Assembly (NCBI RefSeq): GCF_000219585.1
Contig: NC_015731.1
Location: 3,348,001 to 3,412,000 of the forward strand
DNA from: Nitrosomonas sp. Is79A3
Lineage (GTDB): Bacteria; Pseudomonadota; Gammaproteobacteria; Burkholderiales; Nitrosomonadaceae
Length of the DNA stretch: 64,000 bases
Direction: 5' to 3'
Below, in pieces: positions 1-64,000 of the stretch. The notes beneath the pieces are model-generated. The model saw only the letters and a program-made list of their open reading frames with translations, did not search any database and had not been told where the DNA came from. Positions within the stretch are counted from its first letter, which is position 1; each line of letters opens with the position of its first letter. Made by a program: the position numbers and the translations under genes.

Positions 1-351
1 ACATGCTGACTGCAACATAGAACAATACCAGAGCAAACAAAAGTGTTAGAGGCGCATTAGGCAATTTCTGCGCCAGCCATATGCCGATGGGTGCAGTCAT
101 GACACCGGTAATAGCAATAAATCCCGCTGCCCGGTAACGCACCTTTCCTTTCCTTGCCTATGCGCAAATAGCGCACCGATAGCCGAAGACAAACACACGG
201 CGAATAAAGCAATGGGAGCAGCTTCGGCAACAACCAGATGCAATCCAAACATCAGCAGAGGAACTGCAATGATCGTACCGCCAGCGCCAGTCAGGGCCAG
301 TATAGCACCAGCACAAGCGCCGAGCAGAATACTGATCAACAAAATATCCAC
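1..351 (-). pseudogene. TauE/SafE-family sulfite/sulfur anion exporter, frameshifted and cut by the window edge
   Basis: The N-terminal 55 or so residues read as a TauE/SafE permease, with the glycine-rich first helix (GACAGAILALTGAGG) typical of that family. The reading frame is then lost. On the minus strand the unit GGAAA occurs twice in tandem (plus-strand 142-153). Removing one 5-bp copy restores a continuous frame that goes on as two more hydrophobic segments to the window edge. The gene starts at a GTG seven bases after the stop of the upstream flavoprotein gene, so the two were probably cotranscribed. The family exports sulfite or related sulfur anions across the inner membrane, which fits the sulfide-oxidation neighbours. 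The rest of the gene lies outside the window. Confidence 0.75.
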
Positions 352-355
352 ATGC

Positions 356-1966
356 TCAGCTTAATTTACGGGGACGAGCAAGCCATTCCTTGCCTTTTAG
401 CATGCCATTCCAATAGATCCATGGAAAAACTGTCGTTTTAAGAAACCAATTAAGCTTTCTCGGCACTGTTGGGTCAAGTGGAAATGTGGGCAGTAATTTT
501 CCGCCAAAACCAAATTCAGCCAGTATGACTTTGCCATCCCCCACTGTCAGCGGACATGCGCCATAACGGTCATAGATAGTCGTCAGTTCCCGATCTTCTT
601 TTGCCGCCAGAAGATTCTCCGCCACTACAACGATTTGCTTTCTGGCTGCCGCAGCCGTTTTCGTGTTAGGAGATGAACAGGCATCCCCCAATGAAAATAC
701 ATTCGGGTAATCGGTATGCTGCAGTGTCTTTTCATTTACTTTGCAAAAACCGCCCGCGTCTGCCAAAGGACTATTGCGAAGAAAATCCGGAGCGGCCTGT
801 GAGGGTGTCACATGCAGCATGTCAAAAAGTTTCGCTTCGAGGGTTACCGTTCCATCATTGCCTTTAATTTCAAAGTAGGCGATCTTTTTGTTTCCATCTA
901 CTTTGATCAGATTAGAATTGAATATCAATTTTGCATGGTAGCGTCTGACATATTCCATCAGAGGTGGAACAAAATCTGCCACACCAAATAACACAGCAAC
1001 TGCCGTATTAAACTCAACATCCATATTTTTCAGGCAGTGTGTATGCAGCCAGTGATCGCATGAAAGATACAAGGCATTTTGTGGCGCACCGGCACATTTG
1101 ATTGGCATCGGCGGCTGGGTAAAAATTGCTTTTCCGGCTTTAAGTTCTTTTACCAGCGACCAGGTATAAGGTGCAAGGTCATACCGGTAGTTTGAAGTAA
1201 CGCCGTTTTTACCCAGTGTTTCCTCTAGTCCCTCAATCTTTTCCCATGCCAGACGTATACCCGGGCAAACAATTAATTGCCGGTATCCCATCACACGGCC
1301 ATCTGCCAAGTGTACTCTGTTGTGTTCCGGATCAAATCCGGCTGCAGCCGCCTGAATCCATTCAGCATTTCTCGGAATTACATCATCCATCGGTTTCACT
1401 GTTTCGGCGATGTCATAAGCACCGGCCCCCACCAGTGTTCAAGCAGGCTGATAATAATGTTTGTCGCTTGGTTCGATAATCGCGACACGCAGGGCTGGCC
1501 GCCGTTTAAGCAGGCTTACAGTGACACCGATGCCAGCCTAACCGCCCCCTATGACAACCACATCAAAGGCATTATCCCAGTTGCAGGCCGTCACCACAGA
1601 TTCCCGCGCTTCTATGTCACCCTTATCATTCTGCTTAGTCATTTCATACAAAGCAGTCGCACGCTTGCCAGAACCGCAAAACGCCAGAACCAGTTTGGGT
1701 AATTCAACCATAAATTTCTGAAAAGCTTCGGCACGCTCTGCGTTTATGGCGCTCATCCTGACAGGTAGATAGACAAAAGTAATATCCAGTAACTCGGCCA
1801 TCGCCTCCAGTTCTTCACTGCCCGGCTGGCTTCTGCCACCCTCATAATCCGGGCGATTACAAATAATGGATTTATAGCCAGCTGCTGCAATATCGGCGAT
1901 ATCATCGATATTGATTTGACCGGCAACCGACAGTATGTGGTCAAGCTTGGTAATATCCAGGCGCAT
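356..1966 (-). pseudogene. Fused phosphatase-like (DUF442/TIGR01244) and sulfide:quinone-oxidoreductase-like flavoprotein, two in-frame stops
   Basis: One continuous frame of 536 codons runs from an ATG at 1966 to a TGA at 356. It is interrupted by TAG (1538-1540) and TGA (1439-1441). The first 110 residues match the DUF442/Blh N-terminal type (tyrosine-phosphatase-like fold, motif FCGSGKRA). A Rossmann FAD motif follows (DVVVIGGG-stop-AGIG), then a pyridine-nucleotide-disulfide oxidoreductase body of the SQR type. The TGA falls inside QPA-stop-TLVGAG, where the family has Trp. The TAG replaces a residue right after the GGG of the dinucleotide-binding loop. The fused architecture is known among sulfide oxidation genes; SQR oxidises sulfide to persulfide and reduces quinone. 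With both stops the intact protein cannot be made without readthrough. The domain fragments either side look well preserved, so the decay seems recent. Confidence 0.85.
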
Positions 1967-2051
1967 ATCCTATCCTCTATCAATCAGACCATACTGAGTA
2001 TCAGCTATTGTTGCAATAGTTCACAAATAATCCTGATTGACGATTATCCGT

Positions 2052-2384
2052 TCAGGTAGATTGATTCTTACAATACAAGTTATACAAAGTCTCCATAATC
2101 TTAATGGCTTCCTGACTCGCCAAACTATAGTAAATATATTTACCTTTGCGCTCCGTTGCAACCAGATTTTCTTCTCGCAGCACGGTCAGTTGTTGCGACA
2201 GCGTAGGTTGATGAATGCCGAGCATTTCTTCCAGCTCACCCACATTCCGGGTTCCCTGACTCAGTTCGCACAGAATGAGTAGCCGGTCTTCATTGGCCAG
2301 TATTTTCAGTAAAGCGCAAGCAGCCGAAGCGGATGTATGTAGCGCAGCGATATTGTGTAAAACTGGAACTGATTCTGTTTTCAT
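2052..2384 (-). CDS. ArsR-family transcriptional repressor of the BigR/SqrR persulfide-sensing type
   Basis: The 110-residue protein is a winged-helix ArsR/SmtB repressor. The recognition helix region reads LGIHQPTLSQQLTVLR and the wing carries RKGKYIYYSL. Cysteines lie at positions 23, 39 and 105. The 39/105 pair has the same 66-residue spacing as the redox cysteines of BigR and SqrR, which form a di- or tetrasulfide bridge with persulfides and release DNA. It lacks the CVC metal motif of arsenic sensors. It sits between the flavoprotein and a YeeE/YedE gene, and its likely targets are the sulfur genes on both sides. Subtype assignment rests on cysteine spacing and context. Confidence 0.85.
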   Translation of the reverse strand: MKTESVPVLHNIAALHTSASAACALLKILANEDRLLILCELSQGTRNVGELEEMLGIHQPTLSQQLTVLREENLVATERKGKYIYYSLASQEAIKIMETLYNLYCKNQST

Positions 2385-2504
2385 AATTAATTCTTATCTA
2401 ACGTTAGTGTGTATCTGTTTAAATCCTGAATGATAAATCCATTAGACCAGTAATGGTTAAAATTCTAAATCATTTTCCTAAACTTCCTACAAATTGTAAG
2501 AAGT

Positions 2505-2918
2505 TTATCCACGCCCTTGCAGATTCTGGTAAATACCCATACCCAATAGCATCGCGGCAAGAAATACCAATGCATCAATACTTCCTGTTCCAGCCAGCAA
2601 CACGGCCGGTCCAGGGCAAATACCCGCTATCCCCCAGCCAATGCCAAACACAAGGCTTCCTAACAGCAAGCGGTTATCTATTTTCGTGACTGCAGGTATC
2701 TGCATCGATGGGCCTAGGTAACTGTGTTTACGGTTTTTTGCCAGTGCGAAAGCAATCGAACCCACAGTCACGGCACTACCCATAACCCATAGCAGGGAAG
2801 AATCCCAGTTACCTGTTATATCAAGAAAAGCCAAAACTATGGCTGGATTTACCATACCAGACAAGATAATTCCCAAACCGAAAACAATCCCTGATAGCAA
2901 TGCGATAAAGTTAACCAT
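2505..2918 (-). CDS. YeeE/YedE-family sulfur transport protein (second half-gene)
   Basis: This 137-residue inner-membrane protein has about four hydrophobic segments. It carries the GIAGICPGPA signature of the YeeE/YedE (thiosulfate/persulfide uptake) family, including the conserved cysteine. It is the distal member of a pair: the companion gene at 2950-3382, with the [11 protein letters not shown] motif, lies just upstream in the same direction but is frameshifted. The two short proteins correspond to the halves of long YeeE/TsuA permeases, so this half may not work alone. The start ATG at 2918 follows an AAGGAAGG-type ribosome binding site. Confidence 0.85.
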   Translation of the reverse strand: MVNFIALLSGIVFGLGIILSGMVNPAIVLAFLDITGNWDSSLLWVMGSAVTVGSIAFALAKNRKHSYLGPSMQIPAVTKIDNRLLLGSLVFGIGWGIAGICPGPAVLLAGTGSIDALVFLAAMLLGMGIYQNLQGRG

Positions 2919-2949
2919 TAAATGCCTTCCTTATACATGCCTATCCAAG

Positions 2950-3382
2950 CTAGAAAGTAAATGCATACCGTATCAAATAGACTGTCACAAAACCAGCCAG
3001 CATAAATACTGTTGTCGCTGCAATTGAGCGCGGTGATCCTCTTGCTATTCCACAAACCCCATGACCACTGGTACAACCAGAACCCAGGCGCGTGTACCGT
3101 AACAGACCAAGAAACCTGCCAATGCTAACATCGTGTAACTAGTTTCAATAACTATCTCCGGCAAAACAAAAAAAGACTTCCAAATAACCACTGATAAAAT
3201 TAGTCCTAAAATAAAAGCAATGCGCCAACTGATATCGCCTTTTTGAATTCGATATAATCCACCCACAATACACGATATACCGGCGATACGTCCGTTAAAT
3301 AGAATAACAGTGCCACTGCGGCACCAATCATCAACCCGCCAGCTGCCGCATGCCATGGCACTGAATCCAGATTAATATACAT
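2950..3382 (-). pseudogene. YeeE/YedE-family sulfur transporter (first half-gene), two frameshifts
   Basis: The natural start is the ATG at 3382, preceded by AGGAG. It opens a YeeE N-terminus (WHAAAGGLMIGAAVALLF). Near 3301-3306 the frame slips by one base, then continues as NGRIAGIS and the middle helices. Near 3089-3092 a doubled CG shifts the frame again. The third frame carries the diagnostic [15 protein letters not shown] motif and ends at TAG 2950-2952. All parts are recognisable, but no single frame encodes the whole protein. The gene would have taken up thiosulfate or persulfide sulfur together with the intact second half downstream. Confidence 0.8.
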
Positions 3383-3432
3383 TCTCGTTCTCCTGCTAAG
3401 AAACGAAAATCAGTTCATCTCAATATCTTAGA

Positions 3433-3444
3433 TATGATATCATA
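3433..3444. promoter_or_regulatory. Candidate ArsR/BigR operator (12-bp palindrome TATGATATCATA)
   Basis: The 124-bp space between the divergent YeeE pseudogene and the persulfide dioxygenase gene is very A+T-rich. It holds the perfect palindrome TATGATATCATA, with further copies of GATATG on both sides. Its position between divergent sulfur genes fits an operator for the ArsR-type repressor encoded at 2052-2384. No binding evidence is available from sequence alone. Confidence 0.4.
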
Positions 3445-3506
3445 CGATATGCATAATTATATATTATAATATGCAAGAGTTCTAATTAAATTGGCAGATA
3501 AATAAT

Positions 3507-4367
3507 ATGAAACCAAATATCAATGCATTCTTTGACTCAGCAACCTGGACTGTCAGTTATGTTGTTTTTGATGAACCGGGCGGTTGTTGCGCCATCATTG
3601 ATCCGGTCCTGGATTACGATCCCAAAGCAAGTAGAACAAGCACTCGCTCAGCTGACAAGCTGATAGCGTTTATCGACGAACAGCGTTTATCTGTTGAGTG
3701 GATACTTGAAACGCATGCGCACGCAGATCATTTGTCATCTGCTGATTATCTTAGAGATCGATTGGGCGGAACAATTGGTATCGGCAGTAATATTCCTGTC
3801 GTACAAGAGACTTTTAAGAAAATTTTCAATCTCGGCGATGCGTTTATTCCGGATGGTCATCATTTTGATCACTTGTTTACGGAAGACGAGCTATTTCAGG
3901 TTGGAAAATTAACGGCCAAGGCCATCTCCGTGTCAGGTCACACGCCTGCGGACACGGCTTACCAATTTGACGATGCCATCTTTGTAGGAGATACTCTTTT
4001 CATGCCCGATATTGGTACTGCACGCGCAGATTTTCCAGGTGGCGATGCACGTCAATTATTTAAGTCCATTCAAAAATTACTGGTATTTCCACCGGAAACA
4101 AGATTGTTTATGTGCCATGATTATCCGCCTGTCAATCGCGCTGCTGCGTGGCAAAGTACAGTCGCACAGCAACGTCTCCATAACATCCATGTACATGATG
4201 GCATCAATGAAAATGAATTTGTAACGATGCGCAACAAACGTGATGCGACGCTGGAAATGCCCAATTTGCTGCTTCCTTCAATACAAGTAAACATCAGAGC
4301 CGGAAAATTGCCACCGGTCGAGACAAACGGAGTTGCATATTTTAAAATACCGGTTAACTTAATTTGA
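3507..4367 (+). CDS. Persulfide dioxygenase, ETHE1/Blh-type metallo-beta-lactamase-fold protein
   Basis: This 286-residue metallo-beta-lactamase-fold enzyme has the metal motif HAHADH at residues 70-75 and a second histidine in SVSGHTPADTAY. It also has GDTLFMPDIGTARADFPGG, characteristic of ETHE1-like dioxygenases, and a distal HDY motif. Such enzymes use mononuclear Fe(II) to oxidise glutathione persulfide to sulfite. It would handle the persulfide made by an SQR and pass sulfite to a TauE-type exporter, but both of those partners are broken here. The gene is intact and divergent from the rest of the locus. Its start is the ATG at 3507. Confidence 0.9.
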   Translation: MKPNINAFFDSATWTVSYVVFDEPGGCCAIIDPVLDYDPKASRTSTRSADKLIAFIDEQRLSVEWILETHAHADHLSSADYLRDRLGGTIGIGSNIPVVQETFKKIFNLGDAFIPDGHHFDHLFTEDELFQVGKLTAKAISVSGHTPADTAYQFDDAIFVGDTLFMPDIGTARADFPGGDARQLFKSIQKLLVFPPETRLFMCHDYPPVNRAAAWQSTVAQQRLHNIHVHDGINENEFVTMRNKRDATLEMPNLLLPSIQVNIRAGKLPPVETNGVAYFKIPVNLI

Positions 4368-4408
4368 TCCGTTTCAATAAACCAGCTGCAAAGGAAAATT
4401 AACATTTT

Positions 4409-4477
4409 AAGGAAGCTCTGATTAAGTTGATTACCGTTCGTCCTGAGCCTGTCGAAGGACTTAATCAGAGTTTCCTT
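4409..4477. repeat. REP-like palindromic repeat, copy 1
   Basis: The ends AAGGAAGCTCTGATTAAG and CTTAATCAGAGTTTCCTT are near-perfect inverted repeats. They enclose the core TTCGTCCTGAGCCTGTCGAA, a palindromic core seen in many proteobacterial intergenic repeats. A longer relative lies at 61648-61761. It separates the convergent persulfide dioxygenase and J-domain/PilZ genes and may act as a transcription barrier. Confidence 0.8.
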
Positions 4478-4490
4478 AATATAACCAGAC

Positions 4491-5504
4491 TCAGGCTTGT
4501 ACTGTGACAAAATTACCATGTTGCTGATCAAATTTCACTGCAATAAAGCGAGTTCCAACAGAGATCCCCTCACCGTCATAGCGTTTATGCGTTACTTCAG
4601 CCACCGCCTGAAAATTAGGCGCATCAATTTTTATGATGTCATTTGGATCAAGCATCACGTCGGTTAAGAAACGAATCCCTGTAGGTGACAAATCCTGGAA
4701 TATGCCTTGGCAAGGCCTACCCGGCCAAAATAAGTAAAATACAAATTCACCCCTGACATTGATCCGCATCATTAGCCGGCGCGAGGATTCAAGATTCTCA
4801 TGTTGCAAAACAAGTAATGGGCTTGCGCATTCCAGACAACTCTCACTGCGATATATACTTGTTTGCGGCACATACGGCGTCTTACAGAAAAAACAGTAAT
4901 GTGTAATCACTGCCCGATATGATTCTATAGCAAACTGCGGCATGCTTTTAACTTCGGACGAAAACCCAGTCAGGTTGGTATTTTCTTGGGCAGATTTCCC
5001 GGCAGCATGAAAAAAGCTGCCCGCAAAAATGGCATCATACTGCTTACGCGCCAAAGGATTTGAAAGAATCCGGTAGGCTTCATCAAGTAATGCAGCTTCT
5101 ACTGATGAATTCTTTCTTAACGCTTGATAACTTGCCGTAATTGTAGCGATGGGCGCATCAGGCTGAACCTGAAGAATTCGATAATAGTTACGTTGATTCA
5201 GCTGTGAAGCTCGTCCATTCTTCTGCTTCTCCCCCCCGGAATCCGTAATTTGGCCAAATGCACCCTGGCTGAGCGTTTTAATGTGATAACGTTTCAGTAA
5301 CTCAAGGTCATAAGCGGCTCGCTTGAGCGGATCTCGCAGCGTTTTATAGGCAATATCGAGTAAGTTCTCGCTCAAATCAGAGCCAGTAAGATCTGGATGA
5401 ATTTTAAGCTTTTGCAGTAATACCCGATAACTTTCCTGAATAACAGTCATCGGCGCATCCGGCTGGACATGAAGAATTCGATAGAAATTACGTCGTTCGA
5501 TCAT
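4491..5504 (-). CDS. J-domain/zinc-ribbon/PilZ multidomain protein
   Basis: The 337-residue protein starts with two J-domain-like repeats, each opening with NFYRIL or NYYRIL (residues 6-66 and 106-157). The first keeps HPD (36-38), the motif that stimulates DnaK; the second has lost it. A CxxC...CxxC zinc ribbon follows (Cys204, 207, 223, 226). The C-terminal PilZ domain has the c-di-GMP signature R243-xxx-R247 and D271-x-S-xx-G276. The architecture suggests a chaperone adaptor or scaffold that responds to c-di-GMP. It has no signal peptide or membrane segment, so it should be cytoplasmic. It stands alone on its strand, convergent with the persulfide dioxygenase. The individual domains are clear, but the role of the combination is unknown to me. 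Confidence 0.85.
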   Translation of the reverse strand: MIERRNFYRILHVQPDAPMTVIQESYRVLLQKLKIHPDLTGSDLSENLLDIAYKTLRDPLKRAAYDLELLKRYHIKTLSQGAFGQITDSGGEKQKNGRASQLNQRNYYRILQVQPDAPIATITASYQALRKNSSVEAALLDEAYRILSNPLARKQYDAIFAGSFFHAAGKSAQENTNLTGFSSEVKSMPQFAIESYRAVITHYCFFCKTPYVPQTSIYRSESCLECASPLLVLQHENLESSRRLMMRINVRGEFVFYLFWPGRPCQGIFQDLSPTGIRFLTDVMLDPNDIIKIDAPNFQAVAEVTHKRYDGEGISVGTRFIAVKFDQQHGNFVTVQA

Positions 5505-5791
5505 GCGTATCGAAGAAATGTGTTTAGTTTAGCAATGAATGAGCGCAACATTCTTTTATTCATTTATCTCAATAGCTTGCAATCAAAAAACATCCACAGT
5601 ATACACATATCGATCAATATCACCAAGATAGCTCGCTAGGATTCCGCTCATGCATAATAATACAAAATAAATTTGCTCCACGCGCCCTGTGGCAAGACCA
5701 TGGGAATTACAAGTTAAAAATCTTATTTGCTGTAAATACAAGAACAACCTATCGTATACGCCTCTTAATTTGATAATTTGACATTTAAGTC

Positions 5792-5837
5792 TTGCGCACC
5801 GTTTAAAAATGACTATAATGAGAATGACTCTCATTTA
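5792..5837 (+). promoter_or_regulatory. hemP promoter with overlapping Fur box
   Basis: A -35-like TTGCGC (5792-5797) and a consensus -10 TATAAT (5814-5819) are separated by 16 bp. The 15-mer TGAGAATGACTCTCA (5819-5833) overlaps the -10 and fits the 7-1-7 Fur consensus with few mismatches, inside the longer inverted repeat AATGAGA/TCTCATT. Repression by Fe-Fur would block polymerase directly. The hemP start codon is 21 bp downstream. The rest of the 349-bp gap (5505-5791) shows nothing else I can support. Confidence 0.75.
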
Positions 5838-5853
5838 CAATTGTTGATCTAAG

Positions 5854-6039
5854 ATGGATATTTTAAAATTACCCCAAATACAACTCAGAAATTTGCATCA
5901 ATCGGGATTGTCAGATTTAAGCACATTAATTGATAGCGACGCCCTATTTAGAAATGGCGATGTCGTATTTATTCTGCATAAAGGCGAACAATACACGCTA
6001 CGCCGCACACGGAATGGCAAGTTAATTCTGAACAAATAG
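5854..6039 (+). CDS. hemP: Hemin uptake protein HemP family
   Basis: The 61-residue protein ends with the HemP pattern: a DSxALF segment followed by a short beta-rich stretch (VVFILHKGEQYTLRRTRNGK) and a final ILNK. HemP proteins are small cytoplasmic factors linked to heme or iron uptake; in some betaproteobacteria they help activate heme-uptake genes. A strong Fur box lies just upstream. The iron-storage gene bfr follows about 215 bp downstream, so this is a small iron-homeostasis cluster. No heme receptor gene is adjacent. Confidence 0.85.
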   Translation: MDILKLPQIQLRNLHQSGLSDLSTLIDSDALFRNGDVVFILHKGEQYTLRRTRNGKLILNK

Positions 6040-6058
6040 TGGATTAAAGATACATATC

Positions 6059-6202
6059 ATGTATATTTATACTTGCAAGTTGTTACCGGTATCGTTATGC
6101 GTGATTTGGACTTATGCCGGGTATTTCTTAGCGGAAAAATGTTTACGGCCATCATGCATAGGTGGTGCCAAGCAAGCAAAGCGTAAAATACCAGAGCGAT
6201 AG
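6059..6202 (+). CDS. Possible small cysteine-containing membrane protein (47 aa)
   Basis: An ATG-initiated frame of 47 codons fills the gap between hemP and bfr. Its N-terminal half is hydrophobic (LLPVSLCVIWTYAGYFLA), which could be one transmembrane helix. The C-terminal half is basic and has the CLRPSC motif; there are four cysteines in all. The upstream sequence has only a weak purine stretch as ribosome binding site. I recognise no family. It could be a chance open frame, but size, composition and placement between two iron genes make it worth listing. Confidence 0.3.
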   Translation: MYIYTCKLLPVSLCVIWTYAGYFLAEKCLRPSCIGGAKQAKRKIPER

Positions 6203-6254
6203 CTTTTTTCTGAATTCGATCACATACAAAATATATTTGTCTTAGGAGCTAAAA

Positions 6255-6719
6255 ATGAAAGGTAACGTAGATATTATTCGCTGGTTGAATCAGCAACTAC
6301 AACATGAACTGACTGCCATTAATCAATATTTCCTTCATGCCCGCATGTACAAGAACTGGGGGTTTAACAGTCTTGGAAAACACGAGTTCGAAGAATCTTG
6401 CGAAGAAATGAAACATGCTGATGCGTTAATTGAGCGAATTCTATTATTGGAAGGCCTGCCAAACTTGCAAGATCTTGGCAAATTAATGATTGGTGAAACC
6501 GCTGAAGAATGTATCGCGTGCGATCTAAAACTTGAATATATCTCGCGTGACACCCTTCTTGTTGCAATAGCTGCCTGTGAATCAGCACAAGATTATGTCT
6601 CACGGGAAATTTTTGAACGTATTCTGGAAGATACCGAAGAGCATATAGATTGGCTGGAGACTCAGCTTGATGTCATGCAAAAAATTGGTATCCATAACTG
6701 GCTACAAAGCCAGATATAG
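6255..6719 (+). CDS. bfr: Bacterioferritin
   Basis: This 154-residue protein matches bacterioferritin along its length. Residues aligning with the E. coli diiron ligands are Glu18, Glu51, His54, Glu94 and His130. Tyr25 is also present, and Met52 is the expected heme ligand at the dimer interface. At position 127 (Glu in E. coli) this protein has Thr, followed by Glu128-Glu129 in [10 protein letters not shown]. From memory this DTEEH form is common in betaproteobacterial Bfr. It stores iron as a 24-mer that oxidises Fe(II). An AGGAG ribosome binding site precedes the ATG. The location after Fur-controlled hemP fits iron homeostasis. Confidence 0.95.
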
Positions 6720-6730
6720 TTTTTCCCTTG

Positions 6731-6761
6731 CCGCTGGCGTTCTCCTCCTTCTCCAGCGGCA
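6731..6761 (+). terminator. Hairpin after bfr, possible terminator or attenuator
   Basis: GCCGCTGG and CCAGCGGC form a perfect 8-bp stem shortly after the bfr stop. A direct repeat, CAGCCAGCCAA, follows at about 6769 and 6792, before a short T-run. No T-tract follows the stem directly, so termination would be weak; it may instead tune transcription into the DUF2325 gene. Confidence 0.4.
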
Positions 6762-6839
6762 CACTCAGCCAGCCAACCTGTTCCTTTCAGGTCAGCCAGC
6801 CAATTTTTTATTTGCTGATGATTTGTAGGAGATTCGATT

Positions 6840-7508
6840 ATGAACTTTCTAAAGAAGCTGGCTTTAACTACCTCACCGGGCAGTGTCTTTCAATATCCTT
6901 CCCCTGATTCTGCATACACGAATGTGTTCTCGTTGCTCTGTTTGGGCAATCCACAAAAATTAATCCATACACTAAGTAAGTGTCCGTTAATCTGTGAAAT
7001 ATTCAGTCTACTGAAACTGGAATTCAATTGTCTTGATCATAAAATCACCAAGGTTAATCCAACTTTTCCTAAAAATTTTCCTATTATCGATTGGGCGCCC
7101 TTGGTCAAGACTTCTTTCCCTATAAAAACTTGCAGCACTAACAACGCCAATCAAAATAATTCGCATAATAGCAGTGATTATTTAGCTGAGCGATTTGTGC
7201 TATGTGTAGGCGGACGCATTAAACTTTATCCGGAATACAGCCAACTAATAGAAAATTCCGGTGGCAGTTTTATTGCATTCCATGGCGACCCCGGTGATCG
7301 CTTAGATAAATTACCGCAACTCCTCGACAAGGCCGATATGATAATTTGCCCAGTTGATTGTGTTAACCATGATGCTTTTTTAATTGTTAAGCATTACTGT
7401 AAGTATTCCGGCAAACCTTGCGTATTGCTGGATCGTTCGGAAGTAGATACTTTCAACGCCGGAATACATATGTTAGTCATGATGACCGCAAAAGAAGCAT
7501 TCAATTAG
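6840..7508 (+). CDS. DUF2325 domain protein next to bacterioferritin
   Basis: The 222-residue protein has a C-terminal DUF2325 domain from about residue 120. It starts with VLCVGGRIKLYPEYSQLIE, continues with HGDPGDRLDKLPQLLDKADMI, and has the typical CPVDCVNHDAFLIVKHYC segment with its cysteines and SxxD/NHD core. The first 100 residues are poorly conserved and Cys-rich, with no signal peptide. DUF2325 genes often sit beside iron or ferritin genes, but the function is not established. The gene starts after GTAGGAGATTCG, a strong ribosome binding site, and lies 120 bp behind bfr on the same strand. Confidence 0.75.
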   Translation: MNFLKKLALTTSPGSVFQYPSPDSAYTNVFSLLCLGNPQKLIHTLSKCPLICEIFSLLKLEFNCLDHKITKVNPTFPKNFPIIDWAPLVKTSFPIKTCSTNNANQNNSHNSSDYLAERFVLCVGGRIKLYPEYSQLIENSGGSFIAFHGDPGDRLDKLPQLLDKADMIICPVDCVNHDAFLIVKHYCKYSGKPCVLLDRSEVDTFNAGIHMLVMMTAKEAFN

Positions 7509-7843
7509 AAACCAGAAATCTCAATTGAATCTTTTTTATAAACGATTAGGAATCTATCTTATAAGAATTACATTTAATTTCTATTTCTCTACAAACGGGC
7601 GGAATGGCTAAGGTGAATTAGCGACTATCGGTTGGATTTCGTGAAGCGTGCCCGTCAATTGTATTGGGTAAAACCTGAAAGCGACGGGAATCATAATCGC
7701 AAGTTTGGCAAGCAGAAACTGCTATAAAAGAACCATAACAAAGATATTCTAAAGTTTAATTTTTTTAGGTCGTAGAAACAGCTTCATTGCTGTAAATATA
7801 TTAATTAACCCTTTAATAAATAAAACTTACCTGGAATAGAGTT
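7509..7843. other. Intergenic stretch with a possible coding remnant
   Basis: No intact gene is visible. On the plus strand 7617-7727 gives 36 uninterrupted residues of protein-like composition (containing DFVKRARQLYWVKP) ending in TAA. It is preceded in frame by a TGA at 7614-7616 and has no start codon of its own. This may be the decayed end of a former gene, but I do not recognise the family. Confidence 0.3.
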
Positions 7844-8050
7844 ATGAAAATTCTTGTTCACTTCAAATCTGGATTTAAGCAAACATTTATTGTTCCAAAA
7901 TGTATGCTAGCACTTGAATTCAGAAACATAGCCAGAGAGATTGGTGGCAATATAGAAAGTATTGAATTTTCATCACCCCCGCGCCGCCAATCAAATGTAC
8001 CCGCGATAGAACTCCGGACGGGAGTGCTTCGGTTACCTGACAAACGTTAA
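7844..8050 (+). CDS. Small hypothetical protein (68 aa)
   Basis: A 68-residue frame starts at an ATG with only a weak upstream GAG as ribosome binding site. The product begins MKILVHFKSGFKQTF, has one possible helix (LALEFRNIAREIGG) and ends in a basic, proline-containing tail. It has no signal peptide, membrane segment or metal motif. It converges with ssb, whose stop lies 13 bp away. I recognise no family. Codon usage resembles the surroundings, so it is probably real. Confidence 0.5.
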   Translation: MKILVHFKSGFKQTFIVPKCMLALEFRNIAREIGGNIESIEFSSPPRRQSNVPAIELRTGVLRLPDKR

Positions 8051-8063
8051 TTCAGTTATTCGG

Positions 8064-8513
8064 CTAGAACGGGATATCATCATCCATATCATCAAATCCA
8101 CCTGCACTCTTAGCTGAAGAAGAGCGGTTAGGAGCAGAATTTACTTCTTCATGATCAGGTGACTCAAAGCTACCGCTTCCTGATCGATTGCCCAACATTT
8201 TCATGTCGCTTGCAATAATATCCGTCGTATAACGTTCTACACCATTTTTATCAGTCCATTTCCGGGTTTCCAGCCTGCCCTCTATATACACAGGGCGGCC
8301 TTTCTTTAAGTATTCCCCCGCAATTTCTGCGAGCTTGCGATAAAAGGTTACGCGATGCCATTCAGTCTTTTCCTGTTTCTCACCATTCTTGTCTTTCCAG
8401 GTATCTGTCGTTGCCAATGTAATATTCGTTACCGCATCACCATTTGACATGTAACGAGTTTCCGGGTCTTTTCCCAAGTTACCAATGAGTATAACTTTAT
8501 TGACTGATGCCAT
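8064..8513 (-). CDS. ssb: Single-stranded DNA-binding protein
   Basis: The 149-residue protein has the OB-fold start [16 protein letters not shown] and the [25 protein letters not shown] core. A disordered linker leads to the acidic tail DDMDDDIPF that docks replication and repair proteins. It coats single-stranded DNA as a tetramer during replication, recombination and repair. The ATG follows directly on the MFS stop (TAAATG), and its ribosome binding site, GGAG, lies inside the last MFS codons. The two genes are therefore translationally coupled. The uvrA-MFS-ssb neighbourhood is common in betaproteobacteria. Confidence 0.97.
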
Positions 8514-9899
8514 TTATGTCTCCTTCCCTAGCAATTTAATCACTTTCTCTTCATCAAAACCTTTCATGTCAACTTTCAAATAGGCCACTCTCTCGTTGAC
8601 CAGCACCAATGCTTCATGCACACCGGGTATTGCTGCAAGTGCACGTGACAGTTCTATTGATTTATTCGAATCCATTTCTTGCACATGATACATTCTGGAA
8701 CGCACTGCGGCCGGAGCTTTCATCGTTACAGCAAGTATCAACCATACGACGAGTAGTAATCCGCAAAAAGTGTATAACGCGTAGCTTCCAAAATTTCCAA
8801 ATAAGTACCCCCCTACTGCCGCGCCTACAAAAGCACCTAGGAACTGGGTACTACTGTAAATTCCTATTGCAGTTCCTTTTGCACCAACCGGTGCGATCTT
8901 TGAGATCAATGATGGCAAGCTGGCTTCCAGCAAATTGAATGCTGTGAAAAAAACTAATAACGCAATCGCTGTACCCCAAATAGAATCGAAGGCAATTGCC
9001 AGCAATACCTGTCCGATCAACAATAAAGCAATCGCTGCAATAAATACAAATTTTAACTGAGCCTTTTTCTCGGCATAGATAATCGCCGGGATGATTAATA
9101 CAATCGACAAAAGTAAAACGGGTAAATAAATCTGCCAATGATCATTTGCTTCCATCCCCGCTTGCCGCAAAGTGAGCGGCACAACCAGCCATAGTCCCAT
9201 CAAAGTAGCGTGAAGAGCAAAAATACCATAGTTTAAACGCAACAACTGTGTATCACGCAACACACTGCCAAAACTTGCAGCCGATGCTTCCGTGTCAGAA
9301 TGAAAACGACTGATCTGCGGATCTGGAATTATTTTCTTCACTACGATCATGGCCAGAAGCGCCAATACGCCTGTCATAGCAAAAATTCCCGGCACGCCAA
9401 TCCATTGATTCAGAACAGGGGCAACAATCAAAGAAATGGCAAAAACAGTGCCAATGGTCATACCGATAGTCGCCATTGCTTTGGTACGATGTTCTTCGCG
9501 TGTGAGATCCGCAGCAAGCGCCATCACCGCAGCCGAAATTGCGCCAGCACCTTGAATAACGCGACCCAGTATCACCCAGTAAATATCTATCGCAAGGGCA
9601 GCGATCAGACTGCCAATTGCAAATAAGATCAGACCCAAATAAATAACAGGCTTACGTCCGATACGATCAGACAACCAACCGAAAGGAATCTGCAAAATGG
9701 CTTGAGTTAAACCATAAGCCCCTAGTGCAATACCAATCAGTGTATAGTCATTTCCGCCAGGCAAATCCTCAGCATAAAAAGCAAATACCGGCAGAATGAT
9801 AAATAATCCAAACATCCGCAAACCATAAACGCCGGCCAAACCGATGGTCGCACGCAGCTCTGCTGGGGACATTTTTTCAGAAGAAGATGAAGCAGACAT
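8514..9899 (-). CDS. MFS transporter, YajR-like with C-terminal ferredoxin-fold domain
   Basis: This 461-residue permease has 12 hydrophobic segments. The loop 2-3 motif [13 protein letters not shown] is a classic MFS motif A, and a second conserved region reads [21 protein letters not shown]. After the last helix (about residue 390) comes a soluble domain of about 65 residues ([28 protein letters not shown]), like the YAM domain of E. coli YajR. The substrate is unknown; YajR relatives are presumed proton-driven exporters. The gene is divergent from uvrA and directly upstream of ssb. Confidence 0.88.
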
Positions 9900-9907
9900 G
9901 AATCAGG

Positions 9908-9937
9908 TTGTGATATTCCCAAAAAGTTGGGTATATT
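9908..9937 (+). promoter_or_regulatory. Candidate uvrA promoter
   Basis: TTGTGA (9908-9913) and TATATT (9932-9937) are 18 bp apart in the 66-bp gap between the MFS gene and uvrA. No LexA-type CTG-N10-CAG box is visible here, so SOS control of uvrA is not supported by this sequence. Confidence 0.35.
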
Positions 9938-9965
9938 AGCAGGTTGACTCATACATAGATAGCTA

Positions 9966-12785
9966 ATGGAATCCATAAAAATACGCGGTGCGCGCACCCA
10001 CAATCTGAAAAACATCAGTCTCGATCTGCCACGTAACAAACTTGTTGTCATCACTGGGCTATCCGGATCAGGCAAATCCTCACTCGCGTTCGATACACTC
10101 TATGCTGAGGGCCAACGCCGCTATGTGGAATCACTTTCAGCTTATGCGAGGCAATTCCTTCAGCTCATGGAAAAACCCGATGTGGATTTGATCGAAGGCC
10201 TTTCTCCGGCAATCGCCATAGAACAAAAGGCAACCTCACATAACCCCCGCTCGACAGTAGGGACCGTCACTGAAATCCATGATTATTTGCGTTTGCTGTT
10301 TGCCCGTGTCGGTGATCCGCATTGTCCAGAACACAACATTATCTTGACAGCACAAAGCGTCTCGCAAATGGTCGATCATGTGCTGCAACTCCCGCTTGAT
10401 ACGCGTTTAATGATTCTTTCACCATTAATCGTTGAACGCAAAGGCGAGCAAGCTGAATTATTTGATGAATTACGTGCACAAGGATTTGTGCGCTTACGGA
10501 TTGACGGGGAAGTGTATGAAATTGATGCATTGCCCAAACTACAGAAAAACCAAAAGCACACAATTGAAGTTGTCATTGATCGCTTGAAAGTTTCCCCCGA
10601 CGCAAAACAACGCCTCGCTGAATCATTTGAAGTGGCATTACGCCATTCCGAAGGCCGCGCTTTAGCGGTTGAAATGGACACTGGCGCTGAACACCTTTTT
10701 TCTGCCAAGTTTAGCTGCCCCGTGTGTAGTTATTCCCTATCCGAATTAGAACCCAGATTATTTTCATTCAATAATCCGTTGGGTGCCTGTAATAAATGCG
10801 ATGGTCTGGGACAAATCACTTTCTTTGATCCCGCGCGCGTAGTAGCCTTCCCGCATCTCTCACTGGCTGCTGGTGCGGTAAAAAATTGGGATAGGCGCAA
10901 TCAATTTTACTTTCAACTATTAACAGCACTCTCAAAACATTATGAGTTCGATCTGGAAACCCCATTTGAGAATCTGGATGAGCCTATTCGTAATATCATT
11001 CTGCATGGTTCCGGTAAAGAAAAAATACATTTTTCCTATTTAACAGAAGGTGGCCGCAAGCACCAGGAAACGCATGCTTTTGAAGGCATTATTCCCAATC
11101 TGACACGTCGCTATAAGGAAACGGAATCCCAGACGGTTCGTGAGGAGCTGGCAAAATATCTCAACGCGCAAACTTGCCCGGAATGCCACGGTACCCGCTT
11201 ATGCCAGGCTGCTCGCCATGTGCATGTTGCCGGACAAGCGATTTACGAAATCAGTGCTTTCCCGTTGAAAAAGGCCAAGCTGTTTTTTGATCAAATTGAA
11301 TTAACGGGTCACAAACACGCAATTGCCGAGCGTATCGTCAAGGAAATTTCCAGCCGCGTGCAATTTCTCAATAATGTGGGACTGGATTACTTATCCCTGG
11401 ATCGTTCTGCTGACACGCTGTCGGGCGGTGAATCGCAGCGCATACGGCTTGCCAGTCAAATCGGCTCGGGCTTGACTGGTGTCATGTACGTTTTGGATGA
11501 ACCCTCCATCGGATTGCATCAACGTGATAATGGACGCCTCCTGGATACACTTAAAAATCTGCGTGATCTGGGTAATAGCGTCATTGTGGTTGAGCATGAT
11601 CAAGATGCCATACAGATTGCGGATTATGTGGTCGACATGGGGCCTGGTGCTGGAGAGCATGGCGGCTTCGTTGTCGCGCAAGGTAATCCGCAAGCTATCC
11701 AGGAAAACAATGATTCCCTGACGGGCAAATACTTATCTGGCAAATTATCGATCCCAATACCGGAAAAACGTCACGCCCCCAATCCAGAGCGAGTACTCCG
11801 AATTGATGGCGCATCCGGTAACAATCTTAAAAATGTCACACTTAACCTGCCAGTAGGATTATTCGTCTGCGTCACAGGCGTTTCGGGATCCGGCAAGTCT
11901 ACGCTTATCAATGAAACGCTGCATCGTGCGGTCGCCCGGCACCTTTACGCCAGTAATGCCGAGCCCGCGCCTTATCAACAAATTGACGGTTTAGCTTTTT
12001 TCGATAAAGTAATCAATATGGATCAAAGTCCCATCGGACGCACACCGCGCTCCAATCCGGCAACTTACACCGGATTGTTTACCCCCATCCGGGAATTGTT
12101 TGCCGGGGTGCCACAGGCACGAGAACGGGGCTATGCACCCGGCCGCTTTTCTTTCAATGTCAAAGGCGGGCGATGCGAAGCTTGTCAAGGCGATGGCGTA
12201 ATTAAAGTGGAAATGCATTTCCTGCCGGATATTTATGTTACCTGTGACGTATGCCACGGCCGGCGATATAACCGGGAAACGCTGGAAATTCAGTATAAGG
12301 GTAAAAATATCAATGAAATTCTGCAAATGACTGTGGAGAAAGCAGCCGAATTTTTTACCCCCGTACCCGTAGTCGCGCGAAAATTACAAACACTTCTGGA
12401 AGTCGGTCTCGGCTATATTACTCTGGGACAGTCTGCCACGACACTCTCCGGCGGTGAAGCACAACGGGTAAAACTATCATTGGAACTGTCCAAACGTGAT
12501 ACGGGACGCACTCTGTATATTCTAGATGAACCCACAACCGGCTTGCATTTCCAGGATATTGATCTGCTGCTAAAAGTTTTACACAGATTGCGTGATCATG
12601 GGAATACCGTGGTGGTAATTGAGCACAATCTGGATGTCATCAAAACGGCCGACTGGATTATTGATTTAGGCCCGGAGGGTGGCGACGGTGGCGGGTGTAT
12701 CATCGCAGAAGGCACACCCGAAGCAATTGCGGTCAATACAAACAGTTTCACAGGCCATTACCTGCAATCTATGCTAACAAAATGA
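9966..12785 (+). CDS. uvrA: UvrABC excinuclease subunit A
   Basis: The 939-residue protein is a full-length UvrA, the damage-recognition ATPase of nucleotide excision repair. It has two ABC ATPase modules. Walker A motifs are GLSGSGKSS (31-39) and GVSGSGKST (near 638). The signature regions [12 protein letters not shown] and [12 protein letters not shown] precede [10 protein letters not shown] and [10 protein letters not shown]. Zinc modules with CxxC pairs are present (CPVC...CNKC and CEAC...CDVC). It has the CxxC sets and insertion domain expected. The stop overlaps the ATG of the next gene by four bases. No good Shine-Dalgarno sequence precedes the ATG. Confidence 0.98.
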
Positions 12786-14053
12786 ATCCGTGCAGCTATT
12801 TACTAGGAAGTTTTTCAATCGCAGTTAAAGCTGCCGATCCGGCTCACATCGTACCGCAACATCTGCCCAGCCCCCCTAAAGGCCGCACGCTCGTTGTCGG
12901 TGCTGGCAAAGCGGCCGCTGCTATGGCGTTAGCGATTGAAAACGCCTGGCCGTCTTCTGTTCAACTGGACGGTTTAGTGGTTACGCGTTATGGGCATAAA
13001 TTACCCACCCAAAGGATCAAGGTAATTGAGGCCGGTCATCCGATTCCCGATGAAAATGGAGAACAGGCAGCACGAGAAATTTTGGCTGCGGTGAAAGCGT
13101 TAAAATCTGATGATCTATTACTCTGTTTGTTCAGTGGCGGAGGATCCAGCCTACTTTCTCTGCCGGTCGACGGTATCTCATTACAAGAACTTAAAGAAGT
13201 CACCCATCAGTTACTATGGTGTGGAGCCCGTATTCAGGAAATCAATACCGTCCGCAAACACTTGTCTGCTATTCAGGGCGGAAGGCTTGCTGCAGCTTGC
13301 AAAGCCCCCATACTGGCATTAATTATTTCTGATGTTACCGGCGATGAAGCGACACATATTGCTTCTGGCCCTTGTTCACCCGATCCGAGTACTTTTTCTG
13401 ATGCGCTTGCAGTACTCGATCAGTACCATCTGAATGTACCGCCATCGGTTAGGAGAATTTTACTTGAAGGCAAAGTACATGCAACCAGTGAAACTCCTAA
13501 ACCCGGTTCCCCTATTTTCACTCGTGTTGAAAATAAAATTATTGCCAGCGCCAATCAATCACTGCTTGCATCAGCAAATTATTTTCAAGGACTCAAAATA
13601 GCTACATTGATCTTAGGTGATACAGTGACCGGAGAATCGCGGGAGATTGCTAAAAGTTATGCGGCACTGGCGAGGGAGATCCGCATACATCCACAATTGT
13701 TAAAAGCACCCATTGCACTTTTATCGGGCGGTGAAACGACCGTCACCATCAAAGGCAATGGCTGCGGAGGCCGTAATTCTGAGTTCTTATTATCGCTGCT
13801 GATTGAGCTTGATGGCCTTAAGGACACTTATGCACTTGCCTGTGATACGGATGGACTGGATGGCACTGAGAATAATGCCGGAGCGCTCATCTCACCCGAT
13901 TCATTAGTTCGTGCAAGACAACTTGGATTGAATGCTGCATCATTTTTAATCAATAACGATGCCTATACCTTTTTTGAGCAGCTAAACGATTTAGTGATTA
14001 CTGGACCAACTTATACCAATGTTAATGATTACCGCGCCATCCTTATTCTTTAG
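12782..14053 (+). CDS. Glycerate 2-kinase (MOFRL family)
   Basis: I take the ATG at 12782, which overlaps the uvrA stop (ATGA) and gives 423 residues, normal for the family. The protein has the glycine-rich [12 protein letters not shown], the [12 protein letters not shown] motif, [18 protein letters not shown] and the MOFRL C-terminal part ([15 protein letters not shown]). Enzymes of this family (GckA/TtuD) phosphorylate glycerate to 2-phosphoglycerate; some were named hydroxypyruvate reductases in older work. In an autotroph it could return photorespiratory glycerate to central metabolism. Coupling to uvrA is probably only organisational. Confidence 0.9.
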
Positions 14054-14615
14054 TCGAACACGCTCGACCATCAAAATCAGTTTTCTGATTCCGGTCAATC
14101 TGTATTGATGATAATACTAATCCCTGCTGATACCACCTTTTAATCACATATTCATAAAATTCCTGGTTCGTTGATAACTTAACAATCGAGACCATTTTTT
14201 TACCACGCTCTGTTAGCAATACGTGCCCCAACTCCAGAAAATTATTTCCATCGTTCTGGAAACCTATTTTTGTCGGCCTTCCACTATAAAATAATCGCGT
14301 ATGCTTACCCAACCCTTTTTTAACAAATCCGTGGACATCAAATACAATTAAGTCGATTTCTTCGAGATATTTTAATTTTGATAGCGTAAGCCCATGTTTC
14401 GTATAAACTTCATTTTCCACATCAAAAATAAGTGGCAATGGGTCCCCTTGAATCCATAAAAATTGACACAACGTTTCAAAACTGCGGCTGTCTTCTGGAT
14501 TCAAATTAACTTGAATTTTTGAATCATTTCCACGAAGAAAATTTTCTGATCGGGTTAGTTTGGAAGTAATAAATTGCAAAAATTCTGTCAATAAATTACC
14601 CATTTTCATATTCAA
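14043..14615 (-). CDS. Hypothetical protein, weak DUF2806/TIGR03899-like C-terminus
   Basis: This 190-residue cytoplasmic protein has no signal or transmembrane segment. The C-terminal half has the pattern LGHVLLTERGKKMVSIVKL, then TNQEFYEYVIKRWYQQG. This resembles the end of DUF2806/TIGR03899 proteins, where an LTxxGxxL motif closes a helical domain. The N-terminal part (FETLCQFLWIQGDPLP) is unassigned. It starts one base after the stop of the membrane protein gene at 14617-15063, so the two form an operon. Its 3' end overlaps the convergent glycerate kinase gene by 11 bp. Function is unknown. Confidence 0.6.
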   Translation of the reverse strand: MNMKMGNLLTEFLQFITSKLTRSENFLRGNDSKIQVNLNPEDSRSFETLCQFLWIQGDPLPLIFDVENEVYTKHGLTLSKLKYLEEIDLIVFDVHGFVKKGLGKHTRLFYSGRPTKIGFQNDGNNFLELGHVLLTERGKKMVSIVKLSTNQEFYEYVIKRWYQQGLVLSSIQIDRNQKTDFDGRACSTKE

Positions 14616-14616
14616 A

Positions 14617-15063
14617 TTATTCTTCGGATTTCTCTTCCATTTTCTTAGAACTCTTCTCAGTAACTTGAGACTCCGTTACAACTGACTCTTTCTGTGCATC
14701 CTCTTTAATCTCGCTTGTCTGCGTATCAGTTTTATCTTTCGATTTCGAACCCTCTTTTATCTTGCGGGATTTGATTTCCTTATTAATCTCGGCAAGAAAT
14801 GTAATATTATCTTTGCGTTGTTTTTCACTCTTATACCAAGATGCACACGTAATTGCTCCCATAGTTATCAATATGATGCTCATCACATCAACGCCATCTA
14901 AAAAGATAAATGCAACTCCCGTAGAAATGGCAAATGCGCCTAAGAATGCAGTGAATAACCATAATTTTGAGCCGGAGCCTAGATTATTATTTCGTTTGTT
15001 CCAGGCTTCGAGATTATCGCGCGTGGTAACCAACTCATCATCCGTCCATTTTTTCATACTCAT
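14617..15063 (-). CDS. Hypothetical two-helix membrane protein with charged C-terminal tail
   Basis: The start chosen is the ATG at 15063 (MSMKKWTDDEL), because AGGAGG lies about ten bases upstream. A longer frame from 15111 lacks such support. The 148-residue product has a soluble N-terminus, two hydrophobic helices (about 32-70; LWLFTAFLGAFAISTGVAF and MSIILITMGAITCASW) and a Lys/Glu/Ser-rich tail of about 60 residues with probable coiled-coil character. It is coupled to the DUF2806-like gene. I do not recognise a family; a membrane anchor for the partner is possible. Confidence 0.6.
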   Translation of the reverse strand: MSMKKWTDDELVTTRDNLEAWNKRNNNLGSGSKLWLFTAFLGAFAISTGVAFIFLDGVDVMSIILITMGAITCASWYKSEKQRKDNITFLAEINKEIKSRKIKEGSKSKDKTDTQTSEIKEDAQKESVVTESQVTEKSSKKMEEKSEE

Positions 15064-15162
15064 AACTACCAAGCCTCCTTTAGAATCCATCGGCATTTCT
15101 TGAGATATCAATTTACAACAAGAAAATAATCAACAAGGCTTATTATATTTCTTTCCAGCAAT

Positions 15163-15190
15163 AAAAAAGGCACCAATTGGTGCCTTTTTT
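15163..15190. terminator. Strong bidirectional terminator after the porin gene
   Basis: GGCACC-AATT-GGTGCC forms a perfect stem flanked by A6 and T6 tracts, so it can work on both strands. It ends porin transcription and shields the gene pair at 14043-15063. Confidence 0.9.
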
Positions 15191-15206
15191 ACGAGATCAA
15201 CCTTTT

Positions 15207-16418
15207 TTAGAAGTTGTGACGCATACCCACTGTGTAGGTATTGCTATCTTTAAATATAGCGTTTCTATCGTCAACCATGGCACGCTGATAACCGCCAAAC
15301 AGGCTTGAACGCTTGCTTAGATTATGAATTGCACCGACTGTGAAACTACTTACTTCACGTTTCGCTGGACCACCAGCCAATCCATGGGCATTTGTCATAC
15401 CGCCTTGAGCGATAAGACTGGTATTGCCAAAGTCATACTGACCACCTGCAAACCAAATATTACCATCACCACCCAAATTCATTGCTGAATTACATTGTCC
15501 GCGTGAGTCAATTGCACCTGTTGCTGGATTACCTAACGCAGCAGCATTGGTACAAGTTGCTGCGCCCACTGCATTGTTAATATTTTCGTACTGACCGCTG
15601 AGCTTAAAGTTTTGGAAACTCCACATTGCACCACCACGCCAGACGTGTTCGTTGTTAACTAAAGCTGGATAACCCGCATTACCTGTTCTTTGCCGGGTAC
15701 TGATATTATCGCGAGAATAACCACCAAACACACCTAAATTATGCCCTGCGACTTGCGCTTCGTACTTACCTGCAACTTGGAAGTCCCACTCACCATCTTC
15801 ACCGCCGGAATTGGATTGACTTCCAGCGTAACTTCCCGATGAAGCAATAACATTTGCTGGGTCTAATCTATTAGAGTCACCTGGCATTAGCAAACCTGAA
15901 AAGCTGAAACCTTCAACTTTTGGTGAATCGTAACGCGCAGCACTGTTTACAAAGCCATTAGCACCTGATCCCAAGCCATTGGCTCCAGCACTCATAGTAC
16001 CGCCACTGCCCGAAGCTTGAAGAGTTGTGTATGCAAATGGATCAATGGTCATACCACCGGCAAAATCTTTAAATGGAGATTGAACACGGCCAAATTTCAA
16101 TTCACCCCAGCTATCGTTAGCCAACGCAACCCAACGTTCCCGAGCAATACCCAAAGCGCCACTACCTGTGCTAAAGCCATACTCAACATGCGCTTTTGCT
16201 TTCAATCCGCCACCCAGATTCTCGGTAACGTGCATACCCCATCTTGAACGGCCTGTATCATCGCCGATATGTGCTTGGCTGCTTTGACCATCACGATTGA
16301 CTGTAGCATATTCAGCCTGAACACTACCAAAGAGTGTTACATTTGTTCCTTGTGCTGACGCAACCATTGGAGCTGCAAGTGCACCGGCTACTGCCAACGA
16401 AATAAGTTTCTTCTTCAT
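15207..16418 (-). CDS. General Gram-negative porin
   Basis: The 403-residue protein begins with a signal peptide (MKKKLISLAVAGALAAPMVASA, cleavage near residue 22). A betaproteobacterial porin barrel follows: VTLFGSVQAEYATV at the start, ENLGGGLKAKAHVEYGF, WGELKFGRVQSPF, and a final strand YTVGMRHNF ending in Phe, the signal for BAM insertion. It should form a trimeric 16-stranded diffusion channel in the outer membrane. AAGGAG precedes the ATG. It stands alone, with a structured leader upstream and a strong terminator downstream. Confidence 0.95.
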   Translation of the reverse strand: MKKKLISLAVAGALAAPMVASAQGTNVTLFGSVQAEYATVNRDGQSSQAHIGDDTGRSRWGMHVTENLGGGLKAKAHVEYGFSTGSGALGIARERWVALANDSWGELKFGRVQSPFKDFAGGMTIDPFAYTTLQASGSGGTMSAGANGLGSGANGFVNSAARYDSPKVEGFSFSGLLMPGDSNRLDPANVIASSGSYAGSQSNSGGEDGEWDFQVAGKYEAQVAGHNLGVFGGYSRDNISTRQRTGNAGYPALVNNEHVWRGGAMWSFQNFKLSGQYENINNAVGAATCTNAAALGNPATGAIDSRGQCNSAMNLGGDGNIWFAGGQYDFGNTSLIAQGGMTNAHGLAGGPAKREVSSFTVGAIHNLSKRSSLFGGYQRAMVDDRNAIFKDSNTYTVGMRHNF

Positions 16419-17257
16419 ACGGAAGTTCTCCTTTAATGTTAAAACGACTGGGGCCGTCCTATTGTTGCCCTACTACACTCCGGTGGAATGCACCCCGCTT
16501 GTTCGGACCTCCCGAATCAGGAGGTTTGATTGGATTGTGCCCAACACAGAAGCACTCTGCAAGAAAAACGAGTAAATTTTGCAAATTAAATAACAAATCT
16601 GTTGTATCCAAGCAACATCATTGTTGTTTTTCTGACTATAATTTGTATTAATTATTCATTCCAGATGTAATCTATATTTCCTCAATCCCTTTAAATATCA
16701 GCAAGCACTCAATAATTTCACGCATTGCAATTTATGAAAAAAAGAGATAAATGGAGCGAATCCAGTTTTTCTTCCTCACTTAAAATTAACAAGCTTTTTA
16801 TTCACAAGAAATGTATATGATTCTGACGATTCTTGTGCTCTACGCAAGTCTTAATAATTACTCAATAAGAAATCAGGATATTGATTTATCGTGATTTATT
16901 TTCTTCCACCTCACACAATTTTGGAACAATGTAGACACCCAATCCTTCAGATTTAATTCCGGTTTATGTAATTTTCTTTGTGTCACCGCACTCGTACCAT
17001 ATCTTCTGCTCCTATTAGGCTCCACTAATCATAGGATTCTTTCTTTTATGGCATGGCCATATGAGCCGCGCCGTGAGCACATAATACGATCACCATAGGT
17101 TGCGTATCTTGTATACTAATTAAAAGATGAGTTTGATGCATACGTATTCCAGTTAAATCTTTGCAGATATACCTCTTTTTCTCGCTTTCAATCAGAAAAT
17201 TTCAGTTATTATTTTGTTTATCTCTCTACAACTAGCCCCACATTGCAAGGTAAGCTT
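16419..17257. other. Long intergenic region with the porin leader
   Basis: The part next to the porin (16419-16570, read on the minus strand) has a structured leader, with CCTCC-TGATTC-GGGAGG as its clearest hairpin and a purine-rich ribosome binding site. A leader of this length on an outer-membrane porin could be a target for small RNA control; this is inference. From about 16680 to 17257 I see only A+T-rich sequence, with no convincing gene or terminator. Confidence 0.4.
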
Positions 17258-18250
17258 ATGCTTAGAATTCTTCTTCTAATTATTATTGCCATAATTAATT
17301 TAATTGGTGTTTCTTCTATTCGAGCCGAAACTTGGACACTTCCACCCCCAGATATTGACATTTTTGGTCAGATACGCACCACTCATGCCAGTAGTGCAGA
17401 AACGTTACTAGATATAGCGCGCCAATACGATATCGGTCAGATAGAGATTTTGTTGGCTAACCCTAATGTTGATCGATGGCTGCCTGAAGATGGTGCGAAA
17501 GTTATCTTGCCAACCCGCTATATTATTCCTCACGCTGAGCGTAAGGATCTGGTACTTAATTTACCCGAAATGAGGATTTATTACTTTCCAGAACCTAAAA
17601 AAGGGGAGAAACCCATGATTATTACACACCCGGTAGGGATCGGCAGGATGGACTGGGTAACGCCATTGGGAATTTCCAAAATAGTCGAGAAAAAGAAAGA
17701 TCCTACGTGGATACCTCCAAAATCCCTCCAGATGGACAGGATAGCAAATGGCGAGCAACCCTATCCAAACATAGTGCCACCTGGCCCTACCAATCCACTC
17801 GGCCGACATGCCATGCGCTTGGGCATCGGCAGTGGCAGCTACCTCATACATGGGACTATCAAACCATTCGGCGTTGGAATGCGCGTCTCAGCTGGATGTG
17901 TTCGGATGTATCCAGAGGACATCGAAGCGCTCTTTGATAAAGTTCCAGTAGGCACGCAAATACAAATTGTTAACCAACCTATTAAGCTCGGCTGGTTACT
18001 CGATTCGCTTTTTATTGAACTCCATCCACCGCTGGAAGAAGATGAAGGAAAATATACCAACTACAAACAAATAGTCATAGCTGCGATTAATGATTTTCTG
18101 GAACTAAAGAGCAGCAAGAAAAATATTCCCGCAGATTTTGAAATAGACCAAGAGGCCCTAAAGCAAGCGATAATGGAAAAAAGCGGTATACCCGTTCTAA
18201 TATCACGCTCACGTACTCAGACACAATTTCATACACTGAATAACAACTAA
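17258..18250 (+). CDS. L,D-transpeptidase (ErfK/YbiS-like, YkuD domain)
   Basis: The start chosen is the ATG at 17258 (AAGG upstream), not the TTG 15 bases earlier; it gives 330 residues. A signal peptide (LILLLIIIAIINLIG region, cleaved after RAE or nearby) is followed by a LysM-like segment (ETLLDIARQYDIG...LANPNV). The YkuD catalytic domain has HGTIKPFGVGMRVSAGCVRM, with the catalytic Cys in SAGC. These periplasmic enzymes make 3-3 crosslinks or attach the Lpp C-terminal lysine to peptidoglycan. An Lpp-like gene ending in Lys lies convergently 105 bp away, a plausible substrate. Confidence 0.92.
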   Translation: MLRILLLIIIAIINLIGVSSIRAETWTLPPPDIDIFGQIRTTHASSAETLLDIARQYDIGQIEILLANPNVDRWLPEDGAKVILPTRYIIPHAERKDLVLNLPEMRIYYFPEPKKGEKPMIITHPVGIGRMDWVTPLGISKIVEKKKDPTWIPPKSLQMDRIANGEQPYPNIVPPGPTNPLGRHAMRLGIGSGSYLIHGTIKPFGVGMRVSAGCVRMYPEDIEALFDKVPVGTQIQIVNQPIKLGWLLDSLFIELHPPLEEDEGKYTNYKQIVIAAINDFLELKSSKKNIPADFEIDQEALKQAIMEKSGIPVLISRSRTQTQFHTLNNN

Positions 18251-18277
18251 TTCCAGAAAAGAGAAAAAAATATTCAT

Positions 18278-18307
18278 AAAAAAACCCCTCTGATGAGGGG
18301 TTTTTTT
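18278..18307. terminator. Bidirectional terminator between L,D-transpeptidase and lipoprotein genes
   Basis: CCCCTC-TGAT-GAGGGG is a perfect 6-bp GC-rich stem flanked by A7 and T7 tracts. It serves both convergent genes. Confidence 0.93.
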
Positions 18308-18354
18308 ATGAATACAATAACTTGCTATACTATACTTGTTTTTTTACTTTGTTA

Positions 18355-18645
18355 TTACTTATGCATCGCTTTCTTAAACATACGATCAATTTTTGATTCC
18401 GTATCCATTGAACGTCTGTTTGCTTCCTCTGCAATACGTACTGCATCATTTGCTTTGGCGTTAGCAGCATCTGCTGCTGCTTTAGCGGCAGATGCATCGG
18501 CTTTAGCAGCTGCTATATCAGCGCTGAGTTTGTTTTGATGTTCTTCTAATTGACCTGTGGTTGCACAGCCCGTTAGTCCAATAAAAGCACCTGCTATTGC
18601 TGCCAGTGTTAGCATACGAACTGGATGCTGGATTTTCTCTCTCAT
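18355..18645 (-). CDS. Lpp/OprI-like outer-membrane lipoprotein
   Basis: The 96-residue protein has a lipoprotein signal peptide with lipobox LTGC (Cys27). It then has an alanine-rich heptad region (KADASAAKAAADAANAKAND) that would form a trimeric alanine-zipper coiled coil, as in Lpp and OprI. The last residues are AMHK. A C-terminal lysine is the residue that L,D-transpeptidases join to peptidoglycan in Lpp. GAGGAG lies upstream of the ATG. The product probably tethers the outer membrane to the wall. The similarity is by pattern rather than close identity. Confidence 0.85.
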   Translation of the reverse strand: MREKIQHPVRMLTLAAIAGAFIGLTGCATTGQLEEHQNKLSADIAAAKADASAAKAAADAANAKANDAVRIAEEANRRSMDTESKIDRMFKKAMHK

Positions 18646-18964
18646 TCCGATCTCCTCAGTTGTTTATTCTATTCAAAACGCACAATCATCCACCACTTTA
18701 CTAGCTACTGATACCTAAATATCAGCAACGCACCGGAATCTTATCTGATTTTTTCTGCAAAATAAATGGATTGCATGACAAATTTACAAAGCACCCAGCT
18801 ATAAAAGCCACAAACAATCGGTTAAGTAACTAATAAAGCAACACATTTTTTCTATAAACTTCAATTCAAGTAATTAACAACACTAGAGTTTAGAGCGAAC
18901 CCATCAGTTCAAGCTGGTAATTTTCAGCTTGAATCTGTTGATTGCTTCACTAATTTTCTTTGCA

Positions 18965-20288
18965 TTACGTTGTGTTACGCTGTTGATGCTTATAATCTTC
19001 ATTTTTGCCCCAGTCAGGTGGTCTGAATTTTTTGCAAGTAGCATCCCGCCACTGCCTGATCGCAACATGTCGAAAAAGAAGAGTCAATCCTCTGCGGATT
19101 TGTCCGGCAGTTTTGGGATTTTCTTTGCGCCAAGGCGTATGCTGACAAAGCGCATCGATTGTTGGGTTGTTTAAGCAACTCAGCAATTGTACTAAGCCAT
19201 AGCTCACCATAGTGATATGCACCCAGCGATGTAAGGTTTTGCGTGTTTGCTGCCATGCTTCTTTCATGCCCCAAGTTTGTTTAAGTTGATTGAACATGGG
19301 CTCAATCGACCAACGCAGGCTATAGCTTTCAATCACTTGTTCCGCCGTCAGTGTGATGTCTGTGCTCAATATCAGGCTGGCTGCCTTCCATTCTCCATTG
19401 CTTCTTTCAAATTCGCACCAAACAGCATGCACTAACTGACCATCGAGAAAGCGCGCTTTGACCAGTTGGCTGCGCAATCGCACGCGTTGTTCTTTGCCGT
19501 AAATCTTGAGCGTTGTGATGGTACGATGCAGTTGATCAATATGTTCCGGCGTGTATTTCTCCCCATACTTCCTACTTCGCCCTACTTCGCCCTAATTCGC
19601 CGTGACGCCGGGGTAGCGGTAGATCGTAGAGGCGAGTGTCTATCCTTACCTGACCAATCACCGAAAAACCTAGCCGGGTGTTGGCGGAAATCACACGGCG
19701 CCGCATATACCAGCTATCCATCAACACATAAACCTTCAATCCTTGCAGTAAGCCTTGTATCGCGCGTACCAGCGTATTGGCCGCAATCAACTTGCCGGTA
19801 TTGCCGGTGCTTGGCATCAGCCGAGATAGATTCGGCAACGCAACCGATTCACCGTTTGTCCGTTTGGCAACCATTGCCAGACTTACCCAGCATTGCCCCA
19901 GCACATATGCAGCTAGGTTTGCCTTGTTGCCGTGCTGATGATGAATCTGGCTTCCCGGCGCTTTCTTCGTTGCGCGTAGCGTCAGCGTATCATCGATCAC
20001 CAGATACACCGTATGTTGCCTCAAACAAGCTAAAACCAGTCGTGCAAATTGCCGCGCCAACCCAAGCCATGACCATTTTCCATGTTGCAACCACTTGTAA
20101 TAACTCGTCCAGTGGTTGCGCATATTCACCATCAAATACGCATCTGCCACAAAGCCCGTCGGTGTTAACATCGCTCCAATCAACAATTCGATAAACGTAC
20201 CGATTGATCTAATGGGTAGCGCCTTGCTCAAAAATGTTATCCAATGGCACAGTTCGCTTGGGATACCAGAATATCCTTTTGCATTCAT
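18965..20288 (-). pseudogene. IS4-type DDE transposase, frameshifted
   Basis: The N-terminal 230 residues carry VIDDTL and VLMDSWY (first and second catalytic Asp). The C-terminal part has YSLRWSIEPMFNQLK, which is the IS4 signature Y-(2)-R-(3)-E-(6)-K. Between them the 10-mer CCTACTTCGC (plus strand) occurs twice in tandem (19571-19590), next to an imperfect third copy, CCTAATTCGC. Removing one 10-bp copy restores a 437-residue transposase. GGAGG precedes the ATG at 20288. The protein as encoded stops after 238 residues and lacks the catalytic Glu, so it should be inactive. Confidence 0.88.
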
Positions 20289-20326
20289 CGCGGCCTCCAG
20301 AAGTGAATGAAAATTCCTTTCTGGAA

Positions 20327-20375
20327 GCCGCCTTTCTAAATATCTTTCAAAAACAAAGATATTTAGAAAGGCGGC
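20327..20375. repeat. Perfect 21-bp inverted repeat inside the IS, upstream of its transposase
   Basis: Arms 20327-20347 and 20355-20375 are exact reverse complements around the 7-nt loop CAAAAAC. The hairpin starts about 39 bp upstream of the transposase ATG. Such structures can stop transcription or translation that runs in from outside, which limits transposition; this function is inferred by analogy. Confidence 0.85.
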
Positions 20376-20508
20376 AACGATTTTTATGCTACTTTGTCAA
20401 GCTTTTTTCTTATTTTCTTGCGGTGATTTACCTCCTTTGGGGCTGAGACTCTAAACTCTAGTAACAACAAACAACTCACATTTTGATCCGGTTGCTAATC
20501 ATCAGTGG

Positions 20509-21084
20509 CTAACGGATATTCACCAATATACCGGGTTTGATCCATTTACCCAGCTGATCAATCTGCTCATTCGTAAGCGCAATACAGCCATTTGTCCAAT
20601 TGTATTCATGATGAATCTCTTGATCACCTCTCCCGATTCCGTGTATACCTATGTGCCCTCCTAACGGTGTATTCTGAGGCGGCGTTTTTCCCATAATTTT
20701 TGCTTCCAATATCGATAGCCAAGTTTCTTCAGTAATTCTATTTTCATCCAATGCACGTTTTGCTGTATCGAGATTTGGATAGTTCAGCCCAAAAAAACGA
20801 TAATAGCGGCTTTTTTCATTGATCCAACCCACTCTGAATCTGCCCAGCGGGGTTTTGTCGTCTTTTGTCATCTTGGACCAGGTAGTGCCATAGCGTCCAA
20901 TCGCTACATTCTTAAACACCGCCTGGATAGTATCTCCCTGCATCACTGACAAAGTATGTGCGTTCGTATCCACATCAATCCATATTCCATTGTCTGCCCA
21001 AACAGAACTCGGCATTACTGACAAGCCAAACCATCCAATCAGGATGATCACTATGTAAAGAATAAAAGAATTTTGTTTGATCAC
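20509..21084 (-). CDS. L,D-transpeptidase (YkuD domain), short periplasmic form
   Basis: The 191-residue protein has an N-terminal signal anchor (ILYIVIILIGWFGLSVMP) and a YkuD domain. That domain has the TPLGRFRVGWINEKS start, HIGIHGIG and NWTNGCIALT, with the catalytic Cys in NGC. It lacks a LysM region, unlike the enzyme at 17258-18250. It may form 3-3 crosslinks in peptidoglycan or process wall-bound proteins. It is divergent from hypC. The two L,D-transpeptidase genes now flank the IS and the Lpp-like gene. Confidence 0.9.
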   Translation of the reverse strand: MIKQNSFILYIVIILIGWFGLSVMPSSVWADNGIWIDVDTNAHTLSVMQGDTIQAVFKNVAIGRYGTTWSKMTKDDKTPLGRFRVGWINEKSRYYRFFGLNYPNLDTAKRALDENRITEETWLSILEAKIMGKTPPQNTPLGGHIGIHGIGRGDQEIHHEYNWTNGCIALTNEQIDQLGKWIKPGILVNIR

Positions 21085-21157
21085 TTTCTAGACTATTAAA
21101 ATTAGAGATAGTTAATTATGTCATAATTTAAGCCTATAGAAACTTACATAAAAGCTT

Positions 21158-21403
21158 ATGTGCCTTGCTATTCCTGCTCGCATCGAACAATTGACTACCG
21201 AAAATCATGCAATCGTAAACCTGGGTGGCATACGCAAGGAAATTTCGCTGGCATTGGTTGAAGATATTTTGCCTGGAGATTATGTCATCGTACATGTTGG
21301 TTTTGCGCTACAGAAACTGGATCAGACAGAAGCAGAACGTACACTGGCCATGTTTGCACAAATATCCGCTTTCAACAGAGAAATACCTAATGATGGCGAT
21401 TGA
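21158..21403 (+). CDS. hypC: Hydrogenase maturation chaperone HypC
   Basis: The 81-residue protein begins MCLAIPARI, the diagnostic HypC start whose Cys2 binds iron and the apo-hydrogenase large subunit. The [16 protein letters not shown] segment follows, as in HypC/HybG. With HypD it carries the Fe(CN)2CO precursor of the NiFe site. It heads a four-gene set, hypC-hypD-hypE-hypX, with small gaps or overlaps. hypA, hypB, hypF and hydrogenase subunits are not in this window. Confidence 0.96.
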
Positions 21404-21413
21404 ATGATCCACT

Positions 21414-22562
21414 ATGAAATATATTGACGAATTTCGTACAGGTACTGTGGCGCAGAACATCGCTGCCAAAATCGCATCCGAAGTAAGTCCTCGACGCGAT
21501 TATCATTTTATGGAATTTTGCGGCGGACATACTCATGCCATTTCACGTTTCGGTATTATTGATCTGCTTCCTGACAATGTACATATGATTCATGGACCTG
21601 GCTGCCCGGTATGTGTTTTACCAATCGGCCGCGTGGAAAATGCCATTCGGTTGGCACAAACACCCGGGCTGATACTCTGCAGTTACGGCGATATGTTACG
21701 CATACCTACTGCAAATGGTATGAGTTTGTTGAAAGCAAAAGCACAGGGCGCAGATGTACGCATGGTGTATTCCAGTGCGGAAGCAATAAAAATTGCACAG
21801 AAAAATCCGCAACATCAAGTGGTATTTTTTGCCATTGGCTTCGAAACCACCACACCGCCCACCGCTGTTGCAATCAAGCAGGCGCAAGCGCTAGGTTTGA
21901 ATAATTTCACAGTATTTTGCAATCACGTGTTAACACCTTCAGCGATTTCCCATATTCTTCAGTCCGCTGAAGTCCGCCAGCTCGGATTAGTCTCGTTAGA
22001 CGGCTTTATTGGCCCAGCGCATGTTTCTGTGGTGATCGGCAGTCAACCCTACGAATATTTCGCGGAAGAATTCCAAAAACCTGTGGTAATAGCAGGTTTT
22101 GAGCCCCTTGATGTTATGCAGGCAATATTGATGTTGATACGTCAAATTAATGCAGGCCGCGCAGAGGTTGAAAATGAATTTACGCGTGCAGTGTTGCCTG
22201 CAGGCAACATCAAGGCACAACAGCTCGTAGCTGAAATTTTTGAATTGCGCCGCACATTTGAATGGCGCGGTTTAGGGCTAGTGGCCTACAGTGCACTGAA
22301 AATCAAATCATGCTATGCCGGCTTTGATGCCGAACAACGTTTTCAAATTCCCGCACTCTCTATCGCAGATAACAAGGCCTGCGAATGCGGTGCAATTTTA
22401 CGCGGTGTAAAACGGCCACAGGATTGCAAGATTTTTGGTACAGTCTGCACACCGGAGAATCCAATCGGATCTTGCATGGTATCGTCGGAAGGCGCTTGCG
22501 CCGCTCATTATAGTTATGGCCGTTTCCGGGAAACAAATCATGCTGCGATGAAGGAAAATTGA
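21414..22562 (+). CDS. hypD: Hydrogenase maturation protein HypD
   Basis: The 382-residue protein has the HypD signatures FMEFCGGHTHAI, HGPGCPVCVLP and FFAIGFETTTP, plus C-terminal cysteines (KACECG...CKIFG) that ligate the 4Fe-4S cluster. HypD is the scaffold that binds iron with HypC and receives cyanide ligands from HypE/HypF. It lies 10 bp after hypC, and its TGA overlaps the hypE ATG. Length and motifs are normal. Confidence 0.97.
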   Translation: MKYIDEFRTGTVAQNIAAKIASEVSPRRDYHFMEFCGGHTHAISRFGIIDLLPDNVHMIHGPGCPVCVLPIGRVENAIRLAQTPGLILCSYGDMLRIPTANGMSLLKAKAQGADVRMVYSSAEAIKIAQKNPQHQVVFFAIGFETTTPPTAVAIKQAQALGLNNFTVFCNHVLTPSAISHILQSAEVRQLGLVSLDGFIGPAHVSVVIGSQPYEYFAEEFQKPVVIAGFEPLDVMQAILMLIRQINAGRAEVENEFTRAVLPAGNIKAQQLVAEIFELRRTFEWRGLGLVAYSALKIKSCYAGFDAEQRFQIPALSIADNKACECGAILRGVKRPQDCKIFGTVCTPENPIGSCMVSSEGACAAHYSYGRFRETNHAAMKEN

Positions 22563-23620
22563 TGTCCCGCAATGGTATCGTCAAACCCGGATACATGCGC
22601 TCTATTGATTTGAAAAATGGCTGTATTGAGATGGTGCATGGCAGCGGCGGACGTGCTATGGCGCAGCTTATTCATCAATTGTTTTTGACAGCATTCGATA
22701 ATGAATATTTGCGAAAAATGAATGATCAAGCCTGTTTCCAGAGCTTTAACGGGCGCATGGTGATGTCCACGGACAGTCATGTTATTACACCATTATTCTT
22801 TCCCGGCGGAGATATTGGCAGCCTTTCGGTCCACGGCACCATTAATGACATTGCCATGTCTGGAGCCAAACCATCCTATCTGGCAGCCAGTTTTATTCTG
22901 GAAGAAGGTTTCCCGCTTTCTGATCTCAAGCGTATCGTTGATTCCATGGCAAATGCCGCACACGCCGCGCAAGTGCCGATTGTAACCGGGGATACCAAAG
23001 TAGTTGAAAAAGGCAGTGGCGATGGCGTATTTATCACCACCACCGGAATTGGCATGGTACTGGAAGGAATCAACATTTCCAGCGAGAATGCACGACTCGG
23101 TGACAAAATACTCGTATCCGGCACACTGGGAGATCACGGTATCGCAATTATGGCATTGCGTGAAAACTTATCTTTTCATACGAGCATTACATCCGATACC
23201 GCAGCATTACATGATCTGGTGGCACATATGATCACTGCGGCTCCGGATATTCATGTACTACGTGACCCGACACGTGGCGGGGTTGCCACCGCACTCAATG
23301 AAATCGCTTTACAATCATCGGTTGGAATGATGTTATATGAAAGCGAACTACCCATTCGCGAACAAGTCTGCGCGGCCTGTGAATTTTTAGGTTTGGATCC
23401 ACTATACATTGCCAATGAAGGCAAGCTCATCGCGATCTGTGCAGCGGAAGACTCATCGAACTTGCTGAATGCGATGCGCGCCCATCCCCTAGGCGAAAAT
23501 GCTGCCATTATTGGTGAAATAATCGAAGATACCCATTGTTTTGTACAGATGCAAACCCGTTTCGGTGGCAAACGCATTGTAGATTGGTTAAGTGGCGAAC
23601 AACTTCCGCGTATCTGTTAA
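22562..23620 (+). CDS. hypE: Hydrogenase maturation protein HypE
   Basis: The start chosen is the ATG overlapping the hypD stop (TGATG), giving 352 residues. It matches HypE, an AIR-synthase/PurM-like enzyme: MVHGSGGRAM at the ATP-binding start, SVHGTINDIAMSGAKP, and TRGGVATALNEIA. HypE dehydrates the C-terminal thiocarboxamide, made by HypF, to thiocyanate and donates CN to iron. The family usually ends in a cysteine, and this protein ends LPRIC, so the modified residue is present. It is part of the hypCDEX run. Confidence 0.96.
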   Translation: MSRNGIVKPGYMRSIDLKNGCIEMVHGSGGRAMAQLIHQLFLTAFDNEYLRKMNDQACFQSFNGRMVMSTDSHVITPLFFPGGDIGSLSVHGTINDIAMSGAKPSYLAASFILEEGFPLSDLKRIVDSMANAAHAAQVPIVTGDTKVVEKGSGDGVFITTTGIGMVLEGINISSENARLGDKILVSGTLGDHGIAIMALRENLSFHTSITSDTAALHDLVAHMITAAPDIHVLRDPTRGGVATALNEIALQSSVGMMLYESELPIREQVCAACEFLGLDPLYIANEGKLIAICAAEDSSNLLNAMRAHPLGENAAIIGEIIEDTHCFVQMQTRFGGKRIVDWLSGEQLPRIC

Positions 23621-23630
23621 AACTATTGAA

Positions 23631-25331
23631 TTGAAGATTCTATTTCTAACACATAGCTTCAACAGTTTGGCGCAACGCCTGTTTGTTGAGTTGACGCGAT
23701 GCGGGCACAGCATATCGATCGAATTTGATATCAACGACGCTGTTACATGCCAAGCGGTCGAACTGTTTCAGCCCGATCTGATTATTGCCCCATTTCTGAA
23801 ACGCGCCATTCCGGAAACTATCTGGCGCAAGCATACTTGTTTTATTGTCCATCCCGGGATTATCGGTGATCGTGGCCCCTCTGCACTGGATTGGGCAATC
23901 ATGCATGACCGGCAGGAATGGGGGGTAACGGTATTACAGGCAAACGCACAAATGGATGCCGGCGATATCTGGGCATCGGAAATTTTCCCGATGCGCTTCG
24001 CCAGGAAAAGCAGCCTCTATCGCCACGAAGTTGTTGAGGCAGCTACCCGCGCAATACTAACCGCTATCGTACGTTTCCAGTCTGATACATTCAAGCCGCT
24101 CCCACTAGATTATTCATGTCCCGGCGTCCTGGGCCGGTTACATGCTCCAGTCCGGCAACTCGACCGCAGTATCAATTGGCAGCAAGATAAATCACTTACC
24201 ATTTTAAAAAAAATTCATGCTGCTGACGGATTCCCGGGGGTATTGGACACACTGTATGGAGAATCTTATTTTCTATTTGATGCTTGCAGGGAAGAATGTT
24301 TAACCGGCAGACCTGGAACAGTTATAGCAAAGCGCAATAATGCCATTTGCCGGGCGACAGTGGATGGTGCAATCTGGATTGGCCATCTAAAACAAAAAAA
24401 TAATACCGAATCAACTTTTAAGTTAGCTGCCACAATGGCATTGAAAAATCACCTTACCGATGTACCGGAAATATCATTTGATCCGTTCTCCAAAGAACCC
24501 GGCAATACTTATCGTGACATCTGGTTTGAGCAGAAAGATGCTATCGGTTACCTGCACTTTACCTTTTACAACGGCGCTATGGATACCAAACAATGCGAGC
24601 GTTTGCGGGAAGCATACCTGAAAGCGACTGAGCGTTCTATTCGAGTCATCGTGTTAATGGGTGGACCTGATTTCTGGTGCAATGGCATACACTTGAACCA
24701 CATTGAACGGGCTATCAGTCCCGCCGATGAATCCTGGTGCAATATTAACGCCATGAATGATCTGGTACAGGCCATTATCACCACTAACCAGCAACTGACG
24801 ATCGCCGCACTACAAGGCAATGCCGGAGCGGGCGGTGTATTTTTATCACTGGCCGCCGATTATATTTTCACTCGTGATAGCATTATCCTGAACCCGCATT
24901 ATAAAAGTATGGGCAATCTATACGGTTCGGAATACTGGACTTATCTACTACCTCGGCGAGTCAATGAATCCCATGTAAAGTCATTGACACAGAATCGTTT
25001 GCCAATCGGTGCTCTGGAGGCGCGCAATATCGGATTAATGGATGATTGTTTTGCTTTAAGCCCAATTGATTTCAAGAAAAAGATAACACAAATCGCTGAA
25101 ACAATCGCAAACGACCCTAATTTCCCCGTATTACTTCAGCGAAAAGTACATCAACGTCAAGTAGACGAGCAGCAAAAATCCTTACAAAATTATCGCGACG
25201 AAGAACTCCGTCATATGCAACTTAATTTCTATGGTTTTGATCCCAGCTACCATGTTGCACGCTACCATTTCGTACACAAAATTCCGCATAGTTGGACGCC
25301 CCGTTATCTTGCCCGGCATCACCACTTATAA
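23631..25331 (+). CDS. hypX: Hydrogenase maturation protein HypX (CO ligand synthesis)
   Basis: The N-terminal part is a formyl-tetrahydrofolate transferase/hydrolase domain (FIVHPGIIGDRGPSALDWAI). The C-terminal part is an enoyl-CoA-hydratase-like domain (AALQGNAGAGGVFLSLAADY). HypX makes the CO ligand of NiFe hydrogenases from formyl-THF in aerobic bacteria. The family normally starts at LKILFLTHSFNSL, so I place the start at the TTG 23631 (566 residues). A GTG at 23592 would overlap hypE and add 13 residues. Its presence suggests a hydrogenase matured under oxygen. Confidence 0.93.
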   Translation: MKILFLTHSFNSLAQRLFVELTRCGHSISIEFDINDAVTCQAVELFQPDLIIAPFLKRAIPETIWRKHTCFIVHPGIIGDRGPSALDWAIMHDRQEWGVTVLQANAQMDAGDIWASEIFPMRFARKSSLYRHEVVEAATRAILTAIVRFQSDTFKPLPLDYSCPGVLGRLHAPVRQLDRSINWQQDKSLTILKKIHAADGFPGVLDTLYGESYFLFDACREECLTGRPGTVIAKRNNAICRATVDGAIWIGHLKQKNNTESTFKLAATMALKNHLTDVPEISFDPFSKEPGNTYRDIWFEQKDAIGYLHFTFYNGAMDTKQCERLREAYLKATERSIRVIVLMGGPDFWCNGIHLNHIERAISPADESWCNINAMNDLVQAIITTNQQLTIAALQGNAGAGGVFLSLAADYIFTRDSIILNPHYKSMGNLYGSEYWTYLLPRRVNESHVKSLTQNRLPIGALEARNIGLMDDCFALSPIDFKKKITQIAETIANDPNFPVLLQRKVHQRQVDEQQKSLQNYRDEELRHMQLNFYGFDPSYHVARYHFVHKIPHSWTPRYLARHHHL

Positions 25332-25359
25332 ACAAACATCCTCATTGCGCATTGCTTCA

Positions 25360-25803
25360 TTACCGCTGCTCTGCCACTGTATCCCACTTCAATGTTTCTA
25401 CCAGGTTTGGATCAAATTCAGGCGGTTTCTCTGCCGGTGGAATTACACCCGGGCATTGCTTGATAACTGCCCACCGTTGTATCGCATCATACTCATTTTT
25501 TAATTGTTCATACTCAGCTTCTTGTTCTTTGGTCCCCCCCAATGCAAATAATGCCGCCCATGAAAGCGATAAATCCGCACCGAGCACCCATTTGTCTTTG
25601 GCCGGATTTTTGTCATCCGGTTTACCCGTTAACTGGCTGACTCTAGTCTGAATCCGTTCAATCTCAGCCAATAATTCATTGCAATTATAAGTTTGAAATT
25701 GCGCGGGGGAAATGTAAGGCACATGATTGTTTTCTGATGATACCGCGCAACCCGATAGTAGAATCACAGCGGTAAAAAAAATAGTAGCAATTAATCTTTT
25801 CAT
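25360..25803 (-). CDS. Hypothetical lipoprotein (147 aa)
   Basis: A type II signal peptide with lipobox LSGCA (Cys19) is followed by a soluble domain of about 125 residues. It contains SPAQFQTYNCNELLAEIERIQ, a helical region and a GADLSLSWAALFALGG hydrophobic stretch that could be a hairpin membrane segment. The tail is proline-rich (PPAEKPPEFDP). I do not recognise a named family; similar small lipoproteins are widespread in Gram-negative bacteria. It converges with hypX, whose stop is 28 bp away. Confidence 0.75.
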   Translation of the reverse strand: MKRLIATIFFTAVILLSGCAVSSENNHVPYISPAQFQTYNCNELLAEIERIQTRVSQLTGKPDDKNPAKDKWVLGADLSLSWAALFALGGTKEQEAEYEQLKNEYDAIQRWAVIKQCPGVIPPAEKPPEFDPNLVETLKWDTVAEQR

Positions 25804-25890
25804 AATACCAACTTCCTTCTCGGGTTCTTACACTGTCAAAGTGCTTTCTCACACCTAATTTTTATTAATTGTACACCGTTATTAGTCCTT

Positions 25891-25989
25891 TCAGCCCCGC
25901 ATCCTGATATCGCCTAAAATAATCAGAATCACAGCCAGAAATAATATTGATGCAGTGAAGATAATAAACAATATATTTCTAGTTGCCAT
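25891..25989 (-). CDS. Possible 32-residue single-helix membrane protein
   Basis: An ATG-started minus-strand frame encodes 32 residues: a basic start (MATRN), one strongly hydrophobic helix (FIIFTASILFLAVILIILG) and a short charged end (DIRMRG) before TGA. The composition is that of known bacterial small membrane proteins. No clear Shine-Dalgarno sequence precedes it, so it could be chance. Confidence 0.3.
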   Translation of the reverse strand: MATRNILFIIFTASILFLAVILIILGDIRMRG

Positions 25990-26211
25990 GCAAAAAGAAC
26001 AGTAACGATTCGTTGTTGATCTTCTGGACAACTCAAGCCTTCAGCGTCTTGTTAGAGAGTAATTTGCAAAACTGAATGAATTGGATTTCTGCTAGCCACA
26101 AGAACGGAATTCTAGGGACAGAATGACAGGAAGAGTGCTGTGAGCTACCAGTTATTCAATGCATCTTCGCATTTGCTGATAGAAATACTTTTACATGCTG
26201 AATTCTGGAAA

Positions 26212-26247
26212 CAAAAAAGCCACAGAGAAAAACTCTTCTCTGTGGCT
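26212..26247 (-). terminator. Rho-independent terminator of the PEP-CTERM gene
   Basis: AGCCACAGAGAA and TTCTCTGTGGCT form a perfect 12-bp stem around a 6-nt loop. On the minus strand a T6 tract follows. It lies 18 bp beyond the PEP-CTERM stop codon. Confidence 0.93.
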
Positions 26248-26264
26248 ACTGTCTCAAGTACCGA

Positions 26265-26819
26265 TTAAGCTACTTTACGACGGCGTGCTGAAAAACCGAC
26301 TAAACCAAGGCCAGCCAGCAGCATAGCGTAGGTTTCTGGTTCTGGAACTGCACTAATTGCAACCGAGTATTGTCCAACAGAAGCTTGGCTACCGAGATAG
26401 CCGCTAATGTCTAAATGATACTGTCCATTAGGCAGTGAGCCAAACGCCGTGGTTACATTATTGCCTGAAAATGTTGTAAGTAAAGTATTACCATTGGGAT
26501 GAACATTATCCCATACCTCTACAGTCAAGCCCGTTATCTCACTCACATTAATGTTGCTTAAGGTCAGCAACAGAGTACTCGCAGAACCACTCGCCTGGCC
26601 AAATCCAGCAATAGTAAAATCTGCATACTCTTCAAAGTATGATAAGGGAGAGCCGGTTACAATTGCAGCGAGTACCGTAGGAGTTGGAGTAATCGCCCCC
26701 ATTTGATAAGCGTTTCCTACCGAACCATCCCCAGATACATTAGCAATTCCTGCATGGGCAACGCTGCTTGCCATCAATACGGCGGCTGCCACTAAATTTA
26801 ACTTAAAGCTATTTTTCAT
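26265..26819 (-). CDS. PEP-CTERM sorting domain protein
   Basis: The 184-residue exported protein has a signal peptide (LNLVAAAVLMASSVAHA). Its secreted domain is Thr/Ser/Gly-rich and contains a GQYHLDISGYLGSQASVGQYSVAISA repeat-like end. The C-terminal PEP-CTERM signal is VPEPETYAMLLAGLGLVGF followed by ARRRKVA. The signal is cut by an exosortase, usually in bacteria that make exopolysaccharide. No exosortase gene lies in this window. The domain probably resembles pre-peptidase C-terminal-like beta-sandwiches. The gene stands alone with its own terminator. Confidence 0.92.
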   Translation of the reverse strand: MKNSFKLNLVAAAVLMASSVAHAGIANVSGDGSVGNAYQMGAITPTPTVLAAIVTGSPLSYFEEYADFTIAGFGQASGSASTLLLTLSNINVSEITGLTVEVWDNVHPNGNTLLTTFSGNNVTTAFGSLPNGQYHLDISGYLGSQASVGQYSVAISAVPEPETYAMLLAGLGLVGFSARRRKVA

Positions 26820-27313
26820 TTTAAATTCTCCTAGGTGAGTTTACAAAAACCAATAAATTACCATTATAAAACACAAGCTTACATAAGATGTCTATTCATT
26901 AACAAATATATTTTATGAATAAGCCCTTACGATCGAATTATAATGCCTAAGTTACTTTAGCACACAGGAAATTCCTCCTTTTTTTATAGTACACATGTAC
27001 TAGTACTTGTCCTATCCTGCAAACATTTCAGTCGCTTATATTTCGAATCATAACCCTACTATTTATATGGAACTACGTCATTCGACCCTGTTCACGGTTA
27101 CATCATTACAGAAATTGAAAAACACTAACAGAATTCCTCATTTTGCAAATAAACCCAGTTTTTCCGCTTTGCATCATTTACACACTTTTTTCAAGTGCCC
27201 AAGTATTCTAGAGAAAATGAATGTCGTTTGAATTATCGCCATGATAATCTCCGTTATGCAATACTTGGATTACCTTTACCCGCCAACCCTACGACTCTTA
27301 AAAATAACAACCA
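26820..27313. other. Intergenic region
   Basis: This A+T-rich stretch contains the upstream regions of two divergent genes. The only notable element is the near-palindromic GTACACATGTACTAGTAC around 26990-27007, which could bind a regulator. I see no gene here that I can support. Confidence 0.3.
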
Positions 27314-28555
27314 ATGTTTAAATTAGAAGAACAAGCTATTGAATTAACAAGCGAGCACGCCACACAGGCTGAGCCGCTTAAAACTGTCAAGGTGAGAAAC
27401 TGCAACGTCACATTACTGGGAACTGCACATGTCTCAAAAGCCAGTGCAGATAAAGTTCAGGAACTGATTGCCACAGGAAAGTATGATGCTGTGGCTGTTG
27501 AATTATGTCCGAGCCGTCACAAAGTCATCGTCAACCCCGATGCCATGGCTAAAATGGATTTATTCCAAGTAATCAAGAACGGTCAAGCCAGTATGGTTGC
27601 TGCCAGTCTTGCGTTAGGCGCTTTCCAGCAGCGCATGGCGGAACAGTTTAATATTGAGCCAGGCGCAGAAATGCGTGTTGCGATCAAAGATGCCCAGGCC
27701 GCCAAATTACCGGTTTTACTGATAGACCGAGAAATTGGCACGACGCTGAAACGAATTTATCATAATGTGCCCTGGTGGAAACGTTTTACTTTATTTGCCG
27801 GTCTGATAGAAAGTGTCATCAGCAAAGAAAAATTTAGTGCAGCCGAAATTGAAAAACTCAAAGAAGGCGACGTCCTAGAAAGTTCTTTTGCACAATTTGC
27901 TGAGAACGAAAAGGATTTGTTCCGTCCGCTCATTAGCGAACGAGACGAATACATGTCCGCCCGCCTCATCAAAGAGTGCGAAGAAAATAACTACCAGCAT
28001 ATCCTGGCGGTGATTGGCGCCGGGCACCTGAATGGCATGGTGCAACAACTTGAGACTCAGAGCATCACCAATCCGGATGAAAGAATTGCACAACTCGATA
28101 CCATTCCGGCACCCTCTCAATGGCTCAAATTTATTCCCTGGATAATTGTTGTGCTGATTCTGGCAGGCTTCGCAATCGGTTTTACGCGCAGCCCGGAAAT
28201 GGGCACCGCCATGGTCGTTGATTGGATAGTGATTAACGGCGGGCTTTCCGCATTGGGTGCAGCGATTGCTTTTGCTCATCCACTTTCTATTCTGACCGCT
28301 TTTTTGGCAGCTCCCTTGACATCTTTAAATCCAACCATTGGCGCCGGTATGGTTGTCGCTGCCGTTGAAGCTTATTTACGCAAACCTAAGGTCAGTGATT
28401 TTAATCGGCTCAGAACGGACACAACCACTTTGAAAGGTTGGTGGAATAACCAGGTAACGCGCATCTTACTGATTTTTATACTTTCAACGCTGGGTTCAGC
28501 AATTGGAACTTATGTGGCAGGATTTAGAATATTTGAACAACTCACTAATAGTTAA
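27314..28555 (+). CDS. TraB/PrgY-family membrane protein
   Basis: The 413-residue protein has a TraB domain in its first 240 residues, with the core motifs VTLLGTAHVSKAS, AVAVELCPSRHK and LAVIGAGHLNGM. Three to four hydrophobic segments follow at the C-terminus (LKFIPWIIVVLILAGFAIGF and on). The family includes the pheromone-shutdown protein TraB/PrgY and is distantly related to GumN and Tiki-type metalloproteases, but the bacterial function is unclear. The gene is followed after six bases by an ABC exporter gene, so the two are likely cotranscribed. Confidence 0.88.
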   Translation: MFKLEEQAIELTSEHATQAEPLKTVKVRNCNVTLLGTAHVSKASADKVQELIATGKYDAVAVELCPSRHKVIVNPDAMAKMDLFQVIKNGQASMVAASLALGAFQQRMAEQFNIEPGAEMRVAIKDAQAAKLPVLLIDREIGTTLKRIYHNVPWWKRFTLFAGLIESVISKEKFSAAEIEKLKEGDVLESSFAQFAENEKDLFRPLISERDEYMSARLIKECEENNYQHILAVIGAGHLNGMVQQLETQSITNPDERIAQLDTIPAPSQWLKFIPWIIVVLILAGFAIGFTRSPEMGTAMVVDWIVINGGLSALGAAIAFAHPLSILTAFLAAPLTSLNPTIGAGMVVAAVEAYLRKPKVSDFNRLRTDTTTLKGWWNNQVTRILLIFILSTLGSAIGTYVAGFRIFEQLTNS

Positions 28556-28561
28556 ATAGAT

Positions 28562-30412
28562 ATGTTCGACTACTTCGAACGCCTGATAAACCCTTATCCT
28601 CCAGAGCATCCTGCTGAGCCACCCAAGGGGCTGTATCAATTCTGCCGCCATTATATCCGCGGGATTGAGTTTTATCTGATTTTACTGGCGATACTAACTA
28701 CTTGCCTGGCAATCAGCGAAGCCATGTTGTATGGTGTCCTTGGGCAAATGGTCGACTGGCTGGCGGAAAAAGAAACCGCACATTTTCTGGAAGATGAATG
28801 GCCGACTTTACTGGCCATGTCCGTATTTATTTTGATAGGGATTCCGCTTCTGGTGCTGCTACATTCGTTAGTAATCCACCAGACGCTCATGGGCAATTTC
28901 CCTATGCGTGTCCGTTGGTTGTCGCACCGCTACTTGCTTAATCAAAGTTACGCATTCTTTCAGCATGAGTTCAGTGGCCGGATTGCCACCAAAGTTCTGC
29001 AAACCGCGCTGTCGGTGCGTGAAACAGTCATGAAACTGCTTGACGTCATACTTTTCGTAACCGTTTACCTCACGACAACGTTACTGTTGGTATTCAATGC
29101 AGATCCGCGCCTATGTTTGCCGCTACTGGCTTGGTTATTCCTATACATTGCCATTCTGTCGCATATTATCCCGCAATTAAAACGCATCTCCACGCTACAA
29201 GCCGATGCACGCTCTCTCATGACCGGGCGTATTGTCGACAGTTATTCCAATATCCTGACACTCAAGCTTTTTTCTCAGAGCCAGCGGGAATCCGCTTATG
29301 CCAAAGCGGGCATGGAAGAATTCATGGCCACGGTATACCCGCAAATGCGCCTGTCGACCCAACTCAATGCCAGTGTTTGGATTATCAACATGCTGCTGGT
29401 ATTCGCAACAGGGGGATTGGGTATCCATTTATGGTTGCAAGGTGCCATCGGCCCGGGGGCTATTGCGATTGTCATGAGTTTAGCTATCCGGCTGACTGGC
29501 ATGTCGCATTGGGTCATGTGGGAAGTCAACGCACTATTTGAGAATATCGGCACGGTACAAGATGGTATCAATACACTGTCCAAACCACAGCATGTCACCG
29601 ATGTGCCGGATGCAAAAGAACTACAAGTTCATCAAGGCATGATTGATTTTAATCACGTCTATTTTTCCTATCACCCCGATCAGCACGATTCTCATCGTAT
29701 CTTTAATGATCTCAATTTCCACATTGCAGCTGGCGAAAAAGTCGGCATCGTTGGCCGCTCAGGCGCAGGCAAATCGACATTCGTTAACCTGTTATTGCGC
29801 TTTTACGATGTGCAACAAGGCAATATCACCATCGACGGACAAGACATCCGTACAGTAACTCAGGATAGCCTGCGTGCCAGCATCGCCATGGTGACACAGG
29901 ATACTTCGTTATTACATCGCTCGGTACGAGACAATATTCTATTCGGCAAACCCGATGCCGACGATGCACAAATGATCGCAGTGGCCAAACAGGCGCAAGC
30001 GCATGAATTTATCCAGACATTGCGGGATATTAAAGGCCGGATTGGCTATGATGCCCATGTGGGCGAACGCGGCGTCACGCTTTCCGGCGGGCAGCGGCAA
30101 CGCATCGCCATTGCCCGTGTGCTATTAAAGAATGCGCCCATTCTGGTATTGGATGAAGCGACATCCGCGCTGGATTCCGAAGTGGAAGCCAGCATCCAGC
30201 AAAGCCTGTATCAACTGATGGAAGGTAAAACGGTAATCGCCATCGCGCATCGTTTATCGACTATCGCAGCAATGGACCGGCTCATCGTATTTGACAAAGG
30301 TCATATTGTAGAACAAGGCAGCCACGCCAAACTCATTGCCAGTAATCAGCTCTATGCACAATTATGGAACCATCAGTCGGGTGGATTTCTAGGCCTATTG
30401 GAGAATGAGTAA
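28562..30412 (+). CDS. ABC exporter, fused permease and ATPase
   Basis: The 616-residue half-transporter has six transmembrane helices in an ABC_membrane domain (about 35-330). The ATPase has Walker A GRSGAGKS, Q-loop MVTQDTSLLHRSVRDN, signature LSGGQRQRIAIARVLL, Walker B ILVLDEATSALD and a switch His in AIAHRLST. It should work as a homodimer, exporting a lipid or drug-like compound. Its N-terminus (INPYPPEHPAEPPKGLYQF) is typical of a proteobacterial subgroup. The substrate is unknown. It is probably coexpressed with the TraB-type protein. Confidence 0.93.
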   Translation: MFDYFERLINPYPPEHPAEPPKGLYQFCRHYIRGIEFYLILLAILTTCLAISEAMLYGVLGQMVDWLAEKETAHFLEDEWPTLLAMSVFILIGIPLLVLLHSLVIHQTLMGNFPMRVRWLSHRYLLNQSYAFFQHEFSGRIATKVLQTALSVRETVMKLLDVILFVTVYLTTTLLLVFNADPRLCLPLLAWLFLYIAILSHIIPQLKRISTLQADARSLMTGRIVDSYSNILTLKLFSQSQRESAYAKAGMEEFMATVYPQMRLSTQLNASVWIINMLLVFATGGLGIHLWLQGAIGPGAIAIVMSLAIRLTGMSHWVMWEVNALFENIGTVQDGINTLSKPQHVTDVPDAKELQVHQGMIDFNHVYFSYHPDQHDSHRIFNDLNFHIAAGEKVGIVGRSGAGKSTFVNLLLRFYDVQQGNITIDGQDIRTVTQDSLRASIAMVTQDTSLLHRSVRDNILFGKPDADDAQMIAVAKQAQAHEFIQTLRDIKGRIGYDAHVGERGVTLSGGQRQRIAIARVLLKNAPILVLDEATSALDSEVEASIQQSLYQLMEGKTVIAIAHRLSTIAAMDRLIVFDKGHIVEQGSHAKLIASNQLYAQLWNHQSGGFLGLLENE

Positions 30413-31074
30413 CTGAATAGTGAAACGGCTAATGCCTATGCATATCTTCTTAGTTTGTACCTTATAGATACCAATTTATACCAATTACCGGTCTAATTTC
30501 GAACTGAAGCAAGATCTCCTGTTTATTCTTATATAACAGAACCGTACCCAGCAGAGACCTCTGCACAACAACGAAGAAAATATTTGGTTGAATTTTCTAG
30601 AGGATATCCTAGCAGGCCATTGAAAAACGTTTTCGAGGCAGCCGATGCAAGGCAAAAACAGGCGAAAAAGCGCAGTTTATGTATGATAAATGAGTATTTT
30701 GAGTCTGTTTTTAACACCGCAGCGGCAACGCAGATAGTTTTTCAACGGCCTGCTAGATCTTGTGTAAACGATAGCTAATAGTGTCGAGGCATTATTTCTT
30801 TAAATTTCTATATTTAATATAGCGATTTATGGAACATCCTCAATCTCCCCTTCTGCACAAAACAAGACATTCAGCACATCCCCTCGTGCACTCAGACTAT
30901 TAACGCCCAGGGCATTTTTAGTGCACTTGTCTTATTATTTTAATGACATCTTTCTCTATTTAATCGAAAACATTTAATGCATGATGCGCCCTGCTCAAGT
31001 GATTAAATTTTCGCGCCATGACGACAACACCCAAGATATTCGCTCATCAATTTTGCAAGGTATTTTAGTCTAGA
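30413..31074. other. Intergenic region with a MITE-like repeat
   Basis: Besides the repeat at 30609-30756, the stretch is A+T-rich. It presumably holds the promoter of the first yfiR-type gene, but I see no clear promoter elements. An interrupted GTGCAC palindrome pair lies near 30882-30927. Confidence 0.4.
30609..30756. repeat. MITE-like dispersed repeat, copy 1
   Basis: This 148-bp element has 20-bp terminal inverted repeats with one mismatch (CTAGCAGGCCATTGAAAAAC versus its partner). The inside is shared with the copy at 54932-55074, including CAGGCGAAAAAGCGCAG. It has no coding capacity. It looks like a miniature non-autonomous element or a large hairpin repeat. Confidence 0.82.
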
Positions 31075-31599
31075 ATGCCCTTGGCAAAATTATACCTGTT
31101 GCTCTTTTGGGTGATCTTAAGTTACTCACCGCACGCACGAGCAGGCGAACTGGATGAATACACGTTAAAAACAGCTTTCCTATATAACTTTGCAGTTTAT
31201 ACGACATGGCCTGATACTGACGCCAGTACTTTTAACCTATGTATCTATGGAAACGATCCATTTGGCAAGAATCTCGATTTGTTAATGCAGAAAAAAAGAA
31301 TTGGTGATCGCACCATCACCATTCATCGAACGAACAATATTGATCGTCTCGATTCATGCCAGTTAGTTTTTATCTCCCGCTCATCGATTGACAACTTAAA
31401 AGACGTCATCTACACCCTGCAAGATAAACCTGCACTCATCGTAGCGGACAGTCCAGGTGCCATCCAACAAGGCATTGCACTCAACATGGAAGTTAAAGAC
31501 GAAAGAATTACATTTGAAGCCAATTTAATAGTAGTCAGAAAAGCTGGTCTGAATCTAAGTTCTCAGCTATTGCGCTTTGCCACTTCGGTGCTTCAGTAA
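31075..31599 (+). CDS. YfiR-family periplasmic protein, copy 1
   Basis: The 174-residue protein has a signal peptide (LYLLLFWVILSYSPHARA) and a YfiR (DUF4154) domain: YTLKTAFLYNFAVYTTWP, FNLCIYGNDPFG, SCQLVFIS, and a closing [14 protein letters not shown]. Its two cysteines match the conserved pair in YfiR that can form a disulfide. In Pseudomonas, YfiR is a periplasmic repressor of the diguanylate cyclase YfiN. It is the first of four paralogues and precedes a TonB-dependent receptor gene by 307 bp. Confidence 0.92.
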   Translation: MPLAKLYLLLFWVILSYSPHARAGELDEYTLKTAFLYNFAVYTTWPDTDASTFNLCIYGNDPFGKNLDLLMQKKRIGDRTITIHRTNNIDRLDSCQLVFISRSSIDNLKDVIYTLQDKPALIVADSPGAIQQGIALNMEVKDERITFEANLIVVRKAGLNLSSQLLRFATSVLQ

Positions 31600-31906
31600 T
31601 AAAGTATGGCTGAAATCTGCACACTGTTTTGTAGTATGTTGTAAAGATCTCATATTTTCACGTCCTTTTCCCTGAAGGAAGATCACAATCCCTAAGGAAT
31701 CTCTGAATAACTCACCTTTGTCATTCCGAACGTAGTGAGGAATCTTTGGCAATCAACAGTATAGATTTCTCGCTCTGCTCGAAATGACAGTGATTCAGAG
31801 GCTCCCTAATTTGATAAATTAAGGGTAATAAAAATCTTACTTCTCGGCTTTAATCGGTGATTGGGTATGTTTAAATCATGAAACTAAAAAAACAACCCTG
31901 TTCATT
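31600..31906. other. Intergenic region carrying a REP-like repeat
   Basis: Most of it is the repeat at 31691-31808. The remaining 100 bp should hold the start signals of the receptor gene, for which I see no clear promoter. Confidence 0.4.
31691..31808. repeat. REP-like palindromic repeat, divergent copy 2
   Basis: The ends CTAAGGAATCTCTGAATAA and GATTCAGAGGCTCCCTAA are imperfect inverted repeats. They enclose CATTCCGAACGTAGTGAGG and CTCTGCTCGAAATG, typical of dispersed palindromic repeats in proteobacteria. It resembles the other two copies in its ends and overall form but has a different core. Confidence 0.65.
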
Positions 31907-33919
31907 GTGTTTACCCCCAGAAAACTTGTTCTTCCGATCGTCAATACTCCTATAAAACAAAGCTTGCTGCTCGGTTTGCTTTTCATGCAAATATTTCCGG
32001 TCTGTGCGGCAAAGAATTTGGAGCAAATGAGCTTAGAGGAATTGATGAATATCAGCATTGTCGGCGCTTCAAAATATGAGCAGAAACAGCAGCAGGTTGC
32101 CGCTGCAGTCAGTGTCATTACCCGTGCAGATATCAGAACCTATGGCTGGCGCACGCTGAATCAAGCTCTCGCCAGCCTTCCCGGAATTCATACCACGTAT
32201 GATTATCAATATGAATATTTAGGCACACGCGGATTCGGCCTGCCAGGGGATTTCAATTCCCGCGTACTGATCACGATCAATGGCAACCGCATCAACGACG
32301 CAACTTATGACCAGGGACCCACCGGGCGTGATTTTCCACTCGATATAGATTTGATCGAACGGATTGAATTTTTTCCGGGTCCTGGCAGTGCCGTGTATGG
32401 ACAGAACGCCATGATGGGTGTTGTCAATATCGTTACGCGTACTGGCGCAAGTGTCAATGGTGCCGAGCTATCGACCTCATACCAGACAGCGGAAACCATG
32501 CCGCAGGAACGCGCCACCTTCGGTAAAAAGTTCAGTAACGGCACTGATGCGTTACTTTCTTTCTCAGGTCTTCAGTCCCGCGGAACAGATCGTTTTTTTG
32601 ATTATGGCGATTCCGGTATTTCAGGGGTGGCGCGCCGTTTGGATGGGGAAAATGTTAAGCAATTATTTGCACAAACCAAGCATGGTCCGCTCGCATTCGA
32701 CTTCATTTATGGTGACCGACGTAAAGATGACCCAACCGGCATGTTCTTTTCTGATCCATTGGCAGCCGGTCAATTTCAACGAGATCGTCGGCTCAACACA
32801 CAAATCCAGTATAACGACAGTTTTGCCAACGACACCCTCAACGTATTGGGCCGGTTGTTTCTTGGTCAATATCGCTATGATAACCCTTTAGTCTATGGTG
32901 GTGAAAAAACGCTATCCACCGGACCCAGCGACTGGCATGGTGCTGAATTGCGCCTGCTTTCCACTGCCTTGTCGAATCATAAACTGATGGCAGGTGTTGA
33001 GTATCAAAATAATACGTCCATCAAGCAATCCTTTCAGAATTTCGATCATCCTGAAGATAATATCGCGATCAAAAGTTCTGTTGTCCGTGTTGGTGTGTAC
33101 GCGCAAGACGAATGGCGCATTACCGACACCTTGTCCGCAACCGTAGGGCTGCGTTATGACTACAGCGCCTGGATTGGCAGTCTTGGCAATCGATTGAGTC
33201 CACGCGGCGCGCTGATTTGGCAAGCCACCCCAAAAACAACATTCAAAGCACTCTATGGCCGCGCCCACCGGTCACCGAATGCGTATGAGCGTGACTACAC
33301 CGATGGCATTTCCCAAGTTGCCAATCCAGGATTACGCAGCGAGATGGTTGATACCGCTGAACTCGTGGCAGATTATCTTCCGCTGCCGAATATGAATTTA
33401 CGCGCTACCGTTTACGCATGGGATATGCACAACATCATCGCGCTCGGAATCGATCCGGTCAGCGGATTATCGCAATATCAACAGACATCACAAAAAATAT
33501 TGGCCAAAGGCGCAGAATTATCGTTGGATAAAACATGGGATTGGGGCGTACGATTGCGCAGTAGTTTTGGTATTCAGAATGCTGAGCAACAGGGCTCACA
33601 CCTCCCCAACTCACCCTACCATCTGGGCAAGTTGAATATTTCCATTCCGATACCGCTGATCACCGGCTTGCGCGCCGGTTATGAGTTGCAATATTACGGC
33701 AAGCGCAAAACGCTTGATGGCACACATACCGATAATTATTTTCTTTCTAATCTGAATCTCGTCACCGATGTACGGTGGGTGAAAGGTCTTGAAGCATCGT
33801 TGAGCTTCTACAACTTGTTTAATGAGAACTACCAACACCCGGCTGCAGATACCAACTGGCAGAACTTTTTCTGGCAGCCTGGCAGGACCGTGCGTCTCCG
33901 AATGGATTATCGCTTCTAG
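31907..33919 (+). CDS. TonB-dependent receptor, copy 1
   Basis: The 670-residue protein begins at a GTG. It has an export signal ending near FPVCAA, then the LEELMNISIVGASKYEQK segment found before the plug in this receptor class. The plug domain includes TLNQALASLPGIHT, RVLITINGNRIND and VYGQNAMMGVVNIVT. The 22-strand barrel ends in MDYRF with the terminal Phe. It lies between two yfiR-type genes. The ligand is unknown, and no siderophore or vitamin genes are near. It is more divergent from the other three receptors, which are close relatives of each other. Confidence 0.92.
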   Translation: MFTPRKLVLPIVNTPIKQSLLLGLLFMQIFPVCAAKNLEQMSLEELMNISIVGASKYEQKQQQVAAAVSVITRADIRTYGWRTLNQALASLPGIHTTYDYQYEYLGTRGFGLPGDFNSRVLITINGNRINDATYDQGPTGRDFPLDIDLIERIEFFPGPGSAVYGQNAMMGVVNIVTRTGASVNGAELSTSYQTAETMPQERATFGKKFSNGTDALLSFSGLQSRGTDRFFDYGDSGISGVARRLDGENVKQLFAQTKHGPLAFDFIYGDRRKDDPTGMFFSDPLAAGQFQRDRRLNTQIQYNDSFANDTLNVLGRLFLGQYRYDNPLVYGGEKTLSTGPSDWHGAELRLLSTALSNHKLMAGVEYQNNTSIKQSFQNFDHPEDNIAIKSSVVRVGVYAQDEWRITDTLSATVGLRYDYSAWIGSLGNRLSPRGALIWQATPKTTFKALYGRAHRSPNAYERDYTDGISQVANPGLRSEMVDTAELVADYLPLPNMNLRATVYAWDMHNIIALGIDPVSGLSQYQQTSQKILAKGAELSLDKTWDWGVRLRSSFGIQNAEQQGSHLPNSPYHLGKLNISIPIPLITGLRAGYELQYYGKRKTLDGTHTDNYFLSNLNLVTDVRWVKGLEASLSFYNLFNENYQHPAADTNWQNFFWQPGRTVRLRMDYRF

Positions 33920-33989
33920 GTGATTGTTAATATGACATTATTGTATAAAAACATCGTCTGAAAAACAACTGACAATCAGATCTCACGAT

Positions 33990-34586
33990 ATGCTCATTTG
34001 GAAACTGGGAAAGCAAGAAACAATGATCTGCTATGGCAATCACCGTATCAGAAAGCGATTGTGCACCCGTTATTTTCCAATCTTGCCGCTGTGCTGGTTC
34101 TTGTTATTGGGTTACTCGCCATTGACACAAGCCGAGCAACCGTCAGAATACCGTTTAAAAGTGGCTTTTCTTTATAATTTTTCCGCTTACACGGAATGGC
34201 CTAGCTTGCCGGACCAGGCCCTGAATTTATGTATTTATGGTGAAGATCCATTTGGTGAAAATTTACAGCACTTACAGCATAAGAAAGTCCATGAACATAA
34301 AATACTGGTCCGGCATACGACAAATACAAAAGATCTTCCCGGTTGCCAGATTGTTTTCATCACCCGCTCGGGAATCGATAATCTCAGTGACATCATCAAA
34401 CAATTGAATGGATTGCCGATATTAACTATTGCCGACACCCCCGGCGCCAGCCAGCAGGGCGTTATTCTCAACATGGCCATTAATGAGGGAAAAGTCACAT
34501 TTGAAGCCAATGTGGCTATTGCAAAAAGAAATCGTTTAAAACTCAGTTCTCAACTACTACGTTTCGCCACCGAGGTTTATCAATAA
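33990..34586 (+). CDS. YfiR-family periplasmic protein, copy 2, coupled to the hybrid kinase
   Basis: The 198-residue protein has an export signal ending near LTQAEQ and a YfiR domain ([55 protein letters not shown]). The conserved cysteine pair is present. Its TAA overlaps the ATG of the hybrid kinase gene (TAATG), so the two proteins are made together. That, plus the YfiN-like periplasmic region of the kinase, suggests direct regulation of the kinase in the periplasm. The N-terminal 30 residues before the hydrophobic stretch may be mis-assigned; an internal Met at residue 12 is an alternative start. Confidence 0.92.
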
Positions 34587-37351
34587 TGAAGAGTTCATCA
34601 TCGACTGCTGTGACACTGCGTTCTAAATTGCAACAAATCAGCTTTGCCACACAGGGTACCGCAATGCTGCTGGTAGCAACACTCGTTATCTTAAGCAGCT
34701 TCTTCATAAGCTTTTTTTCTTTATTACAAACCAGTCAATCAACCGCAAAATTATTGGCTGAAAATGCAGTAGCAACATTGATGTTCCAGGATACCAGCAC
34801 GGCGCAGACACTATTACATTCGCTCAACAATACACGGGAAATCCAGGCTGCAGCCATTTATACTGCAGAAAAAGCAAAATTTGTACAATACTCTATTGAA
34901 AACAGACTGCTTCCGGAAACTTTAGCTTCTCTGCAAGAAGACGTTCAAACGAATATCCATTTCCTAGCCATTACGGAACCGATTCACTTCAATCACCAGC
35001 CTCTGGGCAGTCTGTACTTGGAAATATCCTTGCATCCCCTTTACTGGCAAATACTTTGGCACGTTGTGATCACAATCACTGCGGCGGTTATCGCATTATT
35101 GATTGCCAACCTTATGCTACAACGGCTTAATCGATCGGTTCTCGACCCGCTCAATAATCTATCCACTGTCATGGAGCATGTCACGAGTAAGGCAGATTAC
35201 ACAACTCGAACCGAACCCAGTGCGATTGTTGAATTGAATATGTTATCGAAGGGGTTCAATAGCATGTTGGAAATGATACAAGATCGTGATGCAAAGTTGG
35301 CTAACTATCTTGATCACCTCGAAGATGAAGTTGAAAAACGGACAGCAGAGCTGGTGCTTGCCAAGGAATCAGCAGAAGCGGCCAGTAAAGCCAAAAGTGA
35401 ATTTCTGGCCACGATGAGCCACGAGATCCGCACACCGATGAATGGCATCCTAGGAATGACCGAGTTACTGTTAGACACTCAATTAGATAAAGATCAGCAC
35501 CGTTTTGCAGAAACAGTTCAAAGCTCAGGTCAACACCTCCTCGGTATCATCAATGACATTCTTGATTTCTCCAAGATTGAATCCGATCACATGGAACTGG
35601 AAACCATCGATTTCGATCTGGTCAAGCTGATTGAAGATACACTAACCATGTTTGCACAACCCGCTGATAAGAAGGGTCTGGAATTGATCGCGCAGTTTAC
35701 GCCACCCAACACAGCCTTCATGTTACGCGGCGATTCATTCCGAATACGTCAGATCATTGCAAATCTGCTCAATAATGCCATTAAGTTCACCGAACAAGGA
35801 GAAATTGTCATTCGCACAATGCTGCTTGATGGAAGCGAAACCCTGACTAGGGTCTCCATATGCGTTGAAGATACGGGTATCGGAATTCCTCCGGTATACC
35901 ATGAGAAGATTTTCCAGAATTTTTCTCAGGCAGATGGTTCCACAACCCGTCAATATGGAGGAACCGGCCTTGGTCTGACTATCTGCAAAAAATTATTGGA
36001 ATTGATGGAAGGAAGCATTCATGTTGAAAGTTCTCCGGGGCACGGCTCCAAGTTTTGGATTAATCTGCGGCTGGAGAAATCCAAATTGCAACACAGCAAT
36101 TTTCCCGACATGACTAAATTACGCGGCGTCAGGGCGCTGGTTGTAGATGACAATCAAACTAACCGGGAGATTCTTAAACTACAATTGCAGAATTGGCAAA
36201 TAAATGTTGAATGTGCGGAAGATGCACAGCAGGCACTAGCATATATGACTCAGGCTGTTGCCGAGAATAAATCGTTTCATTTGGTCATTTTGGACATGCA
36301 CATGCCCCAAATGGATGGATTGCAACTGGCAAGAAAAATTCATGCACATCCGGATTTCAGCAAGACCCGTATGATGATGCTGACTTCAACCTACAGTAAC
36401 GCGAGCCAGCTCGAAAGACAGAATACGGGTATATTACGTTGTGTAAACAAGCCTGTCCGCCAGAAGGAATTATTGGACATTATCATTGATGTCATGGGGC
36501 GTGATCTTGATAACCACGCCACAAATCCTGAATTTGAGAAAGTATCTGTCAGCACGCTTACACAAAGCTTTCATGGCAAAGTTTTGCTGGCTGAAGATAA
36601 TCCTGTTAATCAGGAAGTAGCCAAGGCGATGCTGGCGAAACTCGGCTTGGACACAGTTATTGCTCATGATGGACAACAAGCTTTATATCTTATCCAAAAC
36701 AACCAATACGATCTCATTCTGATGGACTGCCAAATGCCTAACATGGATGGTTTTGAAGCAACCGCACACATCCGGCAGCAGTTTGGCAATAGTCATACCA
36801 TTATTGCACTGACCGCCAATGCCACAGAAGACGATCGCAAACGCTGCTTAGACGGAGGAATGAACGATTTTCTTTCCAAACCTTATTCAATCGATCAATT
36901 GCAACAAAAAATCCATCATTGGTTAAGTAAAGAAAAAAACTATCCGATGAATACTGTAAAATCAGAAATCATTGAACTAGAACCTAAAACTAACGCCATG
37001 CCTGCACTTAATCCGATACGGCTCGATCAAATTCGCGAGCTTGACTCAACCGGAGGAAACGGTTTGCTGCACAAGATCCTGCAAGCTTTTCTCGAATCTG
37101 CCACCAGTAATATGCACCAGCTTGAACAAGCTATTCTTAATGGTGATGCTGACAGTTTGCGTCAGTCAGCGCATGCATTAAAATCCAGTTCGGGGAATAT
37201 CGGGGCTGAAAACCTATCCGCTCTATTCAAGCAACTGGAAGCGAATGGACGAACAGGAGAATTAGCACAGGCAGAGAGATTAAAAGAAAGCCTACGGCAA
37301 CACTATCTGCAAGTCATCACCGAAATTAATAAAATACTCAATCCATCGTGA
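34586..37351 (+). CDS. Hybrid sensor histidine kinase with YfiN-like periplasmic domain
   Basis: The 921-residue protein has TM1 (about 24-47), a periplasmic region of about 110 residues ([30 protein letters not shown]) that reads like the CHASE8-type sensor of YfiN, then TM2 (157-178) and HAMP. HisKA follows with [11 protein letters not shown] (His279) and HATPase with its N-box near [10 protein letters not shown]. Two receiver domains ([13 protein letters not shown] and [13 protein letters not shown]) and an HPt domain ([12 protein letters not shown]) complete it. It is a complete phosphorelay. Its start overlaps yfiR copy 2, and its stop overlaps the next gene (GTGA). HPt output to the downstream REC protein is likely. 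Confidence 0.93.
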
Positions 37352-39468
37352 CAGTTGAACCTTTTAAAATCTTACTGGCCGATGATGATGCCACAGTCAG
37401 ATTGCTCATGCAGGCTGCATTAGAGAAGGCAGGCTTCGGTGTAACGCTGGCTTGCAATGGAGAAGAAGCCATCCGCCTGTTTGAAGCATCCCCAACAGAC
37501 ATGGTCATGCTGGATGTTGAAATGCCCTATATGAATGGTCATGAAGTTTGTTCGTACCTTCGCGCGAAAATAGGCAATGAGTTACCCATCATCATGGTAA
37601 CCGGAATGGATGATGTGCAATCCATTGACCGCGCCTTTGAAGCCGGTGCAACAGATTTTATCGCCAAACCGATAAACTGGAATTTGATCAATTATCGCAT
37701 TCTGTATTTAAAACGCGCCTACTTGAACCTCCTTGCACTCCAAATCGCTAACGCACGCAGCAAAGCAATCTTTAGCGCCATTCCAGATACGATGTTCATT
37801 TTGAATAATGACGGCAAAATCGTCGATATGTGCAGCCATTCGGATAATACACCTTGGCTAATCACCGGACCGGAAAATAATCTGAATCAAAGCCTACCTG
37901 CAGATATTGTCAATTTGTATCTGGATGCGGCTGGCCGAGCTCGCCGGTATGGAACGGTCGAGCTTTTCGAGTATCCGCTCAAACTGGATGATGATAAAAC
38001 CAGATACTATGAAAATCGTATTGTGGTTATTGATCCTCAGGAAACACTTTGCCTGGTTCGTGATATTACAGAGCGCAAGGATTCGGAAAACAAAATATTT
38101 CACCTCGCTTATTTTGATAATCTGACTGGATTACCCAACCGCCAATCCTTTATGGAGCGTTTAGAAGGAGAAATTAAACGCGCAAACTATACAGATAGCA
38201 AATTGGCGGTACTTTTTCTGGATTTGGATGGATTCAAAAGCATTAATGACACGATGGGACATAATACCGGCGATGTTATTCTGCAATCAACCGCTGACCG
38301 GCTGCAAAGCAGCACTCGTCCATCTGATTTTATATCCCGTAGCAACGCTGATAACTCAGAGGTTAAACTCGCTCGCCTCGGGGGCGATGAATTCACTGTC
38401 GTCATTCCTAATCTCCCTCGTGCAGAAGATGCCTTAATTCTGGCGCATCGAATTCGTGAAGCCATGCGCCGCCCTTTCCAGCTTGAGAGTCGTGATGTCG
38501 TCCTGACTGCGAGTATCGGCATTGCCCTCTACCCAGACGATGGTAAAGACGCGGAAACGCTACTGAAACATGCGGATACCGCAATGTATCACGCAAAAAA
38601 TGAAGGCCGGGATAACTGTCAATTTTACAATATCGACCTAACACTTCACGCCGAAAAACGCATGCATCTGGAAAATGATTTACGTAATGCATTGCAGCAA
38701 AATGAATTTCATCTTGTATACCAGCCGCAGTTGGATGTTGCGACTGGAAGTATACAATCGGTAGAAGCACTGATTCGCTGGCAGCATCCGCAACAAGGGC
38801 TCATTTCGCCTCTCGATTTTATTCCATTAGCCGAAGAAAATGGCCTCATCATCTCAATCGGTGCATGGGTGTTGCGGACAGCCTGCTCTGAAGCTGCTCA
38901 GTGGCACAAGAACGGGCAATGCTTACAAGTAGCGGTAAACCTCTCTCCTCTGCAGATAAAAAACCCTGAGCTGGTTGATACTGTCCTCAACATTCTGGCT
39001 GAGACCGGTTTTCCACCCAATAAGCTTGTTCTGGAAATCACCGAGGGCGCTTTAATGGAGCACAATGCTAATACCTTGACCAGACTCCACACGTTACGCG
39101 ATCATGGTATCGAAATTGCTCTGGATGATTTTGGCACAGGTTACTCTTCAATGAATTATTTAAAACGCCTGCCTATTAATAACATCAAAGTGGATCAAAG
39201 CTTTATACGTGGCCTGCTGAATGATAAAGACAGCCTTGCGATCGTCAAGGCAATAATCTCTTTATCGAAGAATCTTGGCTTTTCCGTGACTGCCGAAGGG
39301 ATCGAAACACTGAATCAGGCTCAAATTCTGAAATATTTCGGCTGCGAAACCTTGCAAGGCTTCTTCTTCAGCGAGCCCATCGCCATGAAAGAAATTTTTT
39401 CTCTCGCGGATAAACAGTGGATCATCCAGGCTGTCAAACCCAATGGAATAGATCATGAAAATTGCTGA
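37348..39468 (+). CDS. Response regulator with PAS, GGDEF and EAL domains
   Basis: Domains in order are REC (1-125, acceptor Asp in [13 protein letters not shown]), PAS (about 140-235), GGDEF (about 245-420) and EAL (435-690). GGDEF is intact (ARLGGDEF near 345), as is EAL (SVEALIRW near 473) with DDFGTGYSS. Both synthesis and hydrolysis of c-di-GMP are possible. Between the likely inhibitory RxxD (TRPSD) and GGDEF there is an unusual insertion of about 15 residues, which would move the I-site. The GTG start overlaps the kinase stop by four bases. It is the obvious output partner of the hybrid kinase. Confidence 0.93.
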
Positions 39469-41392
39469 TATTGACCAGTTAAAAATCGGCACATTATTAC
39501 CCAGTCCCAAAGGGGTCGCGCTTGCACTACTGGAAGCTTGCCAACGAGAAGATGTCACCATCAATGAAATCACCAAACTCATTCAAACTGACCCTGCACT
39601 CTCTGGCCGTTTGATTCAACGAGCCAATGCAACAAATCAGCGTAGCCGCGCTATTTCTTCTGTATTTGAGGCAGTACCTCATGTCGGTTTAACGGTAGTC
39701 AAACAGCTAGCAATGGGCTTTTCATTGATCGATCAATATCAAGAGGGCGCTTGTAAAGGATTTAATTATCAAGAATTCTGGTCACATTCGCTGCTCATGG
39801 CGATTGCTATGCAAGAGTTGGGTAAAACAACTCGCGTGTCTGCACCCGATGAATTATTTGCTTGCGGTTTGATGATGCGCATCGGTTGTTTGGCGTTAGC
39901 CACAATTTATCCGGATAAGTACACGGAACTCATAGCAAAACAATCGCCCGGCATAACTCTGAATGAATTGGAACAACAATATTTGCAGACTGACCATAAT
40001 GAATTGACCGCGGCTATGCTGATCAACTTTGGTGTTCCCAGAATCTTTGTAGAACCAATCTATTATCATGAAATACCGACTGAATCAGGTTTTTCCGAAG
40101 GTTCTCGCCCGTATCAAATTGTACATCTGCTGTATTTGGCTAAACAGATAGCTGATTTTGGATTGGCCGAAGAATCTGAACGTAACCAGCGCATCTCCGA
40201 ACTGATATTGTTTGGTGGACGAATTGGCCTGGACACAGAAACATTTGGTACCTTTATAGACCAAATCATGCAGGCATGGCACGCATGGGGACAAATACTC
40301 AAGCTGCCTGCTGTGGAAATTCCTCCCCCATTCGATAAGATGATGAATGCGGCTGCGCCACGCACCGAAAATGCGACGGATGCCGCTTCGCTGCGCATCC
40401 TTTTGGTAGAAGACGATCCAACCAGCCTCATTCTTGCCAAAGAGCTGTTATCTAAAGTTCTTGGTCACACGGTCTATTCAGCCAGTGACGGTCAGCAAGC
40501 TTTAGCGCTAGCGATGGAAATCTTACCGCATATTGTCGTAACAGACTGGCTGATGCCGGTAATGAATGGCCTTGAATTAACTAAATCTTTGCGTGCAACA
40601 GAGTGGGGGCAAAATTTATATATCATTATGCTGACTGGCATAGAAGATGAAGAAGAAGTCATCAAGGCATTTGACGCGGGTGTTGATGATTATGTAACAA
40701 AGCCCATTAATATTCGTGCCTTTCGAGCCAGATTGCGAGCAGCCTGGCATTATCGAAAGTTACAGGATTCATGGGATCATGATCGCGAACAGCTGAAGCG
40801 CTTTGCCGCCGAATTAGCCGTCACTAATCGTAGATTGGAGTATTTTGCTCTGACCGATATGCTGACCGAATTGCCCAATCGGCGCTCAGGCATGGAAACA
40901 CTGGCTGAAGTATGGAGCGTTGCGAACCGGTCCAACCAATCGATGGCTGTTATGCTCCTCGATATTGATCACTTCAAAGCTGTTAACGATACCCATGGCC
41001 ATGCCGTTGGCGACAAAGTGCTAAAACAAGTAGCCGCATCTATTCGAAAAATTGCCCGCAAAGGCGATACTTTTTGCCGTATGGGCGGAGAAGAGTTTTT
41101 GGTCATTTGCCAGCCGGGGAACATCGAATTAAAGTCCCTTGTTCTATTTGCAGAAAGACTCCGCCAGCATATCAATGCACAACAAATTGTCATCGGTGAA
41201 TTGCACATCCAAGTCTCCATTAGTATCGGTATTGCCTTAAAAGAAACCAGCATGAAAAGCGAAGACCAACTCGTCAATGCTGCTGATAAGGCGCTTTATG
41301 CCGCTAAAAATGCCGGTAGAAATAGAGTTTTCCTGATGATAAACAATAAGTTCTTAGCTGCACCCATAACACCCGTTAATCCCCCCAGGTAA
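39455..41392 (+). CDS. HDOD-REC-GGDEF signalling protein
   Basis: The 645-residue protein has an N-terminal HDOD domain (about 1-280; LIQTDPALSGRLIQRANA). REC follows at 313-435 (RILLVEDDP, acceptor Asp in IVVTDWLMPVMNG, Lys in YVTKP). The GGDEF domain (464-630) has GGEEF near 544 and an RxxD I-site (RKGD) five residues before it, so it should be an active, product-inhibited diguanylate cyclase. The start overlaps the previous gene by 14 bp. The REC could take phosphate from the same hybrid kinase, giving a branched output. Confidence 0.93.
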   Translation: MKIADIDQLKIGTLLPSPKGVALALLEACQREDVTINEITKLIQTDPALSGRLIQRANATNQRSRAISSVFEAVPHVGLTVVKQLAMGFSLIDQYQEGACKGFNYQEFWSHSLLMAIAMQELGKTTRVSAPDELFACGLMMRIGCLALATIYPDKYTELIAKQSPGITLNELEQQYLQTDHNELTAAMLINFGVPRIFVEPIYYHEIPTESGFSEGSRPYQIVHLLYLAKQIADFGLAEESERNQRISELILFGGRIGLDTETFGTFIDQIMQAWHAWGQILKLPAVEIPPPFDKMMNAAAPRTENATDAASLRILLVEDDPTSLILAKELLSKVLGHTVYSASDGQQALALAMEILPHIVVTDWLMPVMNGLELTKSLRATEWGQNLYIIMLTGIEDEEEVIKAFDAGVDDYVTKPINIRAFRARLRAAWHYRKLQDSWDHDREQLKRFAAELAVTNRRLEYFALTDMLTELPNRRSGMETLAEVWSVANRSNQSMAVMLLDIDHFKAVNDTHGHAVGDKVLKQVAASIRKIARKGDTFCRMGGEEFLVICQPGNIELKSLVLFAERLRQHINAQQIVIGELHIQVSISIGIALKETSMKSEDQLVNAADKALYAAKNAGRNRVFLMINNKFLAAPITPVNPPR

Positions 41393-41559
41393 AGCATAGC
41401 CGAATCCCTTTTATTCTAGAAAAGAACCATGAATTCCCGGTAATTTAAGTTTTAAAGAATACACTGCCCGGTTATCATGGAAAATTCTGACAAAAAAGAA
41501 TGAATATCCTTTTTTAACAAAAACCGATACATCAATAACAACCCCTAAAATCGTTTCTT

Positions 41560-43638
41560 GTGATCTCAATACCCGGCTCCGGCCTGACAATATTATTGAA
41601 TCTGAAGCTGTTCATATTCATTTTTCTATGTTGTTTAACCAATTTCTCGGCGGCAGATAGCAAAGCGATTACTGGAAGAAAATCGATTGAGAATCAATTT
41701 CTAGATCTCAGCATCGAAGAATTGATGAAAGTTGAAGTCACTTCCGCATCAAGACGCACACAGAAACTTTCTGAAGTCCCCTCTGCTATTTTCGTGATTA
41801 CCCAGGACGATATCCGCCGCTCTGGCGCGACCAGCATCCCGGAAGCCTTACGTATGGCTCCCGGTGTAGAAGTCGCGCGGATCGGCACGGATAAATGGGC
41901 AATCAGCATACGGGGTTTCAATGGCCGGTTTGCAGACAAGCTGCAGGTCCTGATGGATGGCCGGAGTGTTTACAATCCGCTCTTCGCTGGCGTCCAGTGG
42001 GAACAACAAGATACCTTGATGGAGGATATCGAACGTATCGAAGTGATACGCGGCCCCAATGCAGCCGTATGGGGCGCTAATGCGGTGAATGGCATTATCA
42101 ATATTATCACCAAGAAAGCTGCTGATACCCAAGGTACCTTGCTTTCAGCGGGTGGTGGCAGTTTTGAGCAAGGGTTTTTTGGCGCACGCCATGGTGGAAA
42201 AATCAATGACGATACCTTCTACCGCTTCTATGCCAAAGGATTCACCAGAGATCAGATGAAAACCACCTCGGGAGACAATGCCAATGATGCTTGGCACAAC
42301 GCCAGAGGGGGATTTAGACTGGATCACACACGCGGAATTGATCTGTTTACAATTCAAGGAGATATTTTTTACAACTCGTATGGCGATAGGCTAGACAAAT
42401 CCCAACTCAGCGCACCCATTATTCAAATGGAGGCATCCAGAGGACATAATGAAGGAGGGAATATCCGCTTGCGCTGGGATCGGACTATCTCTGAGAGGTC
42501 GGCGATCATGCTGCAAACCTATTACGATCGTGTCGACTATAAATTATTAACCAGTTCAATATTTAAAGCCGAAAGTTTTGATATTGATTTTCAGCATCGC
42601 TTTCCGCTTTTTGACAAGCACGATTTGACCTGGGGAGCCAATTACCGTTTATATCATAATAAAGTTTCGGATACCGAACTCATCTCATTTAGCCCGCGTC
42701 TGCAAACCAATCAACTCCTGAGCGCATTCATTCGGGATGAAATCACGTTGATACCCGAACATTTGCGATTTAACCTGGGCTCACGGTTCGATCACAATGA
42801 CTTTACCGGCATGGAAACTCAGCCTAACGCACGCTTGATGTGGACACCCGATACAAAAAATTCTATCTGGGCGTCAGTTTCACGTGCCGTTCGCACACCA
42901 TCCCGGGCAGAAAATGATATTCAGTTGAATGCCCGAACATTAAGCACTGCCCCTGGATTGTCAGCATTGTTACCTTTCCCGATTCTTGCGCAGTTAAATG
43001 GTGCATCAAATTTTAATTCTGAAAAGTTACTGGCTTACGAACTGGGATATCGCCATCAGTTTTCCCCGCAGGCATCGATTGATATCGCGGCTTTCTATAA
43101 TGATTATAGTCAACTACGGGACTTATCTGCCGGAATCCCATCTTTTCATGCCAGCTTTCCCCCTCACCTGATATTACCCGTAGGGCTAACCAATAAAGCT
43201 TCCGGTTATACACAAGGGGTTGAAACATCTGTCGATTGGCGGCCCAACGAAAGATGGCGTCTACAAGGGAACTACAGCTTTATCGACATGCATATTCACT
43301 CTGATTCTGCGCTCAAGAACCTGGATCCAACAACAGGCAGTGCAAACAAGGTAAGTCCGCAACATCAGGTTTCATTGCGCTCAAACTATGATGTATCGGA
43401 AAGATTGCAATTCAACCTCTGGCTGCGCTATGTCAGCAAAGTAGATTTCTACCATATTCCAGACTACGTCACCATGGATACCAGGCTGTCATTCAAGCCA
43501 GTAAAAAATTTCGAACTGTTCCTGGTTGGCCAGAACCTGCTTAGCCAAAACCACAAAGAGTTTGCATCTGATTTTATTCCCTCATTTCCCACTACCATAC
43601 CCCGTGGTGTTTATGCGGGTGCGGAATGGCGCTTCTAA
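41560..43638 (+). CDS. TonB-dependent receptor, copy 2
   Basis: The 692-residue receptor begins at a GTG with a signal peptide (LFIFIFLCCLTNFSAA). It has LSIEELMKVEVTSASRR, then the plug (IPEALRMAPGVEVARIG, KLQVLMDGRSVYNP, GPNAAVWGANAVNGIINII) and a full barrel ending YAGAEWRF. It is closely related to copies 3 and 4. Its stop is directly followed by the GTG of yfiR copy 3, without a gap, so the receptor and the YfiR protein are probably translated together. The ligand is unknown. Confidence 0.92.
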   Translation: MISIPGSGLTILLNLKLFIFIFLCCLTNFSAADSKAITGRKSIENQFLDLSIEELMKVEVTSASRRTQKLSEVPSAIFVITQDDIRRSGATSIPEALRMAPGVEVARIGTDKWAISIRGFNGRFADKLQVLMDGRSVYNPLFAGVQWEQQDTLMEDIERIEVIRGPNAAVWGANAVNGIINIITKKAADTQGTLLSAGGGSFEQGFFGARHGGKINDDTFYRFYAKGFTRDQMKTTSGDNANDAWHNARGGFRLDHTRGIDLFTIQGDIFYNSYGDRLDKSQLSAPIIQMEASRGHNEGGNIRLRWDRTISERSAIMLQTYYDRVDYKLLTSSIFKAESFDIDFQHRFPLFDKHDLTWGANYRLYHNKVSDTELISFSPRLQTNQLLSAFIRDEITLIPEHLRFNLGSRFDHNDFTGMETQPNARLMWTPDTKNSIWASVSRAVRTPSRAENDIQLNARTLSTAPGLSALLPFPILAQLNGASNFNSEKLLAYELGYRHQFSPQASIDIAAFYNDYSQLRDLSAGIPSFHASFPPHLILPVGLTNKASGYTQGVETSVDWRPNERWRLQGNYSFIDMHIHSDSALKNLDPTTGSANKVSPQHQVSLRSNYDVSERLQFNLWLRYVSKVDFYHIPDYVTMDTRLSFKPVKNFELFLVGQNLLSQNHKEFASDFIPSFPTTIPRGVYAGAEWRF

Positions 43639-44229
43639 GTGAACTTCGTGAACATGCGCTTATTTAATCGACTACTCAAGCGCTTAATTACATTCGTAAA
43701 ACTAAGCTTCTATCACTTTTTATTCGCTTTGTGTCTGGGGTTTTGTCTGCCGGTTTCCCACTCAGTGGCGATGGCTGACAGTATGGTTGAATACCAAGTC
43801 AAAGCAGCCTTTATTTATAACTTTATTGCTTTCACCCATTGGCCCGACAGCACCAGTCAAACGATTAATCTTTGTGTTTATGGCGAAGATTATTTCGGCA
43901 ACGAGATCGACAAACTCGAAAGCAGATCGGTTAATAAACGTCATATCAAAGTGATACGTATTGATAATGTTGAGAAATTAAAAGAATGCCAAGCTATCTT
44001 CTTTTCCAAATCGGTTAGTAATAATCTATCAAGTATTTTGGTTAACCTACAAAATGAGCCCATCCTGACACTGGCAGATACTCCAAACGCCACATCAAAA
44101 GGTATCACAATAAATATGAGCTTGATTAATGAAAAAATTGTTTTCGAAATCAATCTAGCTATCGCCCGGGAATCCGGGTTGGATATCAGCTCCAAATTGC
44201 TACAGCTCGCTGTTAAGGTACATCAATAA
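43639..44229 (+). CDS. YfiR-family periplasmic protein, copy 3
   Basis: The 196-residue protein starts at a GTG abutting the receptor stop; an internal ATG at 43651 is an alternative. The signal peptide is about residues 15-46 (FLFALCLGFCLPVSHSVAMA). The YfiR domain has YQVKAAFIYNFIAFTHWP, INLCVYGEDYFG, ECQAIFFS and LDISSKLLQLAVKVHQ. It is nearly identical to copy 4 at 47641-48237 through most of its length, showing a recent duplication of a receptor-yfiR unit. Confidence 0.92.
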   Translation: MNFVNMRLFNRLLKRLITFVKLSFYHFLFALCLGFCLPVSHSVAMADSMVEYQVKAAFIYNFIAFTHWPDSTSQTINLCVYGEDYFGNEIDKLESRSVNKRHIKVIRIDNVEKLKECQAIFFSKSVSNNLSSILVNLQNEPILTLADTPNATSKGITINMSLINEKIVFEINLAIARESGLDISSKLLQLAVKVHQ

Positions 44230-44393
44230 TCAGTTCTGTGAGCATGAATTATTTCGCCAGACTCTGGAGATAAAAGAACCTGTTTTAAACGTCAAAAAAA
44301 GGACTTAAACCCATCAACTTCAAGCTTCAAGGCACCCAATACTAAAATACCATAGCAAATCCTACTTCAATAATCCCTGAAAACAATTTGTTT

Positions 44394-45524
44394 ATGATTC
44401 CATTGCAAAATTCATTTGCAAAACTAAATTTAGGGTTATTGATTTTTGCCTTCTCCAATTGCCTAGAAAATTCTGCGGTTGCCGGAAGTAAATTAATTCC
44501 TGCCAATAAGCCTTTAGACAATCGGCTACTAGATCTGAGCATCGAGGAGTTGATGAAAGTTGAAGTCACTTCGGCATCAAGACACTCACAAAAACTTTCA
44601 GAAATTTCTTCTGCGATCTTCGTTATAACTCAAGACGATATTCGCCGATCAGGCGCAACCAGCATCCTCGAAGCACTGCGTATGGCACCTGGTGTAGAGG
44701 TGGCACGCGTAGGAACTGATAAGTGGTCGATCAGCGTGCGTGGGTTCAATGGACGCTTTGCCAATAAACTGCAAGTCTTGATGGATGGACGAAGTGTCTA
44801 TACGCCACTATTTTCCGGTGTGATTTGGAGCCAGCAAGATACGCTCATTGAAGATATTGAACGCATTGAAGTGATACGCGGACCCGGTGCCACAGTCTGG
44901 GGCGCTAATGCCGTCAATGGCGTGATCAATATCATTACCAAAAAGGCCGCCGATACACAAGGCATGCTTGTCACTACAGGTGGCGGTAGTTTTGAACAAG
45001 GTTTTGTAGGTGTGCGGTATGGCAGAAAATTCAATGAAGACACGCCCTTCCGCATTTATGCCAAAGGATTTAGCAGAGACAATACCACGTCGCTGTCCGG
45101 CACCAACGTTCATGACAACTGGCGCTCCGCCAGAGCTGGTTTCCGCTTGGATCATAGGCGCGGAATCGATCAGTTGACATTACAAGGCGATATTTTCGTT
45201 AATAGCATCGGCGATAGCTTACTACAACCATCACTCGCGGCACCTTTCACTCGTCCCGATATCGTGGATAGCAAAGAAAAAGGCGGAAATATCCGTTTGC
45301 GCTGGGACCGTACCTTATCCGAAAAATCTTCCATTATTCTGCAAGCATACTACGACCGGGTAAATAACCAGCTCGCGCCATGGACAAAATATGCAGAAAG
45401 CTTTGACGTAGATTTTCGACATCGATTGCCGCTATTTACCCGGTACGATGTTACCTGGGGCCTCAATTACCGGCTATGCATGGCAACGCAAATTCCGAGG
45501 GGAGTATACGCTGGTGTCGAATGA
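44394..45524 (+). pseudogene. TonB-dependent receptor, copy 3, with internal barrel deletion
   Basis: The first 360 residues follow copies 2 and 4 closely (LSIEELMKVEVTSASRH, ALRMAPGVEVARVG, KLQVLMDGRSVYTP) into the early barrel (YDVTWGLNYRL). The sequence then jumps straight to the very C-terminus (ATQIPRGVYAGVE). About 320 residues of barrel are missing. The final Trp codon of EWRF is also TGA, so the terminal strand is lost. The product could not form a channel. The next receptor gene starts about 20 bp later. No yfiR gene follows this copy, so the deletion or a recombination event may have removed it. Confidence 0.88.
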
Positions 45525-45544
45525 CCCATCTAAGCGAAAACACT

Positions 45545-47641
45545 ATGAAAACATTAGAATCTGAAACCCAGTCATCACCTGCTCTTTTAGCCTTGAAATT
45601 GGGCCGGTTTGAATTTTTTATCCAGAAATTCTTAATAATTGCCATTCTTGCAGGTATTGGAAATACCTCATACGCGGGAAGTAAATCCGTTGAGAATCAG
45701 TTTCTGAATTTAAGCATCGAAGAACTGATGAATGTCAGTGTAACCACTGCATCCAGACGCTCACAAAAATTGACCGAAATACCATCGGCTGTTTTTGTGA
45801 TTACACAAGATGATATACGCCGGTCTGGTGTAACGAATATTCCTGATGCTTTAAGAATGGCACCCGGCGTGCAAGTGGAACGCGTGGGTACGGACAAATG
45901 GTCCATCAGTATTCGTGGCTTTAATGGTCTGTATGCCAATAAGCTTCAGGTACTCATGGATGGGCGAAGCGTTTATTCTCCGATATTCTCAGGCGTGCTA
46001 TGGGAACAACAAGATACGCTCATTGAAGACATTGAGCGGATTGAGGTGATTCGTGGCCCAGCCGCTACAGTCTGGGGAGCGAATGCGGTGAATGGCGTCA
46101 TTAATATCATCACCAAGAAAGCCGCGGATACGCAAGGCACACTCCTTACTGCTGGTGGAGGAAGTTTCGAGCAGGGCTTTGTGGGGGCACGCTATGGTGG
46201 AAAAATCAATGAAGAGACACCTTTCCGCGTCTACGCAAAAGGATTCTCCAGAGACAACACGGCATCATTATCAGGAGCGAACAATCACGATCAATGGCAT
46301 TCTGCCAGAGGAGGATTCCGCGTAGACCACTCCCGTGGAATCGATCAATTTACCTTGCAGGGTGATATTTTCACCAATTCTGTCGGCGGGACACTCAATA
46401 GAGCAGTGCTCGATTTACCTTCTGTATCTGCTAATGGTCAACGCGGTCATCAGGAAGGTGGAAATATACGCTTCCGCTGGGATCGGACTTATTCCGAGCG
46501 TTCTTCAGTCATGCTACAAACGTATTACGATCAAAGCCGCTCTGAATTATTGCCAGTCGGAAAATATCTTTCTGAGAGCTTTGACATTGATTTTCAACAT
46601 CGATTTCCGCTATTCGATAGACACGACCTCACTTGGGGAACCAATTACCGCTTATACCGCAACAAAGTCTTTGATACTGATATTGTAACTTTTAGTCCCC
46701 GCCAGCAATCTAATCAATTGTTTAGTGCTTTTATACGAGATGACATCTCGCTGGTGCCGGATCGCTTGCGGTTCACACTAGGCACTCGGCTCGATCACAA
46801 TGACTTTACCGGATTGGAAATTCAACCCAATGCACGCTTAATGTGGACGCCCAATCCTGAGAATTCAGCTTGGATGTCAGTTTCTCGTGCCGTGCGGACG
46901 CCTTCACGCAGTGAGAATGATGCAATTCTTAATTTAGCGCAATTGCATGCTCTACCAGGATCATCTTTTCCCTTACCCATCCCTATTCTAGCAACACTGC
47001 AAGGTTCAAGTAGCTTCAATTCAGAGAAGTTGCTTGCTTACGAAATAGGATACCGGCATCAGTTCTCTCCGCAGGCATCCATCGATATGACTGGTTTTAT
47101 CAACGATTATAGTCAATTGCGTGATTTAAGCTTTGGTGCTTTGTCATTAAGCACAGGGCTGCCGCGACAATTGATATTACCAGCATTACTTAATAATCAG
47201 GCCTCTGCGCTTACTTATGGTTTTGAAGTATCTACTGATTGGCGGCCTGTGGATAAATGGCGCCTGCAAAGCAGCTACAGCTTTCTTGATATGCATATTT
47301 CCTCCAATGAATTACTAAAAAAACTGGATCCAACCAATGGTGGCGCAGCCAAGGTGAACCCTCAGCATCAATTGTCACTGCGCTCAAACTATGATTTCTC
47401 TGAAAAATTGCAGCTTAACCTTTGGTTGCGTTATACCAGTGCTATCTCGTTTTACAGTATCCCGAGCTATGTCACGATGGATGCAAAGCTGGCGTACAAA
47501 CCAATACGAAATGTTGAATTATTTCTCGTAGGGCAAAATCTTTTTAGTCAAAACCACCGAGAATTAGTATCCGACGGTGTTCCTTTCATGCCGGCATTTA
47601 TACCACGTGGAATTTACGCAGGAGCGGAGTGGCGCTTCTAA
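45545..47641 (+). CDS. TonB-dependent receptor, copy 4
   Basis: The start chosen is the ATG at 45545 (MKTLESETQ); the open frame runs upstream into the deleted receptor but without support. The 698-residue protein has a signal-like segment (FLIIAILAGIGNTSYA), LSIEELMNVSVTTASRR, the plug motifs (ALRMAPGVQVERVG, KLQVLMDGRSVYSP, GPAATVWGANAVNGVINII) and a full barrel ending YAGAEWRF. Its TAA overlaps the ATG of yfiR copy 4 (TAATG). It is most like copies 2 and 3 and so belongs to a local tandem expansion. Confidence 0.92.
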   Translation: MKTLESETQSSPALLALKLGRFEFFIQKFLIIAILAGIGNTSYAGSKSVENQFLNLSIEELMNVSVTTASRRSQKLTEIPSAVFVITQDDIRRSGVTNIPDALRMAPGVQVERVGTDKWSISIRGFNGLYANKLQVLMDGRSVYSPIFSGVLWEQQDTLIEDIERIEVIRGPAATVWGANAVNGVINIITKKAADTQGTLLTAGGGSFEQGFVGARYGGKINEETPFRVYAKGFSRDNTASLSGANNHDQWHSARGGFRVDHSRGIDQFTLQGDIFTNSVGGTLNRAVLDLPSVSANGQRGHQEGGNIRFRWDRTYSERSSVMLQTYYDQSRSELLPVGKYLSESFDIDFQHRFPLFDRHDLTWGTNYRLYRNKVFDTDIVTFSPRQQSNQLFSAFIRDDISLVPDRLRFTLGTRLDHNDFTGLEIQPNARLMWTPNPENSAWMSVSRAVRTPSRSENDAILNLAQLHALPGSSFPLPIPILATLQGSSSFNSEKLLAYEIGYRHQFSPQASIDMTGFINDYSQLRDLSFGALSLSTGLPRQLILPALLNNQASALTYGFEVSTDWRPVDKWRLQSSYSFLDMHISSNELLKKLDPTNGGAAKVNPQHQLSLRSNYDFSEKLQLNLWLRYTSAISFYSIPSYVTMDAKLAYKPIRNVELFLVGQNLFSQNHRELVSDGVPFMPAFIPRGIYAGAEWRF

Positions 47642-48237
47642 TGAGAAACGTGGACATGCCCTTATTTAATCGACTACTCAGACTCTCAGATACATTCACA
47701 TTCGTGAAACGAAGTTTCTATCACTTCTTATTCGCCTTGTATCTGGGTTTCTGCCTGCCGGTTTCTCACTCGGTGGCCATGGCCGACAGCATAATTGAAT
47801 ATCAAGTCAAAGCAGCGTTTATTTATAACTTTATTGCTTTCACGCATTGGCCGGACAACACCAGTCAAACGATTAATCTTTGTGTTTATGGGGAAGATTA
47901 TTTCGGCAAAGAAATCGACAAGCTAGAAAGCAGATCGATTAATAAACGTCATATCAAAGTAACGCGTATTGATGATGTTGAGAAATTAAAAGCGTGTCAG
48001 GTAATCTTTTTTTCTAAATCGGTTAGCAGCCACTTATCAAGCATCTTAAGCGAATTACAGAATGAACCCATCCTCACGCTTGCTGACAGCCCGAATGCTA
48101 CTGCACAGGGTATTGCAATCAATATGAGCTTAATCAATGAGAAAATTGTTTTTGAAATTAATTTAGCCAGAGTACGCAGGTCAGGGCTTGATATCAGTTC
48201 AAAATTACTACAACTCGCTGTTAAAGTGCATCAATAG
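47641..48237 (+). CDS. YfiR-family periplasmic protein, copy 4
   Basis: The start chosen is the ATG that overlaps the receptor stop, giving 198 residues. The signal region (FLFALYLGFCLPVSHSVAMA) and the domain (YQVKAAFIYNFIAFTHWP, INLCVYGEDYFG, ACQVIFFS, ISSKLLQLAVKVHQ) nearly match copy 3. The conserved cysteine pair is present. Together with copy 4 of the receptor it forms a coupled receptor-yfiR unit. Direct contact between the two products is an inference from this coupling. Confidence 0.92.
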   Translation: MRNVDMPLFNRLLRLSDTFTFVKRSFYHFLFALYLGFCLPVSHSVAMADSIIEYQVKAAFIYNFIAFTHWPDNTSQTINLCVYGEDYFGKEIDKLESRSINKRHIKVTRIDDVEKLKACQVIFFSKSVSSHLSSILSELQNEPILTLADSPNATAQGIAINMSLINEKIVFEINLARVRRSGLDISSKLLQLAVKVHQ

Positions 48238-48521
48238 AAACTTCCACTCTGGAAAAACCAGACTCAAACGAAATCGCTATAATGACAATGACTTATCTTG
48301 CAATATGCGCTGACAAACAAATACACCAAGAAGACCAATACTTGTTAGTTTCCTATAACAATTAATTGCCGCGCAATCGTTGAAATACCCACTTTCTTCC
48401 AACTAATTCCTAATTTAGATTCAATACATAAAATGCAATAATGTCTCCATGATTTTTAAAATATATGGAACATTCCATCACGTAAGCATTCAATTCATTT
48501 AATCAATCGAGGTGCTTTAAC

Positions 48522-49403
48522 ATGAAACAGCACATAAAACAGTTACTTTTATCGGCCTGCACATTCTTTCTGTTCTGCAATACGCATTCTGCTCTCGCTG
48601 ATACTGCAAGTGATACCGAAACATTGCTCAACTGGGCTGAGAACACTTACCCGACGATCTTCCCGAGCCGCCAGGCCACGCAAAACATCGAGCCCTGGTT
48701 ATACCGGCACTATCCAGAATCTGGTATTTATGCCGGTGTAAACAAAAACGATAATAGTGTTTATGTGTTGGGGGGGCCTTGGGGAAATAATCCGGCAGTT
48801 ATTGATACGCTTGCAAACCTGATTAGCCAAATCGAAAATTCTGGCGGGAGTGGCGGTATCGCCGCTTGTGATACTACTGATGCGCTTTCTGGCGTATCTT
48901 ATAGCCAGAGCGGCAATGTCGTAACGGTCACTACCAGCGGCCAATGCGTCCCCGCCCCTGATCTGACTAAAACCAATCTCTGTCAGGTACCAAAACAAAC
49001 TACTGCAAGCGGCATTTCCTTGCTTGGCAGCAATACGATTACTTCATCAAGCATAGTAGGTTTATCAACCAGCATTCCAGGATTACCTAATCCGTTTCAA
49101 GCTATTGTCGATGCAGCAGCAAACGTTAAACACTGCACGATGAATGCGCCGGCTGAAACTGCCAACTTGGTTGTCAATTCCGATCTTTGTCTCGATATTA
49201 CAACAGCCATAACCGAAACGATCGCGGCTCTACCCATCGATGGCATAGTGATGACACCCCCGGTGAATTATTTCACAAAAGGCACTTACAAAAGTCAGAG
49301 CGTACCCGATTGCTTTGAGACGGATGCTACGACGATTAGTGACGCCTTGACAGGGGAAGTTTGGATTAACCAAGGTGGGGGGTTTGTTAAACTGGGCAGT
49401 TAA
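48522..49403 (+). CDS. Secreted hypothetical protein with a YRxYPxSGxYxGV-type domain
   Basis: The 293-residue protein has a signal peptide (LLLSACTFFLFCNTHSALA). A recurring small domain follows: ETLLNWAENTYPTIFPS, EPWLYRHYPESGIYAGVN, DNSVYVLGG. I know this pattern from many secreted or surface proteins of betaproteobacteria, without an assigned function. The rest has eight or so cysteines and Thr/Ser-rich beta strands, suggesting a disulfide-bonded extracellular domain. The ATG follows GAGGTGC. It ends just before a shared terminator with the convergent REC-TPR gene. Confidence 0.75.
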   Translation: MKQHIKQLLLSACTFFLFCNTHSALADTASDTETLLNWAENTYPTIFPSRQATQNIEPWLYRHYPESGIYAGVNKNDNSVYVLGGPWGNNPAVIDTLANLISQIENSGGSGGIAACDTTDALSGVSYSQSGNVVTVTTSGQCVPAPDLTKTNLCQVPKQTTASGISLLGSNTITSSSIVGLSTSIPGLPNPFQAIVDAAANVKHCTMNAPAETANLVVNSDLCLDITTAITETIAALPIDGIVMTPPVNYFTKGTYKSQSVPDCFETDATTISDALTGEVWINQGGGFVKLGS

Positions 49404-49416
49404 GCTCGTTTGTACT

Positions 49417-49445
49417 GAAAGCTTTTCTTCAGAAGAAAAGCTTTC
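49417..49445. terminator. Bidirectional terminator hairpin between convergent genes
   Basis: GAAAGCTTTTCTTC and GAAGAAAAGCTTTC are perfect inverted repeats with one base between them. The A- and T-rich stems make a hairpin usable from both sides, though no long T-tract follows. Confidence 0.7.
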
Positions 49446-49456
49446 GTATAGATCGA

Positions 49457-51103
49457 TCATGCTGATGCGGAGAGCTCATTCAGTGAAGCCATCAAGCGGA
49501 TAAAACGAGGTTCGCCGGGCGATAATCCATTTGCTGCGAGAAGACTACTGTGCGCTTCTTTAATCAACTCTGGCGTTGGCCCGTTTTTTTGTATATACGT
49601 AATAATTACATAGGCCAAGTTCAGTAACACCCGCATGTTTGCTGGCATTGCTGCATAAGCATCCCGCATGGCGCTTACCGCTTCCTCATACTGCCCCTTA
49701 CTGACGAGCAATACACCGCGATTCATAATCAGCATGGCTTCCTGGCGTAACGTCTCGATCAATTTACTGCCTTCTTCGCCCATGCCAGCTTGATCAAATA
49801 TTTCTGCGACATCTTGAAGCAAGGCAGCATTCTCTGGATTATTTTTAATCTCTCGCTGCAATAATTTGATGGCTTTATCCTTATCGTCCGTAACCATCAA
49901 CAGCCGAGCTATTTCCAATGATCCATCACTGTCTGTATGAATAGCATCCTGGTCAATCAACTGGTTAATTTCATTGGCAATCTGTTTAGTCTTCTCAAGG
50001 TTACCATTTTGATGATAGATCATTCCTTCAACTGCTAACACTTTCTGGCGCACTTCGTCGTTAGCGAAGCTCTTATTGAGCTGGCCCAGCACTTTAATTG
50101 CTTCATCAGGGTTCTTATTGGCGCTGCATGCTTTGGCGAGACCAAAATAGGCATCTGCTGTTTTTAGTACGGAATCTTCCCCTAACGATACGCTCTTACG
50201 GAAAGCCCGTTCAGCATTCTCCAGTTTGCCAATTTTCATCGCCACGCCGCCAAGATTCTTCTGCCGTAATACCGAGTTTGGCGATAGCTTTACTGCACGC
50301 TCCAGTACGTTGTTTGCTTCTTCGAGATCGCCCATAGCTTGCAATGTCTGCGCAAGCAAATCATGTGCTTCAAGGAATGCGGGGTTAGTTTCAGTAGTTT
50401 CTTCGAGCAAAGTTCTGGCTGCTTCAAAATCATTTTTCTTTAGTAGAATTTTAGCTAACGCTGCTTTCGCCCAAGGCAAATCACGCTCAGTCAAGATCTT
50501 TTCCAACACTTTTTTAACACGATCATATTCGCCAGTCTTGAATAACAAATTGCACTTAGTCCGGAGCAAATCTGCCGCATTAACTTTATCAGTGGCCAGA
50601 CGTTGATCGCACAAACTCATAGCTTTGGAATAATCCAGTTGCTCCATAGCCTGGTGAATCTCTGTGAATGCTTTCTTTTTTTCCCAGATTTTGGCTAATC
50701 GCAAACGCAAATTCATTTCGGTAACCGGTTTAAGCAAATAGGCATCAGGTTGATATTCTGCGGCACCTGTCACTGCTTCCGGAGATTTCTCTGCAGAGAT
50801 CATGATCCACAGACAAGAAGGTCCAACAAGCGATTGATGTTTGGCTTCCTCAAGTACTTGCTGCCCATTCTTCCCGGATCCTAAATTGAGATCACACAGC
50901 ACAATGTCAAACTGCGCTTTTTTGATTAAAGAAATGGCCTCACTTCCACTTGCCGCCATGGATATTTTCTTTACATCAGCTCCGCAACTACGCAGGATAT
51001 CGCGGAAAATGCTACGCATTTCTTGATAATCATCGATTATCAGCACAGTTTTGTCTGAGAAATCCAATTCAGCTGTTGAAAAATTAAGCGAGCTAGTATT
51101 CAT
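49457..51103 (-). CDS. Response regulator with TPR repeats
   Basis: The 548-residue protein has a receiver domain at 18-135 (VLIIDDYQEMRSIFRDIL, acceptor Asp71 in VLCDLNLG, conserved Lys in YLLKPV). About 400 residues of tetratricopeptide repeats follow (AAFRKSVSLG-type, NPAFLEAHDLLAQTLQAMGD, KGQYEEAVSAMRDAYAAMP). There is no DNA-binding or enzymatic output, so signalling is likely by protein contacts through the TPR array. A soluble histidine kinase gene lies directly upstream and is its probable partner. Confidence 0.9.
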   Translation of the reverse strand: MNTSSLNFSTAELDFSDKTVLIIDDYQEMRSIFRDILRSCGADVKKISMAASGSEAISLIKKAQFDIVLCDLNLGSGKNGQQVLEEAKHQSLVGPSCLWIMISAEKSPEAVTGAAEYQPDAYLLKPVTEMNLRLRLAKIWEKKKAFTEIHQAMEQLDYSKAMSLCDQRLATDKVNAADLLRTKCNLLFKTGEYDRVKKVLEKILTERDLPWAKAALAKILLKKNDFEAARTLLEETTETNPAFLEAHDLLAQTLQAMGDLEEANNVLERAVKLSPNSVLRQKNLGGVAMKIGKLENAERAFRKSVSLGEDSVLKTADAYFGLAKACSANKNPDEAIKVLGQLNKSFANDEVRQKVLAVEGMIYHQNGNLEKTKQIANEINQLIDQDAIHTDSDGSLEIARLLMVTDDKDKAIKLLQREIKNNPENAALLQDVAEIFDQAGMGEEGSKLIETLRQEAMLIMNRGVLLVSKGQYEEAVSAMRDAYAAMPANMRVLLNLAYVIITYIQKNGPTPELIKEAHSSLLAANGLSPGEPRFIRLMASLNELSASA

Positions 51104-51125
51104 GATTACAAGAAATGATCATTAA

Positions 51126-51851
51126 TTATGGAAGACGTAATACAAAGCAAGCGCCTCTGAGTGAACCGCCGTTCTCCAGCTTTAGCTCGCCTAAGCAACC
51201 TTGATGATGATGCATACGTGCCATCATCGCTGAAAAATAGAAGCCTAGCCCTGTGCTACCTCCCTGAAAATCAACGTTGCGTACATAATCATCGCTTTCC
51301 TGCAAAATTTCATTCGGATAGCCATTTCCGTTGTCTTCAATACGCAACTCCAGTTTCCCTTCATGCTCCTCAACGATTATACGGATGCAATCACGCGTGT
51401 AACGCATTGCGTTATTTAGCGCATTACCGATTACGTCACTGATTAGATCCTCATCGAAATACCAGTACATCCCAGGAGTGGCAAGAACTTCCAGGTTAAT
51501 CCCATGGAACTTAAGTGACTCGCTATATTGCGCAACCATCACATGCAAAAAATCATCCAGACAAACGGATTGCGGATCAAAGGGATAAATTTTCTGACCC
51601 AGCTTATAAAGCGTCAGCAGCTGGATCAGGTTGTTGTTAATACGCTTTGCTTCATGATTCATCTGCATCAATTCAGCGTGCGTAGAAAGTTTGGTCGCCT
51701 CAACGGAAGCAAGTGCCTTTTCCAGACCACCAATCAGCATACTCACTGAATTCTTCATATCATGCACGGAAGAAACCAGGAAGTTTGTCATATTGCGCAC
51801 AGAGCGGATACTATCGGTGCTATTTTCCTTCATGTCGGATGTCCATACCAT
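51126..51851 (-). CDS. Soluble sensor histidine kinase, partner of the REC-TPR protein
   Basis: The 241-residue protein lacks transmembrane segments and starts near the catalytic core. The likely phospho-acceptor is His30 in LVSSVHDMKNSVSML. An HATPase domain follows, with N-box VIGNALNNAMRYT, G1 DNGNGY and G2 GSTGLGFY. A shorter start at Met7 is possible. It must get its input from a partner or from a cytoplasmic ligand. It ends 22 bp before the REC-TPR gene, so they form a two-gene operon. The family that pairs with REC-TPR is not well described. Confidence 0.88.
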   Translation of the reverse strand: MVWTSDMKENSTDSIRSVRNMTNFLVSSVHDMKNSVSMLIGGLEKALASVEATKLSTHAELMQMNHEAKRINNNLIQLLTLYKLGQKIYPFDPQSVCLDDFLHVMVAQYSESLKFHGINLEVLATPGMYWYFDEDLISDVIGNALNNAMRYTRDCIRIIVEEHEGKLELRIEDNGNGYPNEILQESDDYVRNVDFQGGSTGLGFYFSAMMARMHHHQGCLGELKLENGGSLRGACFVLRLP

Positions 51852-51940
51852 TTGATTTTACGCACAGCGTATGCGTTTTCATCATTGATCAATGGCAGTT
51901 TAACGGCATAAAGCTTTGAAGCTGTAACGTTATTTCTTGA

Positions 51941-52729
51941 TCATCCCATTTTAGAAAAAACCCCCAAGATCACTCCACGCTGTTTGAGATCGTTCATTAT
52001 TCCCATACCACCCTGGATGACGATACCGGGCTGCGGGTGATTAAGTTCTGTGGCAATCTGATGCAACAAAACCCGCGCAGATTTGCTGTTATCTTCCATG
52101 ATCAGTTGCATCAACCTCGCCGTCACCGGATTGATCTCGATAAAATGCACGTCGAAATTGATATCGCGATAAACGATCAAGTGCGTTTGCGTCTCACCGG
52201 CTTCCTGAGGCTGAAAAGCCGGGCCAATGCTATGGACTGGAAAGTGATAACTTAATGACCAGGCGAAGGGAGAGATAAAAGGTATTCCATCCAGCAAATC
52301 GCCATGTCTATCTATTTTTGTTTCGTCAATTTTTTCATCCAATAACGAAAGTGCTAATTCAACCCACTCATAGTGAGCAAGTTCCAGCATAAATGGCGGG
52401 GCATCAGGATGCGGCCTGCGTTCATGTTCCAGATACTTAAGAAATTCGCGCGGCATCTCCGGAAACAAAGGGGTATGCGACAGGTGGTTAGCAAAATAAT
52501 CCCGGATCATGGCATGCCAGCATTCATCCGGTGTAATTTGACGTAATACTGGATACGTATTAGCCATAAAATCTTCCACATTGTTATAAAACAGTTCGCG
52601 GTAAATTTTCATGCGCCGTTCTTCGATCGCTTCAGGGCACGGATTTTTTTCCGGGTTGCGAATGTGTGCCGCAAAGGCATATTGCTGCCGCACAAAATCA
52701 GGGCGATCAGCGGTGTTGTATGAGGTCAT
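51941..52729 (-). CDS. hvfC: HvfC-type maturation partner (DUF2063)
   Basis: The start chosen is the ATG at 52729, giving 262 residues and overlapping the hvfB end by 23 bp. The N-terminal domain is the DUF2063 putative DNA-binding-like domain ([40 protein letters not shown]). A C-terminal region follows ([27 protein letters not shown]). HvfC is a partner that recognises the leader of the HvfA precursor and helps the DUF692 enzyme modify it. It is the last gene of hvfA-hvfB-hvfC; I see no DoxX-type hvfD. Confidence 0.9.
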
Positions 52730-53564
52730 TGCTTTGGTTTGAATATTTCGACTGCAATGCACGAATGGTTTCTACTTCTCCCAGCAACTCTACCAAGGGG
52801 GGGAGATTAAAATCACGCTCCAGCAAAGTGGGAATGACACCAAAATGTTGATAGGCTTGTTCGAGCAGCTGCCAGACAGGATCGATGACATTTGCGCCGT
52901 GCGTATCAACGATGAGATCTTCGGCTTCCTGATAGTGTCCAGCGACATGAATATAGCGAATGCGTTCGGCTGGCAGTTGTTTGAGAAATAATCCGGCATC
53001 ATAACGATGATTGATGCTGTTCACGTAAATGTTATTGACGTCCAGCAATAAATCACAATCCGCTTCCTGCAATACGGCATTGAGGAAATCAATTTCTTCC
53101 ATCTCCTTACCTGGTGCCGCATAGTACGAGACATTTTCCACTGCAATGCGTTGTCCGAGGATGTCTTGGACACGCTGAACACGTGCGGCTACGTAGTGAA
53201 CGGCCTCTTCCGCAAAAGGAATCGGCAGCAAGTCGTACAGATGACCATCGTCACTACAAAAACTCAGGTGTTCACTGTAATAACGGATCTGATGTTCGCG
53301 TAGAAAACGTTTCAGCCGTTGCAGAAAAGCCTCGTCCAATGGCGACGGCCCGCCGATTGAAAGCGATAGTCCATGACAAATAAACGGAAACCTTTCTGTC
53401 AGCTCGCGGAACGTCTTGCCGTAACGCCCGCCGACATTGATCCAATTTTCCGGCGCCGCCTCCCAGAAATCGACCGGTTGGGCGGTTTGATCCGTCAGCA
53501 GACTGAGCAAAGCACGCCGCAGACCCAAACCGGCACCATGAACAGGATAATGCTGGCTGCTCAT
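52707..53564 (-). CDS. hvfB: HvfB, DUF692 multinuclear iron enzyme
   Basis: The 285-residue protein is a DUF692/MbnB-type TIM barrel: [10 protein letters not shown] at the start, [49 protein letters not shown] and YIHVAGHYQ. The His, Glu, Asp and Asn residues of these motifs form the multi-iron site. Such enzymes oxidise cysteine in a peptide to oxazolone/thioamide or thiooxazole groups. The gene lies 12 bp after hvfA and overlaps hvfC, so all three are one operon. Confidence 0.93.
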
Positions 53565-53576
53565 GGGTTGTGCGGA

Positions 53577-53912
53577 TTACTTCTTAGAACCGCATTTACC
53601 TTCACCACACTTACCCTCTTGCTCGGCTTTCTTGCCGCCGCATTTACCTTCCATGTTTTGTTTCATTTCTTTTTTACCGCCACATTTGCCTTCACCGCAC
53701 TTGCCTTCCATATTTTGCTTGGTTTCCTTGCCGCCGTCTTGCGCTGGTTTATTAGCGCCGCTGGCATCGGCAAGTTGCATGTAGCCGCCGGATAACTCAT
53801 TCATAGCAAACGGGTTGGCAACGGTGTCAGCCGAGAGATTACCAGCCGCCACGCCGGTTACTAATGCAGCGCCTAATGCCAGTGAAACTGGTTTCATTGA
53901 TTTTTTCGACAT
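53577..53912 (-). CDS. hvfA: HvfA/bufferin-type RiPP precursor with five EGKCG motifs
   Basis: The 111-residue protein has a signal peptide (VSLALGAALVTGVAAGNLSA), an intermediate leader (FAMNELSGGYMQLADA) and a Lys/Gly-rich core. The core has EGKCG five times, with cysteines at 72, 77, 91, 102 and 107. MNELSGGYMQLA fits the conserved segment recognised by HvfB/HvfC. In related systems the EGKCG cysteines are modified and the exported product binds copper. Spacing is irregular (EGKCG pairs, then a single, then a pair), so the copy number may vary. hvfB and hvfC follow. Confidence 0.93.
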   Translation of the reverse strand: MSKKSMKPVSLALGAALVTGVAAGNLSADTVANPFAMNELSGGYMQLADASGANKPAQDGGKETKQNMEGKCGEGKCGGKKEMKQNMEGKCGGKKAEQEGKCGEGKCGSKK

Positions 53913-54186
53913 CTATTATTTTCTCCATAAAAATTGATAATTACTGCAAATATCAATGATAGCGCCAAATCAGAGCGAAGTCGCTGGTTTCTTTACTGTC
54001 TGCTTGATTGGCACATTCTACTTGCCCAAAAATAGCTGATGATATTTAGATGCAGACTGTAATACCCTATTTTCACGCGGCTAACATCAATCTGATCTAT
54101 CTTACTTTTTTTGCCTGCGCCTCTCTGATAAACTCAGCGCTTCGAAAAATATTATAAAAATATGCCAGTTAACTAAGGAGCTCCGA

Positions 54187-54909
54187 ATGTTTGACAAACC
54201 CAACCAGCTTGTTTTTTACATCAATGCCGTGATCCTTGTCTTTGGTGTTTTGGTTGCACTGCTGACGAATTTCATTGTGATTGGACTGATCGTTGCAATC
54301 TGCGCCGCGCTACTGATTTTCGATCAAATCAGACAAAACAAATCCGCATTTTCTATTGCAGATTTAAGAAAAATACTGATTATCCATGATACCGGCGGCA
54401 ACAAAGCAACGCTGACACAAACACAAATGACTACTGCCTGCCATGTTGATAATACCGAGTATTGGTTCGGAAATATCCGTGCTGTCGGCAGCATCAGTAA
54501 CTTCAAAGTTAATGATAGCGAACCAGCCGAACAGAAAAAAGAAAATGGGAGCTATCAAATCTGCATGAAGCTTCCGCCCGAGTTAAAAATAATTAATGGT
54601 TCTGATCTGACCTTATCCTATGAATATGAAGATGCTTTTACACAAACAGAAGGCGTTCTCTCGCATGTAATTGACAATGACACGCGCAGATTGCATCTGA
54701 TCGTAGAATTACCGGAGGGGCGCGGTATTTCATCAGCCAGGTTTTTCTGTAAGCAGAATGGCAAGGAAGAAGCGCTATTGCCGCCAGTTGTCACTGGGCA
54801 AACTAAAATTGAAGCGGATATTAAAAACCCGCAACTGGGTGCGGAATACTGCCTGCAGTGGAACTGGTCTGAAGAAGGTTTTATTAAAAAATTAAGCCAT
54901 CTTTTCTAA
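54187..54909 (+). CDS. Hypothetical membrane protein (240 aa)
   Basis: Two close hydrophobic segments (about 9-45; LVFYINAVILVFGVLVALL and FIVIGLIVAICAALLIF) are followed by a soluble domain of about 190 residues. The end has beta-strand-like alternation (LTLSYEYEDAFTQTEGVLS, LIVELPEGRGISSARFFC). The N-terminal part resembles short membrane hairpins. I recognise no family. It has a good ribosome binding site (AAGGAG). A MITE-like repeat follows at 54932, with no terminator otherwise visible. Confidence 0.6.
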   Translation: MFDKPNQLVFYINAVILVFGVLVALLTNFIVIGLIVAICAALLIFDQIRQNKSAFSIADLRKILIIHDTGGNKATLTQTQMTTACHVDNTEYWFGNIRAVGSISNFKVNDSEPAEQKKENGSYQICMKLPPELKIINGSDLTLSYEYEDAFTQTEGVLSHVIDNDTRRLHLIVELPEGRGISSARFFCKQNGKEEALLPPVVTGQTKIEADIKNPQLGAEYCLQWNWSEEGFIKKLSHLF

Positions 54910-54931
54910 ACAAGCGCATAACCGATTCTTA

Positions 54932-55074
54932 ACAGGCCGTTGGAAAACGTATTTGAAGTAGCCGATGTAAGGCAGAAACAGGCGAAAAAGCGCAGCTTAT
55001 GCTTAATAAATGAGCATTTATAGCCTGTTTCTAACATCGCAACGGCAATACAGATAGTTCTTCAACAGCTTGCT
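54932..55074. repeat. MITE-like dispersed repeat, copy 2
   Basis: This copy matches 30609-30756 over its full length with scattered differences. It starts ACAGGCCGTTGGAAAAC and ends GTTCTTCAACAGCTTGCT, so its inverted ends are more degraded than those of copy 1. The internal CAGGCGAAAAAGCGCAG is identical. It separates the membrane protein gene from murJ. Confidence 0.82.
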
Positions 55075-55169
55075 AAATTCAAATGATCAAGGCCGGATTG
55101 AAACAAATCCAATCGTGAAAATTTTTCATTCTTCCTATCGATAGCGCACAAATATACTTATAAACCGTT

Positions 55170-56708
55170 TTGAATTTACTCAAAGCCCTCGCTGCTGTCA
55201 GCAGCATGACCTTCATATCGCGTATTCTCGGTTTCTTGCGTGACGTCATCATTGCACGGATTTTTGGTGCAGGAATGGTCACCGATGCTTTTTTTGTTGC
55301 TTTCCGTATTCCCAATCTGTTACGGCGCTTATTTGCCGAAGGCGCATTTTCTCAGGCATTTGTTCCAATACTTGCCGAGTATAAAAACACGCGCACTCCG
55401 GAAGAAACGCGCGACTTGGTTGATCACATCACCACGCTTTTAAGTATCAGTCTCTTTCTCGTCACCCTCATTGGTATCCTGGCAGCGCCACTGATCATCT
55501 ACGCCAGCGCGCCAGGATTTTCTGCCAATCCGGAGAAATTCAATTTAACCGTTGAACTCTTGCAGATTACGTTTCCCTACATTTTTTTTATTTCCTTGGT
55601 TGCTTTGGCAGGCAGCATACTCAACACCCATGGCAAGTTCAATGTTCCTGCGATTACACCGGCGCTGTTGAATTTATCATTCATCGGCTGCGCATTTTGG
55701 CTCGTGCCTTTAGTGGATCCGCCGATTCTGGCGCTGGCATGGGCAGTGTTTATCGGCGGTGTATTACAACTCGCTTTCCAGATACCTTTTCTGCTACGGC
55801 TCAAATTATTACCGCGTTTCCGTTTCAGAAACCCGGATACCGGCGCCTGGCGCGTAATCAAGTTAATGGGCCCGGCGATCTTTGGAGTCTCGGTCGGTCA
55901 GATCAGTTTGCTGATCAACACCATCTTTGCCTCACTTCTGGTTACCGGCAGTGTGTCCTGGCTTTATTATGCCGATCGATTGATGGAATTCCCCGCCGGT
56001 CTGCTGGGTGTCGCCTTGGGCACGATTCTTCTGCCATCGCTGGCCCGGCATTACAACAGCAATAGCACCGAAGAATATTCCCGCTTGCTCGACTGGGGTT
56101 TGCGAATGACAATGCTATTGACCTTACCGGCAGCCCTGGCATTGGCATTATTAGCGACGCCTTTAATCACGACTCTTTTTCACCACGGCGCATTTACTGA
56201 CCATGATGTATGGATGACGCGCGAAGCATTAATTGCCTATAGTGTGGGATTACTTGGATTAATATTGGTTAAAGTGCTTGCGCCTGGATTTTATGCGCGC
56301 CAGAACATCAAAACACCTGTCAAAATTGCTGTCATCACGCTGATTGCCACGCAACTGATGAATCTCGCGTTTATCATTCCTCTCAAACACGCCGGTCTGG
56401 CATTGGCAATTGGCCTGGGCGCTTGTCTTAACGCGGGGTTACTGTATTACAAGTTACGCAGTCATAAAATTTATCAACCGCAACCCGGATGGCTTATTTT
56501 CTTAATAAAAATACTAATTGCTTTGACGATTATGGGCGTTGTCTTATGGTTCGCAACAGGCAGCGATGCTTCTTGGTTAGCTGGCTCAGCCATAGCGCGT
56601 GCCGGACGACTAAGCTGGATAGTCATTCTTGGTGCCTTCAGCTATTTTGCCGCTTTATGGCTACTGGGGTTTCGTATCACTGACTTTACCAAGCAGCAAG
56701 CAATATAA
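55170..56708 (+). CDS. murJ: Lipid II flippase MurJ
   Basis: The 512-residue protein starts at a TTG ([21 protein letters not shown]). It has the MurJ/MviN opening [19 protein letters not shown], followed by [28 protein letters not shown]. About 13-14 hydrophobic segments fill the rest. MurJ flips lipid II across the inner membrane for cell wall synthesis and is essential. The normal order in related species has rpsT or a regulatory gene nearby; here the neighbour is folE2 on the other strand. Confidence 0.95.
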
Positions 56709-56722
56709 AAACAACCATTAAT

Positions 56723-57529
56723 TTACACGCGTTTTTTCTTATCATTCTCAATCAATGCATACGCTGAATGATTATGAATAGATTCAAAATTCTCTGATTC
56801 GACCACATAGGCATCAATACGCTCGTCATGGTTTAGCACTTCCGCAATATCTCTCACGATGTCTTCAACGAACTTGGGATTGTCATAGGCCTTCTCAGTC
56901 ACATATTTCTCATCAGGCCGTTTCAAAAGACCATAGAGCTCACAGGAAGCATTACTCTCTGCAATTCTAATAACATCTTCAATCCATACAAAACTATTCG
57001 TGCGTACCGAAATAGTGACGTGGGAGCGTTGATTATGCGCGCCATAATTCGATATTTTCTTTGAACACGGACATAAACTCGTGACCGGCACAACGACTTT
57101 CATCGTAAAGAAATACTCACTATTTTTAATCTCACCAATGAAAGTCACTTCATAATCCAACAAACTTCTTACTTGCGATACCGGTGCGGATTTATTAATG
57201 AAATATGGAAAAGTCATCTCAATATGACCGGAGTCTGTTTCCAGTTTTTCGATCATTTCCCTTAAGATAGCCTGAAATGACTCGACAGAAATTTCCCGTT
57301 CGTGGCTATTGAGTATTTCCACAAAGCGGGACATATGCGTACCTTTAAAATTATGCGGCAAATTCACATACATGTTAAAGATTGCTACAGTATGCTGGAC
57401 CCCATCATCCTTGTCAGCTACAACCACGGGATGGCGTATGGCCTTAATCCCTACCCTATCGATCGCAATACGCCGGGTGTCAGGCGAACTCTGCACATCG
57501 GCAATGGGCAAATCTATTTGTTTATTCAT
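56723..57529 (-). CDS. folE2: GTP cyclohydrolase FolE2
   Basis: The start chosen is the ATG at 57529 ([13 protein letters not shown]), preceded by AGGAGG, rather than one 39 bases further upstream. It gives 268 residues. FolE2 features are [15 protein letters not shown], the Cys motif [10 protein letters not shown], and [13 protein letters not shown]. FolE2 makes 7,8-dihydroneopterin triphosphate from GTP without the strict zinc need of FolE, feeding folate or queuosine synthesis. In many bacteria it is zinc-regulated, but no Zur box is obvious here. Confidence 0.95.
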
Positions 57530-57632
57530 ATTATTTCCTCCTATTTGATTAGGAGTCTCTGGCAACAACTGAGTTCCACACTCGCCAGCTCCCCGTCAGG
57601 ATCAATGCTGTTGAAGCAACAATAAATAAATA

Positions 57633-59477
57633 TTACTCAGAAAATACTGACCGCACTGATTGGATAATACCATTCTTGCTTAATCCGCAATCCGCAAGCA
57701 TTTGTGCATGATCACCTTGATCGATAAAAACATCCGGCAAGCCTAGTTGTAACACTTTGACACAAATTCGCTGACTGTTTAGTGATTCTGTAACAGCACT
57801 ACCAGCCCCCCCCATCACAGTATTTTCTTCAACCGTAACCAGCAAGTCATGGCTGGCAGCCAAAGATGCCACCAGATCATCGTCTAGAGGCTTGATGAAG
57901 CGCATATTGATCACCGTTGCGTTGAGTTCTTCTGCTGCCTCCAGGCACGGTGCCAGCATACTGCCAAAAGCCAGCAAAGCAATTCTTTCCCCCTGACGCC
58001 GGATTTCACCGCGGCCAATGGGTAACGCTTTCATTTCTTTTTGTACCTGCACACCGCTTCCGGTACCTCTTGGATATCGTACCGCTGTTGGTGTATCCAG
58101 TTGAAAAGCGGTATACAACATCTGCCTACACTCATTTTCATCCGCAGGTGCCATGACTGTCATATTTGGAATACAACGCAAATAAGAAAGATCGAAGCTA
58201 CCTGCATGCGTTGGGCCATCCGCCCCCACCAAGCCAGCCCGGTCAATGGCAAATACAACCGGCAGATTCTGGATTGCAACATCATGAATCAATTGATCAT
58301 ATGCTCGTTGCAAAAAGGTTGAATAAATCGCCACCACCGGCTTTAAGCCATCGCATGCCGCTCCCGCAGCAAATGTAACCGCATGTTGCTCAGCGATACC
58401 GACATCAAAATAACGTTCAGGATATTCCTGTGAAAAACGAACCAATCCGGATCCCTCACGCATTGCCGGAGTTATGCCTATTAAACGGGAATCCTGCGCA
58501 GCCATATCACACAACCAGTCACCAAATATTTGTGTATATGCAGGTTTTCCTGCTGATTTAGGAATAATTCCTTTTTCCGGATCAAACTTACCCACACCGT
58601 GGTACAGAATGGGGTCTTCTTCAGCCACCTTGTAACCAGCACCTTTACGCGTCACTACATGGAGAAACTGCGGGCCATCAAGGAGCTTGATATTATTCAG
58701 CGTAGTAATTAAAACATCCAGATCATGGCCATCAATCGGGCCGATATAATTAAATCCGAATTCTTCAAATAAGGTACCCGGCGTTACCATGCCTTTGACA
58801 TGCTCCTCGGCGCGTTTAGCCAATTCCAGCATAGGCGGGACGACACCCAGCACTTTTTCGCCAGCACGCCGCGCCGTAGCATAGAATCGCCCCGACATCA
58901 ACTTGGCTAAATAATTGTTCAGTGCGCCGACCGGCCGTGAAATCGACATATCGTTGTCATTTAGAATGACCAGCAAATTGGCATCCATCACACCGGCATT
59001 ATTCAACGCTTCAAACGCCATCCCCGCACTCATGGCGCCATCGCCAATAATTGCAATTGCACGCCGGTCCGTCTTATTTAATTGCGCAGCGACCGCCATG
59101 CCGAGTGCGGCACTGATGGAGGTACTGGAATGTGCGGTGCCAAATGCGTCATACTCACTTTCATCGCGGCGTGGAAATCCGGCTAACCCGCCCTGCATGC
59201 GCAACTTACTCATGCCACTTCGCCGGCCGGTCAGAATTTTGTGCGCATAGGTTTGATGCCCCACATCCCAAACAATCTGGTCATGCGGTGTATTAAAAAC
59301 ATAGTGCAGGGCAATGGTTAATTCAACCGTACCCAGATTGGAGGACAGATGCCCTCCGGTTTTCGCGACCGATTCAATGAGAAAACCACGTAATTCCTTA
59401 GCAACCTGCGGTAATTTCTTTTGATCCAGTTCACGTAACTGGGAGGGGAAACTAATGGTATCTAACAATGGATACAT
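57633..59477 (-). CDS. dxs: 1-deoxy-D-xylulose-5-phosphate synthase
   Basis: The 614-residue protein matches [38 protein letters not shown], the thiamine-diphosphate motif [18 protein letters not shown] with its distal DNDMSIS, and [15 protein letters not shown]. It condenses pyruvate and glyceraldehyde-3-phosphate, the first step of the MEP pathway. It is the third gene of xseB-ispA-dxs, in which ispA uses the pathway's products. Order and length are normal. Confidence 0.98.
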
Positions 59478-59513
59478 TCAAAACCTGAAATAAAAATAAT
59501 GGAGAAATAAGAC

Positions 59514-60407
59514 TCAGAATTTACGTTTAATTATAAAATCGGTTACTTGACGCAATCGTAATGCAGCTTCACCAAAGCTATCTAAAGCCTGATAAGCGTC
59601 GTGCTGCAATTTCTCCGCCAATTCACGCGCCTGACTAATACCTAGAATACTGACATAAGTGGGCTTATTATTCTCAGCATCTTTACCGGCGGTTTTACCC
59701 AATGTGGCCGTTGTTGCCTCGGTATCCAACAAATCGTCAACCACCTGGAATGCCAGACCAACGCATTTGGCGAAGTGATCCAATTTACCCAACTGATTAT
59801 TATTTAAACGGTTATTACAACGCGCCCCGAGCATCACAGCAGCACGAATCAACGCACCGGTTTTATGGATATGCATAAATTCCAGCTCTGGCAGGCTTAA
59901 AGTTTTGCCAACACTATCCAAATCAAATGCCTGCCCCCCTGCCATACCACGCGAACCAGCAGCTACTGCCAGTTGCGCGATCATCTCTAATTGCGTCCCC
60001 GGCTCATCCGCCAAACACTTCTCTGCCAATAACTCAAAAGCCAACGTTTGCAAACTATCCCCCGTCAGCAACGCAGTAGCCTCATCAAACTCTATATGAC
60101 AAGTAGGTTTGCCGCGCCGCAGAATATCGTCGTCCATGCATGGCAAATCATCATGCACCAAAGAATAAGCATGAATGAGTTCTACTGCCGCGGCAACAAC
60201 CATCACCCGATCAGTATCTGCAAGTGCAAGTTCTCCGGCTGCAAAAGACAATAGCGGACGTACCCGTTTTCCTCCACCCAGCACTGAATAACGCATTGCT
60301 TTGTGTAATCGTTCAGGCACGCAATCTGCGGCAGGTAATCGCGATTCCAGAAGTGTCTCGATACGCGCCTGACAACTGCTAGTCCAGTTCTGAAAATCAG
60401 CGCTCAT
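59514..60407 (-). CDS. ispA: Farnesyl diphosphate synthase
   Basis: The 297-residue prenyl transferase has the first Asp-rich motif in HDDLPCMDDDILRRGKPTCH and the second in FQVVDDLLDTEA. It also has MRYSVLGGGKRVRPLL. It builds farnesyl diphosphate from IPP and DMAPP, for ubiquinone and undecaprenyl phosphate. Its ATG overlaps the xseB stop by 11 bp, so translation is coupled. Domain length is normal. Confidence 0.97.
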   Translation of the reverse strand: MSADFQNWTSSCQARIETLLESRLPAADCVPERLHKAMRYSVLGGGKRVRPLLSFAAGELALADTDRVMVVAAAVELIHAYSLVHDDLPCMDDDILRRGKPTCHIEFDEATALLTGDSLQTLAFELLAEKCLADEPGTQLEMIAQLAVAAGSRGMAGGQAFDLDSVGKTLSLPELEFMHIHKTGALIRAAVMLGARCNNRLNNNQLGKLDHFAKCVGLAFQVVDDLLDTEATTATLGKTAGKDAENNKPTYVSILGISQARELAEKLQHDAYQALDSFGEAALRLRQVTDFIIKRKF

Positions 60408-60648
60408 TGTCGGATCCTGTGAAATCTTTTAACAGACCAGCCTCAAGCACGCGCACCTGCTGTTGCGCACCCTGCAGTTTATTCTGACAATATTGCAATA
60501 ACTCTGCTCCGCGCTGATACGCTGAGAGAGAATCTTCCAGTGACATTTGCCCTGCTTCCATGGCAACCACTATTTTCTCCAGTTCAGCGGATGCTGCCTC
60601 AAAACTCTCTGGCTGAGATGAAACAGCATGCTTTGTTGATTTGGTCAT
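60397..60648 (-). CDS. xseB: Exodeoxyribonuclease VII small subunit
   Basis: The start chosen is the ATG at 60648, giving 83 residues; the frame upstream is an extension without support. The protein has the XseB core FEAASAELEKIVVAMEAGQMSLEDSLSAYQRGAELLQYC, two helices that bind several copies of XseA. It heads the xseB-ispA-dxs set, the usual order in beta- and gammaproteobacteria. Confidence 0.95.
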   Translation of the reverse strand: MTKSTKHAVSSQPESFEAASAELEKIVVAMEAGQMSLEDSLSAYQRGAELLQYCQNKLQGAQQQVRVLEAGLLKDFTGSDNER

Positions 60649-61133
60649 AAATACGTAGCCAGCAATAATACAAATATAGAAATAGGTGGTTTTTTTATAA
60701 AAAAGCAGATAAAAATAACGCAATAAGCAGTGTCAGGTCAATTCAAATTTAGTAATAACTGCCCCCCCCCGCTTTCTGGAGCTTCTGTTGATTAGTTGCA
60801 AACCCGCTTGGATCACAGGCCACATGTGATTGTAGGTGCTTTAATCAAAACAGACTACCCGCACTTTTTCTTTAGCTGGTTTTCAATTTTCACTGCACAA
60901 AACAACAATATTGATACATGGTGCTTACTATGGCAAGATACGAGCTTTGATCGGTCTCGTTAAGATCAGGCAAACATTCGACGTTCGATTTGTTACAAAA
61001 TATAAGCCATTGGCAAAATCGTCATTTGCCTGTTTCATCATTACGACCGCTTATCTCAGCAATATCCCTGGGTAAAGGTTCTCGACACAAGAACCCATTC
61101 TGTATTTTCTAATGAACTTAAATTGAGACAACC
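60649..61133. other. Intergenic region upstream of the xseB operon
   Basis: The stretch contains the xseB-ispA-dxs upstream region and a run of nine C at 60762-60770. It shows no coding frame or terminator I can support. The C9 tract is slippage-prone, but no reading frame depends on it. Confidence 0.4.
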
Positions 61134-61619
61134 ATGAACGAAATCATTGATCAAATCTCCGGGTATTTTGAAACCGTGCCTTTATGGCCATTTGTCTTAT
61201 TTGGCTTCTTAGGGTTGGTAGCTGTATTTGTTGAAATTCTTAATCGCAAGCGCCGTGCCGATGCGATTGATAACTTCCGTTATACGATTGAAATAGAACT
61301 GGCTGATATGTATCCCCAACATAAACGCTGGCCTAAGAATATCAACATCTACCTCTGCTCGCGGCTGCCTGGAATGCAACAGAATTTTGAAGTTTTAAGA
61401 GTATTCCTTCCGCAGGATCGCCTGCTCAGCTACAATACGGACTGGAATAACTTTTGTGATTTCTGCCGCAATATCACTGATGAGAAAATTGCCGCAGCTG
61501 AACAATCCTCGGCATCCGATCAATCCGCGGATAAAAAACAATCTATGAATCAAGAGTCAGATCTCAGAGAAGTTTTTCATAAGCTTGTATCGGATTTGTT
61601 GAAACACACGCACATATAA
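61134..61619 (+). CDS. Hypothetical membrane-anchored protein (161 aa)
   Basis: One N-terminal hydrophobic helix (LWPFVLFGFLGLVAVFVEIL) is followed by a soluble domain of about 85 residues, with an Arg/Tyr-rich region (RADAIDNFRYTIEIELADMYP) and two CxxxC-type segments. A Ser/Gln/Lys-rich tail (AEQSSASDQSADKKQS) ends in a helix. I recognise no family. Orientation is cytoplasmic if the helix acts as an anchor. A REP-like repeat follows directly. Confidence 0.55.
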   Translation: MNEIIDQISGYFETVPLWPFVLFGFLGLVAVFVEILNRKRRADAIDNFRYTIEIELADMYPQHKRWPKNINIYLCSRLPGMQQNFEVLRVFLPQDRLLSYNTDWNNFCDFCRNITDEKIAAAEQSSASDQSADKKQSMNQESDLREVFHKLVSDLLKHTHI

Positions 61620-61647
61620 AAACTTCTTCGCCATACTTACTTATGTT

Positions 61648-61761
61648 AGGGAAGCTCTGATTAAGTTGATTACATTCATGGTTCGACAAGCTCACCACGA
61701 ACGTAATCAATATATTACCGTTCGTCCTGAGCATTCCGAAGGACTTAATTAGAGTTTCCTT
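61648..61761. repeat. REP-like palindromic repeat, copy 3
   Basis: It begins GGGAAGCTCTGATTAAGTTG and ends CTTAATTAGAGTTTCCTTA, the same outer palindrome as the copy at 4409-4477. Between lie two inner palindromes: GGTTCGACAAGCTCACCACG and TTCGTCCTGAGCATTCCGAA. It is a longer form of the same family, a double-REP arrangement. Confidence 0.82.
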
Positions 61762-61897
61762 AGTAGTGAACAAATATTGGTATAACAATAGACTTTATGC
61801 AATTGTCAATGATGTCTGATTGTTTAGAAAGCAGATCAGCGGCTCTTAGTTTCTTAGTTTCAATGCATTTTCATTAAAACCACATCATTCATCTGTC

Positions 61898-63049
61898 ATG
61901 AATACACACGATAAACCGGTTGGTTCCAAAATAACGGTGCGCCCGGTAATGACTTATCGTGACATGAGCAAATTCATTGAAATTCCCTGGCACGTCTATG
62001 CCAATGATCCTTTGTGGGTACCGCCTTTACGCTTGGAGCGGCGTTTCCATTTTTCCCGTTTCAATCCTTTCTTTAAGCATGGCGAATGGCAGGCGTGGGT
62101 CGCTTTTCAGAATGGTCAACCGGTTGGACGAATCAGTGCACAGATCGATTCGCTGCACCAGGAACGCTACGGCGCAGATAGCGGCCACTTTGGCTTGCTG
62201 GAATGTATTGACGATTCAGAAGTTTTTGCTGCATTGATACTGAATGCCGAAGCTTGGCTGGCTTCCCGGCAAGTGCGCCATGTGAGTGGCCCGTTCAATC
62301 TCTCTATCAATCAGGAGTGCGGTATTCTGGTCGATGGATTTGATACAGCACCGGTCATCATGATGCCGCATTCGCCGCGCTGGTATGGCCGTTTACTGGA
62401 AGAACAGGGATATCTTCCTGTCAAAGATTTACTGGCTTATAAGGTCCGGGTCGATTTTGAGATACCTCGTGTCATGCAAGTTATGATCAACCGGTTTTCT
62501 TCAAAGATAACATTACGTACATTACAACGTAATAATTTTGATGAAGAAATGGAAACGTTGCGGGATATTTTTAACGACGCTTGGTCCAATAACTGGGGCT
62601 TCATTCCCTTTACCCGGGAAGAATTTGCCGAACTGGGCACCAGCCTGCGCCTGTTGCTGCCTGATGAATTCATCCAGATTGCCGAAGTCGATGGCAAAGC
62701 TGCGGCATTTATGGTGGGTTTGCCCAATCTCAACGAAGTTTTGATCGAATTAAACGGAAGTCTGTTTCCGTTTGGCTGGCTCAAAATGATCCAAAAGATC
62801 AGAAACCAAGAAATACGGACAGGCCGCATACCCCTGATGGGTGTACGCAAACAATTTCACAATACGCCTCTGGGCTTGGCATTGGCTTGCCTGGTCATTG
62901 ATGCGCCACGTCAAGCAGGAATTGCACGCGGTATTGAAGAAGTTGAGATGTCATGGATACTTGAAGATAACGTCGCGATGCGCAGTATCCTCGACAGTAT
63001 TGGCAGCGAGCAATACAAGCGTTATCGTATTTATGGAAAAACATTGTGA
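61898..63049 (+). CDS. GNAT-fold acyltransferase, possible bacterial ceramide synthase-like protein
   Basis: The 383-residue protein has two parts: a first GNAT-like region (WQAWVAFQNGQPVGRISAQID) with the family motif GPFNLSINQECGILVDGFDT, and a second GNAT-like region (PDEFIQIAEVDGKAAAFMVGLPNLN). The GPFNLSxNQECG motif marks a conserved bacterial family that includes the ceramide synthase bCerS, as I recall. It would N-acylate an amine. Its TGA overlaps the GTG of the nucleotidyltransferase gene by four bases, and an LptF/G-like gene follows. The exact activity is an inference from context. Confidence 0.7.
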   Translation: MNTHDKPVGSKITVRPVMTYRDMSKFIEIPWHVYANDPLWVPPLRLERRFHFSRFNPFFKHGEWQAWVAFQNGQPVGRISAQIDSLHQERYGADSGHFGLLECIDDSEVFAALILNAEAWLASRQVRHVSGPFNLSINQECGILVDGFDTAPVIMMPHSPRWYGRLLEEQGYLPVKDLLAYKVRVDFEIPRVMQVMINRFSSKITLRTLQRNNFDEEMETLRDIFNDAWSNNWGFIPFTREEFAELGTSLRLLLPDEFIQIAEVDGKAAAFMVGLPNLNEVLIELNGSLFPFGWLKMIQKIRNQEIRTGRIPLMGVRKQFHNTPLGLALACLVIDAPRQAGIARGIEEVEMSWILEDNVAMRSILDSIGSEQYKRYRIYGKTL

Positions 63050-63891
63050 ACGATGCGTCTAATCCTGCACCCCAGCGATTCGTCGCACTGGTTCTGGCTG
63101 CCGACCGCACCAACAAAGATCCTATCACACGTCATACCGGTGCAGCTTGTAAGGCCTTTGCACCCGTGAATGGCATTCCAATGGTTATCCGCGTTCTGGA
63201 TGCGCTGGCGGCTTGCGATTTGGTCACTACAACCATCCTTTGCGGCCCTCCCGAATCCCTGCACTCACATTGTCCGGAATTAAAACAGCGCATTGCTTCC
63301 GGGCAAGTTATTTGGATACCGAATTTGGATTCCCCCAGCCGTAGCGCTGAAAGCGGTCTGAATCAAATACCCAGCGATACGCCGGTATTATTAACCACCG
63401 CCGATCATGCCTTGCTAACACCCGATATGGTATACAGTTTTCTGCGCGATTCCTTGTCAACCCAGTGTGATGCCACGGTTGGCTTGGTCAGACAGCAAGA
63501 TATCACCGTCGCATTTCCCGGTTCCAAACGCACTGTTATCCGCTTACGCGACGATGGATTTTGCGGCTGCAATCTGTTCACTTTTAATCCACAAGGACGG
63601 GCATTGATCAGATTCTGGCGGCAAGCCGAAGACTTGCGCAAACGCCCCTGGCGATTGATCGCACAAATACTTGGATTCAGAATGGTATTGTCGTATTTGT
63701 TTGGATTTCTCACGTTGCAACAAGGATTGCAAGCGGTATCCGAAAAATCCGGGGTAAAAATACAAGGAGTCATGCTTGATGATCCACGAGCGGCCGTCGA
63801 TGTCGATAAAATAGAAGATTTGGTGCTTGCCGAATCCATACTCAAGCAAAAGCCAAATTTTTTTCACAGTGACATACAATCTATCAAGTGA
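63046..63891 (+). CDS. MobA-like nucleotidyltransferase
   Basis: The 281-residue protein starts at a GTG overlapping the previous stop. It begins as a MobA/GlmU-type NTP transferase: VALVLAADRTNKDPI (a changed glycine-rich loop), KAFAPVNGIPMVIRVLDAL, and LLTTADHALLTPDMV with the metal-binding Asp. The C-terminal half has the pattern DDPRAAVDVDKIEDLVLAESIL, typical of such enzymes. It would activate a headgroup or sugar as a nucleotide derivative. The loop deviates from LAGGxSxRMG, so its activity is uncertain. Coupling suggests a shared pathway with the GNAT protein. Confidence 0.8.
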   Translation: MNDASNPAPQRFVALVLAADRTNKDPITRHTGAACKAFAPVNGIPMVIRVLDALAACDLVTTTILCGPPESLHSHCPELKQRIASGQVIWIPNLDSPSRSAESGLNQIPSDTPVLLTTADHALLTPDMVYSFLRDSLSTQCDATVGLVRQQDITVAFPGSKRTVIRLRDDGFCGCNLFTFNPQGRALIRFWRQAEDLRKRPWRLIAQILGFRMVLSYLFGFLTLQQGLQAVSEKSGVKIQGVMLDDPRAAVDVDKIEDLVLAESILKQKPNFFHSDIQSIK

Positions 63892-63954
63892 GTTGTACCT
63901 GTTCTTTTCAATGCTATTCGCCAACCATCAGTTACCTGTTGATCATGCAGATTT

Positions 63955-64000
63955 ATGAAATTAGTTGAACGGTATATCGCGCGGGAGATATTGCTGCCGT
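63955..64000 (+). CDS. LptF/LptG-family permease, N-terminal start only
   Basis: The last 46 bases encode MKLVERYIAREILLP, the typical start of LptF/LptG/YjgP-type permeases. Only 15 residues lie in the window. A permease of this type in this position would fit lipid export from the inner membrane. Chance similarity cannot be ruled out for so short a stretch. Confidence 0.55.
   Translation, partial: MKLVERYIAREILLP

Follow-up and report, generated by a model that had tools for sequence, protein, structure and literature searches.

A TonB-dependent receptor, YfiR and CHASE8 kinase gene block in Nitrosomonas sp. Is79A3, and its possible role in signalling across the outer membrane

This study focused on a question raised by a gene block of Nitrosomonas sp. 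Is79A3: how an outer-membrane receptor might tell a cytoplasmic kinase that it has bound a ligand, a matter which, to our knowledge, is mostly unexplained outside the sigma/anti-sigma transducers. A first-pass annotation of the window (the whole analysed stretch of 64,000 nucleotides) had reported a block of four YfiR proteins, four TonB-dependent receptors (TBDRs; one broken) and three signalling genes, and all were present at about the coordinates it gave. Its interpretation as a whole was partly supported.

The gene block

The block (31075..48237, all genes on the + strand) comprised, by Pfam scan, four YfiR proteins (family DUF4154, PF13689; E 1e-40 to 1e-44), four TBDRs, one of them truncated, one CHASE8 hybrid kinase, a REC-GGDEF-EAL protein and an HDOD-REC-GGDEF protein. 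It begins with YfiR1 (31075..31599, 174 aa, E=8.7e-41), which belongs to an upstream cassette class of seven rows in the genus tree, and continues with TBDR-A (31907..33919, 670 aa), which has plug and barrel domains and no STN match. YfiR2 (33990..34586, E=5.8e-41), placed by the same tree in a kinase-adjacent class, overlaps the gene of the 921 aa hybrid kinase (34586..37351), with domains CHASE8-HAMP-HisKA-HATPase-REC-REC-Hpt. The outputs REC-GGDEF-EAL (37348..39468) and HDOD-REC-GGDEF (39455..41392) follow. By eye, the SHEIRTP histidine, both REC aspartates, the Hpt histidine and the GGDEF, GGEEF (HDOD protein) and EAL motifs all appeared intact. The right part of the block carries TBDR-B (41560..43638, 692 aa; AF2 model mean pLDDT 85), YfiR3 (43639..44229), the truncated TBDR-C (44388..45524), TBDR-D (45476..47641, 721 aa counted from the first start, with a likelier start near 45545) and YfiR4 (47629..48237, E=2.7e-44). 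Plug and beta-barrel matches (PF07715, PF00593) were obtained for three of the receptors, and PF07715 only for TBDR-C, which retains the plug and part of the barrel, lacks most of the latter, and ends in GVE, short of the usual WRF.

Translational coupling of receptor to YfiR and of YfiR to kinase, which had been proposed earlier, was confirmed from the sequence: the start of YfiR3 abuts the TBDR-B stop (TAA/GTG at 43638/43639), and TAATG occurs twice, between YfiR2 and the kinase (34584-34588) and between TBDR-D and YfiR4 (47639-47643), the latter making 47641 the likely start of YfiR4. Across all 3.78 Mb of the genome, a single contig, there were four YfiR genes, all in the block, one CHASE8 domain above the cut-off, also in the block (one weak second match, below the cut-off, lay elsewhere), and nine Plug proteins, four of them in the block; these counts ruled out chance co-location of the block genes. 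No STN domain or FecR/FecI neighbour was matched by Pfam in the block at E<=0.001, no YfiB was matched within positions 27001-52000, and a scan of viral contigs with YfiR2, with a reach limited to close relatives, returned no match that would point to viral carriage.

Linkage of receptor, YfiR and kinase genes across genomes

The block is an expansion of a TBDR–YfiR–CHASE8 module common to many phyla. A module was defined as a same-strand chain of TBDR, YfiR and CHASE8 genes with gaps of < 400 bp, and the TBDR search profile was grown from the block's own receptors, so that detection favours similar ones; on these terms a TBDR was in the module for 115 of the 136 YfiR genes flanked on each side by 3 kb of sequence, the other 37 of 173 being left out of the fraction. 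It lay within 5 kb for 125/136, and was absent from the module for 21/136. The chance expectation of a TBDR beside a random gene was roughly 0.2-2.4%. By set, a TBDR was in the module for 42/47 YfiR of the genus, 29/37 of the phylum sample outside the genus and 44/52 of the named contigs, and a CHASE8 partner for 19/47, 34/37 and 49/52, respectively. Nine genome-contig loci were dropped before counting as contig/bin duplicates (L210, L211, L213, L214, L216, L217, L224, L231 and, by bin name, L229), and one search for relatives used 80 of 308. The first-pass annotation had named the lack of such a conserved neighbourhood as grounds for refutation; its reading withstood this check, since the three genes adjoin in many phyla.

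Some modules truly have no TBDR nearby, as no Plug domain was matched in 17 proteins from TBDR-less loci, mostly neighbours of YfiR or its kinase, a result that also ruled out another receptor hiding in these modules. Full-length homologues of TBDR-B were present in 12/15 YfiR-bearing genus-mates versus 0/15 YfiR-less relatives (genus and family). Fusions were found of the types YfiR-coiled coil-TM-HK-REC and kinase-REC-GGDEF-EAL. Aromatoleum evansii (L278) has the arrangement TBDR-YfiR-CHASE8-GGDEF-EAL. For the 84 of 170 non-fused YfiR that have both partners, distance correlations were 0.54 for YfiR-CHASE8, 0.41 for YfiR-TBDR and 0.13 for CHASE8-TBDR given YfiR; a correlation of 0.42 between YfiR and kinase-core distances shows that this coevolution signal lacks specificity.

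From gene position, the receptor appears to occupy the place of YfiB. In one family, three modules carried YfiB and four a TBDR, with the same GGDEF output in three of the TBDR modules. The alternation is not clean everywhere: an OmpA-like ORF (232 aa, a weak YfiB match with E=8.5e-5) lies 265 bases past the REC-GGDEF-EAL gene of the TBDR module at L113, another (E=9.3e-9) lies at 2.2 kb at L343, and at L088 the contig reaches only ~1 kb upstream of YfiR.

Candidate contact sites

The YfiN/DgcN cyclase senses through CHASE8, and in the block kinase this domain was recognised with E=3e-15 (PF17152); a phmmer search of this region against the PDB gave no match. Kinase residues 63-67 (ATLMF, 34772..34786) aligned to the YfiR-docking motif AAVVF of YfiN, placing Phe67, which is invariant in A5, opposite the DgcN phenylalanine; in YfiN this residue is thought to be the docking site for YfiR. 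The phenylalanine was present in 135/135 CHASE8 domains of YfiR loci versus 1/22 CHASE8-like domains away from YfiR, although these controls are more distant relatives, some of which align poorly, so its absence there partly reflects family distance. Of the 135, 124 were directly beside YfiR and 11 were not, and six of six further modules also had the residue. The docking-Phe exception, L148, is presumably a BarA/GacS-type kinase, judging from Pfam, which puts sCache_4 above CHASE8, and from its flanking genes (RelA/SpoT-like and tRNA uracil-methyltransferase-like). The recurrent linkage and this preserved YfiN docking residue lend support to the earlier placing of YfiR between receptor and kinase. 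On the adaptor side, the YfiR profile matched only YfiR chains in the PDB at E<=0.01, and the first cysteine pair was kept in all four block proteins.

The module receptors have in common the motif S-x-E-E-L-M in a disordered tail before the plug. This candidate docking peptide reads SLEELM in TBDR-A (32030..32047) and SIEELM in TBDR-B (41710..41727), TBDR-C (44538..44555) and TBDR-D (45713..45730); in the AF2 model of TBDR-B it forms residues 51-56, within a segment (32-57) of pLDDT < 50. The leucine was found in 137/139 module TBDRs versus 13/45 unlinked ones. In the TBDR tree all 139 module receptors fell on one side of a branch, which had a support of 52, was picked post hoc for purity, and also encloses 11 of the 45 unlinked receptors. 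In two of the 'unlinked' set, L169 and L185, a stretch resembles the motif but for Met or Ile in place of Leu, and the former lies in a same-strand cluster with YfiR ~13 kb upstream. The TBDR of L183 has the full motif yet is unlinked, as is that of L185, and the genomes of both contain YfiR-kinase modules, or kinases, with no adjacent same-strand TBDR. The motif may instead serve contact with TonB. A pre-plug stretch, V-x-V-T-S-x-S-R/K, is one that we take to resemble a TonB box.

Proposed mechanism, rival explanations and known systems

The observed gene anatomy, cross-phylum linkage and conservation of residue and motif are consistent with a ligand-gated relative of YfiBNR, in which the receptor would control YfiR and YfiR the kinase (probability about 0.58). 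In the scheme that we infer, including its binding events and their sign, the ligand and the phosphotransfer targets, YfiR would act as a periplasmic adaptor that binds CHASE8 of the inner-membrane hybrid kinase at the YfiN-type Phe site, and would keep the kinase in a single, probably inactive, state. At the outer membrane, a dedicated TBDR would stand where classic YfiBNR has YfiB. Ligand binding, or the pull of TonB, would alter the exposure of the disordered pre-plug tail with its S-x-E-E-L-M motif, and the tail, exposed or hidden, would capture or release YfiR and so switch the kinase. Phosphate would then pass via REC/Hpt to the two output proteins, REC-GGDEF-EAL and HDOD-REC-GGDEF, which would set c-di-GMP. 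In the block genome several receptor–YfiR cassettes would feed one kinase, so that several ligands could be integrated.

In an unlikely rival, YfiR would carry ligand in the periplasm: a substrate imported by the TBDR would be bound by YfiR, binding would make YfiR release or engage the CHASE8 kinase, and receptor and YfiR would never touch. Import by TBDRs into the periplasm is ordinary, and P. aeruginosa YfiR is described, in passages of PMC4887326, as binding vitamin B6 or L-Trp in a pocket that also takes YfiB Phe57; the affinity given there, however, is in the ten-millimolar range, and a carrier would leave unexplained both the alternation of TBDR and YfiB in one slot and the conserved motif in a disordered tail. 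Somewhat less probable again is that the kinase merely controls expression of the neighbouring uptake receptors. Two-component systems often adjoin what they regulate, and kinase-transporter neighbourhoods are common; in addition, 61/122 kinases had no directly following response regulator by the profiles used, which leaves room for a distant transcriptional regulator. Against this, TBDRs are retained where the CHASE8 protein itself ends in GGDEF or GGDEF-EAL, outputs with no transcriptional arm, and the ten kinase-adjacent response regulators classified by Pfam were three REC-cyclase, two REC-HD, one REC-PAS and four bare REC proteins, with none DNA-binding; the shared slot of TBDR and YfiB also speaks against it.

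The least probable of the three rivals has the cassette YfiRs aid receptor assembly or stability, with YfiR2 the sole kinase regulator. It would accommodate the separate YfiR classes within the genus and the 33 YfiR found in TBDR cassettes with no CHASE8 gene in the module, but the equivalent of PaF162 is kept in 31 of these 33. Cassette YfiRs with no neighbouring kinase may have other targets.

If the ligand-gated reading is true, one gene module would answer the receptor-to-kinase question in many phyla, YfiR would gain a ligand-gated input, outer-membrane ligand sensing would be tied to c-di-GMP, and a sensory role could be predicted from sequence alone for unassigned TBDRs. Its extension to a broad class of outer-membrane-to-cytoplasm signalling (Pseudomonadota, Desulfobacterota, Acidobacteriota, Nitrospirota and others), to which we give slightly less than even odds, would have a short linear motif before the TBDR plug gating the periplasmic protein that represses a kinase or cyclase, independently of sigma/anti-sigma pairs, with receptor-adaptor cassettes multiplying around one kinase and widening its ligand range.

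Among known systems, FecA-FecR-FecI likewise has a TBDR whose signal crosses the envelope by way of a periplasmic step, but uses an STN domain and an anti-sigma/sigma pair, whereas the block has neither and would signal to a kinase. WalK with YycH is a fold neighbour, in which a Cache/PAS-like kinase sensor is controlled by a separate extracytoplasmic protein; it differs in being Gram-positive and having no outer-membrane receptor, and no sequence kinship is claimed. YfiBNR of P. aeruginosa and YfiR-DgcN-YfiB of E. coli resemble the block in their DUF4154 adaptor, CHASE8 with the docking Phe, adjacent genes and c-di-GMP enzyme output. They differ in that the sensor is on the cyclase rather than on a hybrid kinase (HisKA-HATPase-REC-REC-Hpt) with no GGDEF on that chain, the outer-membrane partner is the OmpA-like lipoprotein YfiB rather than a TBDR, YfiR has two Cys pairs, the second of which is absent from all block YfiRs, and there are not several receptor-YfiR cassettes per kinase.

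The earlier statement that no mechanism had been described needs revision for the adaptor-kinase half. Passages of Malone et al. 2012 (PMC3375315) proposed, in silico, a modular YfiR–YfiN core with divergent GGDEF-EAL, Hpt or histidine-kinase outputs, including cores where YfiR adjoins a kinase-output CHASE8/PAS-HAMP protein and YfiB is missing; the nearest case described there is that of Thauera sp. MZ1T, where a single hybrid kinase accompanies two YfiR. The block fits this core, as YfiR adjoins a CHASE8-HAMP protein with a variable output and the interface residues are kept. In those passages the missing YfiB counts as an absence or a loss, whereas in the block a TBDR fills the place, and the main text makes no mention of TonB. 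In open-licence PMC full text no paper was found that treats a TonB receptor together with YfiR or CHASE8 as one system, and where both words occur, the passages holding them draw no such link; in passages of a regulator census (PMC9611778), TBDRs were counted as signalling parts only beside ECF sigma factors. The receptor input, for which no description was found in that literature, would be the new part of the system, joined to a YfiR with a kinase-output YfiN that had already been reported in silico.

Gene content and setting of the block

The genome carrying the window is one contig of 3.78 Mb, and the block (31075-48237, all on the + strand) is ordered YfiR1, TBDR-A, YfiR2, hybrid kinase, REC-GGDEF-EAL, HDOD-REC-GGDEF, TBDR-B, YfiR3, truncated TBDR-C, TBDR-D, YfiR4 (TBDR, TonB-dependent receptor). 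The content listed by the first-pass annotation (four YfiR, four receptors with one broken, three signalling genes) was confirmed, as were the receptor-YfiR and YfiR-kinase couplings it described: the GTG start of YfiR3 abuts the TBDR-B stop, and TAATG overlaps join YfiR2 to the kinase and TBDR-D to YfiR4. The kinase and REC-GGDEF-EAL genes overlap by 4 bases, and the motifs of the signalling proteins appeared intact by eye. The block contains all four YfiR genes of the genome, its only CHASE8 sensor domain over the cut-off, and 4 of the 9 Plug proteins that the genome encodes.

The YfiR1/TBDR-A gap holds a dispersed repeat (31719-31745), whose 21-base core has 22 genome copies with 0-1 mismatch, and none in the reversed control. 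The block is closely followed by a 293-aa protein that looks secreted and has no Pfam match (48522-49403); on the - strand, a TPR-response regulator and a histidine kinase lie at 49457-51851, and REC and kinase genes in the same order also flank the block in G171, G187, G205 and G207. The genome is probably that of an ammonia oxidiser, because it has three AMO family (PF02461) matches with identical scores (G000:C1:506380, 1183073 and 3047314), probably three amo copies. This family also takes in particulate methane monooxygenase.

Recurrence of the module and its outputs

Over the cut-off, DUF4154 was present in 40 and CHASE8 in 43 of the 150 genomes of a phylum sample, and each in 16 of 61 genomes of a family sample. 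Profiles grown from window proteins were used to annotate 89 fetched loci (first survey) and, from a contig scan, at least 79 further loci among the matches listed, with titles including Magnetococcales, Competibacteraceae, Deltaproteobacteria/Desulfobacterales, Acidobacteria, Nitrospira, Verrucomicrobia, Planctomycetota, Poribacteria and Schekmanbacteria. A module was defined as TBDR, YfiR and CHASE8 genes chained on the same strand with gaps <400 bp, and linkage was counted for the 136 of 173 YfiR with 3 kb on both sides taken in. The conserved-neighbourhood survey that had been proposed found this linkage: all sets pooled, a TBDR was in the module for 115/136 YfiR and within 5 kb for 125/136, while the chance rate of a gene touching a TBDR is roughly 0.2-2.4% (rough arithmetic, 12 of the genomes). 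The block is thus an instance of a recurring module, not a local oddity. In the genus, counting the window's four YfiR, TBDR and CHASE8 were in the module for 42/47 and 19/47 YfiR; in the phylum sample outside the genus for 29/37 and 34/37, from 30 genomes, several of one family and so representing fewer independent lineages; and in named contigs, among the matches listed, for 44/52 and 49/52. The remaining 21/136 YfiR had no TBDR in the module, and a Pfam scan of 17 proteins there found no hidden receptor; at two verrucomicrobial loci no same-strand TBDR was found (none at L226, a divergent one at L244). Loci L221 and L225 carry tandem YfiR-YfiR-CHASE8-kinase genes without a TBDR, beside genes for RTX/cadherin-like repeat proteins, and here a surface protein may stand in the receptor's stead.

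Three classes cover most of the genus YfiR: an upstream-cassette class of 7 rows, a downstream-cassette class of 19 and a kinase-adjacent class of 14, of which 12 adjoin a kinase. In this genome YfiR3 has YfiR4 as its sister (support 98), whereas TBDR-B and TBDR-D each cluster with different receptors from other species, and four-fold site agreement is 0.57 for YfiR3/4 versus 0.34 for TBDR-B/D. The adaptors were therefore probably homogenised, or duplicated, at a time when the receptors had already diverged, so that different receptors would share the same adaptor and one kinase.

CHASE8 partner proteins are mostly hybrid kinases, with some GGDEF or GGDEF-EAL proteins. The gene after the kinase (n=122) was REC-GGDEF-EAL in 22 cases, REC without other profile match in 16, REC-GGDEF in 5, another signalling gene in 18 and without profile match in 61. 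Pfam resolved 10 REC genes beside kinases into 3 REC-cyclase from Magnetococcales, 2 REC-HD, 1 REC-PAS and 4 bare REC, none of the ten with a DNA-binding domain. In Magnetococcales modules REC plus adenylate/guanylate cyclase follows, not GGDEF (L121:12404-13912, L126:770-2311, L215:11010-12557), and a genus-mate joins the kinase to its usual next gene in one 1637-aa frame, CHASE8-HK-REC-REC-Hpt-REC-GGDEF-EAL (L072:8325-13238). These domains point to second messengers over transcription as output, a reading limited by the half of the kinases that show no regulator next to them. Loci L345 (1-9289) and L091 show a long same-strand cluster of YfiR, CHASE8-HK, REC-GGDEF-EAL, HK-REC, REC, REC-HK and a TBDR ~13 kb from YfiR.

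A probable place for YfiR between receptor and kinase

The earlier proposal of receptor-YfiR-kinase signalling is partly supported, namely in placing YfiR between the other two, through the recurring linkage and a retained docking Phe. E. coli DgcN/YfiN has CHASE8 as its sensor domain, and excerpts of Malone et al. (2012; PMC3375315) place the YfiR docking site at the YfiN AAVVF stretch. When aligned, its Phe was invariant in 135 CHASE8 domains of surveyed loci (124 directly adjoining a same-strand YfiR, 11 not) and DgcN, with Asp two residues on in 135/136. It was absent from 21/22 CHASE8-like domains away from YfiR, a contrast weakened because these controls are remoter relatives and some align poorly. 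The sole control with Phe, L148, is presumably a BarA/GacS-type kinase. The kinase CHASE8 region was modelled well by AF2 (pLDDT 90), and its neighbours in fold are Cache/PAS-like: WalK and, also at E<0.001, a LapD orthologue, with CitA weaker.

In YfiR, the PaF162-equivalent Phe is present in 108/123 kinase-module copies, 31/33 cassette copies and all four of the block, and in only 6/11 from GGDEF modules; of the two Cys pairs, most copies keep the first and almost none the second. Three natural YfiR-HisKA-HATPase-REC fusions of ~860 aa, each with a REC gene next (L107:6042-8636, L115:9373-11952, L078:6065-8614), read as kinases with YfiR as built-in sensor; in that of L107, YfiR is separated from HK-REC by a single membrane helix and a long segment resembling a coiled coil (by eye). 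Rank correlations of distances among 84 complete triples were 0.54 for YfiR-CHASE8, 0.41 for YfiR-TBDR and 0.32 for CHASE8-TBDR, the last falling to 0.13 given YfiR, and the value for CHASE8 against the kinase core of its own protein was 0.22. A middle position of YfiR agrees with these values, tempered by the 0.42 between YfiR and the kinase core.

A receptor in the position of YfiB

The E. coli YfiB query gave a match adjoining YfiR in 1/89 first-survey loci (genome G130, whose contig has no TBDR and reaches ~1 kb upstream of YfiR), two more OmpA-like matches not adjoining YfiR, and none in the named contigs among the matches listed. One of those two OmpA-like matches, a weak one to a 232-aa ORF at L113 (667-1365; E=8.5e-5), lies 265 bases past the REC-GGDEF-EAL of a TBDR module, a possible case with both outer-membrane partners. 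The 59 genomes of G130's family hold 7 YfiR, in three YfiR-CHASE8GGDEF-YfiB modules and four with TBDR, 3/4 of the latter ordered CHASE8GGDEF-YfiR-TBDR with intergenic distances of 0 to -10 bases; at L343 an OmpA-like ORF (E=9.3e-9) lies outside the module, 2.2 kb off. With the output unchanged, one outer-membrane partner thus occupies the other's place. Full-length TBDR-B homologues (>450 bits) occur in 12/15 genus-mates bearing YfiR and in 0/15 YfiR-less genomes (6 genus, 9 family; best 73 bits).

On a FastTree phylogeny of 139 module receptors and 45 others, the module label changed 7 times versus 40.6 when shuffled, and the best-sorting branch, with support of only 52, placed 139/139 module and 11/45 other receptors on one side. 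Module receptors commonly carry S-[IL]-E-[EDQ]-L-M before the plug, with Leu55 in 137/139 versus 13/45 others, Met56 in 98/139 versus 4/45 and Glu53 in 108/139 versus 11/45; in the remote L341 and L342 receptors this position reads P-L-E-Q-L-[LM], and the L343 receptor did not match the motif expression. AF2 modelled TBDR-B with confidence in its plug and barrel and with residues 32-57 below pLDDT 50; that a residue is nearly invariant within a disordered tail is suggestive of a linear motif. This motif could equally serve TonB rather than YfiR. If it serves YfiR, the pre-plug tail would insert into the YfiR pocket in the manner of the YfiB N-terminal linker, which, in excerpts of two structural papers (PMC4655355, PMC4887326), is extended and inserts a hydrophobic residue there.

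No open-licence paper was found that joins YfiR or CHASE8 to a TonB receptor. A modular YfiR-YfiN idea was already proposed in 2012, as excerpts of Malone et al. (PMC3375315) set out; what the sequences add to it is a receptor as putative partner, the alternation of this receptor with YfiB, and two candidate contact motifs.
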